Origin: Xestospongia bergquistia
Lineage: Eukaryota; Porifera; Demospongiae; Haplosclerida; Petrosiidae
Length of the DNA: 64,000 nucleotides
Assembly: GCA_963965975.1 (NCBI GenBank)
Contig: OZ014422.1
Span: forward strand, 5,355,155 to 5,419,154
Direction: 5' to 3'
The notes under the pieces were generated by a model. The model was not told the DNA's origin. It saw nothing but the letters and a program-made list of their open reading frames with translations, and did no database searches. This document shows, in pieces, positions 1-64,000 of the stretch (position 1 is the stretch's first letter; each line of letters starts with the position of its first letter). The position numbers and the translations under genes are program-made.

Positions 1-3000
1 ATAGGGTGGTAGGTGGTGATCAAGCAGGTAGTGTCTTTGATGGCTACATACCATATATGGATATGGACTATACTGATGAATTCTCATCAATAAGTGCTTA
101 TTTCAACGGGTTCTTTAGTCAACGATGTGGAGGTATATCTCAATATCAGTGGGCTGTAGGGTCTGGTGAAAATGACAAGGGGTCTGTACTACCTTATACA
201 GATAGTGGAATTGTTATAGTTGGAAATGGCTCTGGTTATGCGCAGGTAATGCCAGCTGCACTTAATATGTATTTGCAAATCTATTTGATTTCCAATTAGA
301 ACTTCTTTCCATTACATTTTATTTGCTTTTATGTAGGCCTTTCTTCCTGATCTCAAAATGTATGAGTCACAAAAACTCTACATCTCATTTCGTGGAATTA
401 CGGGATGTGGTGACATCTTAGAGTCCACCTCTAATGGATTCACCATTGACGCCACACCCCCATCAGTCTCTATCCTAGCAACTGGTCCACATGCTATTGA
501 AAACTCACAGTTTGGAAAACCCTCCCTTTCTCACCAGGTTTACCAAACCACAAAGACTTTCTCTTCTGTTTGGACTGTCAATAATTCTAATGGTAACATT
601 GTTGATACAAAAGTCTCAATTGGAACATATCCTGGTGGAAGTGACCTGTTAAATGAGACAGAGGTCAATTTGGGGTACATTAGAGAAGAGATTAAAGCAC
701 CTGAAGGAGTACCTACTTACGTTACTGTCAAAGTCAAAGATGAAGCTGGACAAGAGGGTGTGGCTATCAGTGATCCTATTGTGTTGGATACTAGCTTACC
801 CCCAATGGGAGAAGTATGTAAAATATCATGTTATCAACTGTTCATCTATCCATTTATCTAGTCATTCATTCAGTCATTTTCCTTTTTCTTATCTCTAGAT
901 TTCTTGTTCTAAGCACTATTCTTCACCTTATGCTGCTCTTTCTCATTCTTCATTGATATCTTCTGAATTATCTTGTTCCTGGAAATACACAACAGATCTA
1001 CAAAGTAATACTGACCACTACACTATCTCCATAGCAACAGATCCACTTGACCAATCGAGAATCTTTTCACAGGAGATTCCAGGAAATGAGTATTCATTTG
1101 TTTTACCAATATTACAATTCCATAAAGATCAGACATATTATGTGACATTATATACTGAGAACAAAGCAGGATTAGTGAATATATTAACGTCAGATCCAAT
1201 CTACTTTGATGAGACTCCACCCATCAATTCTGGCAAGATAACGGTGGTACCCAATTATGCATTTGGGTATTACAATATGGGTAATATCAACAATCTAACT
1301 ATTGACATGTCTCAAGGTGCAGTATGTATTTGGTGGAGTGATTGTATAGGTCTCAGGTTCTCAGCATTTGCTAATGAGAATAGTATCAAAGAATACCAGC
1401 TAGGAATTGGCACTGTTGCCAAGGGTGACAATATCTATGGTTACAAAGTGATTGTCCCAGATAAGGGTAACAATGAATATCGATATAAAATTGATCATTT
1501 AAGTTTGGACTCCAATTTACGAGAACCTCTATATTTCACAATTCGTGCAGTCAATTATGTAGGTCTCTATACTGATCTTACTAGTTCTCCAGTCTATATT
1601 AAGTCTTATACAAACATACAAAACTCATGGGTATATGATGGCAAAGACCCTCTCGTTGATATTGACTATCAGAACTACACTACTTTTATTAGTGCTCATT
1701 TACACTATGGTGTTCATTGTCCACTGAGGAGATTAGAGTGGGGAGTGGAGAGTGCTGATGGTATGATTTTTAAGAACTTTACTGAAGTCTTGTTGGAGCC
1801 TAAGACTGGTGTTCTGGAGACTGAGTTTAGTGTTAGTACTGATCAGATCCTTTTGTACAATGATGAAACTTATCGTATTGTTGTGAGAGGTAATGAATGA
1901 ATGGATGGTGGATGGATAGGAGTAGATGATGGATGGGTAGATGAATGACTGAATGTGTGAATACAAACAGTTGACAGACAGTACTAATAACTTTTATTCA
2001 TTATCTGTTAGGTATTGACTACTCTGGAGAGATCCATATATTCAGAAGTAATGGTACTGCTGTCACTACTCGTCCTTTGATACGAGGTATTGTTTTGGAT
2101 GGAACTTTATCAAACCTCATGTTTCAAGACTCTCTCACTTCAATAAGTTTCAGACTATCCAGTTTTGGAGATACCACTCCAGAACAAGCCATCTTGTATT
2201 ATGAAGCAGCTATAGGAACTGATCCAGAGTTTGTTAATACACGTTCTGATATTGTTCCTTTTACAACTCTGGGTCTGAAAACTAGTTATACTTTCACCAA
2301 TTTACAACTTGTTCCCTTACAAACTTACTATGTTACTGTCCGTGCACATGCTGTGTCTGGTGCAGTTGCTGAGGTCACTTCAAATGGTATTATTCCTGGA
2401 TACAGTGGAGCTATTACACCAGGATTAATAGAGCAACCAGCATTCCAGTCCAATACTTCAATTCTGAGCGCTCACTGGAATGAGTTTCAGTCTGATGTTC
2501 CTATTCTGTATTATGAGTGGGCATTATCAAACACACAGTTGAATTACTCTCAACTTCAGGCAATATGCAACGATATTACCAACGATCATTCAGACATGTT
2601 TGTGCACGGGTTTGAAAACGTAGAACTGAGCACTGTTGCTATGGCAACAAGTCTTAGTCTGAAGCATGGCAAATCATACTATGTTGTCATACGAGTTGTG
2701 GACCAAGCAAAGAAATGTAAAGCTGTGATCTCAACCACACCCACTGTTATCGATACTACTCCACCAGTGGGCCATAATACAACCATTGGCCCAATAGAGT
2801 CACGTACCACTACATCTAACCAGTATATTGCTTATGTTATGAAAGGTAATGATTTAGTCTTGAGTTGGGACCATTTCACTGATGAAGAGAGCCCAGTTGA
2901 TTTTTATGAAGTTGGTCTTTTTAAACTAGACACTTGTTCATTTTCAAGTCTTTTAACAAGTGACATTGCTATGAGTTATGTTAATGTGGGACTCCTAACA

Positions 3001-6000
3001 TCTTTTACATTTGAAGAAATAGAGTTGGAATTTAATGTCTCTTATGTTGCTAAGATACGAGCAACCAACAAAGCAAGTCTGACCAGTTCAATACTCACTC
3101 AACCTGTTATGCCTGACACGTATCAGTTGACAGCTGGTACTGTTAAAGATGGAACAACATGGTCAGGTGACTTAGTTTTTCAAAGTGATTTGACTAAATT
3201 ATCTGGGACTTTGACACATGCATTCTTTCAACCTGAATACCAAGGTACTCTCTCAAATATCCCTTGTCCTAAAAACCTGTTTTACCAGTTAAACAGCACC
3301 CACAGTGACTGGTCTAATCAACCACAAACAACTATCAACGGACTGTATACATCTGTCCTTGAATATTTAATCACTAAAACAACCATTGACTCTCAAGGAA
3401 CAAAGATTACAGCTAAACTAAATCCAACCGAAAAAGAAGTTGAATCTGGTATCTATAGTACAACTTCTGTTCCATCTCTAAATGGAGAGAAGACAGTTAG
3501 TCTCACAATTGAAGCAACTAAAGGTGATATTGAGTTAGTTCCACAGACTATTACATCAGTAGTTTTCATAGAAAGTTCTATTCCTTCATTGTTGGTTGAC
3601 TTTGATAAGCCATTTACTAATCCAAGTGGTTTCAAAGCATTAGGACTTCAACTTCATCACAGTTATACTAGTAACTCCAAATATTATCAACAAAAGATTG
3701 TCTTGTGGTCAAAAGGCGATTCAGAACTTTCACAGGTGCAAAATGTATCTCGGACTGTGACCTTTGACCTCTCACACCCTCATCAGTACAAGTTTCAGTT
3801 TGTTAATGAACAGTTGGGTTCAGTGTACACTCGTAAAGTGGAATTATACATTGACAATATCCTTTACGCTAGTTTATATGGAATACCAAAGTTTTCATTA
3901 GGTACTAAAATGGTTCTTCATGTTTTTAATCGTGGTGGTTATCTACCTCCGTGTGATCCAGCCTGTGCTAGTAATCCTCCTGAAGTTTATGCTATATTTA
4001 GGGATGTCTCTTTACCAGCTGCTAGTGGTGGATCATGTGATTATGGAGCACCCTTTTATAGCTGGGGAAGTCCCATTGTTGAATTTCAAGTTGCTGTAGG
4101 AAGTCAACCTGGACTCAGTGATGTAAAAGAATTTGAGGTAAACAAAACATCAAATCTCACAATATTTGTATATATTATCTGTAAATGTGTTTATTTATAT
4201 ATTTGTAATTGTTTGAATTAACTTTTTCTTTCTTTCCTATAGACACTTTTACCTCCATGTACTCCATGTCTGCTTACACCTTGTTATCAATATGGATGTA
4301 CTCCTACATGCCCATTGGCAGGAGATCCTTCCATCATCACTTTTACCATCACACATCTCGCACTCTCTCCTATCACAAATATGACCAACCGATTAAGTGG
4401 GAGTGGCTCAGGTTCTGGTTCTGGAGACATCATGGACTCTTCTGCAAGTATACCAGCACAAAATACAAGTATACCAATACAAAATACCACTACTTTCTTA
4501 AAACCATCCACCTACTACATCACAGTACATGCTATATCAGCATCAGGTCAAACTATAACTGCTTCATCTAATGGTGTTCTCATTGACATAACTCCACCCA
4601 CTCTCTCAATACCCATACGACATTATGATGTGGAATTCTCTCCCACACAACCAACCCATTACCAAGGCAACAATCACACCATAGCAACCAGTTGGTTCTT
4701 TGAAGACCTTGAAAGTGGCATTATTGAATATCGATGGGCAATTGGAACAACACCTTATAGTATTGATATTCAACAGTTTACTTCAGTAGGACTGAACACA
4801 CAGGCACAAAATACTAACCTTGAAGGTTCACTAATTCATAATACAACATATTATATCACAGTAGAAGCTAAAAATGGTGCTGGACTTAGTAAAATTGTAA
4901 CTAGTGATGGTATCACTTACCTTGATCTTGAATTGAATAAAACAGAGCTAGAGTTAATAATTAAAGTGGATTACATTGAAGCTATTGAAAATGTGAACAT
5001 TGATGATGAAAATAAAACAATTTTAAGAACTAATAGAGAAGATAAAGCAGCTGTAGAATGGAGTGGAGTGCCTGATGATATATCTAAAACATGTGAGAAT
5101 GGATGAATGGATGGAACAGAAAGATAGATCAATGGACAGCTCGTGGATGGATTAATAGAAATTGTCTTGATATTTTTTTAATGATATATAACTAATTCTT
5201 TTTTTCCTCTTTCAGACTGGTACATAGGAAGTGAACCAGGATACACTGATATTCTACCATATACTGATGTTAGCTACAATAATACACGCTCAGCATCTAT
5301 TGACAGTGGTGTACTATACTTTGATAACATTGAGTACACCAATATATCTGAATTAATAGCATTAGTAGATAATATTGATCCAACTGATGTTGATGGACTG
5401 TACTTTGAACCTGGGAGATTGTTCTTTCATACATTGGAGTTCTGTAACTTTGCACACAGATGTCAAAAGAGTGATCCTCGTTATGCTATTGTAATAAGTA
5501 AGTAAAGTAACTCAACTATTTATAATAGTAGTTACATACAGTTATTACTATCATAAACTTTTCAGACAACTTCTACTTAAAATACTCTGCAGTATTTATA
5601 AAACTATAAAGGCTACATGTAGTACATTCATAATATACTATTTAAGTATGTACATTAGTTCATCATTCTTCTTTTATTAGGAGATGATGATGGTCGACAG
5701 GTGTCAAAGTTAGGAGAAGACATTTCTCTTACCATCATTCAAAACAATCCAAATAGTCACAATATATCTGTCCTTAATAAAAACTACACTATCACTCTCT
5801 CTACATCTGGTGGACTACAGAGAGAGACTCGGCTTTTTGCTGGGTTCCTAGAGGAAATTGATGTGACTCGACAGTATAGAGTTAATGTTCCCTATATTAG
5901 TAATCCTTATGTCACAATGGACCAAACAAGTCGAGATATTGCTAGGAGATTTACTGCTATTGGTGGACCAAGTTTCTTTGTGTCGTTCTTAGGACAAGAC

Positions 6001-8932
6001 AGTCTTCAAGGAGAATTAAGATTTAATGTAACATTTGATTCTTTTCTGGACTGGACAGAGAGTGATCCTAAACTGGCTTACTGGGATATAGGTTAGTAGA
6101 TATATATTCCTGATTGATTCTACTTATATCTTCTAACTTAGATACAAAAGTATGGAGAGAAGTGAAAGACACTTGTGGCACAGAGGCTAAAGTGGACATT
6201 ACAACCAGTACTATTAGTGTTGATGTAAGATATTATTAACAGCAACCTGTAAGCATTTCTCTTTTCTCTACAGGTATGTTCTACAGTTCTTTCCAACTCT
6301 GATACTTCCAATCGTCCAGCGTCTCTCACTCGTAGAAGGCGTGCCTTAGGTGAAAGTGGAGAAGGTTCCAGTGGTACTGATATAGAATTTTTGGATAGAC
6401 CGACTCATTTTATTGTCATACAACTTGGTAACTTCTCAATAAATACAGCACCTCAACTTCAACTTTCGTCACAAGTTGTACTACAAGAGGATGTTCCTTC
6501 ATTTACTTACACTATTCCTTATGATGATAAAGAAGGTGATATGGTTTGGTTTTATTTGACAACTATACCACAACTTGGAACAGCTGAACTAAACCGTACT
6601 ACAGGGCTCCTGACCTACATCCCTTGTTGGAACTGTACTGGTATTGAGAACTTAGGTATTTACATTATAGAGCGAGAACTAGAGTTTGGTACTGAGTTAG
6701 ATGACACTGGTATCTTGCAGTTAAATATTACCAATACTGATGATCCACTGGGCATCTTTCTTTATGAAAAGACATCACACAATGACTCCACCATTGCTAG
6801 TAACAATACTATTATAGTTTATGTTGAAGCTAACAGAACACACCCAGTAGTGGTTGCACGCGTCGGTGTATATGATGTAGATGGTTACCATGACGATCTA
6901 GAGGTCTATGTCACGCAAGGAACAGAGAGTTCAAGTGGTTATTTAAGATGGGTGGATATGGTATCAACAGCAGAGTCCATCCCTGTAGACTGGGGAGCCT
7001 CCCCGGTGGTCAACTTCACAGGATATATTTCATTTCTTGGAGTTGATATCACTTACCTACCTAGTAGCCCAGATTTCACAGGGACAGATGTGATACGAGT
7101 CTATAGTCAACAAGAAGATAACACATTTAGTCACTTTCTTTATGTCAACATTGAAGTTTTACCTTCATGGTGTTCAAATGGCGGAGTGTGTAACGGTTCA
7201 GTATCTGACCCAACCTGTGAGGACATAGATGCTCGGAGGACAGATCCTAATGCATATAGATGCAGCTGTCCACCTGGTTACTATGGAGACTATTGTGAGA
7301 TGTCTTCAATCATACCTGTGGAACCAGAACAAAGTGGTATGTTTGAGATTATGAATATATGACATAAGGACAGAAACAGATCATAAAAATTGGTCATGTA
7401 GCACTTACATTGGTAATGTTATTTATTTATCTAGTTTGTCCTGACAATGTTCCTCTGGTAACATGTAATGGTGATCCTTGTGAGGATGCTAGTTGTCCTG
7501 GATACCCAAGTGCTGTTTGTGTTGCTGATTATTGTGGTCATTGTCATGCAGTATGGTATATAGGACAAGATGTTGTAACATGTACAGGTTAGTCATCTGT
7601 TGGTCCATCCATCCACTTACCCATTTGTCTGTAATTCTAATACTTTTCTCTTTACAGCTGCCAATCCAGCTGTCTGCCACAAACCAGTGATTCCAGGACT
7701 TTCTCTTTGCAATTCTGTCTCATGTGATTGTCCTCCTCAACATTATGACTGTCCTGTAGATTCTATCTTTACAGAGACTCGTGTTTCAGATTGTTGTGTG
7801 ACTTATTCCTGTGTATGTCCAAATATATCATGTCCTGTTCTCATGAGTTGTGGTCATGGACTTCAACCTCTACCTGAATATCGAGGAGGTCTTTATCCTG
7901 GACGATGTTGTCCAGACTATCAATTTGAAGGTATTGAAGTAGAGAGTGATAGAAGTCTCATTGGTACGGAAGCAAACTGAAACAGTCTGAGATCAGTATA
8001 TTTTACTACTGATCCCTAAACCTTAAGCATTAAGTGTGGGCTGAGGTTCAGACTGCTCCTCTAGGCCGTGCCCAATGGTCAGACTGTCTCATTTGGCTTC
8101 CTTACTTGTTAATATAGAGCATTAGCATTGATGTATAGTAAATTGAACTTGTAATGTTATAATATTCTAATACATTCTATTATTTATGTCATCATACACT
8201 ACTAATATGTTGATATATGAGTATGTGTGTGGGTGTGCAAGATGTGTTCTCTTTCAGATATCAATGAGTGTGAAGATATCAACACTAACATTTGTTCTGA
8301 CATTTGTGTCAATGAACAACCATTCTTCTCCTGTCAATGTCCTACTGGAAAGACTTTAGCTTCAGATAATAGGACTTGTGGAGGTGAGTTGGTCTATTTC
8401 TAATAAGTATGACATCATTGGTTACTATTTATATTATCATTCTATACATAGTATGTGAGTACAATGGAATACAATATCTCCATGGTGACAGAGTCAAGAT
8501 TGGCTGTAACTGGTGGTAAGTACAATATAGATAATATGTTATTATATTAACTGAGTTGTTTCATAATTAAAAATATTATTTCTTAATGATATATGAACCT
8601 GGATATCAGTAATTATTTTTATAGATCATAATATATCTCATTATAGTATATGTCAAGAAGATGATTTTAGTGGTGAGAGGTGGCATTGTACAGCTGATGC
8701 CTGTCAACCAGGATGTTACTTTAATGGAGGATATTATAATATTGGATCTCTAATGATCCTTGGCTCTAACAACTGGTATGTATAATATATGACTACTCAA
8801 TGTATGTATAAATGAATGAATTAAAAGATAACAGACTATAATAAGATTATTATCTTACATTTTATTTCATTCTATAGCACTTGTAATCCAACAGATACAT
8901 ATGCTAAATGGAGCTGTACCTTTAACATATAA
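1..8932 (+). CDS. Large extracellular FN3-like / cadherin-like / EGF / VWC-like protein, 3' part (15 exons)
   Basis: The 5' end lies outside the window. Exons: 1-245, 337-813, 899-1889, 2012-4137, 4243-5092, 5216-5497, 5681-6091, 6142-6224, 6274-7336, 7435-7587, 7658-7930, 8258-8383, 8452-8515, 8647-8775, 8878-8932. Every junction is GT-AG and phases match throughout, giving about 2,440 codons and a TAA stop at 8930-8932. Residues 1 to about 1560 hold repeated Ig-fold modules with the signature Y-x-W-x-I-G-T ... Y-x-T-V-x-A ... D-x-T-P-P, which I read as FN3-like; part of exon 4 (about 3240-4000) is beta-rich but lacks this signature. Exon 9 begins with a basic RRRR stretch, then a cadherin-like segment and an EGF domain. 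Exons 10-11 are Cys-rich and VWC-like, exon 12 is a calcium-binding-type EGF (D-I-N-E-C), and exons 13-15 are two short VWC-like Cys modules. No transmembrane segment precedes the stop, so the end is probably secreted. Adhesion or matrix protein is inferred; the exact orthologue is not recognised. Confidence 0.85.
4399..4434 (+). other. Gly-Ser dipeptide linker in the extracellular protein
   Basis: Within exon 5 the frame encodes alternating Ser and Gly (S-G-S-G repeated about four times) followed by D. It is flanked by Ig-fold modules and probably forms a flexible linker. Ser-Gly repeats next to acidic residues are typical glycosaminoglycan attachment sites, but modification here is only inferred. 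Confidence 0.55.
6328..6342 (+). other. Possible furin-type cleavage site RRRR-A
   Basis: Codons CGT AGA AGG CGT GCC near the start of exon 9 encode four arginines followed by alanine. It sits between a beta-rich domain and the cadherin-like segment, in a Ser/Gly-rich, probably exposed stretch. A proprotein convertase site (R-X-R/K-R) is the obvious reading; cleavage is inferred. Confidence 0.45.
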
Positions 8933-9280
8933 AGAACTACTATACATAATTACATATATAACATTTAATACATATCTAAATGGAACAGTACCTTATAAAA
9001 AATTAGTGTACATGAAACATAATTATTACAATTTTTATAGTCACAGAAATTAAGATTAAATTGTTTCATTACTTTGAAATTTAATGTGTATACAAATTGG
9101 ATTCAAGATTGCACCGATAGAAATATGACTGGATCCTTACTTGTCTATAGTTCTTAATAGGTTAGTTACATCACTATGCACTGTTATAAACAGTGCATAC
9201 AATATATAACAGATAGGATATGTGTCTTGTTGTGCTCAATATTTGTTTGTTTGTCTTATTAATTTTATACTGTTGAAAAC

Positions 9281-9385
9281 CCAATGAACTGAGCATGCTC
9301 AGTTTAACAAGCTGTTTCATTGGCGCCAATTTAGTTAACCGAGCATGCTCAGTTTAACAAACCGCTTTATTGGCGGCAATTTTAG
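9281..9385. repeat. Two tandem units with CTGAGCATGCTCAG-type palindromes near the left arm end
   Basis: A unit of about 60 bp is present twice: a GAGCATGCTCAGTTTAACAA core, then a G/C-bearing stretch ending TTTCATTGGCGCCAATTT or TTTATTGGCGGCAATTTT. The first core is the perfect 14-bp palindrome CTGAGCATGCTCAG; the second is CCGAGCATGCTCAG. The mirror block at 35905-36002 on the right arm keeps two such cores. Conserved short palindromes near both ends could be protein-binding sites of a mobile element or promoter elements; this is inference. Confidence 0.7.
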
Positions 9386-9440
9386 TCATAAAAATATTAA
9401 GCATTTGGGAGACTGCCTCATTTCTGCAAGAAGAGCATAA

Positions 9441-9467
9441 CTGTTGCTGCTGCTGCTGCTGCTGCTG
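9441..9467 (+). repeat. CTG/TGC trinucleotide run
   Basis: Eight or so TGC/CTG units in a row. The mirror position on the right arm (near 35785-35800) keeps only a short, interrupted CAGCAGCAAC version, so the run expanded, or was lost, after the arms separated. Confidence 0.85.
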
Positions 9468-11919
9468 TCTACAGTCCATCACCTCCAGTGAACCTAACAG
9501 CTATCTTCCTTCATTTTTCGTTCATTTCTCATTCAGAAATCCTTACAGTCAAAGCAAAGACGCTTTTGTTTCAGCACAAAAGAGAAAGAGAAGGCATTCA
9601 GGTTAGAGTAAATGTACATCATGTGTATATGTTGAAAACCTGATCCTGATCTTTTAACTTACTGGACCCAGATAATCGCTGTCATTTCACATATGTATAG
9701 CCTCTTTAAGTTACCTTCTTATGACTTAAAGAACCTTTGACTTCTTGAGGCAGCCTACTTCAATAGCATATCCAGTTCTAGCTCAGTTTAAGTCGGCCTT
9801 CAGTTGGTCTGGTGTGGCAGCCAGGTAGTGAATACAGACAGAAAGGTATTATATCAGGAGACTGAGAACCTGATGTGTTCAGTAGAGAGGTTTTTGCTGT
9901 CGTGACTTAGTCATACCTAAACAGTACTATAATGGCTAGTACAAATGTTTTCCCAGACTGGTAAACTCTTTCATGAATACTATAGCTGACAATAACCACA
10001 AAACTTTTAGAATACCTGGCCATGCAGTTAGCTGACAAGCTGAGTAATTGTACTTCACAATGAGAACCATATTGGAAGCCTGGAATATACCTAGACACTC
10101 ACATAGAATATGCAGCTTATTTACAAGTTTAATTTCTGGCAGACTTGCTAGTACAAGTCTTCTTAATTAGTACTATCCCTCATTCTTCTTATTGCTTATA
10201 AGAAGCTTCTCCTTTTATACAACCTTTATCAGAATGCCTTTTTATAATACTCAACCACTCAATATATATACAGCTGCTATATCATTTGACAGAATAATGC
10301 TGCCTGTGTTTGCAGTTCTGGTTTAGCAGACTAGCTTTCCTCATTGTTTTGGCTTGTAACCACATGTGTCTAGCTAATGAGTTGTTTTGTTAACTATAAT
10401 GACTAGTAGAGCCTCCCTGTTAAGTACATGAGCTCTGTGGGTCAAACTCTCTTGTAATGTTCTTGTCATTATATGTAACAGTAATATCTACTAAATAAAC
10501 TACAGTGTTGTAACAAGCCATGTACTAGACTTGTACACACAGTTAATTTCTCTCTTAAGCCACAACATTTATGGCAGACACTTTCATAAATGTCACTCAA
10601 TGATGACTTATCAGAAATGTGATCCATATCTTTCAACCATTATCCTATCTATTATGTTATAACACTGTAATATCTTATCACACTACAACATTTGTAATTT
10701 ACATTTGTGATATAATTTAACCCTGTGATATGTTCTTATCACATAATGTCCTATAACATGTACATGAATGAATGTCTTATTACACATACTACAAAATGTC
10801 CTATTATATAACTTAGTATATACAAATGTCTTAATATCTTACCTCTTATATGCAATTCAAACCTATCCCTTTGACATATACATATACAAACCTCTTAATA
10901 CACAACCACATAATGTCTTATATTATAATTCAACCTATCCTTGTGACATGTACATATAAATCTATTATCTTAAAGACATAAGGTAGAGAAATCTCTCTTT
11001 GTTATCTATTTTATGAATTCGTCAATCTTTTGGTAGCTGAATTTTGTATAAATTCTGTTGTAATCTAACAAAACTTTGTGACCTCATATACTAAAGCTAT
11101 ATACTTATTACTTATATTCTCATAACTCTGTTCTTTATTGATTCCTACTAATATCTCGTGCGTGTTCCAGCTAAAATGCTGGTACTATAATAGTGTTTTA
11201 TCTAGTAACCCTTTCTTCAATTATTCTACCCTGTGTTAACATCTCCTGAAAAAGTTATAACAAGTGTTCTTTACTAGTGTTTGATCTAATAATGGTTCTT
11301 GTCTTTTTATTTATTATTGTTATCATCTCTTAATGTGTTATGATTACTAGCTTACTAGTTCTTGTGTTCTATCTTATGTTATAATCTATTATCACTCTGG
11401 TATATTATCTGCTATGTCTCTGAAAATTATCAGAGTTTTTGTTAAATAATAGTTCTATCTTGTGTTACTGTCTCCTGTAACTATTACAACTCTGGTACTC
11501 AATCTGACTTTTCTTTCAGCAATACCTCCTGTACATGTTATCTTACATATATATCTCTTGAGACTGTTCTGTAACACTTTGTGTTATATTATATTGTTTT
11601 CAACTTCTGTTATATCATATTATTGTATCTACTGCTTCATTAATTTTGTAGTACTTTTGTAAACTAGAAGTTATTCTATTATCTATCATATTATAGTCTT
11701 GTGTTATCTTATAGTATATGACCCACAGAGTTCATGTATTATTATATCTACATAGTCTTGTTCTCTTTTGTCTTGTATTGCTTGTTGTGTTAAACTCCTT
11801 GTGTCCTTCCTATAATCTTCATTTATCAACCTTTGTTCCTTTATATATAAAATATTGATATACCTTGTGTTTTTCATCTCTACCTTCTGTTCAAGTTTGT
11901 CTTACATCTGGAGTTTATG

Positions 11920-12470
11920 TATTGTCTAAAGTTGATTGGTTTTAAATTGACATCTACAATTATCATTTCTTCTCAACTCTACTTAAAACAAAAGTTAATT
12001 TTACTGACATCTCATTGTTTTACTGGCATCTAGGATTTTTCTAGGTTTCTCACAGATATCTAGGATTTTCTGTTATTTGCTGGAGTCTAAGATTTCACCT
12101 TTATTTGGCATCTAGAACTTTTCTATTTTTTGCTGACACCAGGCTTTTACTGGCATCTAGGATTTTTCTTGCTTAATCTGATTTGGAGGATTTTACTTGT
12201 TTATTACTGGTATCTATGATTTCTTGATGGCATCTAGGACTTCACTTGCTTATTTCTGGCAACAGGGATTTTTTGAATGGCATTTAGAATTTACTTACTT
12301 GTTTCTGATATCTTTGACTTACTTGTTTATTCGTATTTTAGATGCTTTCTTTTTGGTTTTACTGCATGACCTGAAAGATATGGCTTTATTAGGGATTTTA
12401 GAGCATCAAATGTTTTACCTGACATATGAAGTTTTCTTAGTATCTGGATTTTCTTTATTCTAAAATCTAA
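11920..12470 (+). repeat. Degenerate minisatellite with CATCTAGGATTTT core
   Basis: Repeated units of about 30-60 bp with the core GGCATCTAGGATTTTTCT, many diverged. Related blocks lie at 14850-15170 on the same arm and, as reverse complement, at 28440-28500 and 32440-32650 on the right arm, where it is shorter. Confidence 0.65.
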
Positions 12471-12960
12471 GCTCTTCTCCTTATCTCTAATAACTGACAT
12501 GAACTGTTGTACACTAGAATTATTAAGACTCTTTGTCAATGTATAACAATAATTATTTCACTGTTATAATAACTATTTTTCATTTTATAGTAGGACTGTT
12601 GTTTTACTAGTCTACTGGAGACGATGATCAACTGATTGAGAGCTGTTATAACTCAACAATTTAAATAATATCTTTTTTAGGACTATTTTAGAATAGAACT
12701 GTTTGTTGATCTATTGAAGATGAATGTTCTGCTGCTAGTAAGTTAATAGAAACACTTACTAAATAAATGTTCTTACTATTTGTTCTCTTATAATATTATA
12801 GTAACATATTCTATGTCAACTTGTGATAATCTAGATCTAATGTGGTCCTATGATATACTATATATGTAAGTTATATCTATTATTTATTACTAATTTACTA
12901 ACTATTTATTGTTCTTTAGTATAATGATATAATGTTCTAATGGTTGTGAGTTGTATATTA
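12470..12960 (+). repeat. Block A, copy 1 (exon/intron-like duplicated block)
   Basis: Non-tandem sequence beginning CTAATAACTGACATGAACTG. It is duplicated directly at about 15150-15640 and in reverse complement at about 28230-28430 and 31930-32390. It contains splice-like signals in order: TTTTATAG acceptor near 12591, TTTTTTAG near 12680, GTAAGT near 12738, ATTATAG near 12800, GTAAGT near 12867, and TTCTTTAG near 12918. No conserved open reading frame runs through the putative exons. It may be part of a spliced non-coding transcript. Confidence 0.55.
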
Positions 12961-13039
12961 AATATAATTATAGAACAAAGCAACTTCTATTACATTTAGT
13001 AGGTCTATTTATAACTACTAGAGATGATCTGATGACATT

Positions 13040-13605
13040 ATACTTACTGTAGGTTGACTTATTAAATAGTACATCGTTTATTGAATGAACGTTTTTGTTG
13101 TATAATAGGATGGACAGGTTTAATAGTCACTGGTAGTGATGATCTAATCTACATTAACTGATGACTACTGTAAGTTATATCTGTAATAACCATATGGAGT
13201 GTCCTGTACTAAACATATATTTTAATTTTTAGATGGACTTTGATCAACTAATAGGTGCACACATAATGTTAATATTCTAGTTGAGTGCTGGGAATGATGA
13301 CAGCTGTATCATAATACTTACACTGTGCTATAAGTATGATACTACTGACAATTGTCACTCTAGTAGATTTATAATCTGATCTACATTAACTGATGACTAC
13401 TGTAAGTTGAGTTATTAAATAATACAATTGTCTACTGAATGAACTTTTTTATAGGATGGACACGTTTAATAGTCACTGATAGTGATGATCTGATCTACAT
13501 TAGCTTATGACTACTGTAAGTTATATCAGTAATAACAATATGGAGTGTCCTGTACTAACCAGGTGAAGATATATATAAAACTACCCCTGTATAACTTCTA
13601 TACTA
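13040..13605 (+). repeat. Block B, copy 1 (exon/intron-like duplicated block)
   Basis: A block of about 560 bp with the recurring phrase TGATGACTACTGTAAGTT followed some 50-60 bp later by TTTATAG or TTTTTAG and GGATGGACA. It is repeated at about 21580-22135, in reverse complement at about 22187-22440 (partial) and 28740-29345. The regular donor-like and acceptor-like spacing resembles a chain of small exons and introns. Confidence 0.6.
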
Positions 13606-14780
13606 GTATCCTGTATTGTTAACCCTCTGTGTACTTTGTATTATGCTATCCTGTATTGTGTTAACCCACTGTGCACTTCATAATATCCTGTATGGTTAAC
13701 CTTCTGTGTCTGTTGTATTATCGTGTATTGTTAACCCTCTGTGCCCTTCGTATTATCCTGTATGGTTAACCTTCTGTGTCTGTCGTATTATCGTGTATTG
13801 TTAACCCTCTGTCCCCTTCATATTATCCTGCATTATTAACCTTCTGTGTCTTTCATATTATCCTGTATTGTTAACCTTCTGTGTCTGTCATATTATCCTA
13901 TCCTGTATTGTGTTAACCCTCTGTGCACTTCATAATATCTTGTATAGTTAACCTTCTGTGTCTGTTGTATTATCCTGTATTGTTAACCCTCTGTGCCCTT
14001 CATATTATCCTGTATGGTTAACCTTCTGTGTCTGTCGTATTATCGTGTATTGTTAACCCTCTGTGCCCTTCGTATTATCCTGTATGGTTAACCTTCTGTG
14101 TCTGTTGTATTATCGTGTATTGTTAACCCTCTGTGCCCTTGGTATTATCCTGTATGGTTAACCTTCTGTGTCTGTTGTATTATCGTGTATTGTTAACCCT
14201 CTGTGCCCTTCGTATTATCCTGTATGATTAACCTTCTGTGTCTGTCATATTATCCTATCCTGTATTGTGTTAACCCTCTGTGCACTTCATAATATCCTGT
14301 ATGGTTAACCTTCTGTGTCTGTTGTATTATCCTGTATTGTTAACCCTCTGTGCCCTTCATATTATCCTGTATGGTTAACCTTCTGTGTCTGTCATATTAT
14401 CGTGTATTGTTAACCCTCTGTCCCCTTCATATTATCCTGCATTGTTAACCTTCTGTGTCTTTCATATTATCCTGTATTGTTAACCTTCTGTGTCTGTCAT
14501 ATTATCCTATCCTGTATTGTGTTAACCCTCTGTGCACTTCATAATATCCTGTATAGTTAACCTTCTGTGTCTGTTGTATTATCCTGTATTGTTAACCCTC
14601 TGTGCCCTTCATATTATCCTGTATGGTTAACCTTCTGTGTCTGTTGTATTATCCTGTATTGTTAACCCTCTGTGCCCTTCATATTATCCTGCATTGTTAA
14701 CCTTCTGTGTCTTTCATATTATCCTGTATTGTTAACCTTCTGTGCACTTCGTATTATCCTGTATTATTAGCCCTCTATGT
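13606..14780 (+). repeat. 35-bp minisatellite array with higher-order structure
   Basis: Head-to-tail 35-bp units of the form TATTATCCTGTATTGTTAAC plus CCTCTGTGCCCTTCG. They alternate with a second type (GGTTAACCTTCTGTGTCTG), making 70-bp dimers. A longer variant with an extra TATCC and GTGTTAACC recurs near 13640, 13886, 14248 and 14506. About 33 units are present. The mirror array on the right arm has about five. Confidence 0.9.
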
Positions 14781-15640
14781 CAGTGTAAATGTGATACCAA
14801 AATATTAGAGCTCTGTGTCTATTTTACAGTACAAACATATTCTCTTGATAATTGGCATCTAGGATTATCTTTTTTTCATGATTATTCTGAAATCTAAAAC
14901 TGACATACCATTGTTTTGTTGCATCTAGGATGGTTTCTCACTGACATCAATTTCTTTATTGCTAACTTCTGACATCTAATATTTTACTCTGGTATAAAAG
15001 ACTTTACCTGGTTTCTTTATACGTAGGATTTTATTTGCATCAATGTCATACATGGGCATCTAGGATTTTTTTAGTATTTCTAGCATTGAAGGTTTTAGTT
15101 GACAGCTAAAGTTTTGTGATAATTGGGGGTCTTCCATTCTGAAATCTAGGCTCTTCCTTTTATTCTCTAATAACTGACATGAACTGTTGTACACTATAAT
15201 TATTGAGTAATTTTAGTGTACAACAGACTCTTGTCAATTAATAACAATAATTATTTCACTGTTATAATAACTATTTTTCATTTTATAGTAGGACTGTTGT
15301 TTACTAGTCTACTGGAGATGATGATCAACTGATTGAGAGCTGTTATAACTGAACAATTTAAATAATATCTTTTTCAGGACTATTTTAGAATAGAACTGTT
15401 TGTTCATCTATTGAAGATGAATGTTCTGCAGCTAGTAAGTTAATAGAAACACTTACTAAATAAATGTTCTTACTATTTGTTCTTTTATAATATTATAGTA
15501 ACATATACTATGTCAACTTGTGATGATCTATAGTTAGTCTTATGATGTAAGTCATATCTACTAGTTATTGCTAATTTAGTAACTACTTATCGTCCTGTAG
15601 TATAATGATGTTCTAATGGTTGTAAGTTTTATACTAACTA
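14781..15640 (+). repeat. CATCTAGG-type repeats and block A, copy 2
   Basis: After the 35-bp array come diverged CATCTAGGAT units (14850-15120), then a second direct copy of block A (about 15150-15640). It carries the same TTTTATAG, CTTTTTCAG, GTAAGT and ATTATAG signals as copy 1. This places block A immediately before a satellite array on this arm in both positions. Confidence 0.65.
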
Positions 15641-18600
15641 TATTTTCAGAGCAAACTAAATTCTGTTACATTTAGTAGGTCTATTTATAACTACTAGAGT
15701 TTACCTGATAACATTAATATAATGATGTAATGTTATAAGGGTTGTAAGTTGTATACTAAGTACAATTTAAATCAAACTAAATTCTGTTACATTTAGTAGG
15801 TCTATTTATAACTACTAGAGATCACCTGATGACATTAATAATTATGATGTAATGTTCTAAGGGTTGTAAGTTGTATACTAACTACATTTTAGAGCAAACT
15901 CAATTCTGTTACATTTAGTAAGTCTACTTATAACTACTAGAGATCACATGATGACGTTAATATAATGATGTAATGTTCTAAGGGTTGTAAGTTGTATACT
16001 AACTATATTTTCAGAGCAAAGTAAATTTTGTTACATTTAGTAGGTCTATTTATAACTACTAGAGATCACCTGATGACATAAATAATTATAATGTAATGTT
16101 CTAAGGGTTATAAGTTGTTTTTCAGAGCAAAGTAAATTCTGTTACATTTTGTAGGTATATTTATAACTACTAGAGATCACCTGATGACATTAATAATTTT
16201 GATGATGTAATGTTCTAAGGGTTGTAAGTTGCATACTAACTATTTTTAGAGAAAACTAAATTCTGTTACATTTAGTAGGTTTATTTATAACTACTAGAGA
16301 TCACCTTATGACATTAATAATTATGATGATGTAATGTTCTAAGGGTTGTAAGTTGTATACTAACTACTTTTAGAGAAAACTAAATTCTGTTACATTTAGT
16401 AGGTCTATTTATAACTACTAGAGATCACCTTATGACATTAATAATTATGATGATGTAATGTTCTAAGGGTTGTAAGTTGTATACTAACTATTTTTAGAGC
16501 AAACTAAATTCTGTTACATTTAGTAGGTCTATTTATAACTACTAGAGATCCCCTGATAACATAAATAATTATGATGATGTAATGTTCTAAGGGTTGTAAG
16601 TTGTATACTAACTATATTTTTAGAGCAAACTAAATTCTGTTACATTTAGTAGGTCTATTTATAACTACTAGAGATCACATGATGACATTAATATGATGAT
16701 GTAATGTTCTAAGGGTTGTACTAACTATATTTTCAGAGCAAAGTAAATTGTTACATTTAGTAGGTCTATTTATAACTACTAGAGATCACCTTATGACATT
16801 AATAATTATGATGATGTAATGTTCTAAGGGTTGTAAGTTGTATACTAACTATTTTTAGAGCAAACTAAATTCTGTTACATTTAGTAGGTCTATTTATAAC
16901 TACTAGAGATCCCCTGATAACATAAATAATTATGATGATGTAATGTTCTAAGGGTTGTAAGTTGTATACTAACTATATTTTTAGAGCAAACTAAATTCTG
17001 TTACATTTAGTAGGTCTATTTATAACTACTAGAGATCACATGATGACATTAATATGATGATGTAATGTTCTAAGGGTTGTACTAACTATATTTTCAGAGC
17101 AAAGTAAATTGTTACATTTAGTAGGTCTATTTATAACTACTAGAGATCACCTGATAACGTAAATAATTATGATGATGTAATGTTCTAAGGGTTGTAAGTT
17201 GCATACTAACTACATTTTAGAGCAAATTAAATTCTGTTACATTTAATAGGTCTATTTGTAACTACTAAAGATCACATGATGATGTTAATATAATGATGTA
17301 ATGTTCTTAGGGTTGTAAGTTGTATACTAACTATATTTTTAGAGCAAACTAAATTCTGTTACATTTAGTAGGTCTATTTATAACTACTAGAGATCACATG
17401 ATGACATTAATATGATGATGTAATGTTCTAAGGGTTGTACTAACTATATTTTCAGAGCAAACTAAATTCTGTTACATTTAGTAGGTCAATTTATAACTAC
17501 TAGAGATCCCCTGATAACATAAATAATTATGATGATGTAATGTTCTAAGGGTTGTAAGTTGTATACTAACTATATTTTCAGAGCAAAATAAATTCTGTTA
17601 CATTTAGTAGGTCTATTTATAACTACTAGAGTTACCTGATAACATTAATATAATGATGTAATGTTATAAGGGTTGTAAGTTGTATACTAACTACAATTTA
17701 AAGCAAACTAAATTCTGTTACATTTAGTAGGTCTATTTATAACTACTAGAGATCACCTGATGACATTAATAATTATGATATAATGTTCTAAGGGTTGTAA
17801 GTTGTATACTAACTACATTTTAGAGCAAACTCAATTCTGTTACATTTAGTAAGTCTACTTATAACTACTAGAGATCACATGATGACGTTAATATAATGAT
17901 GTAATGTTCTAAGGGTTGTAAGTTGTATACTAACTATATTTTCAGAACAAACTAAATTCTGTACATTTAGTACGTCTATTTATAACTACTAGAGATCACC
18001 TGATAACATAAATAATTATGATGATGTAATGTTCTAAGGGTTGTAAGTTGTATACTAACTATATTTTCAGAGCAAAGTAAATTTTGTTACATTTAGTAGG
18101 TCTATTTATAACTACTAGAGATCACCTGATGACATAAATAATTATGATGTAATGTTCTAAGGGTTATAAGTTGTTTTTCAGAGCAAAGTAAATTCTGTTA
18201 CATTTTGTAGGTATATTTATAACTACTAGAGATCACCTGATGACATTAATAATTTTGATGATGTAATGTTCTAAGGGTTGTAAGTTGCATACTAACTATT
18301 TTTAGAGAAAACTAAATTCTGTTACATTTAGTAGGTCTATTTATAACTACTAGAGATCACCTTATGACATTAATAATTATGATGATGTAATGTTCTAAGG
18401 GTTGTAAGTTGTATACTAACTACTTTTAGAGAAAACTAAATTCTGTTACATTTAGTAGGTCTATTTATAACTACTAGAGATCACCTTATGACATTAATAA
18501 TTATGATGATGTAATGTTCTAAGGGTTGTAAGTTGTATACTAACTATTTTTAGAGCAAACTAAATTCTGTTACATTTAGTAGGTCTATTTATAACTACTA

Positions 18601-21480
18601 GAGATCCCCTGATAACATAAATAATTATGATGATGTAATGTTCTAAGGGTTGTAAGTTGTATACTAACTATATTTTCAGAGCAAAATAAATTCTGTTACA
18701 TTTAGTAGGTCTATTTATAACTACTAGAGATCACCTGATGACATAAATAATTATGATGATGTAATGTTCTAAGGGTTGTAAGTTGTTATACTAACTATAT
18801 TTTCAGAGCAAAGTAAATTGTTACATTTAGTAGGTCTATTTATAACTACTAGAGATCACCTCATAACGTAAATAATTATGATGATGTAATGTTCTAAGGG
18901 TTGTAAGTTGCATACTAACTACATTTTAGAGCAAATTAAATTCTGTTACATTTAATAGGTCTATTTGTAACTACTAAAGATCACATGATGATGTTAATAT
19001 AATGATGTAATGTTCTTAGGGTTGTAAGTTGTATACTAACTATATTTTTAGAGCAAACTAAATTCTGTTACATTTAGTAGGTCTATTTATAACTACTAGA
19101 GATCACATGATGACATTAATATGATGATGTAATGTTCTAAGGGTTGTACTAACTATATTTTCAGAGCAAACTAAATTCTGTTACATTTAGTAGGTCAATT
19201 TATAACTACTAGAGATCACCTGATAACATAAATAATTATGATGATGTAATGTTCTAAGGGTTGTAAGTTGTATACTAACTATATTTTCAGAGCAAAATAA
19301 ATTTTGTTATATTTAGTAGGTCTATTTATAACTACTAGAGATCACCTGATGATGTTAATATAATGATGTAATGTTCTAAAGGTTGTAAGTTGTATACTAA
19401 CTATATTTTTAGAGCAAACTAAATTCTGTTACATTTAGTAGGTCTATTTATAACTACTAGAGATCACATGATGACATTAATATGATGATGTAATGTTCTA
19501 AGGGTTGTACTAACTATATTTTCAGAGCAAACTAAATTCTGTTACATTTAGTAGGTCTATTTATAACTACTAGCTATTTATAACTACTAGAGATCACCAG
19601 ATGACATTAATAATTATGATGATGTAATGTTCTAAGGGTTGTAAGTTGTACGCTAACTATATTTTCAGAACAAACTAAATTCTGTTACATTTAGTAGGTC
19701 TATTTATAACTACTAGAGATCACCTGATAACGTAAATAATTGTGATGATGTAATGTTCTAAGGGTTGTAAGTTGTATACTAACTATATTTTCAGAGCAAA
19801 ATAAATTTTGTTACATTTAATAGGTCTATTTGTAACTACTAAAGATCACATGATGATGTTAATATAATGATGTAATGTTCTAAGGGTTGTAAGTTGTATA
19901 CTAACTATATTTTTAGAGCAAACTAAATTCTGTTACATTTAGTAGGTCTATTTATAACTACTAGAGATCACATGATGACATTAATATGATGATGTAATGT
20001 TCTAAGGGTTGTACTAACTATATTTTCAGAGCAAACTAAATTCTGTTACATTTAGTAGGTCTATTTATAACTACTAGAGATCACCAGATGACATTAATAA
20101 TTATGATGATGTAATGTTCTAAGGGTTGTAAGTTGTACGCTAACTATATTTTCAGAGCAAACTAAATTCTGTTACATTTAGTAGGTCTATTTATAACTCC
20201 TAGAGATCACCTGATGACAATAGTATGATGATGTAATGTTCTAATGTTTGTGAGATTTTATATTAAATATGTATGTAATAGCAATATAGAGTTCCTGTAC
20301 TAACCAGGTGCCCCTGTATAACTTCCTATAACAGTGACCCATTGTCTTGATATTAAACCTGATGTCAGACCCACCCACCACTATTTATAACTACTAGAGA
20401 TCACCTGATGACATTAATAATTATGATGATGTAATGTTCTAAGGGTTGTAAGTTGTATACTAACTACATTTTAGAGCAAACTAAATTCTGTTACATTTAG
20501 TAGGTCTACTTATAACTACTAGAGATCACACGATGACGTTAATATAATGATGTGATGTTCTAAGGGTTGTAAGTTGTATACTAACTATATTTTCAGAACA
20601 AACTAAATTCTGTTACATTTAGTAGGTCTATTTATAACTACTAGAGATCACCTGATGACGTTAATATAATGATGTAATCTTCTAAGGGTTGTAAGTTGCA
20701 TACTAACTACATTTTAGAGCAAACTAAATTCTGTTACATTTAGTAGGTCTATTTATAACTACTAGAGATCACCTGATAACATTAATAATTATGATGTAAT
20801 GTTCTAAGGGTTGTAAGTTGTATACTAACTATATTTTCAAAGCGAAGTAAATTTTGTTACATTTAGTAGGTCTATTTATAACTACTAGAGATCACCTAAT
20901 GACATAAATAATCATGATTATGTAATGTTCTAAGGGTTGTGATGACATAAATAATTAGGATGACGTAATGTTCTAAGGATTGTAAGTTGTATACTAACTA
21001 TATTTTCAGAGCAAACTAAATTCTGTTACATTTAGTAGGTCTATTTATAACTACTAGAGATCACCTAATGACATAAATAATCATGATGATGTAATGTTCT
21101 AAGGGTTGTAAGTTGCATACTAACTACATTTTAGAGCAAAGTAAATTCTGTTACTTTTAGTAGGTCTACTTATAACTACTAGAGATCACCTGATGACAAT
21201 AATACTTATGATGATGTAATGTTCTAAGGGTTGTAAGTTGTATGCTAACTATATTTTCAGAGCAAACTAAATTCTGTTACATTTAGTAGGTCTATTTATA
21301 ACTACTAGAGATCACACGATGACGTTAATATAATGATGTCATATTCTAAGTGTTGTAAGTTGTATACTAACTATATTTTTAGAGCAAACTAAATTCTGTT
21401 ACATTTAGTAGATCTATTTATAACTCCTAGAGATCACCTGATGACAATAGTATGATGATGTAATGTTCTAATGGTTGTGA
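15640..21480 (+). repeat. Satellite C array, left arm (monomers about 105-127 bp)
   Basis: Some 48 head-to-tail monomers of a consensus of about 126 bp containing TTACATTTAGTAGGTCTATT, TATAACTACTAGAGATCACC, ATGATGATGTAATGTTCTAA and GGGTTGTAAGTTGTATACTAAC. Spacing between successive TCTATTTATAAC motifs is 124, 126 and 111 bp at 16404-16765; short variants lack part of the GTAAGT segment. Larger periods exist: a three-monomer unit recurs about 361 bp apart (16680 and 17040), and a section from about 15700 recurs about 1.9-2.1 kb downstream. No open frame passes through the monomers. Most monomers carry GTAAGT, TACTAAC and TTTCAG or TTTTAG in order. Confidence 0.93.
20266..20385 (+). repeat. Foreign segment inside satellite C, shared with the palindrome spacer
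   Basis: The array is interrupted by sequence resembling the end of block B (GAGTTCCTGTACTAACCAGG) followed by CCATTGTCTTGATATTAAAC and CTGATGTCAGACCCACCCAC. This last stretch occurs again at about 22132-22176, right at the palindrome junction, and I see it nowhere else in the window. It then returns directly to satellite sequence. Confidence 0.75.
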
Positions 21481-21540
21481 GTTGGATATTAAATATAATT
21501 ATAGAACAAAGCAACTTCTATTACATTTAGTAGGTCTATC

Positions 21541-21838
21541 TATAGCTACTAGAGATGATCTGATAACATTTGTTAATATACTTACTGTAAGTTGACTTAT
21601 CAAATAGTACATCGTTTATTGAATGAACTTTTTGTTGTATAATAGGATGGAGAGGTTTAATGATCACTGGTAGTGATGATCTAATCTAAATTAACTGATG
21701 ACTACTGTAAGATATATCTGTAATAACAATATGGAGTGTCTTGTACTAAACATATATTTTAATTTTTTAGACAGACTTTGATCTATTATATAGGTAAACA
21801 TAGTGTTAATATTCTCTGAGTGCTGGGAATGATGACAT
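21541..21838 (+). repeat. Inner left arm edge (block B, copy 2, first half)
   Basis: This segment pairs with 22185-22482 as a reverse complement, with coordinates summing to 44023 at every point checked. The same sum holds out to 21311/22712, so over 500 bp next to the spacer align without indels. It carries the block B splice-like signals (TACTGTAAGA near 21703, TTTTTTAG near 21769). Confidence 0.85.
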
Positions 21839-22184
21839 CTGTATCATAATACTTATACTGTGCTATAAGTATGATACTACTGACCCTTTGTCACTCTAGT
21901 AGATTTATAATCTGATCTACATTAACTGATGACTACTGTAAGTTGAGTTATTAAATAATACAATTGTCTACTGAATGAACTTTTTTATAGGATGGACACG
22001 TTTAATAGTCACTAATAGTGATGATTTGATCTACATTAGCTTATGACTACTGTAAGTTATATCAGTAATAACAATATGGAGTGTCCTGTACTAACCAGGT
22101 GAAGATATATATAAAACTACCCCTGTATAACTTCCATTGTCTTGATATTAAACCTGATGTCAGACCCACCCACCATCATCGCAA
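21839..22184. repeat. Palindrome spacer (346 bp)
   Basis: Not self-complementary across the centre. Its left two thirds continue block B in the plus orientation (compare 13296-13600), ending CCCCTGTATAACTTCCATTG. The last stretch (22132-22176) is the unusual sequence also found at 20339-20380. The junction with the right arm is at about 22176-22185. Confidence 0.8.
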
Positions 22185-25100
22185 ATGTCATCATTCCCAG
22201 CACTCAGAGAATATTAACACTATGTTTACCTATATAATAGATCAAAGTCTGTCTAAAAAATTAAAATATATGTTTAGTACAAGACACTCCATATTGTTAT
22301 TACAGATATATCTTACAGTAGTCATCAGTTAATTTAGATCAGATCATCACTACCAGTGATCATTAAACCTCTCCATCCTATTATACAACAAAAAGTTCAT
22401 TCAATAAACGATGTACTATTTGATAAGTCAACTTACAGTAAGTATATTAACAAATGTTATCAGATCATCTCTAGTAGCTATAGATAGACCTACTAAATGT
22501 AATAGAAGTTGCTTTGTTCTATAATTATATTTAATATCCAACTCACAACCATTAGAACATTACATCATCATACTATTGTCATCAGGTGATCTCTAGGAGT
22601 TATAAATAGATCTACTAAATGTAACAGAATTTAGTTTGCTCTAAAAATATAGTTAGTATACAACTTACAACACTTAGAATATGACATCATTATATTAACG
22701 TCATCGTGTGATCTCTAGTAGTTATAAATAGACCTACTAAATGTAACAGAATTTAGTTTGCTCTGAAAATATAGTTAGCATACAACTTACAACCCTTAGA
22801 ACATTACATCATCATAAGTATTATTGTCATCAGGTGATCTCTAGTAGTTATAAGTAGACCTACTAAAAGTAACAGAATTTACTTTGCTCTAAAATGTAGT
22901 TAGTATGCAACTTACAACCCTTAGAACATTACATCATCATGATTATTTATGTCATTAGGTGATCTCTAGTAGTTATAAATAGACCTACTAAATGTAACAG
23001 AATTTAGTTTGCTCTGAAAATATAGTTAGTATACAACTTACAATCCTTAGAACATTACGTCATCCTAATTATTTATGTCATCAGGTGATCTGTAGTATTT
23101 ATATATAGACCTACTAAATGTAACAGAATTTAGTTTGCTCTGAAAATATAGTTAGCATACAACTTACAACCCTTAGAACATTACATCATCATAATTATTA
23201 ATGTCATCAGGTGATCTCTAGTAGTTATAAATAGACCTACTAAAAGTAACAGAATTTACTTTGCTCTAAAAATATAGTTAATATACAACTTACAACCCTT
23301 AGAACATTACATCATAATTATTAATGTCATCAGGTGATCTGTAGTAGTTATAAATAGACCTACTAAATGTAACAGAATTTAGTTTGCTCTAAAATGTAGT
23401 TAGTATGCAACTTACAACCCTTAGAACATTACATAATCATGATTATTTATGTCATTAGGTGATCTCTAGTAGTTATAAATAGACCTACTAAATGTAACAA
23501 AATTTACTTCGCTTTGAAAATATAGTTAGTATACAACTTACAACCCTTAGAACATTACATCATAATTATTAATGTTATCAGGTGATCTCTAGTAGTTATA
23601 AACAGACCTACTAAATGTAACAGAATTTAGTTTGCTCTAAAATGTAGTTAGTATGCAACTTACAACCCTTAGAAGATTACATCATTTTATTAACGTCATC
23701 AGGTGATCTCTAGTAGTTATAAATAGACCTACTAAATGTACAGAATTTAGTTTGTTCTGAAAATATAGTTAGTATACAACTTACAACCCTTAGAACATTA
23801 CATCATTATATTAACGTCATCATGTGATCTCTAGTAGTTATAAGTAGACCTACTAAATGTAACAGAATTTAGTTTGCTCTAAAATGTAGTTAGTATACAA
23901 CTTACAACCCTTAGAACATTACATCATCATAATTATTAATGTCATCAGGTGATCTCTAGTAGTTATAAATAGACCTACTAAATGTAACAGAATTTAGTTT
24001 GCTCTGAAAATATAGTTAGTATACAACTCACAACCCTTAGAACATTACATCATAATTATTAATGTTATCAGGTGATCTCTAGTAGTTATAAATAGACCTA
24101 CTAAATGTAACAGAATTTAGTTTGCTCTGAAAATATAGTTAGTATACAACTTACAACCCTTAGAACATTACATCATAATTATTAATGTTATCAGGTGATC
24201 TCTAGTAGTTATAAATAGACCTACTAAATGTAACAGAATTTAGTTTTCTCTAAAAATAGTTAGTATACAACTTACAACACTTAGAACATTACATCATCAT
24301 ATCAACGCCATCATGTGATCTCTAGTAGTTATAAATAGACCTACTAAATGTAACAGAATTTAGTTTGTTCTGAAAATATAGTTAGTATACAACTTACAAA
24401 CCTTAGAACATTACATCATCATAATTATTAATGTTATCAGGTGGTCTCTAGTAGTTATAAATAGACCTACTAAATGTAACAGAATTTAGTTTGCTCTAAA
24501 ATGTAGTTAGTATACAACTTACAACCCTTAGAACATTACATCATTATATTAACGTCATCAGGTGATCTCTAGTAGTTATAAATAGACCTACTAAATGTAA
24601 CAGAATTTAGTTTGTTCTGAAAATATAGTTAGTATACACAACCCTTAGAACATCACATCATTATATTAACGTCATCGTGTGATCTCTAGTAGTTATAAGT
24701 AGACCTACTAAATGTAACAGAATTTAGTTTGCTCTAAAATGTAGTTAGTATACAACTTACAAGCCTTAGAACATTACATCATCATAATTATTAATGTTAT
24801 CAGGTGGTCTCTAGTAGTTATAAATAGACCTACTAAATGTAACAGAATTTAGTTTGCTCTGAAAATATAGTTAGTATACAACTTACAACCCTTAGAACAT
24901 TACATCATAATTATTAATGTTATCAGGTGATCTCTAGTAGTTATAAATAGACCTACTAAATGTAACAGAATTTAGTTTGCTCTAAAATGTAGTTAGTATG
25001 CAACTTACAACCCTTAGAAGATTACATCATTATATTAACGTCATCAGGTGATCTCTAGTAGTTATAAATAGACCTACTAAATGTAACAGAATTTAGTTTG

Positions 25101-28100
25101 TTCTGAAAATATAGTTAGTATACAACTTACAACCCTTAGAACATCACATCATTATATTAACGTCATCATGTGATCTCTAGGTGTTATAAGTAGTCTACTA
25201 AATGTTACAGAATTTAGTTTGCACTAAAATGTAGTTAGTATACAACTTACAACCCTTAGAACATTACATCATCATAATTATTAATGTTATCAGGTGGTCT
25301 CTAGTAGTTATAAATAGACCTACTAAATGTAACAGAATTTAGTTTGCTCTGAAAATATAGTTAGTATACAACTTACAACCCTTAGAACATTACATCATAA
25401 TTATTAATGTTATCAGGTGATCTCTAGTAGTTATAAATAGACCTACTAAATGTAACAGAATTTAGTTTTCTCTAAAAATAGTTAGTATACAACTTACAAC
25501 CCTTAGAACATTACATCATCATATCAACGCCATCATGTGATCTCTAGTAGTTATAAATAGACCTACTAAATGTAACAGAATTTAGTTTGTTCTGAAAATA
25601 TAGTTAGTATACAACTTACAACCCTTAGAACATCACATCATTATATTAACGTCATCGTGTGATCTCTAGTAGTTATAAGTAGACCTACTAAATGTAACAG
25701 AATTTAGTTTGCTCTAAAATGTAGTTAGCATACAACTTACAACCCTTAGAACATTACATCATCATAAGTATTAATGTCATCAGGTGATCTCTAGTAGTTA
25801 TAAGTAGACCTACTAAAAGTAACAGAATTTACTTTGCTCTAAAATGTAGTTAGTATGCAACTTACAACCCTTAGAACATTACATCATCATGATTATTTAT
25901 GTCATTAGGTGATCTCTAGTAGTTATAAATAGACCTACTAAATGTAACAGAATTTAGTTTTGCTCTGAAAATATAGTTAGTATACAACTTACAATCCTTA
26001 GAACATTACGTCATCCTAATTATTTATGTCATCAGGTGATCTGTAGTATTTATAAATAGACCTACTAAATGTAACAGAATTTAGTTTGCTCTGAAAATAT
26101 AGTTAGCATACAACTTACAACCCTTAGAACATTATATCATCATAATTATTAATGTCATCAGGTGATCTCTAGTAGTTATAAATAAACCTACTAAAAGTAA
26201 CAGAATTTACTTTCCTCTGAAAATATAGTTAATATACAACTTACAACCCTTAGAACATTACATCATAATTATTAATGTCATCAGGTGATCTGTAGTAGTT
26301 ATAAATAGACCTACTAAATGTAACAGAATTTAGTTTGCTCTAAAATGTAGTTAGTATGCAACTTACAACCCTTAGAACATTACATCATCATGATTATTTA
26401 TGTCATTAGGTGATCTCTAGTAGTTATAAATAGACCTACTAAATGTAACAAAATTTACTTTGCCTTGAAAATATAGTTAGTATACAACTTACAACCCTTA
26501 GAACATTACATCATCATAATTATTAATGTCATCAGGTGATCTCTAGTAGTTATAAATAGACCTACTAAATGTAACAGAATTTAGTTTGCTCTAAAATATA
26601 GTTAGTATACAACTTACAACCCTTCGAACATTACATCATAATTATTAATGTCATCAGGTGATCTCTAGTAGTTATAAATAGACCTACTAAATGTAACAGA
26701 ATTTAGTTTAGTCTAAAAATATAGTTAGTATACAACTTACAACCCTTAGAACATTACATCATTATATTAATGTCATCAGGTGATCTCTAGTAGTTATAAA
26801 TAGACCTACTAAATGTAACAGAATTCAGTTTGCTCTGAAAATATAGTTAGTATACAACTTACAACCCTTAGAACATTACATCATTATATTAATGTCATCA
26901 GGTGATCTCTACTAGTTATAAATAGACCTACTAAATGTAACAGAATTCAGTTTGCTCTGAAAATATAGTTAGTATACAACTTACAACCATTAGAACATTA
27001 CATCATAATTATTAATGTCATCAGGTGATCTCTAGTAGTTATAAATAGACCTACTAAAAGTAACAGAATTTAGTTTGCTCTAAAAATATAGTTAGTATAC
27101 AACTTACAACCCTTAGAACATTACATCATAATTATTAATGTCATGAAGTGATCTCTAGTAGTTATAAATAGACCTACTAAATGTAACAGAATTTAGTTTG
27201 CTCTAAAAATATAGTTAGTATACAACTTACAACCCTTAGAACAATATATCATCATAATTATTAATGTCATCAGGTGATCTCTAGGAGTTATAAATAGACC
27301 TACTAAATGTAACAGTATTTAGTTTGTTCTGAAAATATAGTTAGTATACAACTTACAACCCTTAGAACATTACATCATAATTATTAATGTTATCAGGTGA
27401 TCTCTAGTAGTTATAAATAGACCTACTAAATGTAACAGAATTTAGTTTTCTCTAAAAATAGTTATTATACAACTTACAACACTTAGAACATTACTTCATC
27501 ATATCAATGCCATCATGTGATCTCTAGTAGTTATAAGTAGACCTACTAAATGTAACAGAATATAGTTTGCTCTAAAATGTAGTTAGTATACAACTTACAA
27601 CCTTTAGAACATTACATCATAATTATTAATGTCGTCAGGTAAACTCTAGTAGTTATAAATAGACCTACTAAATGTAACAGAATTTAGTTTGCTCTAAAAT
27701 AAAGTCAGTATGCAACTTACAACTCTTAGAACTTTACATCATCATATTAACGTCTTCATGTGATCTCTAGTAGTTATAACTAGACCTACTAAATGTAACA
27801 GAATTTAGTTTGCACTAAAAATATAGTTAGCATACAACTTACAACCCTTAGAACATTACATCATCATACTTATTTATGTCATCATGTGATCTCTAGTAGT
27901 TATAAATAGACATCCTAAATGTAACAAAATTTAGTTTGCACTAAAAATATAGTTAGCATACAACTTACAACCCTTAGAACATTACATCATCATACTTATT
28001 TATGTCATCATGTGATCTCTAGTAGTTATAAATAGACATCCTAAATGTAACAAAATTTAGTTTGCACTAAAAATATAGTTAGCATACAACTTACAACCCT

Positions 28101-28240
28101 TAGAACATTACATCATCATAATTATTTATGTCATCATGTGATCTCTAGTAGTTTCAAATAGACCTACTAAATGTAACAGAATTTAGTTTGCTCTGAAAAT
28201 ATAGTTAGTATAAAACTTACAACCATTAGAACATCATTAT
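22185..28240 (-). repeat. Inner right arm: block B (partial) and satellite C in reverse orientation
   Basis: 22187-22540 mirrors the left arm edge; from about 22540 satellite C runs in reverse complement (CTACTAAATGTAACAGAATT, GTTAGTATACAACTTACAAC). Monomers near the centre match their left-arm partners almost exactly. Farther out the order differs by gains and losses, for example tandem copies of one variant at about 27860-28100 with the ATAGACATCCTAAATG change. The splice-like motifs read on the minus strand. Confidence 0.9.
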
Positions 28241-28740
28241 ACTACAGGACGATAAGTAGTTACTAAATTAGCAATAACTAGTAGATATGACTTACATCAT
28301 AAGACTAACTATAGATCATCACAAGTTGACATAGTATATGTTACTATAATATTATAAAAGAACAAATAGTAAGAACATTTATTTAGTAAGTGTTTCTTTT
28401 AATTTACTAGCTGCAGAACATTCAACAAAACAATGGTATGTCAGTTTTAGATTTCAGAATAATCATGAAAAAAGATAATCCTAGATGCCAATTATCAAGA
28501 GAATAGGTTTGTACTGTAAAATAGACACAGAGCTCTAATATTTTGGTATCACATTTACACTGACATAGAGGGCTAATAATACAGGATAATACGAAGTGCA
28601 CAGAAGGTTAATAATACAGGATAATACAACAGACACAGAAAGTTAACCATACAGGATATTATGAAGTGCACAGAGGGTTAACACAATACAGGATAGGATA
28701 ATACAAAGTACACAGAGAGTTAACAATACAGGATACTAGT
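28240..28740 (-). repeat. Right arm block A (short) and shrunken 35-bp array
   Basis: 28240-28435 is block A in reverse complement. 28440-28550 retains only part of the CATCTAGG region. 28556-28735 holds about five 35-bp units in reverse complement (AGGGTTAACAATACAGGATA-type). The same order occurs on the left arm with over six times as many 35-bp units. Confidence 0.75.
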
Positions 28741-29345
28741 ATAGAAGTTATACAGGGGTAGTTTTATATATATCTTCACCTGGTTAGTACAGGACACTCC
28801 ATATTGTTATTACTGATATAACTTACAGTAGTCATAAGCTAATGTAGATCAGATCATCACTATCAGTGACTATTAAACGTGTCCATCCTATAAAAAAGTT
28901 CATTCAGTAGACAATTGTATTATTTAATAACTCAACTTACACTAGTCATCAGTTAATGTAGATCAGATTATAAATCTACTAGAGTGACAAAGGGTCAGTA
29001 GTATCATACTTATAGCACAGTATAAGTATTATGATACAGATGTCATCATTCCCAGCACTCAGAGAATATTAACACTATGTTTACCTATATAATAGATCAA
29101 AGTCTGTCTAAAAAATTAAAATATATGTTTAGTACAAGACACTCCATATGGTTATTACAGATATAACTTACAGTAGTCATCAGTTAATGTAGATCAGATC
29201 ATCACTATCAGTGACTATTAAACGTGTCCATCCTATAAAAAAGTTCATTCAGTAGACGATTTACTATTTGATAAGTCAACTTACAGTAAATATATTAACA
29301 AATGTCATCAGATCATTTCTAGTAGCTATAGATAGACCTACTAAA
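28740..29345 (-). repeat. Right arm block B copy
   Basis: Reverse complement of block B: GGTTAGTACAGGACACTCC, ACTTACAGTAGTCATAAGC, then CATTCCCAGCACTCAGAGAA. It separates the two right-arm satellite arrays. Confidence 0.75.
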
Positions 29346-29399
29346 TATAATAGAAGTTGCTTTGTTCTATAATTATATTTAATATCCAACTCACAACCA

Positions 29400-31950
29400 T
29401 TAGAACATTACATCATTATACTATTGTCATCAGGTGATCTCTAGGAGTTATAAATAGATCTACTAAATGTAACAGAATTTAGTTTGCTTTAAAATATAGT
29501 TAGCATACAACTTACAAACCTTAGAACATTACATCATCATAATTATTAATGTCATCACGTCATTACTAGTAGTTATAAATAGACCTACTAAATGTAACAG
29601 AATTTAGTTTGCTCTATAAATATAGTTAGTATGCAACTTACAACCCTTAGAACATTACATCATTATGTTAATGTCATCAGGTGATCTCTAGTAGTTATAA
29701 ATAGACCTACTAAATGTAACAGAATTTAGTTTGCTCTGAAATAAAGCTAGTATACAACTTACAACACTTAGAACATTACATCATTAATATAATGTCATCA
29801 AGTAAACTCTAGTAGGTCTAAGTTTGCTCTAAAATAAAGTTAGCATGCAACTTACAACCCTTAGAACATTACATCATCATATTAACGTCATCATGTGATC
29901 TCTAGTAGTTACAAATAGACCTACTTAATGTAACAGAATTTAGTTTGCTCTATAAATATAGTTAGCATGCAACTTACAACTCTTAGAACATTGCATCATC
30001 ATATTAACGTCATCATGTGATCTCTAGTAGTTATAAATAGACCTACTAAATGTAACAGAAATTAGTTTGCTCTGAAAATATAGTTAGTATGAAACTTACA
30101 ACCCTTAGAACATTACATCATCATATTAACGTCATCATGTGATCTCTAGTACTTACAAATAGACCTACTAAATGTAACAGAATTTAGTTTGCTCTATAAA
30201 TATAGTTAGTATGCAACTTACAACCCTTAGAATATTACATCATCATGTTAATGTCATTATGTGATCTCTTGTAGTTACAAATAGACCTACTAAATGTAAC
30301 AGAATTTAGTTTGCTTTATAAATATAGTTAGTATGCAACTTACAACCTTAGAACATTACATCATCATATTAACGTCATGATGCGATCTCTAGTAGTTATA
30401 AATAACCTACTAAATGTAACAGAATTTAGTTTGCTCTATAAATATAGTTAGTATGCAACTTACAACCCTTAGAACATTACATCATCATATTAACGTCATC
30501 ATGCGATCTCTAGTAGTTATAAATAGACCTACTAAATGTAACAGAATTTAGTTTGCTCTGAAAATATAGTTAGTATGCAACTTACAACCCTTAGAACATT
30601 ACATCATCATATTAATGTCATCATGTGATCTCTAGTAGTTATAAATAAACCTACTAAATGCAACAGAATTTAGTTTGCTCTATAAATATAGTTAGTATAC
30701 AACTTACAACTCTTAGAACATTACATCATCATATTAATGTCATCATGTGATCTCTAGTAGTTACAAATAGACCTACTAAATGTAACAGAATTTAGTTTGC
30801 TCTATAAATATAGTTAGCATGCAACTTACAACCCTTAGAACATTACATCATCATATTAACGTCATCATGTGATCTCTAGTACTTACAAATAGACCTACTA
30901 AATGTAACAGAATTTAGTTTGCTCTATAAATATAGTTAGTATGCAACTTACAACCCTTAGAACATTACATCATCATGTTAATGTCATTATGTGATCTCTT
31001 GTAGTTACAAATAGACCTACTAAATGTAACAGAATTTAGTTTGCTTTATAAATATAGTTAGTATGCAACTTACAACCTTAGAACATTACATCATCATATT
31101 AACGTCATCATGCGATCTCTAGTAGTTATAAATAGACCTACTAAATGTAACAGAATTTAGTTTGCTCTGAAAATATAGTTAGTATGCAACTTACAACCCT
31201 TAGAACATTACATCATCATATTAATGTCATCATGTGATCTCTAGTAGTTATAAATAGACCTACTAAATGCAACAGAATTTAGTTTGCTCTATAAATATAG
31301 TTAGTATACAACTTACAACTCTTAGAACATTACATCATCATATTAATGTCATCATGTGATCTCTAGTAGTTACAAATAGACCTACTAAATGTAACAGAAT
31401 TTAGTTTGCTCTATAAATATAGTTAGCATGCAACTTACAACCCTTAGAACATTACATCATCATATTAACGTCATCATGTGATCTCTAGTACTTACAAATA
31501 GACCTACTAAATGTAACAGAATTTAGTTTGCTCTATAAATATAGTTAGTATGCAACTTACAACCCTTAGAACATTACATCATCATGTTAATGTCATTATG
31601 TGATCTCTTGTAGTTACAAATAGACCTACTAAATGTAACAGAATTTAGTTTGCTTTATAAATATAGTTAGTATCCAACTTACAACCTTAGAACATTACAT
31701 CATCATATTAACGTCATGATGTGATCTCTAGTAGTTATAAATAGACCTACTAAATGTAACAGAATTTAGTTTGCTCTGAAAATATTGTTAGTATGCAACT
31801 TACAACCCTTAGAACATTATATCATCATATTAATGTCATCATGTGATATCTAGTAGTTATAAATAGACCTACTAAATGTAACAATTTAGTTTGATCTGAA
31901 AATATAGTTAGTATAAAACTCACAACCCTTAGAACATCATTATACTACAG
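29400..31950 (-). repeat. Second right-arm satellite C array (about 2.5 kb), nearly absent from the left arm
   Basis: About 20 monomers in reverse complement, a subfamily marked by CTCTATAAATATAGTTAG and GCATGCAACTTAC. Higher-order copies occur: the variant CTCTAGTACTTACAAATAG recurs at about 30147, 30877 and 31488. At the matching place on the left arm (about 12930-13050) only one diverged monomer is present. Confidence 0.9.
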
Positions 31951-34900
31951 GACGATAAATAGTTAGTAAATTAGTAATAAATAATAGATATGACTTACAT
32001 ATATAGTATATCATAGGACCACATTAGATCTAGATCATCACAAGTTGATATAGAATATGTTACTATAATATTATAAGAGAACAAATAGTAAGAACATTTA
32101 TTTAGTAATGTTTCTATTAACTTACTAGCAGCAGAACATTCATCTTCAATAGATCAACAAACAGTTTTATTCTAAAATAGTCCTAAAAAAGGTATTATTA
32201 AATTGTTGAGTTATAACAGCTCTCAATCAGTTGATCATCATCATCTCCAGTAGACTAGTAAAAAACAGTCCTACTATAAAATGAAAAATAGTTATTATAA
32301 CAGTGAAATAATTATTGTTATTAATTGACAAGAGTCTGTTGTACACTAAAATAATACCAGTGTACAACAGTCCATGTCTGTTATTAGAGGATGAAGATGC
32401 TCTAAAATCTCCAATAAAGCCATATCTTCAAATCTTTCAGGTCATGCAGTAAAACCAAAAAGAAGACATCTAAAATACAAATAAACAAGTAAGTCAAAGA
32501 CACCAGAAACAACCAAGTAAATTCCTAAATGCCAGTAAAACAATGAGATGTCAATAAAATTAACTTTTGTTTTAAGTAGAGTTGAGAAGAAATGATAATT
32601 GTAGATGTCAATTTGAAACCAATCAACTTTAGACAATACATAAACTCCAGATGCAAGACAAACTGGAACAGAAGGTAGAGATCAGTTAAGACACAATGAT
32701 ATTACATAAGGATTAGATGAAAGACACAATGTGTATCAATATTTTATATATAAAGGAACAAAGGTTTTAATAAATGAAGATTATAGGAAGGACACAAGAA
32801 GTTTAACACAACAAGCAATATAAGACAAAAGAGAACAAGACTATGTAGATATAATAATACATGAACTCTGTGGGTCATATACAATAAGACTATAAATAAG
32901 ATAACACAAGACTATAACAAGATTGGGTCATATACAATAAGACTATAATAAGATAATACAAGACTATAATATAATAGACAATAGAATAACTTCTAGTTTA
33001 CAAAAGTACTACAAAATTAATGAAGCAGTAGATACAATAATATGATAACAGAAGTTGAAAACAATATAATATAACACAAAGTGTTACAGAACAGTCTCAG
33101 GAGATAGATATGTAAGATAACATGTACAGGAGATATTGCTGAATAAAATGTCAGAATGAGTTGTAACAGTCATACGAGACATTAACAATAACTCTGATAA
33201 TGTACAAAGTCATAACAGTCACAGCAGATAGCACAAGAAAAGATTGAATACAAGAATTATTATTAAACAATAATTTGATAATGTAGCAGAGTGACAACAG
33301 ATCATAACACTGGATAGAACATAGGAGCTATAATATTAAGCAAAATTCAACAAGCAGATCATTGTTACATATAACAGTCACATGTGATGACAATATATTT
33401 AAGAGAAATATAAGAGGTATTACTAGATCAAACATAATAAAGAACACTTGTCATAACTTTTTCAGGAAATGTTAACACAGGGTAGAACAAGTAAAGAAAG
33501 GATTACTAGACCAAACACTATTATAAGTACAAGTATTTTAACTGGAATATACACAAGAGCTATTACTAGGATCCAATAAAGGACAGAGTTATGAAAATAG
33601 AAGTAGCAAGAGCCTAATATGACAGGTATATAACAAGGTTGTAAATTGTAGACACTAGTAGATTCAGTGTAAATAAATGATTTATAAAAGTATATAGTAT
33701 TAGTGTATGAGGTCACAAAAGATGACAGAATTTATACAAAATACAGATACCAAAAGATTAATGAATTCACAAATAGAATATAAAGAGAGACTTCTCTACC
33801 AGATTATATATTAGTACACAAGTGATATGTTTTATATAATAGATTGTGTGTGTATGTCACAGGGATAGATTGTATTGTATTGTATTATAAGACATTATGT
33901 GGTCGGGTATTAAGAGGTTTGTATATGTATATGTCACTGGGAAAGGATTGTATTGTATTATAAGAGGTTGGATATTAAGACATTTGTATATACTATATAC
34001 TAAGTTGTACAATAGGACATTTTGTAGCATGTGTAATAAGACATTCATTCATGTACATGTCACAGGACAATGTTACACTATATATAGGACATCATGTAAT
34101 GGAATATGTCATAAGGTTAAGTTATCATAAGGGTCACAAAAGGTTTGTGTAAGTATGTCACAGAGTTAGGTTGTATCATGAGATATTACATGATAAGGAT
34201 AACAAGATATTTGTGTATGAATATGTCAACATGTCACAGGGCTATGTTGTACCACAAGATATTACATGGTTGTGTGATGTTTTGTATGTCACAGGGCTGT
34301 GTTTGAGTGATAACAGTAAATGAACAACAAGAGTGGATGTATTTACATGTCATAGGACTCATAATAGATTTGTCATGTACAAGTGATAGGTAGATCATAT
34401 GGGTATCTGAATGTTATCATATATTTTAAAGTGTGTCCGAATATATGTTATAAGTCTCACAAGAGGTTGGCATATGTAGATGTTGTAGTGTGATAGGCTT
34501 AACAAAGGGTGTGTATATGTACATGTTAACAAAGAAGATGCACACATACATATTATAGGGTATACAGTTACAAGATATGGGTCATATCTCTGACTAGTTA
34601 TCATTACATGTTGAGTGACACTTAGAAATGAAAGCTATCCAGGCATCTGCCATAAAATTTGTGGTTTAAGAGAGAGATTAACTATGTGTATAACTCTGGT
34701 ACATGGCTTGTTACAACACTGCAGTTACCTAATAGACATTACTCCTACATATTTCAGCAAAACATTACAAGAGGGTTGTAAGTATGTTCTAAAATTAGAC
34801 TTTTGGACCCACAGAGTTCATGTACTTAGCAGGGAGGCTTACTGGTCATTGCAGTTAACAAGATGGTTTTCATTAGCTATGTTATAAGCTACAACAAAGA

Positions 34901-36334
34901 GGAAAGCTAGCAGAACTGCTGATATAGTCATAATTATTCTGCAATTGTGTATATGCGGTTGAATATTATAAAAAGCTTTCTGACATAAGTAGTATACAAG
35001 GAGAAGCTGCTTATAAGTATTAATAGGAATGAGGGATAGTACTAATTAAGAAGACTTCGTACTAGTGGGTCACCCCAGAAATTGAACTTAAATAATCTGC
35101 AGATTCTATGCGAGTGTCTAGGCATATGTCCAACTTCCAATCTGGTTCTCAACATGGAATACAATTACTCAGCTTGTCAGCTAACTGCAGGGCCAGGCAT
35201 TCTAAAAGTTCCATACTTATTGTCAGCTATAGCACTCATGAAAAAGTTTGTCCAGTGTGGGAAGATATTTGTACTAGACATTATAGTTCTATTTAGATAT
35301 AACTTAAGTCACAACAGCAAAAACCTCTCTACTGAACACATTAAGTTCTCAGTCTCCTGATATAATAGCTTTCTTTCTGTGCCCACTACCTGGCTGCTAC
35401 ACTATAGCTAGGTCAACTGAAGGCTGACTTAAACTAAGCTAGAACAAAGCTTTGTTAATGTACTATAGAAATAGGCTGTCTCAGGAGGTCAAAGGCTCTC
35501 TAATCATATGAAAGTCACTAGAAGAGGCTATACATATGTGAAATGATAGCAATTATCTGGGTCCAGTAAGCTAAAAGATCAGGATCAGACTTTCCACATA
35601 TACACATGGTGTACATTTACTCTGACCTGAATACCTTCTCTTTCTCTTTTATCAGGAACAAAAGCGTGTTTTCTTTGTCATTGGCCTCAGTTTGACTGTA
35701 ACGTTTTCTGCATGAGAGGTGAACGAAAACTGAAGGAAATAGCTGTTAGGTTGACTGGAGGAGATGGGCTGTAGATGACAGCAGCAACAGTTTTGCTCTT
35801 CTACTTTAATCATGTCGGCCCTGAAGAGCACTGGTCCAACAGATGTAGTCGTCTTGGAGAAATGAGGCGGTCTCCCAAATGCATAATATTTTTATGGCTA
35901 AAATTGGCGCCAATAAAGCGGTTTGTTAAACTGAGCATGCTCGGTTCACTAAAATTGGCGCACTAAAGCTGCTTCTTAAACTGAGCATGCTCAGTTCATT
36001 GGGTTTACTACAGTATGATAAGAATACATGATTAAGATAATAAGTAAAACTAACAAATATTGAGCAAAAGACACAAATCTTATCTCTTAGTATATTATCT
36101 ATCTCTATATGTTTGTAACAATGCGTAGTGATGTAACAAACTCATTAAGAACTACAGACAAGTGAGAATCCGGCCATATTTCTGTCAGTGCAATATTGAT
36201 CAACAAATTTAATATATAATTTGTATAAACATTTAACGTCAAAATAATTACACAATTTAATGTTAATTACTGTGACTATAAAATAACTATAATAATTATG
36301 TCTTGTGTACACTAATTTTTATAAAGGTACTGTT
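31950..36334 (-). repeat. Right arm, outer part of the giant palindrome
   Basis: Reverse complement of 8984-12960: block A at 31950-32390, a shortened CATCTAGG region at 32440-32650, degenerate arrays (more numerous around 33830-34560, with TATGTCACAGGG and GGTTGTATTG units), then unique sequence to the end with paired GAGCATGCTC palindromes at 35905-36002. Short open frames here (33462-33716, 33897-34130, 34615-34887, 35082-35360) have no counterpart on the left arm and are not called. Confidence 0.75.
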
Positions 36335-37480
36335 GTGACCCAAGACATATCCTTTCCCCTTAAAATCCAGTATTTACTATTTATTTATTTATCAATTATT
36401 TATTTATTTCCTATGCAATGTACAATGCTACATCTTGAGTTATATGAAACAGATTTCAATTAGAGGAGGAGCCACCTCTATCCAATCTCACTTGGACTAA
36501 TGAGTCTTAACTATCATCATTATTAATTTTGAAATATGTGCACGATATTGTTAAAAATTATTTTGAAACCATAAAACACTTATGCAAAAAATATTCAAAC
36601 TAGTAGCGGCCAGGGAGTTTATGTTAGCAGATGCTATGATGAGTGGCTGAATGAGAAAATCCCTAGCTTAATAGCATAATAATGGGCTAAAATGGGTTTA
36701 TTGTACATGATGAAGGAGTGTATTCAGACAGAATCTCAGACAATGTGCTCATAACAGGTAGCATTTTTTTGAATCTGTTCTTTGGAGTATTACATAGAGT
36801 AGTGGTAGAACTAAAAATAGTGACTGTATTTTGTATGATTTTAAAACTCTAAACCTCACTTCATAATCAATGTAATCATTACTGTATTTGGCATGTGGTC
36901 CTCTTCATTGTATTTATAACCACAGCAATATAACAACTATAAAGCTACTTGATTTCATATAGAGGAGTCTCCTCAATATTTTCCTCCCTGGGCTCATTTA
37001 ATGTACTAACATAATTATGTTCTTTATTATTGTTTATCTGTGATAATGAATACAAGTTATATAATATTATTATTCTATTAATCAAACAACACAAAAGCAT
37101 TTATTTCAGTCACTATTGTTACTAGGTTCATCGTAATTATAAACTAATACAATCTCTGTATGCAGTCATTAGAACAGTCACATGACCTTGTGTGTATTTA
37201 TATAATACAATATCTGTCTATTACAATATTGCAATATTTAATAGACAGTATTACAACTGAGGACCAGTGTGGTAAAAATGTTAGCCACTCCCACACAGCA
37301 CAGATGCATTCAGGTATATAGTATGCTGCAAATTAACAGATAGTGGTTATTTTCAAATGTTAAAAATAGTCAATTATACAAACATTTAACACTCAAACAA
37401 GTTTTCTAAAATAGAATCATTTTAAATTAATAAAATGTTAATAAACAGCCAAAATACTCTTTGACATGTAGGAAGTATAG
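36335..37480. other. AT-rich intergenic region
   Basis: No open frame or RNA gene is visible. There is a TATTTATTTATTTATC run at 36380-36405. From about 37262 the sequence resembles 58145-58390 (shared ATGTTAG-CACTCCCACACAGCAC), which is the 3' flank of the fourth paralogue, so this part is the duplicated 3' flank of the first paralogue. Confidence 0.7.
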
Positions 37481-40400
37481 TCAGTTCATATTATGTTGAT
37501 ATTTAGAGTACACCTCTGGTTTAGTAAGGTATTCACGTATAGTTACTGCAGTTGAGTGTTGTCCTACAATAGGTCCCTCCACTGATCTTATAATGTTCTC
37601 CCATGTTACAGGACTTGATGTAGTGTCCCTCCAACTAGTCAATACTTCAGTAAGTCTCACCATATTGGTTTTATTACTTTGAGATAGACCATTAAGAACA
37701 CATGTTTGTACTCCTAGTGATGAACCAACTTCATACCATTTGTGTTCAATACATGCTAGTAGATTGAGTAGATCAAGTTGTTCAGGAACTTTCCTTAATA
37801 CTGCAGTAATATCTGTGTAATATAGTGATATATGTCATTAATAGACCAATAATGGGTATTTGACTATATAAGGAAGTAATATATATAACAGAGTCTAGTA
37901 TATAGTAATTGTTATAGTATTTATAAAGTACTTATAGTAACCTTATATCAGTAATAGATAGTCTGAGGTTATATATATACAACGTTACATCTGATACAAG
38001 TATTACAATTAATAACTTTATAATACTCAATACTTATATTATATACTCACTAACCTTGATCAGTAATAGGACTATCAGTGACTATTTCTTTTAGCCAGAC
38101 ACCTTGACGTAATGGGTTAATATCATCTACAGAAGCACCATCATCACAACATGTCACTTTCTTCTTAGTATCATTTGGACAACAAAGATGATCAGTTGTT
38201 TTATGTATTGTACAATGAAAGTTCTCTTGAGGTATTGAAAGAATTGGTTTATATCGAAATTTCTTGACAACAGCATCAATTCCTTCTTTGATGCATTTTC
38301 GAATAATACAGGATTTCTCTGCAGGACCAGAGTAATGTATCTCCAACCAGTAAATAGCATCTACTAATAGAACTGCACCTCCCAGACCAGTACATGATAG
38401 ACGAATAGCATTGCGATATTGTAGATTGCCAGATGATGATGATTCAAGATTGAACTTTGGTGAAGATTTACGGCTGAGAAGGTTGACAACCAAAGCAGGA
38501 AAGAGACCTTGAGGGAGTGAATTCATATCCCATGTTAGAATGAGAGGATCTGTATTAGCTTTAAATACATCAGCTATTGAACTCTCTGAGATAGTAACAG
38601 TAGGAAGAACACTCGGAAGAAAGTACATGTACTTATCTGACTGAGTTTGAGGTAGAGATGCAATGATAAATACATCTTCCATTAACTTTAGAAAATCTTC
38701 TACTGAAAATACAGTAGAAAATCCTTCAGACAGACATGATTCCAGCAACCCTTTTTCAAAGATTCCTTTATTCTTAAGTTGTTTGTGAGCTTGTGGAGGA
38801 AGACGGATACCTTCAATCTGTAAATGCTCAGCAGCATCAGCAAAAGAGATGCTGATCAACTCAGAGAGTTTATTGAAGAGTGGTTGTGGATGTAGGAAGA
38901 CTACATCAGGGAGGACTTTGTGAAAGTACAAGAAGATGGTCAAATCATGGTAATACAATAATGCTGCCTCAACATCAACAATATTCATATTCAAAGCTGC
39001 ACTAATTTCCAAACATTTTGATTTACTGATGATCATAGTATTAGAGGCTTTGTGGAGCTGGTCTAAATCTAGCTGGAACAAGAACCATCGAGCTGGGATT
39101 TCTGCTTTAATGTAATGATCACATATCATCTCACGAATGGAATTAGCCATTTTAGTCTCGTCATTACCTCTAGCAATTGCATTAAAGGAAAAGATCACTT
39201 TCTCTCTAAATTCACGATAGTCTAGTCTCATCTCACTAAATCGCTCAAAAGTGGACCAAAGGATAGCATCTTTCTCATCCAGTGACTCACTACACTCATC
39301 AATCTTATCATAATATGTTCCCAGTACTATAAAGTGAGGCTCTTTGTGGGAAATCTTGATATAAATGTTATGAAGGTTAGGTGGATTTACAGATGCTAAT
39401 GAACGAAATGATGCTTCAAGAAGTTGTAGGTGTGTCATCTGACGTTCCACTGGTTCACCAATTTGTTTTCCTCTAATACTGAAGTAAAATTTTGGTTTGT
39501 CTTGAAGCTTCTCATTTAACTTAAGTGTAAGAATATTGACTGGATTATAATGTAGCAGAGCAGGAGCAATATCTAAAAATGCAGCCTGACCCCCAGAATC
39601 TATAGCATAGATCCAGTGAGTGTTATAAAGTTCAGAAGACTTTGGTGCAGTACGTAACAGTTGAGCAACCTCTTCCCTTGCTGGAGAGGATTGAATAGTA
39701 GTTTCTGTAGATTGAGGGGTTTCTTTGGTAGGTGTGGCAACTGCAGCACTATTGACAAATTCATTATTATCAAAGCTGTCATCCTCATCGTCATCATCAA
39801 CCAGTAAACTGTTGTCTACATCTTCCCCTTCTGATGATCGAGACTTGATACCTCCTTTCATGGTTCTGGCAACCATTGCTTTTAGAGACTCATAGTCTAC
39901 CTTACACCAAAATTGGGTAGATAAACTAGTTGATTCTCCATCTGCTACAAGACCAGCAATCTCTACCTTCCTTACTTCAGGTGCTTTGATAACAGGAATA
40001 CTATGGTGGTTGTCAGGTGGATCTTCACCAAGTAGGAGTCTCAAAATGGAGGATTTTCCAGTAGCTGGTGCACCAGACAAGATAAGTTTGGTCCACTTAA
40101 CAATGACATAACCTTCATTGAGAGCATGATCCAGAAAACCAGAATAATCTATAAAACAATCAGTGATTATATAATGAAATAACAAATAGTGTAGTATACT
40201 TACCAGGTACTTCATCTTCATAAAAAAAGAAAACTTTATATTTTAGATGAGACTCCAGTTGACTAAATTTTATAGTGAACATCCCTGACGTTTTTGATAG
40301 TTGTGGAGGAGTAATACTGATAATAGCAGGTATTTCAATTGTTGCCATTGACAGGAGGTCAGTGTATTTTGATTTGAATTTGAAAACATTCTTTAAAGCT

Positions 40401-43400
40401 TTTATAACATTGCCACCATTACTAGCAGCGCCAGCTCTTTTCCCTCTTTGAGTTGACCATAATATGAATGTATCTGATCCAATCTTGTATGGAGTAGGTG
40501 GAGGAGCTCGTTTATCATGACGTCGATTAATATCAATGAAAAATAGTTTGGGTTTTCCTTGAAGTGTAGGACACTGCTGTACTTTGTCTACTAGTTCATA
40601 GATATTGACATGACAACAATCACTACAATACACATAGTGGTCATTATGTCCGTCATCAGATATACAACAGACAAAACTGTCATAGGTTGTGTGATCCATA
40701 CTAGCTATCTCTTCCATTAGTTGTATCATTTGTGTACTAGTAACATTAGTGTGGTGTTGAACTGAATATTGTAGGTACTGGAAAATACTCGTAAACATTA
40801 AAGAAGTAGCTTGTCCACCTATACATGAATTACCATCAATGTAATTTTCCTTTACAACAACCAATGCAATACCATGTGGTCTGGCATTCATAGGATAAGC
40901 TGGTGTTGGTGTCTCTTTTAGATTTTTAGAGTAATGGGCAACACACTCCACAGGAAGGAAAACTCCATGTCCTTTAGGACAAGTAAAACAAGAAACATCA
41001 CCATAGCAACCACTAGGGTACTTATTATCAGTACCAACTTGAGCATCCTGTTAAAAGATAACAGAGGAAATTATAATATAAAGTTTTACACTCTATATTA
41101 ATTACTATACATATATCTGATCACCTAGGAGATATCATTGTTATTACAATGATCTAGTACATTATAACATTTGAATGACTTTGTCATTTGTGAATGATAT
41201 AGTTAAATTATTAACATCCAATAAAGAGGATATTAATTAGTAGAGATATTAATAGAAGTGATGTAATATTTACTTTTAAGTACTTAATTATAACTTATGT
41301 ATATAAAATGTCCTTGCTAGTCAAATAAATCTATTAGGTAAATAATCTTTAAGTCCAGACTTGAAATGTCATTCTTAATTTGTGTATATAACATTATATT
41401 ATGTGATCTGAACATTCAAACATACATCAGTTATTACTTATTACTACATGTGAGACAATCTTTAAAACTAAAACTGATTAAAATTACAACATATAACATC
41501 AAACTCAAACTACTAGTGATATGAGACTTAATCAATGAACATTATCAATACATGTATATATACTCACTGTTTCTATTCCAGCAAAACATTGAGTGTCACT
41601 AACAAAAGTTAATGTTCCTAGCCATCTCACTGTACCAGTGATATTAACATCAGGTAATAACCAAGGAAGTGATATTGGATATTTTTCATTAACAACTCCA
41701 GCTACATACTTCCAAAACTCTACTGGTATAAATACTCTATCTCCCACAGAGAGAAGGATGGTTTCATCAATAAATGGCAGAGACACTGATACTCTGACAA
41801 TACAAGATAATATCAGACATCATATAATACATTATAGAGGATATAGTAGATGGTATATACTTTGTCTGTTATACTGCAGTATACAACATGTACTAAGTAC
41901 TACATCATTACATATTATTAATAGTTCTAATTGGAACACTCTATTAATACTCTCTATACAAGGATAATACATATTGTTACTATAGTAACATCTCATTAGT
42001 CATCTTATATATACTGGTACTTACTGTGTAGTAGTAGGTAGTTGATATGTAACATTCTTCTTAACAACATAATGATCATCAGTCTATAATGATATAGAAC
42101 TAATAACTATGATATAAAGTTATAAATGAAGTGATGAACTAATATTATTACAATTAATGAAAAAAATTAAGAAAAGAAAGATGTAGTTATAACAATGCCA
42201 AAAAGGAAAGAAACAATGTAGAGATGAATGAACACAATTCAAATAAGAATTATTATATTAATAGTCAAATAAATCTTTAAAGTTTAGAAAGAACTGTTAG
42301 CTACAACTTACATTTTAAATACTGCTACAGTATTTCAAAAGCATATATCATGAACTTAATAAAATCTTGTACTAATTGACTGTACTAGATATGTATCTTT
42401 GTCACAATTAATTATAGTTAACATTTAATAGATAGTGGGTGTGTTTAATTTATTCCATATAGACTTCACAAAGGGACTACAACAATTTTCTTTCTACAAA
42501 TACTTTTGTTTAAACTTATTTTGTCCTTGGAAGACATCTAGTAGTTTATTTAAACTAAGAGGTAATTAAGTAAGTTATCAACACAAATATATTTGTCAAT
42601 ATTTTGATATAACCCTCTAAGTTAGGGTTACATTCCATATAAGGACAATGACGTCCACTATTTAGAGGTTCCACTTTACTGCTGTATGATACAACTATTT
42701 CAGTTCAACTTGTTAACATAATATTAATAACTTTTAATGTTAAGATATATAGGGAACACTGTCTACTAATGTTCTATTATGATATATATCAGTGGTTATG
42801 ACATTATGTCCATTCATCAATTCATCTTATAAGAGCTTTAAATTATTGATTTGAAAAAATCATTATATATTTTAATTACAGTCTATTATTTGACTTATAA
42901 TTATGACATGATAATTTAATATATAGTCACATCTGGTATTTAAGTCCTATTCTATGATATATTCATTAACAACTGGATCATTAATAAAGAATTTCATTTT
43001 GTTGTTTACATGTTAAACCATGTTGATTATATATCAGTATATATGTGTTTCTTCGTGTATTGAGAATAATTAGATTAATAAGGAATGTAATTAATAATAC
43101 TTACACACATAACACTCCTACAAGTTGGCAGATACATAGTATGAGATATAAATAAATTATAGAGAATCTATAGATACCCATGATTGAAGAAATGGACTAA
43201 GTTATTAAAAATTTAAATAAAATTTTAGAATAGATGTCTTGTACGTGACATCATTTGTGTAAAATTTTGAACATGATCTGTGTCATAGCCACCATCTTTA
43301 AGGGAATGAAATCTACAAAATGTAGTGACAAGCTTACTATTGAATTCAGAGTTACCAATTATTGTTGAATACAGTTAAAAACCAAAGACTGATTTGTAAT

Positions 43401-43750
43401 ATAATGGAACAACTTGAAGATAAAAAGATTAGTCTTTATTGAGAAATGAGGTTATAAACACGTTCCCTGTATACTTTACTCAACAACATATCAACAAATT
43501 GTCTCAAATTGAAATATACTATAAAATTTAATTGGGCTATGGGTAGACTAAATAAGAGTTGTATATAGTGGAGCTGACAATTATTAGTAATTTTAGTAAT
43601 GACGGACAAAAAATATAGAATATTAATAGCGTCGTTCGGTCTGACGTTGCCGCCCATTTTGCAACGGTCGGCAACGCCACTCTCTTTGGATTAGTTGTAT
43701 AGAGAACTTACAGTATCAGGCTGGTCTTGTTTAGTCTGTTTTTCAGCCAT
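37481..43750 (-). CDS. Paralogue 1: CAP-Gly / pseudo-caspase / Roc-COR GTPase / death-domain protein
   Basis: Six exons (5' to 3'): 43750-43712, 42083-42025, 41793-41568, 41047-40204, 40148-38055, 37812-37481; all GT-AG, phases consistent, 3,594 nt, 1,197 aa. Residues about 34-108 are CAP-Gly-like (VGDRVFIPVEFW ... GTVRWLGTL ... FAGIET). Residues about 160-360 have the p20/p10 layout of caspases (ARPHGIALVVV, YDSFVCCI, GKPKLFFI, then SDTFILWSTQRG), but the His-Gly site reads SDDG (238-241) and the QAC site reads DIN (280-282), so it is predicted proteolytically dead. Residues 415-423 are a Walker A (GAPATGKSS), 573-577 DSGGQ, and 666-671 GTYYDK, as in Roc GTPases. A COR-like region (about 740-920) and a Cys/His-rich stretch follow, then a death domain (about 1088-1190: W-Y-x-V-G-S-S-L-G-V, W-R-D, TWENII). 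Probably a cytoplasmic signalling scaffold; start chosen at the first ATG of the short exon 1. Confidence 0.85.
39670..39840 (-). other. Acidic, Ser/Thr-rich insert between G1 and G3 motifs (paralogue 1)
   Basis: Residues about 495-550 of paralogue 1 are a low-complexity D/E- and S/T/P-rich stretch between the Walker A and the DSGGQ motif. The corresponding stretches in the other copies (46500-46660, 54000-54160, 61165-61320) differ in length and sequence far more than the flanks do. It is probably a disordered loop. Confidence 0.7.
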
Positions 43751-43850
43751 TTTAACAAACTAGATCAACCAGAAAGGATCGTCAAAGAATGCTAAATCAG
43801 GTTACGTACTCCAAACTTAGCCCACAAAATGTTCCAATATCCATTAAGAT

Positions 43851-43862
43851 AGCCACACCCAG
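43851..43862 (-). promoter_or_regulatory. CACCC box upstream of paralogue 1
   Basis: AGCCACACCCAG lies about 100 bp upstream of the start codon at 43750. The same AGCCACACCCA string occurs about 110 bp upstream of paralogue 2 (50880-50890) and about 85 bp upstream of paralogue 3 (57007-57017). CCACACCC is the known KLF/Sp-type site. Binding is inferred from conservation among copies only. Confidence 0.4.
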
Positions 43863-44010
43863 AAACAGGTCACATTTATGCCTACATAATACTTTTAAGA
43901 TAATGGATTGAAAAATGTTTTTTCAAATAATAATCACACTTTTGCAAAACTAATACCATAAGAAAAGAGCACACCATTAAGAAGCAGAAAATTTTAAAGT
44001 CAGCAATAAG

Positions 44011-44016
44011 TTTATT
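44011..44016 (-). terminator. Polyadenylation signal AATAAA, paralogue 2
   Basis: TTTATT on the plus strand, giving AATAAA about 67 nt past the stop codon on the minus strand. It is conserved at the same place behind paralogue 3. Confidence 0.45.
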
Positions 44017-44082
44017 AATAAAAAAATATTAAAAAGTTTCGATTAAACAAATAAACAAAACTTTAAAAGTTAAGTCAAATAT

Positions 44083-47000
44083 TTATTGTCGTACAAAGTC
44101 ATTCTTATGTTGATATTTGGAGTATGTCTTTGGATCACTCAAAAACTGTCGTATCTTTCCAGCTGTTAAATTATGGTTGAGAACAGGTGCTTCAAGAGCT
44201 TCAATAATTGTTTCCCAAGTAACATCAGTTGACATGGTATTCATCCAACTTTCAAGGACCTCATGTAGTCTTGTACTGTTTGACTTGTTACTTTGAGATA
44301 AACCCTCTAATACATTATATTCCACTTCAAGTGCTACTCCAATCATCCTCCATTCATACTCAATAGGTTTTAATTGACAAAGTAAGTCATAAATAGCAGG
44401 TACTTTCTTTAAGATGACAGAGATATCTGTTTAAAGAGACAGAGGTCACAAATATTATAATATAATATAATATGTAATCACTCTTAGTATTAATAATGAT
44501 ATTAAAAGAAATGACATGTGTACTAAGTAATGAGAAAATAGATATTCTATTAGAAACTTGTGATATTAGTATATGAAGTGTGATGAGTACTAAGGAATTT
44601 ACTATCTCCATATATGGTATATACTATTATAATATTGGGATATGTGGAAACAAGGAAATACTAATTGTCTACAATTAATGTACCATAAATAAATTATAAT
44701 AACTAAAATACAAAGACTAACTATACATTATCTTATTACTGATGCACTTTAATATCACTTGTTGATCTCATATGCTGTAATAACAATATAATGAATAAAA
44801 TTGCAGAAGTGGATACACTTATAATTTAAACAATTATAGTAAAGCCTACCAAGGTTTTCATAAGTGATCACTTACTAACCTTGTTGTTCAATAGGTTTAT
44901 CTGAGTTAGTCATCTCTATGAGCCATGGTGCCTGACGTAACTGGTCAATATCTGTGATAAATGTACTGTTGTTATAACATGTCACCTTCATTTGGTCTTC
45001 ATTAAGACGACAAAGATGATCACTAGTTTTATGTATCGTACAATGAAAATGTTCTTGAGGTATTGATAGAGTAATCTTGTACTGGAACTTCTTCACAACA
45101 GCTTTGATTCCTTCTTTAATTAAATGTCGAATAATACAGCATTTCTCTGCAGGACCAGAGTAATATATCTCCAACCAGTAAATAGCATCTACTAATAGAA
45201 CTGCACCTCCTGGTCCAATACATGATAGCTGTATAGCATTACGATATTGTAGATTGCCAGATGATGATGACCCAAGATTGAACTGTGGTGATGATTTACG
45301 ACTGAGAAGGTTGACAACTAAAGCAGGAAAGAGACCTTGAGGGAGTGACTTCATATCCCATGTTAGAATGAGAGGATCTGTATTAGCTTTAAATACATCA
45401 GCTATTGAACTCTCTGAGATAGTAACAGTAGGAAGAACACTTGGAAGAAAGTACATGTACTTATCTGACTGAGTTTGAGGTAGAGATGCAATGATCAATA
45501 CATCTTCCATTAACTTTAGAAAATCTTCTACTGAAAATATAGTAGAAAATCCTTCAGACAGACATGATTCCAGCAACCCTTTTTCAAAGATCCCTTTATT
45601 CTTAAGTTGTTTGTGAGCTTGTGGAGGAAGTCGGATACCTTTACTCTGTAAATGCTCAGCAGCATCAGCAAAAGAGATGCTGATCAACTCAGAGAGTTTA
45701 TCGAAGAGTGGTTGTGGATGTAAGAAGACTACATTAGGGAGGACTTTGTGAAAGTACAAGAAGATGGTCAAATCATGGTAATACATTAATGCTGCCTTAA
45801 CATCACCAACATTCATATTCAAAGCTGCACCAACTTCCAAACATTTTGATTTACTGATAATCATGGTATTAGAGGTTTTGTGGAGTTGGTCTAAATCTAG
45901 CTGAAACAAGAACCATCGAGCTGGGATTTCTGCTTCAATGTAATGATCACATATCATCTCACGAATGGAATTAGCCATTTTAGTCTCGTCATTACCTCTA
46001 GCAATTGCATTGATGGGAAAGATCACTTTCTCTCTAAATTCACGATAGTCTAGTCTCATCTCACTAAATCGTTCCAAAGTGGACCAAAGGGTAGCATCTT
46101 TCTCATCCAGTGACTCACTACACTCACCAATCTTATCATAGTATGTTCCCAGTACTATAAAGTGAGGTTCTTTGTGGGAAATCTTGATATAAATGTTACG
46201 ATGATTAGGTGGATCTACAGATGCTAACGAACGAAATGATGCTTCAAGAAGTTGTAGGTGTGTCATCTGACGTTCCACTGGTTCACCAATATGTTTTCCT
46301 CTAATACTAAAGTAAAATTTTGGTTTGTCTTGGAGCTTCTCATTTAACTGAAGTGTAAGAATGTTGACTGGATTATAATGTAGCAGAGCAGGAGCAATAT
46401 CTAAAAATGCAGCCTGACCCCCAGAATCTATAGCATAGATCCAGTGAGTGTTATAAAGTTCAGCAGACTTTGGTGCAGTAGGTAACAGTTGAGTGACTTC
46501 TTCCCTTGCTGGAGAGAATAGAATAGTTTCTGTAGATTGAGGGGTTTCTTTGGTAGGTGTGGGAACTGAAGCACTATTGACAACTACATTATCATCATCA
46601 AAGCTGTCATCATCAGATTCATCATCCTGTAAACTGTAGTCTACATCTTCTGATGCTAACGATTGAGACTTGAAACCTCCTTTCATGGTTCTAACAACCA
46701 TACTTTTTAGAGACTCATAGTCTACTTTATCCCAAAACTGGGTAGATAAACCAGTTGATACTCCTCCTGCTACAAGACCAGTAATCTCTACTTTCCTTAC
46801 TTCAGGTGCTTTGATGACAGGAGTACTATGGTGGTTGTCGGGTGGATCTTCACCAACCAGGAGTCTCAAAATGGAGGATTTTCCAGTAGCTGGGGCACCA
46901 GACAAGATAAGTTTGGTCCACTTAACAATGACATAACCTTCATTGAGGGCATGATCCAGTAAACCAGAATAATCTATAAAACAATCAGTGATCATATAAT

Positions 47001-50000
47001 GAGATAACAAAGAGTGTAGTATACTTACCAGGTACTTCATCTTCATTAAAAAAGAAAACTTTATATTTTAATTGAGACTCAAGTTGACTACATCTTCCTG
47101 AAATCATTCCTGATGTTCTGGAAACAAATGGAGGAATCATACTGATAATAGTAGGTAATTCAATTGTTGCCATTGATAGGAGGTCAGTAGATTTTGAATT
47201 TAATTTTAAGAAATCATCTAAAGCTAATGTGATGAAACTCCCATTGGCAATGGAGGTACGTCTTTTCCCTCTTTGAGTTGACCACAATATGAATGCATCT
47301 GAGCCAATCCTGTATGGAGTAGGTGGAGGAGCTCGTTTATCATGATGTCTATGAATATCAATGAAAAATAGTTTTGGTTTTCCTTGAAGTGTAGGACACT
47401 GCTGTACTTTGTCTACTAGTTCATAGATATTGACAAAATGGCGATCAATGCAATACATATAGTGGTCGTTCCATCCATCATCATATATATAACAGACAAA
47501 GCTGTCATAAGCTGTGTGATCCATACTAGCTATCTCTTCCACTAGTTGTATCATTTGTGTACTAGTAACATCAGTGTGGTGTTGAACTGAATATTGTAAG
47601 TACTGGAAAATACTAGTTAACTTTGAAGAATTAGCTTGTCCTCCTCTATATGGATGACCATCAATAAGATTTTCCTTTACAACAATCAATGCAATACCAT
47701 GTGGTCTGGCATTCATAGGATAAGCTGGTGTTGGTGTCTCTTTTAGATTTTTAGAGTAATGGACAACACACTCAACAGGAAGGAAAACTCCATGTCCTTT
47801 AGGACAAGTAAAACAAGAAACATCACCATAGCAACCACTAGAGTACTCATCGTCTGTAGCAACTGGAGTGTCCTGTTAAAAGATAACAGAGGAAATTATA
47901 ATATAAAGTTTTACACTCTATATTAATTACTATACATATATCTGATCACCTAGGAGGTATCATTGTTATTATAGTGATCTAAGGTCTATTCATGTTCACC
48001 TTGCCGGTAAAAAAATTATCACAGCTTTCTAATAACTCGACCAAATTCAAAATTTCAAAGCCATGTGATCTCCTGATGTCCATCCGGTTCTTTTGGAGTC
48101 ATTTTTTTTATATGATACAGATTTATTGTATTTTCCATAAGCAAAGTATAGAAGATGCCATTGACCACGAAGGAATGTGATCTCATGAATTTTGTTAATC
48201 AATAAAATGGCTGCCGCTTAAAGTGAGAAACCAGTACAGAAATACATTCTAACTATAAACGTTTAATCAATAGATATAAATAAAAGTACTGTACTACTGT
48301 AGCTAATAAATTTGTTCTCACAAGAAAATAAAATTACACGCAGACATTTGGGATGTTATTACATGGGATAACTCAAAGAATAACGCCACAAATATTTATT
48401 TTATTTATTTATTTATGATGTGTGGTATGTGTTATGTATACTAATTATACCCACTACTAATTTCCGGTGGCAAGTTGAACTTGAACAGACTATAGTACAT
48501 TATAACATTTGAATGAGTTTGTCATTTGTTAATGATATAGTTAAATTATTAACATCTAATAAAGAGGATATTAATTTATAGAGATATTAATAGAAATGAC
48601 TTAATAACTACTTTTAATTACTCAATTATAACATATGAATATAAAATTTCATTGTTAATAAAATAAATCTATTAGGTAAATAATCTTTAAGTCCAGACTT
48701 GAAATATCATTCTTCATTTGTATATATAACATTATATTATTTGATCTGAACATTCAAACACACATCAGTTATTACTTATTACTACATGTGAGATAATCTT
48801 TAAAACTAAAACTGATTAAAATTACAACATATAACATCAAACTCAAACTACTAGTGATATGAAACTTAGTTAGTGAATATTACCAATACATGTATATATA
48901 CTCACTGTTTCTATTCCAGCAAAATATTGATCATCACCAACAGGAGGTAATGTTCCTAACCATCTCACTGTACCAGTGATACAATCTTCAGGTAAATTAG
49001 ATAATAACCAAGGAAGTGTTACTGGCTTCCATCTATTTCTAAATCCAGCTACATACTTCCAAAACTCTACTGGTATAAATACTCTATCTCCCACAGAGAG
49101 AAGGATAGGTTCATCAATAAATGGCAGAGACACTGATAGTCTGACAATACAAGATAATATCAGTCATCATATAATACATTATAGAGGATATAGTAGATGG
49201 TATATACTTTGTCTGTTATACTGCAGTATACAACATGTACTAAGTACTACATCATTATATATTATTAATATTTCTAATTGGAACACTTTATTAATACTCT
49301 CTATACAAGGATGATACATATTGTTACTATAGTAACATCTCATTAGTCATCTTATATATACTGGTACTTACTGTGTAGTAGTAGGTAGTTGATATGTAAC
49401 ATTCTTCTTAACAACATAATGATCATCAGTCTATAATGATATAGAACTAATAACTATGATATGAAGTTATAGATTAAGTCATTAACTAAAATTATTACAA
49501 TTAATGAAAAAAAAACATGTAAAACAAGACTACAATTGAAAAAATTATCTTATAATTGTTTTAAAGATACTGGCTTCACAGTGAAGCACTGACTAGAGCT
49601 ACAAAGGTTGCATAATTAGCAACAGTGTCAGTGGTAGACTAATAGCTATAGAATGTTAGATATATATAAGAGCAGGCTAGTTCAAACATTGTCGTCAGTC
49701 ATACCCATCATCGTATTACTTGCAGTTAGAGTAATGAGATTCATTGGTTGCTTATGTGTCTGTGATTAAAGGATGTAGTTTAATTTTATTTGTTGCTCTC
49801 AACTTGCATACAACAATATATTAAAACAATGCCAACAAATATAACCTGTTACATATGACATATGCTCTAAAACAATTAACAAAGAGGTAATTATTAAACC
49901 AAATTATCTACACAACTATACTTTCTATAATATATTTATTAACAAATGGATCATTAATAAGTCACTTCATTTTGTTGTTTACATGTTAAATCATGTTCAT

Positions 50001-50766
50001 TATATATCAGTATGTCTTTCCTCATGTTTATTGAGAATAATTAGATTAATAAGGAATGCTATCAATAATACTTAAACAGACATACAGTACTTAACACTCC
50101 TACACAATATGGTCAGTTATATGGTAATGTTATTGTGGGATAAACAAGCTATAAAGAATCTACAGATTCTCGTGATTGAAGAAATGAACTAAGTCTGAAA
50201 AAGATTTCTAATAAAGATGAAATTTTAGAATAGAGATTTTGCATGTAACATAGTTCCTGTAAATTCTGAGCATGATCTGTGTCATAGAAACTGTCTTTGA
50301 GGAAAAAAATTTGCAAAATTTGTTGGCAAGTTTAGTTTTGAACATTTTTTGCACTTTCTGGAATTGTCAATTATAACTGAATACAGTTAAAAAACAAAAG
50401 TGGATACATAATATACTACAACTTTGAAGACAAGAAGACTAGACTTTATTAAGAAATGAGGCTGTGAACATACTCACTGTACACTTTACTCAGCAACACA
50501 TCTCCAAATTATCTTAAACTGAAATATCCTTCTAAAACTGATTTTGTGCTATAGGTAGGCCAATATAAGAGTGGACCTGACAATCAATAGTAATTTAGTA
50601 ATCATGGACAAAAGAGAAAAATATAATAGAATATTACTGGCAGATCAACCGGCCATCTCCCCTGTCTGGCGTTGCTGCCCACTTTGCAAGAGTAGGGCAA
50701 CGCCACTCTGTCAAGGTTAAAACTTACAGTAGGAGGGTGGTCTTGTTCAGTCTGTTTTTCAGCCAT
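44083..50766 (-). CDS. Paralogue 2: CAP-Gly / pseudo-caspase / Roc-COR GTPase / death-domain protein
   Basis: Six exons: 50766-50728, 49430-49372, 49140-48906, 47872-47029, 46973-44880, 44426-44083; GT-AG with matching phases, 3,615 nt, 1,204 aa. Same domain order as paralogue 1. The CAP-Gly-like exon is three codons longer (an LPED-type insertion, shared with copy 3). The caspase-like domain reads YDDG where active caspases have the His-Gly site and DIH where they have QAC, so both catalytic residues are missing. Walker A is GAPATGKSS, followed by DSGGQ and GTYYDK. The death domain (W-R-M-I-G-V-A-L-E-V ... W-M-N-T ... TWETII) differs clearly from that of paralogue 1 but nearly matches that of copy 3. 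The intron before exon 4 contains an extra 511-bp insertion. Confidence 0.86.
47982..48492. mobile_element. MITE-like insertion, about 511 bp, TA target-site duplication
   Basis: Paralogue 1 reads GATCTAGTACATTATAAC continuously at this intron position. Paralogue 2 has GATCTA, then 511 bp, then TAGTACATTATAAC, so a TA was duplicated. The insert ends are imperfect inverted repeats: AGGTCTATTCATGTTCACC at the left, and TAGTCTGTTCAAGTTCAACT as the reverse complement of the right end, both continuing into CTTGCC. Copies 3 and 4 lack it. A TA duplication and short inverted ends fit a Tc1/mariner-type non-autonomous element. The open frame at 47992-48180 is not a transposase. Confidence 0.8.
49500..49870. 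other. Extra sequence in intron 1 of paralogue 2
   Basis: The first intron of paralogue 2 contains a stretch (about 49500-49870) that does not correspond to intron 1 of copies 1, 3 or 4 by eye, with some non-AT-rich phrases such as CAGTGTCAGTGGTAGACTAA. It could be an old insertion; no terminal repeats or target duplications were recognised. Confidence 0.35.
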
Positions 50767-51700
50767 TTTGACAAGCTAGATCAACCAGAAAGGATCGTCA
50801 AGGAATATCAAATCAGGTTACGTACTCCAAACTTAAACACACAAAATGTAAACTATTCTAACATCTATGCTATTAAGATAGCCACACCCACGAAGAAGTC
50901 ACCATAGCCCAATTTGGTATATTAAGTGACACACTAGCATCTGTTATATTAAGATCATAAATATTTTATTACAAATTTCACAAATATTTAGAACAATAGC
51001 CAGTCATATAATTTCATTTCAAACACTGTTTGTAACAAAAATATATACTTTTAATCAATTTAACATACATGGTATCTAAATAATTTATACACTACATCTA
51101 GGTAGCCTGCAGAAAATACATACTTTAGTGTGAAATTAATACTAATCTCTAGACCCTAAACATTGAAACCTAACTGTATTAACTTTCACATTAAAATATG
51201 ACATTTCTCTTCCAGCTATATAAACACTTCATATCTCATATTGTTATTATATACTGTTTCCAAAACTAAAAATCATATGACTAATAATATTATTATAAAT
51301 ACTCAAATACTTGTCATCACTAACTTTTCTCAATATATAGTCATATGAAGCTACTATAGCAACCATATTATCAATTTATGACTCCAATATATTACTATAT
51401 AGTGATGACATCATAAGATCTATATCTCATTACATAGGATCCTCATGCTGAATACCAGTCTAAGAAGTATCATCTGTCCACATAATACTAATGATATAGT
51501 GCTTGTCAAGACAATGGATTGTAAAATGTTTTTTTAAAATAATAATAACATTTTTACAAAACTAATCAAATATGGAAATGGCACACTATTAAGCAGAAGA
51601 TAAATTTTAAAATGTGGTAATAAGTTTATTAATAGAAGTATAAAAAGTTGCAATTATAATGTCAAACAAATGAACAAAACTTTAAAGTTAAGTCAAATGT
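50767..51700. other. Intergenic region between paralogues 2 and 3
   Basis: The first 130 bp upstream of the paralogue 2 start match the upstream sequence of paralogue 1, including the CACCC box. The middle (about 50920-51500) is AT-rich with no recognised feature. From about 51500 the sequence is the 3' flank of copy 3, with a TTTATT (AATAAA on the minus strand) at 51625-51630. Confidence 0.6.
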
Positions 51701-54700
51701 TTATTGTCGGACAAAGTCATTCTTACGTTGATATTTGGAGTATGTCTTTGGATTACTCAAAAACTGTCGTATCTTTCCAGCTGTTAAATTATGGTTGAGA
51801 ACAGGTGCTTCAAGAGCTTCAATAATTGTTTCCCAAGTAACATCAGTTGACATGGTATTCATCCAACTTTCAAGGACCTCATGTAATCTTGTACTGTTTG
51901 ACTTGTTACTTTGAGATAAACCCTCTAATATATTATATTCCACTTCAAGTGCTACTCCAATCATCCTCCATTCATACTCAATAGGTTTTAATTGGCAAAG
52001 TAAGTCATAAATAGCAGGTACCTTCTTTAAGATGACAGAGATATCTGTTTAAAGAGACAGAGGCCACAAATATTATAATATAATATAATATAATATGTAA
52101 TCACTCTTAGTATTAATAATGATATTAAAATAAATGACATGTGTACTAAGTAATGAGAAAATAGATATTCTATTATAAACTTGTGGTATTAGTACATGAA
52201 GTGTGATGAGTACTAGGGAATTTACTATCTCCATATATGGTATATACTATTATTATATGTGGAAACAAGGAAATACTAATTGTCTACAACTAATGTATCA
52301 TAAATAAATTATAATAACTAAAATATAAAGACTAACTATACATCATCTTATTACTAGTTATTAAGTGATCACTTACTAACCTTGTTGTTCAGTAGATTTA
52401 TCTGAACTAGTCATTTCTATGAACCATGGAGCCTGACGTAACTGGTTGATATCAGTCATAAACGTACTGTTATTACAACATGTCAACCTCTTTTGGTTTT
52501 CATTAAGACGACAAAGATGATCACTAGTTTTATGTATTGTACAATGAAAATGTTCTTGAGGTATTGATAGAGTAACCTTGTACTGGAACTTCTTCACGAC
52601 AGCTTTGATTCCTTCTTTAATTGAAAGGCGAATAACACAGCATTCAGAAGAATGGCCACAGTAATATATCTCTAGCCAGTAAATAGCATCTACTAATAGA
52701 ACTGCACCTCCTGGTCCAATACATGATAGATGGATAGCATTACGATATTGTAGATTACCAGATGATGATGATTCAAGATCAAACTGTGGTGAAGATTTAC
52801 GACTGAGAAGGTTGACAACTAAAGCAGGAAAGAGACCTTGAGGGAGTGACTTCATATCCCATGTTAGAATGAGAGGATCTGTATTAGCTTTAAATACATC
52901 AGCTATTGAACTCTCTGAGATAGTAACAGTAGGAAGAACACTTGGAAGAAAGTACATGTACTTATCTGAATGAGTTTGAGGTAGAGATGCAATGATAAAT
53001 ACATCTTCCATTAACTTTAGAAAATCTTCTACTGAAAATATATCAGAAAATCCTTCAGACAAACATGATTCCAGCAATCCTTTTTCAAAGATTCCTTTAT
53101 TCTTAAGTTGTTTGTGAGCTTGTGGAGGAAGATGAATACCTTCACTTTGTAAATGCTCAGCAGCATCAGCAAAAGAGATACTGATCAACTCAGACAGTTT
53201 ATTAAAGAGTGGTTGTGGATGTAGGAAGACTACATTAGGGAGGACTTTGTGAAAGTACAAGAAGATGGTCAAATCATGGTAATACAATAATGCTACTTTG
53301 ACATCACCAACGTTCATATTCAAAGCTGCACCAACTTCCAAACATTTTGATTTACTGATAATCATGGTATTAGAGGTTTTGTGGAGTTGGTCTAAATCTA
53401 GCTGGAACAAGAACCATCGAGCTGGGATTTCTGCTTCAATGTAGTGATCACATATCATCTCACGAATGGAATTAGCCATTTTAGTCTCATCATTACCTCT
53501 GGCAATTGCATTGATGGGAAAGATCACTTTCTCTCTAAATTCACGATAGTCTAGTCTCATCTCACTAAATCGCTCCAAAGTGGACCAAAGGATAGCATCT
53601 TTCTCATCCAGTGACTCACTACACTCATCAATCTTATCATAGTATGTTCCCAGTACTATAAAGTGAGGTTCTTTGTGGGAAATCTTGATATAAATGTTAT
53701 GAAGATTAGGTGGATTTACAGATGCTAATGAACGAAATGATGCTTCAAGAAGTTGTAGGTGTGTCATCTGACGTTCCACTGGTTCACCAATTTGTTTTCC
53801 TCTAATACTGAAGTAAAATTTTGGTTTGTCTTGAAGCTTCTCATTTAACTTAAGTGTAAGAATGTTGACTGGATTATAATGTAACAGAGCAGGAGCAATA
53901 TCTAAAAATGCAGCCTGAACCCCCAGAATCTATAGCATAGATCCAGTGAGTGTTATAAAGCTCAGCAGATTTTGGTGCAGTAGGTAAAAGTTGAGCAACC
54001 TCTTCCCTTGCTGTAGAGGATAGAATAGTTTCTGTAGACTGAAGGGTTCCTTTGATAGGTGTGGTAACTGCAGCACTATCACTAACTTCATTATCGTCAT
54101 CATCATTGTCATCAGATTCATCATCCTGTAAAATGTTGTCTATATCTTCTTCTGGCACTAACAATCGAGACTTGATACCTCCTTTCATGGTTCTAACAAC
54201 CATTGCTTTTAGAGACTCGTAGTCTACCTTACACCAAAACTGGGTAGATAAACTAGTTGATTCTCCTCCTGCTACAAGACCAGCAATCTCTACCTTCCTT
54301 ACTTCAGGTGCTTTGATGACAGGAGTACTATGGTGGTTCTCAGGTGGACCTTCACCTAGCAGGAGTCTCAAAATGGAGGACTTTCCAGTAGCTGGGGCAC
54401 CAGACAAGATAAGTTTGGTCCACTTAACAATGACATAACCTTCATTGAGGGCATGATCCAGTAAACCATAATAATCTATAAAACAATCAGTGATCATATA
54501 AAGAGATAACAAATAGTGTAGTATACTTACCAGGTACTTCATCTTCATTAAAAAAGAAAACTTTATATTTTAATTGAGACTCAACTTCACTACATCTTCC
54601 AAACATTTTGTTATCATAAACAATTAAAGGAGTCATACTGATAATAGTAGGTACTTCAATTGTTGCCATTGACAGGAGATCAGTGTATTTGGATTTGAAT

Positions 54701-56923
54701 TTGAAGACATCCTCTAAAGCTAATGTAAGCATACTCCCAATGTTATTGGTGCCAGCTCTTTTTCCTCTTTGAGTTGACTACAATATGAATGTATCTGATC
54801 CAATCTTGTATGGAGTAGGTGGACGAGTTTGTTTATCATGATGTCGATTAATATTAATAAAAAATAGTTTTGGTTTTCCTTGAAGTGTAGGACACTGCTG
54901 TACTTTGTCTACTAGATATTGACATAACAAAGATCTTGACAATACATATAATGGTCATTATTTCCATCATTAGATATACAACAGACAAAGCTGTCATAAG
55001 CTGTATGATCCATACTAGCTATCTCTTCCACTAGTTGTATCATTTGTGTACTAGTAACATCAGTGTGGTGTTGAACTGAATATTGTAAGTACTGGAAAAT
55101 ACTTGTTAACTTTGAAGAATTAGCTTGTCCTCCTTTGAATGGATGACCATCAGGATGATTTTTATGTACGACAACCAGTGCAATACCATGTGGTCTGGCA
55201 TTCATAGGATAAGCTGGTGTTGGTGTCTCTTTTAGATTTTTAGAGTAACGGACAACACTCTCCACAGGAAGGAAAACTCCATGTCCCTTAGGACAAGTAA
55301 AATAAGAAACATCACCATAGCAACCACTAGGATACTTCTTATCAGTAGCAACTGGAATGTCTTGCTAAAAGATAACAGAGGAAATTATGATATAAAGTTT
55401 TACACTCTATATTAATTACTATACATATATATGATCACCTAGGAGATATTATTGTTATTACAATGATCTAGTACATTATAACATTTAAATGAGTTTGTCA
55501 TTTGTTAATGATATAGTTAAATTATTAACATCCAATAATAAGGATGTAGAGATATTAATAGAAGTGACTTAATAACTACTTTTAATTATTCAATTATAAC
55601 TTATGTATATAAAATGTCATTGTTAATAAAATAAATCTATTAGGTAAATAATCTTTAAGTTCAGACTTGAAATGTCACTCTTAATTTAACATTATATTAT
55701 ATGATCTGAACATTCAAACACACATCAGTTATTACTTATTACTACATGTGAGATAATCTTAATAAACTAAAACTCATTAAAATTACAACATATAACATCA
55801 AACTCAAACTACTAGGACTTAGTCAGTGAACATTACCAATACATGTATATATACTCACTGTTTCTAATCCAGCAAAATATTGACTGTCACCAACAGGACG
55901 TAATGTTCCTAACCATCTCACTGTACCAGTGATACCATCTTCAGGTAGATTAGATAATAACCAAGGAAGTGTCACTGGTAATCTTTTATTAACAATTCCA
56001 GCTACATATTTCCAAAACTCTACTGGTATAAATACTCTATCTCCCACAGAGAGAACGATAGGTTCATCAACGAATGGCAGAGACACTGATACTCTGACAA
56101 TACAATATAATATCAGTCATCATATAATACATTATAGAAGATATAGTAGATGGTATATACTTTGTCTGTTATACTGCAGTATACAACATGTACTAAGTAC
56201 TACATCATTATATATTATTAATATTTCTAATTGGAACACTCTATTAATACTCTCTATACAAGGATGATACATATTGTTACTATAGTAACATCTCATTAGT
56301 CATCTTATATATACTGGTACTTACTGTGTAGTAGTAGGTACTTGATATGTAACATTCTTCTTAACAACATAATGATCATTAGTCTATAATGATATAGAAC
56401 TAATAACTATCATATAAAGTTATAAATGAAGTCATAAACTAATATTATCTATGATAAACACATTTAGACTATTCATCATTAATCACTTAATAAGTAGCTC
56501 AAGAGAATAAATAACTACAAAGGATTGTAACCTTGTCTATCCAGCCCCTCCCATTTCTATTACAGTATTGTAAATACCTATCACAGGATATATTCATATG
56601 ACAGAAGTTACTATATTGCTGTATATTATGACAATACTGATTTCCACTCCATAATCTTAAACATTAACTATACACAGCAAAGTACTTAGTGTACAAATAG
56701 CTACTATAATAGAAAATATATAAAGAAATTATAGGACTAATTATAAATTTAAGTTCAACTGGTTTTGGTATTTACAATATTTACAACAACCCTGACAATG
56801 AAATTTGGCTAGTAGCACTGAAAACTCAAGTTCTCAACTTTGAATCAGTCCCAACAACTTATACAATGTATGTAGAGAACTTACATTAGCAGGATGATCT
56901 TGCTTGATCTGCTGCTGACCCAT
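51701..56923 (-). pseudogene. Paralogue 3: decayed copy of the CAP-Gly / pseudo-caspase / Roc-COR / death gene
   Basis: The six-exon layout is retained: 56923-56885, 56383-56325, 56093-55859, about 55371-54531, 54475-52381, 52044-51701. At least four lesions break it. The acceptor before exon 4 reads CAA instead of CAG (55372-55374). Seven bases are missing near 54915, shifting the frame within the caspase-like domain. A conserved Trp codon is a TAG stop at 54778-54780. One extra A at 53918-53919 shifts the frame just after the DSGG motif. Long open stretches remain on both sides, so decay is recent. The 3' exons are closest to paralogue 2; exon 1 and the 5' intron are closest to copy 4. Some lesions could be sequencing errors, but four independent ones make that unlikely. 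Confidence 0.88.
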
Positions 56924-57104
56924 TTCTACAGATTAACAAGAAAAAGAATCAAAAAAGAATGGTCAGTATGATCTCATCAACACAAGCAAAAAGTCGATTA
57001 TTAATTAGCCACACCCAGTCACCACAAAAGATGGCTGTTACTGATATTTAAATAAGTTGTCATGTTGACTGAAATGATTCAACATTATAAGATTATAGAA
57101 TTTA

Positions 57105-57350
57105 TTAATGAAGTTGTTTCTGCCATTGTTCTACTGACTGTCTACACAATAACTCTTCTCTACTAGGATGCCATAATCTAGCTAGTATTCTTTCTATAAT
57201 ACATTGACATACAGTATGATCTGGTATACATATTGTACCATTAACTTGTAATGTATCTATTAAACTATATAAAGTAATAGATTTTGAGAGAGGTTCATGA
57301 GACATCATGGACATGTGTTCACCTTCTAAAGCTTCTGTCTGTAATCGTTT
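57105..57350 (-). CDS. Unassigned short reading frame, possible terminal exon
   Basis: A minus-strand frame ending at a stop at 57105-57107 encodes a protein end rich in Leu, Ile and Cys (for example ILARLWHPSREELLCRQS and EQWQKQLH). The frame stays open upstream beyond the first ATG (57314), and a CGATTACAG acceptor-like site lies at about 57337, so it could be a last exon. No matching upstream exons were found nearby and no family was recognised. It may be a relic. Confidence 0.3.
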   Translation of the reverse strand, partial: KRLQTEALEGEHMSMMSHEPLSKSITLYSLIDTLQVNGTICIPDHTVCQCIIERILARLWHPSREELLCRQSVEQWQKQLH

Positions 57351-57447
57351 ACTAAATGGATATATAAAGAGAACAAATGGATGAATAATGTGGACAGAAT
57401 GGATACATAATGAATAGGAAATGGATTAATGAAACTGTTAAAGAAAC

Positions 57448-57560
57448 TAGAGCTTTGGAAGTATGTAGCTGGATTTGTTAACAAAAGATTTTCAGTAACA
57501 CTTCCTTGATTATTTTCTAATTACCTTAAGTTGGTATCACTGGTACAGTGAGATGGCTAA
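57448..57560 (+). pseudogene. Inverted, decayed CAP-Gly exon fragment
   Basis: On the plus strand the stretch reads as a degraded copy of the CAP-Gly exon of the neighbouring minus-strand genes: TTTGGAAGTATGTAGCTGG, ATTTGTTAACAAAAGAT, ACACTTCCTTG, ATCACTGGTACAGTGAGATG. A TGA replaces the conserved Trp codon after CTTCCT, and bases are missing before GGTATCACTGG. Orientation is opposite to all four paralogues. Confidence 0.8.
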
Positions 57561-57629
57561 TATAAGAGCTATCAGATTCTATAAAATTGACTGTACATTT
57601 TAAAACTTTTCGTGATTTATTTTAAATTT

Positions 57630-57722
57630 GACAATAATTCGACAGATTCATATGATGAATGGAGCTGTACATTTAACATATAAAGATCTAATATACATAA
57701 TACATATATAATATTTAATACA
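57630..57722 (+). pseudogene. Copy of the terminal exon and 3' flank of the left-edge extracellular gene
   Basis: GAATGGAGCTGTACATTTAA at 57657-57676 and the bases on both sides match the last exon and following sequence at 8892-8972 (AAATGGAGCTGTACCTTTAA), including the stop codon context and the run ACATATATAAxATTTAATAC. The match stops about 12 bp before the point where the giant palindrome begins at 8984. It is on the same strand as the source and about 48.7 kb away. Confidence 0.85.
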
Positions 57723-58391
57723 CTCTTATTACATGTATACACTTATAAATATCATTTTATATATATACAGTATTGAACTGTACATAATATAAAATAGACT
57801 GATATCATATGAACATATAATGATATAGCGTCAGTAGATACTTTGACAGAATCTTACTGACTGATATATAAAGTAATCATACTTTAGTATAAAGAGAGTA
57901 ATGATGATCTTATTAATAGTAAGATAATGGATTATTAAAGGAGGAGGAGATAAGACTAATACAATCTATGTAGTTATTATAATAGAACAGTTAATAATGA
58001 CATCAGTTCACTTCATATATTGTATATCATAACTCTCTATATAAAGTTGTATATACAAGGTCTATCTATTATAATATAGTGATATTAATAGTTAGTGTTA
58101 CTATAAATAAAACTGAGGGTACACAGGTCATTGTACATGTACTAGTACTAAAAATGTTAGTCACTCCCACACAGCACAGATGTAATCAGGTCTATAATAT
58201 GTTGTTAATTAGTGGTTATTTTCAAATGGTAAAAACACTCTATTCTACTAAAATATTCACATACATAAATATTTAAAATAGTCAAATAGGAATTCTGAAA
58301 ATAGAAACATCTTAAATCAAATAAAAACCAAGTTATTAATAAACAAAAACTTTACAAAACAAAGGAGATAACACAATCATATTACTATGTT

Positions 58392-61300
58392 CTAAACATT
58401 GTACTTTGTCTCTAATCTAGTACCAAGTTCATTGTTAATAGATTTCACAGCATTCACTAACCATCGTCTGTTAGGATATCCCTCTGAAGTCTTACAATCA
58501 CAGTTCCACTTTAACCATTCAGTAATGACATCACTTAGAGCATCCCAAGGATGACAATTTCTACGATGATATTCAATAGCTCTTACTGTAGCAATTGGTA
58601 ACTTTAAAGCAGCTGCTAGTCTTTTATAATCAACAACTATTTCTTGTATGTCCTCCATTATATCTGAATAGTGTGCTATACAAAATAAGAATATATAAAC
58701 AATATTTCAATTGTCAACACTTGTTAGAATTACATGTTTCATATTCCAAGATACTATCTTAAATAAAATAAAACACTTAATCATAAACTCACTTTGATTA
58801 AGAGTATTTTCTTGAATATTATTATCTTCTTCATTGTCTTCTTTATTGAGAAGGACTATAATCAAACAAAAAAAATCATCAATTTTAACAACATATGTCA
58901 CTTAGAAAATTATTAACTAGCTCAGTGATAAAGTTATCCCAATTATCTCAGGACCAGTAATTGTTAGTAATTGTTACAATAATCATTCAGTTACATATTA
59001 TTCAAATATAATAATGTAGATATATTTATTAATTTATAATTTTAGTTATATACAGAAAATTAGGTGACCAAGTGTACATGATATTACCGTAAGTGGATTT
59101 ATTTTAAAGAAAACTAAGGCTGAATTATTTTCTGTTGGTTAACATCAGTTTTAATAATCCCAGTTTCATTACAGTAAGCTCAGCTAAATTAATTATAACA
59201 GTTAGTACTACATCTCAATTATAACATTGTCACTTTGATCCATACACATTGTTAAAGCAGGGTCAAGTTCTACAATCAGTCATAAACTTACTTTGATTAA
59301 GAGTTAGAATATCTTCTTGATTGAGAAAACCTATAATCAAACAAATAAATGATTTAATATCATTGATTAGTTTCAATAGCTTATATTAAAATAATTAACT
59401 CAGGGATAGTGTAATAAAATTATGAATACAATTAATCATTGGTAAATTTCTTATTATATACAATCTTATCAAATAGACACAGTTTGTAAATATCAGTTTA
59501 TTAATTCATGTATGTAATATAATATAATATATATATATATTCACTAACCTTGATCAGTAGTAGGATTATCAGTGACTATTCCTTTTAACCAGACACCTTG
59601 ACGTAATGGGTTAATATCATCTACAGAAGCACCATCGTCACAACATGTCACTTTCTTCTTTGTATCATTTGGACAACAAAGATGATCAGTTGTTTTATGT
59701 ATTGTACAATGAAAGTTCTCTTGAGGTATTGAAAGAATTGGTTTATATCGAAATTTCTTCACAACAGCTTTGATTCCTTCTTTAATTGAATGTCGAATAA
59801 CACAGCATTTAGAAGAAAGACCAGAGTAATATATCTCCAACCAGTAAATAACATCTACTAATAGAACTGCACCTCCCAGACCAGTACATGATAGATGGAT
59901 AGCATTACGATATTGTAGATTACCAGATGATGATGACTCAAGATTGAACTTTGGTGAAGATTTACGACTGAGAAGGTTGACAACCAAAGCAGGAAAGAGA
60001 CCTTGAGGGAGTGACTTCATATCCCATGTTAGAATGAGAGGATCTGTATTAACTTTAAATACATCAGCTATTGAACTCTCTGAGATAGTAACAGTAGGAA
60101 GAACACTTGGAAGAAAGTACATGTACTTATCTGACTGAGTTTGAGGTAGAGATGCAATGATAAATACATCTTCCATTAACTTTAGAAAATCTTCTACTGA
60201 AAATATATCAGAAAATCCTTCAGACAAACATGCTTCCAGTAACCCTTTTTCAAAGATTCCTTTATTCTTAAGTTGTTTGTGAGCTTGTGGAGGAAGACGG
60301 ATACATTCACTATGTAAATGCTCGGCAGCATCAGCAAAAGAGATGCTAATCAATTCAGAGAGTTTATTGAAGAGTGGTTGTGGATGTAGGAAGACTACAT
60401 CAGGGAGGATTTTGTGAAAGTACAAGAAGATGGCCAAATCATGGTAATAATATAATGCTGCTTTGACATCACCAACATTCATATTCAAAGCTGCACCAAT
60501 TTCCAAACATTTTGATTTGCTGATGATCATGGTATTAGAGGTTTTGTGAAGTTTGTCTAAATCTAGCTGGAACAAGAACCATCGAGCTGGGATTTCTGCT
60601 TCAATGTAATGATCACATATCATCTCACGAATGGAATTTGCCATGTTAGTCTCGTCATTACCTCTAGCAATTGCATTGATGGGAAAGATCACGTTTTCTC
60701 TAAATTCACGATAGTCTAGTCTCATTTCACTAAATCGCTCCAAAGTGGACCAAAGGATAGCATCTTTCTCATCAAGTGACTCACTACACTCATCAATCTT
60801 ATCATAGTATGTTCCCAGTACTATAAAGTGAGGTTCTTTGTGGGAGATCTTGATATAAATATTACGAAGATTAGGTGGATCTACAGATGCTAGCGAACGA
60901 AATGATGCTTCAAGAAGTTGTAGGTGTGTCATCTGACGTTCCACTGGTTCACCAATTTGTTTTCCTCTAATACTGAAGTAAAATTTTGGTTTGTCTCGAA
61001 GCTTCTCATTTAACTTAAGTGTAAGAATATTGACTGGATTATAATGTAGCAGAGCAGGAGCAATATCTAAAAATGCAGCCTGACCTCCAGAATCTATAGC
61101 ATAGATCCAGTGAGTGTTATAAAGCTCATCAGACTTTGGTGCAGTATGTAACAGTTGAGCAACCTCTTCCCTTGCTGGAGAGGATACATTTTTTGTAGAA
61201 TGAGGGGTTTCTTTGATAGGTGTGGTAACTACAGGACTATCATCAACTTCATTATCATCATAAAAGCTGTCATCATCAGATTCATCATCCTGTAAACTGT

Positions 61301-64000
61301 TGTCTAAATCTCCTCCTGATGATCGAGACTTGATTCCTCCTTTCATTGTTCTAACAACCATTGCTTTTAGAGACTCATAGTCTACCTTACACCAAAACTG
61401 GCTAGATAAACTAGTTGATTCTCCTCCTGCTACAAGACCAGCAATCTCTACTTTCCTTACTTCAGGTGCTTTGATGACAGGAGTACTATGGTGGTTGTCA
61501 GGTGGATCTTCACCGACCAGGAGTCTCAAAATGGAGGATTTTCCAGTAGCTGGGGCACCAGACAAGATAAGTTTGGTCCACTTAACAATAACATAACCTT
61601 CATTGAGGGCATGATCCAGTAAACCAGAATAATCTATAAAACAATCACTGATCATATAATGAGATAACAAATAGTGTAGTATACTTACCAGGTACTTCAT
61701 CTTCATTAAAAAAGAAAACTTTATATTTTAATTGAGACTCAACTTGACTACATTTTCCTGAAATCATTCCTGTTGTTTTGGAAATGTGTGGAGGAACCAT
61801 ACTGAAAATAGTAGGTACTTCAATTGATGCCATTGACTGGAGGTCAGTGAATTTTGATCTGAACTTGGAGACATTCTCTAAAGTTTTTATAAGACTACTA
61901 CCATTGCTAGTGACGCAATATCTTTTCCCTCTTTGAGTTGACCACAATATGAATGTATCTGAGCCAATCCTGTATGGAGTAGGTGGAGGAACTTTATTAT
62001 ATTGATCTCGACTAATATTAATGAAAAATAGTTTTGGTTTTCCTTGAAGTGTAGGACACTGCTGTACTTTGTCTACTAGTTCATAGATATTGACATAATG
62101 ATGATCATTACAATACATATAGTGGTCATTACGTCCATCATCAGATATACAACAGACAAAACTGTCATAAGTTGTGTGATCCATACTAGCTATCTTTTCC
62201 ATTAGTTGTATCATTTGTGTACTAGTAACATCAGTGTGGTGTTGAACTGAATATTGTAAGTACTGGAAAATACTTGTTAACTTTGAAGAATTAGCTTGTC
62301 CTCCTTCATATGAATGACCATCACGATAATTCTCCTTTACAACAATCAATGCAATACCATGTGGTCTGGCATTCATAGGATAAGTTGGTGTTGGTGTCTC
62401 TTTTAGATTTTTAGAGTAACGGACAACACACTCCACAGGAAGGAAAACTCCATGTCCTTTAGGACAAGTAAAATAAGAAACATCACCATAGCAACCACTA
62501 GGGTACTTAATATCTGTAGCAACTGGAATGTCCTGTTAAAAGATAACAGAGGAAATTATGATATAAAGTTTTACACTCTATATTAATTACTATACATATA
62601 TCTGATCACCTATGAGGTATCATGGTTATTATAATGATCTAGTACATTATAACATTTAAATGAGTTTGTCATTTGTTAATGATATAGTCAAATTATTAAC
62701 ATCCAATAAAAAGGATATTAATTTGTAGAGATATTAATAGAAGTGACTTAATAACTATTTTTTAATTATTCAATTATATATAAAATTTCATTGTTAATTA
62801 AATAAATCTATTAGGTAAATAATCTTTAAGTCCAGACTTGAAATATCATTCTTAATTTGTATATATAACATAATATTATGTGATCTGAACATTCAAACAT
62901 ACATCAGTTATTACTTATTACTACATGTGAGACAATCTTTAAAACTAAAACTGATTAAAATTACAACATATAACATCAAACTCAAATTACTAGTGATATG
63001 AGACTTAGTCAGTGAATATTACCAATACATGTATATATACTCACTGTTTCTATTCCAGCAAAATATTGACTGTCACCAACAGGAGGTAATGTTCCTAGCC
63101 ATCTCACTGTACCAGTGATATTAACTTCAGGTAATAACCAAGGAAGTGTTTTTCTGTATCTTTTATTAACAAATCCAGCTACATACTTCCAAAACTCTAC
63201 TGGTATAAATATTCTATCTCCCACAGAGAGAAGGATGGGTTCATCAATGAATGGCAGAGACACTGATACTCTGACAATACAAGATAATATCAGTCATCAT
63301 ATAATACATTATAGAGGATATAGTAGATGGTATATACTTTGTCTGTTATACTGCAGTATACAACATGTACTAAGTACTACATCATTACATATTATTAATA
63401 TTTCTAATTAGAACACTCTATTAATACTCTCTATACAAGGATGATACATATTGTTACTATAGTAACATCTCATTAGTCATCTTATATATACTGGTACTTA
63501 CTGTGTAGTAGTAGGTACTTGATATGTAACATTCTTCTTAACAACATAATGATCATCAATCTATAATGATATAGAACTAATAACTATGATATAAAGTTAT
63601 AGATGAAGTCATAAACTAATATTATATATGATAAAAACATTTAGACTATACATCAGTAGTTAATTAATGTTAAAATATAGTTCAAGAGAATGAAGGACTA
63701 CAAAGGACTGCAACCATGTCTACCCAGCCCCTACCATTTCTATGTGTAGATCACAGATATTAGAATATCTATGGATAAAACAAATAAGTCTAATATCTAT
63801 GATCTACCCATAAAAATGGTAGGGGCTTACAGTTCATTCTCTTGAGCTGTTATTTCTATTGTTAAACTAAATAAATGTTGTTCTAATGAAATTACTGAGT
63901 TAGTTATAAAACTGAGTTGTAACTATTACAATTTTTACAAAGATCCTGACAATCACACTTAACTAGTTAGTAGAGAACTTACAGTTATAGGTTTGTCTTG
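58392..64000 (-). CDS. Paralogue 4: same family with a different C-terminal death-fold exon (5' end beyond window)
   Basis: Exons: 64000-63983 (partial exon 1, ends QDKPIT), 63560-63502, 63270-63045, 62532-61689, 61633-59549, 59330-59292, 58855-58793, 58675-58392. Phases match, giving 1,205 aa plus stop without the first few residues. CAP-Gly-like, caspase-like (SDDG and NIS in place of the His and Cys sites), Walker A GAPATGKSS, DSGGQ and GTYYDK are as in the other copies. After the long exon come two small linker exons with related sequence (LNQED ... TLNQ and LNKED ... TLNQ), apparently duplicates of each other. The last exon (LAAALKLPIATVRAIEYH ... DALSDVITEWLKW) is a death-fold domain unlike those of copies 1-3. 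It stays in frame, so it looks functional. Confidence 0.82.
58793..59330 (-). other. Two duplicated linker mini-exons unique to paralogue 4
   Basis: The 39-nt exon at 59292-59330 and the 63-nt exon at 58793-58855 share the acceptor context TTTGATTATAG, a start resembling T-T-CTCAAT-AAGAAGA, and the end ACTCTTAATCAAA before a GTAAGT or GTGAGT donor. Both are flanked by phase 1 introns, so either can be skipped without shifting the frame. This suggests tandem exon duplication and possible alternative splicing. Confidence 0.7.
63679..63850. repeat. Hairpin (foldback) sequence in intron 1 of paralogue 4
   Basis: AGTTCAAGAGAATGAA at the left pairs with TTCATTCTCTTGAGCT at the right, and inside them CAGCCCCTACCATTTCTAT plus TAGATCACAGATATTA pairs with TAATATCTATGATCTA plus ATGGTAGGGGCT. 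A short unpaired loop sits near 63755-63785. Copy 3 has only the left half (56490-56565). It may be a small foldback or MITE-like element. Confidence 0.65.

Follow-up and report, generated by a model that had tools for sequence, protein, structure and literature searches.

The window examined here, a 64,000-nucleotide stretch of DNA from the sponge Xestospongia bergquistia, contains a tandem satellite whose monomers carry the words of a miniature intron, which raises the question of whether such units are spliced and from what they arose. Judging from sequence comparison, the satellite is probably an internal tandem expansion inside a spliced, long, non-coding and intron-dense gene belonging to a dispersed multi-copy family.

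Satellite monomers and the anatomy of the locus

According to the original prediction, most of about 100 monomers contain GTAAGT, TACTAAC and TTTCAG or TTTTAG in this order. A search with a 36-nt exon anchor recovered 114 copies (48 on the plus strand, 66 on the minus strand), of which the 106 with a next copy 70–200 bp away were retained as monomers, and the eight without such a neighbour were left out. The ordered triple is real, and its frequency has to be corrected to 58% (62 of the 106 monomers in the strict form). It spans 26 nt in nine cases, 27 nt in 17, 28 nt in 35 and 29 nt in one. Individually, GTAAGT occurs in 93 monomers, TACTAAC in 82 and TTT[CT]AG in 86, and eight monomers lack GTAAGT and retain the branch and acceptor motifs, as had been described. 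Among 20,000 dinucleotide-shuffled versions of a monomer, one contained the ordered triple when both strands were counted; in this comparison, the real copies have a common origin and cannot be treated as independent.

Monomer length is 111–127 bp, apart from one monomer of 143 bp and one of 169 bp, with a mode of 122 bp (31 monomers), and the head-to-tail arrangement of similar monomers fits the satellite class. The predicted polarity is correct, as the motifs read on the plus strand in the left arm and on the minus strand in the right arm. In the left satellite GTAAGT occurs 43 times on the plus strand and once on the minus strand, and the strand of TACTAAC, found 105 times in the window versus 23.2 expected from shuffles, switches between 22089 and 22652. 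The picture of a two-arm satellite needs amendment, since the right half consists of two arrays (31944–29285 and 28241–22437), split by the tail of an unexpanded module and 35-bp repeats. All three arrays of the window are bounded by the acceptor of an intron C and the donor of an intron E, within exon–intron modules whose predicted introns B, C, E, F and G are short (52–64 nt). The features of the locus are as follows, with identities given relative to the dispersed loci.

8984–10632, plus strand: 5' region of the left locus, mirrored at 34572–36334 (minus strand), with 76% identity between the arms
9287–9382, plus strand: two 50-bp GAGCATGCTC/GGCGCC repeats (TRF) inside this 5' region
12402–13601, plus strand: unexpanded module L1, with short exons and predicted introns B–H
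12738–12801, plus strand: predicted intron B of L1, 64 nt (identity of donor 0.99, YAG 0.94, interior 0.86)
12866–12919, plus strand: predicted intron C of L1, 54 nt (donor 0.96, YAG 0.97, interior 0.86)
12946–12973, plus strand: D of L1, the 28-nt counterpart of the satellite mini-intron, GTGAGT...TAG (donor 0.96, YAG 0.97, interior 0.78)
13049–13108, plus strand: predicted intron E of L1, with the donor GTAGGT in this copy
13170–13232, plus strand: predicted intron F of L1, 63 nt (donor 0.93, YAG 0.94, interior 0.77)
13402–13454, plus strand: predicted intron G of L1, 53 nt (donor 0.91, YAG 0.91, interior 0.87)
13607–14776, plus strand: 35-bp tandem repeats separating L1 from L2; the repeat recurs in a shorter run at 28563–28735 (minus strand)
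15435–15498, plus strand: predicted intron B of module L2
15547–15600, plus strand: predicted intron C of L2, its acceptor being the left border of the left array
15601–21586, plus strand: left satellite array, from the intron C acceptor to the intron E donor, with a short interruption at about 20240–20380
21477–21504, plus strand: D unit that closes the left array, resembling the parental one (GTGAGTTGGATATTAAATATAATTATAG)
21587–21645, plus strand: predicted intron E of L2, its donor being the right border of the left array
21707–21770 and 21938–21990, plus strand: predicted introns F and G of L2, after intron E
20940–23083: perfect 902-nt inverted repeat (20940–21841 and 22182–23083) with a 340-nt central spacer
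22437–28241, minus strand: inner right array, module R2, between predicted introns C (28295–28242) and E (22436–22378)
29285–31944, minus strand: outer right array, module R1, between predicted introns C (31998–31945) and E (29284–29233)
32063–32125, minus strand: predicted intron B of R1

The region at 8984–10632 might also serve as a promoter.

The dispersed family and the conservation of its donor and branch words

The modules of the window belong to a family with 38 further scored places on 12 contigs, the best piece of each (5' region) being 66–71% identical. In 20 family loci, GTAAGT occurs 217 times in sense versus 40 times in antisense orientation. The founder module contains six GTRAGT words against a shuffle mean of 0.84, a number reached in none of 2000 shuffles. 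Five of the six have an AG downstream at 28–64 nt, and the same stretch carries three donor words on the opposite strand. In other copies, other units have been amplified, namely 114 bp repeated 28 times (L028), 132 bp repeated 18 times (L013) and 388 bp repeated 2.9 times (L020).

A coding function of the module was rejected, as stops occur in every frame, and the longest open stretch in L1 with introns B, C, D, F and G removed is 34 codons. The identity of a miRNA or snoRNA was rejected as well. Rfam gave no match at the gathering score, and a permissive scan of 8900–22200 returned five weak matches, the best in relative score being snoZ247, at 21.1 bits against a required 38. No stable RNA fold was found among four units (fold z −1.6 to 1.3). 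An ankyrin-like open reading frame downstream of some copies was considered as a 3' exon and discarded because of stops in L011 and L017, a split frame in L012 and, by visual inspection, a stop immediately before it in L006. The FN3-type gene next door was not accepted as a family member, since all that eight dispersed copies contain of it are modified fragments of its 3' end; over the 5 kb preceding L010, the sole upstream stretch of that length read, nothing further of it was seen. No relatives were found in viral contigs, and exact hits of a 17-base word in bacterial or archaeal records, 21 in number, are regarded as chance.

The donor and branch words of the parental modules are conserved beyond their surroundings. 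When the stretch 12402–13560 was compared with 21 dispersed loci, the six GTRAGT words had a mean identity of 96%, versus 82.8% for all hexamers (random sets, 0.0004), and the five TACTAA words reached 94.6% (random sets, 0.005). In the same loci, identity was not raised for reversed or opposite-strand words, nor for a loose acceptor word (0.84; 0.42 of random sets).

Counted as Fitch events per lineage, donors change at 0.0152 versus 0.0491 (0 of 1158 shifts), TACTAA at 0.0192 (5 of 1158) and the ends of introns B, C, F and G at 0.0252 versus 0.0488 (2 of 1158). In deep lineages, donors are about ten times slower (0.0093 versus 0.0991; 0 of 1158). With three other references, they are about five times slower: 0.0178 versus 0.1001 with L007 (rank 1 of 860), 0.0242 versus 0.1110 with L013 (rank 0 of 990) and 0.0178 versus 0.0960 with L028 (rank 4 of 713). 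TACTAA is not significant with L013 (195 of 990), and two control words are absent with these references. Among the 15 slowest 12-mers, seven contain a donor or branch word, versus 6.6% of windows, and none contains a control word. The donor conservation of introns B, C, F and G is above background, and it is weak when the 17 recent dispersed loci are taken by themselves; in these loci, the donors change at 0.0173 versus 0.0314 (75 of 1158) and the ACTYAC control is equally low (0.0109; 69 of 1158).

The acceptors show no clear constraint. Five acceptor YAGs, D included, are not significantly slow (0.0397 versus 0.0481; 380 of 1158 shifts), with 0.0467 versus 0.0969 in deep lineages (130 of 1158) and 890 of 1158 shifts in recent loci, and no clear slowing is seen for the GT and AG dinucleotides on their own (79 of 1158). 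Exon and intron interiors evolve at equal rates (0.0454 and 0.0450). An earlier identity test gave 15 of 815 shifts (donors alone 57 of 815), and a test based on trees, for which the ends of the alignment had been extended, gave 56 of 776 for donors and acceptors together (donors 90, acceptors 220). Because these ends are of doubtful homology, the test was repeated on window coordinates, as reported above, a choice made after the result of 56 of 776 had been seen. All copies are common in ancestry, so the comparison amounts to about seven independent introns.

Motifs inside the arrays and competing explanations

Inside the arrays, the motifs are not better conserved than other positions of the monomer. 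In the window arrays 71 of 124 circular shifts equal or exceed them, and 96 of 121 shifts do equally well when monomers from five other places are added to those of the window (262 in total). By the standard of the original prediction, this counts as a refutation for the array. In these 262 monomers, GTRAG..AG is kept in 213 and TACTAAC in 159, which means that U2-type ends and branch are present in most of them, not all. The satellite consensus is nearly one and the same on several chromosomes, and TACTAAC is patchy among the other arrays (28 of 30 monomers at C12:6.17 Mb, 32 of 81 on C6, 8 of 24 on C8, 6 of 19 on C4). The tiny "introns" of the repeats thus look inherited from the parental gene and not maintained by selection in the array. 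This leaves the earlier ideas of a selected mini-intron and of a splicing-factor sponge without support. A transcribed array titrating U1 or branch-binding proteins is very hard to credit: dozens of consensus donors per array on one strand would suit it, but the ordered motif set is incomplete elsewhere (24 of 81 monomers on C6, 4 of 24 on C8, 4 of 19 on C4, though 18 of 30 at C12:6.17 Mb).

Splicing of the array monomer by monomer through 28-nt introns, with strong motifs favoured for this purpose and dozens of 94-nt mini-exons as the product, is improbable. In its favour, the signals of the satellite D are stronger than those of the parental D (GTGAG became GTAAG; TAGTAAC or TATTAAA became TACTAAC; TATAG or GTTAG became TTTCAG). 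The D donor is also contained in one of the 15 12-mers of the parental module that change most slowly, and across 22 loci GTRAG is preserved in 17 and AG in all. However, tested by themselves, the ends of the parental D do not reach significance (173 of 1158 shifts; 308 for deep lineages, 413 for recent ones), and the array motifs lack excess conservation. Moreover, 48 of the 52 strict triples with TTTCAG in the genome belong to the satellite type of the window, and the other four span 43–65 nt. To our knowledge, 28-nt introns would be shorter than any known animal intron, and this length falls outside the 49–327 nt of 14 neighbour-gene introns, assigned by eye; both this sample and that of the four triples are small. 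The shortest human introns described as spliced in one report have 43 nt (PMC4463651). Excision of the 28-nt unit is doubtful, and splicing between monomers is possible. A wider scheme is improbable as a whole: splicing, not exon sequence, would be selected in a non-coding multi-copy family, different exon–intron units would have turned into satellites in different copies, and the window arrays would be spliced, either monomer by monomer through 28-nt introns or from one monomer to another, the latter giving long chains of 94-nt exons.

An ordinary satellite, in which intron-like words arose by chance in an AT-rich founder at a locus without a transcript, is unlikely, even though the array motifs evolve like the remainder of the monomer, exons change as fast as intron interiors, acceptors are not clearly constrained, and neither RNA structure nor an Rfam match at the curated score was found. 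What this explanation fails to accommodate is the founder module, with its six GTRAGT words, five of them paired with an AG, and donor words that change 3- to 10-fold more slowly than their neighbours. It is also rather improbable that the inverted arms are the functional feature, as a long hairpin RNA locus or fold-back element yielding double-stranded RNA. The arms measure about 13 kb and include the perfect 902-nt inverted repeat with its 340-nt spacer, and on C4 one satellite match lies on the opposite strand, 15 kb from the others; yet the matches on C6, C8 and C12:6.17 Mb have a single orientation, and the outer arms are merely 76% alike.

Origin of the satellite and its significance

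Growth of the satellite by duplication of an exon–intron unit, one of the possibilities raised originally, is well supported by the position of the arrays between the intron C acceptor and the intron E donor and by the unexpanded module at 12402–13601. The proposed spliced non-coding locus gains indirect support, as regards the parental family, from the slow donor and branch motifs of that family. In the preferred reading, the family would be transcribed and spliced, now or for long in the past, with selection acting on splicing and not on exon sequence. The repeat unit would consist of the D unit (28 nt), preceded by about 26 nt of exon and followed by about 68 nt of the next exon. The end of the exon (GTTAATATACTTACT) and the beginning of the exon that follows intron C (TATAATGATG) share the four nucleotides TATA, and a duplication at this match may have given rise to the unit; the array would then have grown by unequal exchange. 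An origin of the monomer by back-splicing or from a circular RNA was also weighed; because the join lies at the TATA match and not at the donor, duplication at the DNA level is simpler. The 28-nt unit would mostly not be removed alone. In the transcript, the array might be kept as one long exon, or a monomer donor might be joined to an acceptor further on, that of the next monomer being about 150 nt away.

Like satellite DNA in general, these arrays are head-to-tail and homogenised, with nearly one consensus on several chromosomes; unlike it, the window arrays hold a position within gene-like modules. The snoRNA host genes of the Bsr and SNHG14 type are non-coding tandem exon–intron units as well, but much longer and with a snoRNA in the intron, whereas here the introns have 28–64 nt and match no Rfam model at the curated score. 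In the mammalian lncRNA Firre, as described in one report, a single repeat (RRD) likewise forms many exons of a non-coding gene, 7 of 13 in human and 11 of 23 in mouse (PMC4820808); its repeats are discontinuous within one locus, whereas the sponge sequences form a dispersed family in which units of about 120 bp are arrayed head to tail and exons are without extra constraint. For human lincRNAs, most purifying selection was reported to be splice related (PMC4245815), to which the slow donor and branch words and the equal exon and intron interiors correspond. Those results are general and stress exon ends, while the present ones concern paralogues of one genome and intron words only.

The origins of satellites are often hard to trace because the founder has been lost. 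Here, a founder module, an unexpanded copy and arrays from at least two module parts are present in one genome, which makes birth and growth traceable. Splicing of the 28-nt units, if it occurred, would bring down the minimum size of animal introns. The family may also provide a repeated natural experiment on whether splicing itself is the target of selection in long non-coding genes.

Splice-like motifs and the modules around the arrays

Within the window, 114 anchor copies gave 106 monomers, eight copies being dropped for having no neighbour at 70–200 bp. The ordered triple of donor, branch word and acceptor, spanning 26–29 nt, is present in 62/106 of them, confirming the original observation that most satellite monomers carry ordered mini-intron motifs; taken singly, donors occur in 93/106, branch words in 82/106 and acceptor words in 86/106. 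The further claim that some monomers lose the donor while keeping the acceptor part also holds, as eight of the 106 lack a donor and retain both other words. The triple is found in 29/43 monomers of the left arm and 32/63 of the right, and at the other satellite places in 24/81 (C6), 18/30 (C12:6.17 Mb), 4/24 (C8), 4/19 (C4) and 1/2 (C1). A shuffled monomer yields it in 1 of 20,000 trials, a chance to which the monomer count adds nothing because all copies descend from one founder. Genome-wide, GTAAGT..TACTAAC..TTTCAG (gaps 0–30) has 52 matches and the reversed pattern six; 48 of the 52 lie within the satellite at 28–29 nt, and the other four span 43–65 nt.

Outward from the array, donor and acceptor words follow in series at short-intron distances, forming modules of predicted introns B to H around D, the 28-nt unit.

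Predicted introns and D units of the unexpanded module (L1) and the array-bearing modules (L2, left; R1, right outer; R2, right inner)
12738–12801, +, L1 intron B, 64 nt
12866–12919, +, L1 intron C, 54 nt
12946–12973, +, L1 D, 28 nt
13049–13108, +, L1 intron E, 60 nt, donor GTAGGT
13170–13232, +, L1 intron F, 63 nt
13402–13454, +, L1 intron G, 53 nt
donor 13516, +, L1 intron H, truncated
15435–15498 and 15547–15600, +, L2 introns B and C, then the array
21477–21504, 21587–21645, 21707–21770, 21938–21990 and donor 22052, +, L2 after the array: D, E, F, G and H
32125–32063 and 31998–31945, −, R1 introns B and C, then the array
29394–29367, 29284–29233 (52 nt), 29171–29108, 28940–28888 and donor 28826, −, R1 after the array: D, E, F, G and H
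28295–28242, −, R2 intron C, then the array
22546–22519, 22436–22378 and 22316–22253, −, R2 after the array: D, E and F

Predicted introns C and E flank every window array; thus, the array replaces the single D segment, from the C acceptor to the E donor. The join between monomers reads ..GTTAATATAATGATG.., which suggests that the monomer would have originated by duplication at the TATA common to the exon end (..GTTAATATACTTACT followed by GTAAGT) and the start of the post-C exon (TATAATGATG).

Constraint on splice words in the parental module

Splice and control words were picked from the window sequence alone (12402–13560) and then scored in 21 dispersed family loci. Mean identity is 0.96 for the six GTRAGT words, against 0.828 for all hexamers (0.0004 of random draws), and 0.946 for the five TACTAA words (0.005). 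Control words stay at background (ACTYAC 0.789, TGARTG 0.866, TTAGTA 0.812), and the loose acceptor word is not raised (0.84, 0.42 of random sets).

Changes were also counted as events per lineage on a 23-row tree and ranked against 1158 circular shifts. Under a hand-set rule, the earliest YAG lying 45 nt or more past the donor (24 nt or more in the case of D) served as the acceptor. Donors change at 0.0152 events per lineage versus 0.0491 for other positions, and no shift is as low (0/1158). The corresponding values are 0.0192 for TACTAA (5/1158 shifts as low), 0.0252 for the ends of B, C, F and G jointly (2/1158), 0.0298 for the GT and AG dinucleotides only (79/1158) and 0.0397 for the acceptor YAG (380/1158), while the controls ACTYAC and TTAGTA rank at 805/1158 and 256/1158. 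Exons evolve neither faster nor slower (0.0454) than intron interiors (0.0450). In a position-free count, a donor or branch word falls in 7/15 of the slowest 12-mers (expected share 6.6%, binomial 2e-5), and in 4/15, 4/15 and 6/15 of the slowest 8-, 10- and 15-mers; control words fall in 0/15 at each of the four lengths. Earlier, cruder conservation tests gave a weaker signal.

Along seven deep lineages, donors change at 0.0093 versus 0.0991 (0/1158 shifts), TACTAA at 0.0422 (27/1158) and YAG at 0.0467 (130/1158), with controls at 1115 and 198/1158. With L007, L013 or L028 (dispersed loci) as reference, donors change 4.6 to 5.6 times more slowly along the deep lineages (ranks 1/860, 0/990 and 4/713) and TACTAA ranks 42/860, 195/990 and 46/713; two of the four control words are absent there, and the others, present once or twice, are not low. 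Among the 17 recent loci only, donors reach 0.0173 versus 0.0314 (75/1158), TACTAA 0.0116 (27/1158) and YAG 0.0407 (890/1158), and the ACTYAC control is low like the donors (0.0109, 69/1158). Judged from these alignments, the splice words are clearly constrained on the long time scale, whereas recent copies, which may include dead ones, show weak constraint or none.

Six TGATGA words (12402–13560) also show raised identity (0.92 versus 0.828, 0.02 of random sets). They resemble box C of C/D snoRNAs; a permissive Rfam scan gave snoZ247 at 13472–13531 below threshold (21.1 bits versus 38 needed, E 2.6). No known small RNA class was matched by the tests run on the window locus.

The D unit and motif conservation within the arrays

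The D family consensus is GTGAGTTGTATAGTAACTATAATGTTAG. Its donor falls in one of the slow 12-mers, and the dispersed loci keep its AG in 22/22 and GTRAG in 17/22. As a set, the D ends are not significant (173/1158 shifts; by depth, 308 and 413/1158). Introns of the neighbouring left gene measure 49–327 nt (median 100; 14 introns, assigned by eye), and excerpts of PMC4463651 report spliced ultra-short human introns of 43, 49 and 56 nt. For these reasons, excision of the 28-nt D is doubtful, despite donor, branch and acceptor signals that are stronger in satellite D than in parental D. The D donor could serve a longer intron, reaching the E acceptor at 13108 (163 nt).

Motif positions had been proposed beforehand for comparison with the rest of the monomer, and no excess conservation emerged. 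In the window arrays, mean identity is 0.951 at motif positions versus 0.955 elsewhere (71/124 circular mask shifts do as well). A wider set of 287 anchor copies gave 262 monomers at a spacing of 80–140 bp from both window arms, C1, C4, C6, C8 and C12:6.17 Mb, with C1 (two monomers) excluded from the average; here the values are 0.915 versus 0.934 (96/121), and GT, AG and branch A taken by themselves average 0.950 (37/121 shifts as good). There is no sign of selection keeping the motifs within the array. The consensus is almost identical across the seven sets, so that this test loses power to homogenisation or recent spread.

The locus, its neighbours and the dispersed family

The window (G000:C12:5355155-5419154) belongs to a genome of 146 Mb in 21 contigs, whose gene content hints at an animal and perhaps at a sponge.

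Layout of the window
to ~8930, frames of the left gene, whose relatives carry FN3 (PF00041)
8984–36334, inverted repeat locus
9287–9382 and 35898–35998, both arms, two-copy 50-bp repeat with palindromes GAGCATGCTC and TTGGCGCCAA
20940–21841 and 22182–23083, perfect 902-nt inverted repeat at the centre of the arms, spacer 340 nt
38035–63625, right side, tandem ~7-kb unit, four copies, ~90–92% identical

EGF matches in the left gene lie slightly under the curated score, and the one ~7-kb copy scanned of the four holds a caspase-domain and a COR-domain (COR-A) ORF. Outside the perfect repeat, longer stretches of the arms are ~74–92% alike; the 902-nt repeat may have arisen through conversion or duplication in recent times, or may be an artefact of assembly. 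The 50-bp palindromic repeat, of which L006 and L023 carry a related 51-bp form, is a candidate promoter.

Beyond the window, the 5' region (8984–10640) matches at least 38 places spread over 12 contigs (40/95 candidates scored, two being the window itself), and the module region at least 38 on 11 contigs (39/291 scored, one being the window); both are lower bounds. Family sequence was read as ~10 kb at 20/38 5'-region places (L006–L025), five further stretches and seven upstream flanks. Copies usually run from 5' region through several kinds of tandem repeat to the module, further repeats and often a second module. In the eight copies examined, the 5' side carries part of the FN3-type gene, namely its last two exons, in altered pieces, along with the intervening stretch; the copies thus spread as DNA. 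None of the literature matches listed names the family, which may nonetheless have been described.

The amplified unit varies by copy: 114 bp in L028 (28 copies) and L006 (five), 132 bp in L013 (18), 388 bp in L020 (2.9), 61 bp in L023 (34) and ~120 bp in L026, L027 and L030. By eye, the 114- and 132-bp consensus units show one GTAAGT each, with an AG at a distance of 53 or 61 nt from its start. Over L006–L025, GTAAGT occurs 217 times in sense and 40 times in antisense; the corresponding numbers in L026, L027, L028 and L030 are 70:2, 34:2, 39:3 and 27:0. Satellite matches run one way on C6, C8 and at C12:6.17 Mb, while on C4 one match, ~15 kb away from the others, lies on the opposite strand; the inverted layout seems to be a trait of the window locus.

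At C1:13180466-13622769, five same-orientation matches, which cover the 5' region in part and begin at query position 567, lie ~90–130 kb apart, possibly a giant tandem or regularly spaced element. An ankyrin-type ORF fragment of ~103 aa, presumably FEM1-like and matching no Pfam family, lies 3' of the module in L006, L008, L009, L011, L012 and L017, intact in some and broken in others. ORFs at L007:9130-9864 and the ends of L022 and L024 resemble a BEL/Pao-type integrase and the N-terminus of a piggyBac-type transposase.

The closest parallel to how the window locus would work is Firre, a long non-coding gene with repeat exons, as portrayed in excerpts of PMC4820808, with constraint at splice motifs of the kind that the abstract of PMC4245815 reports for human lincRNAs.
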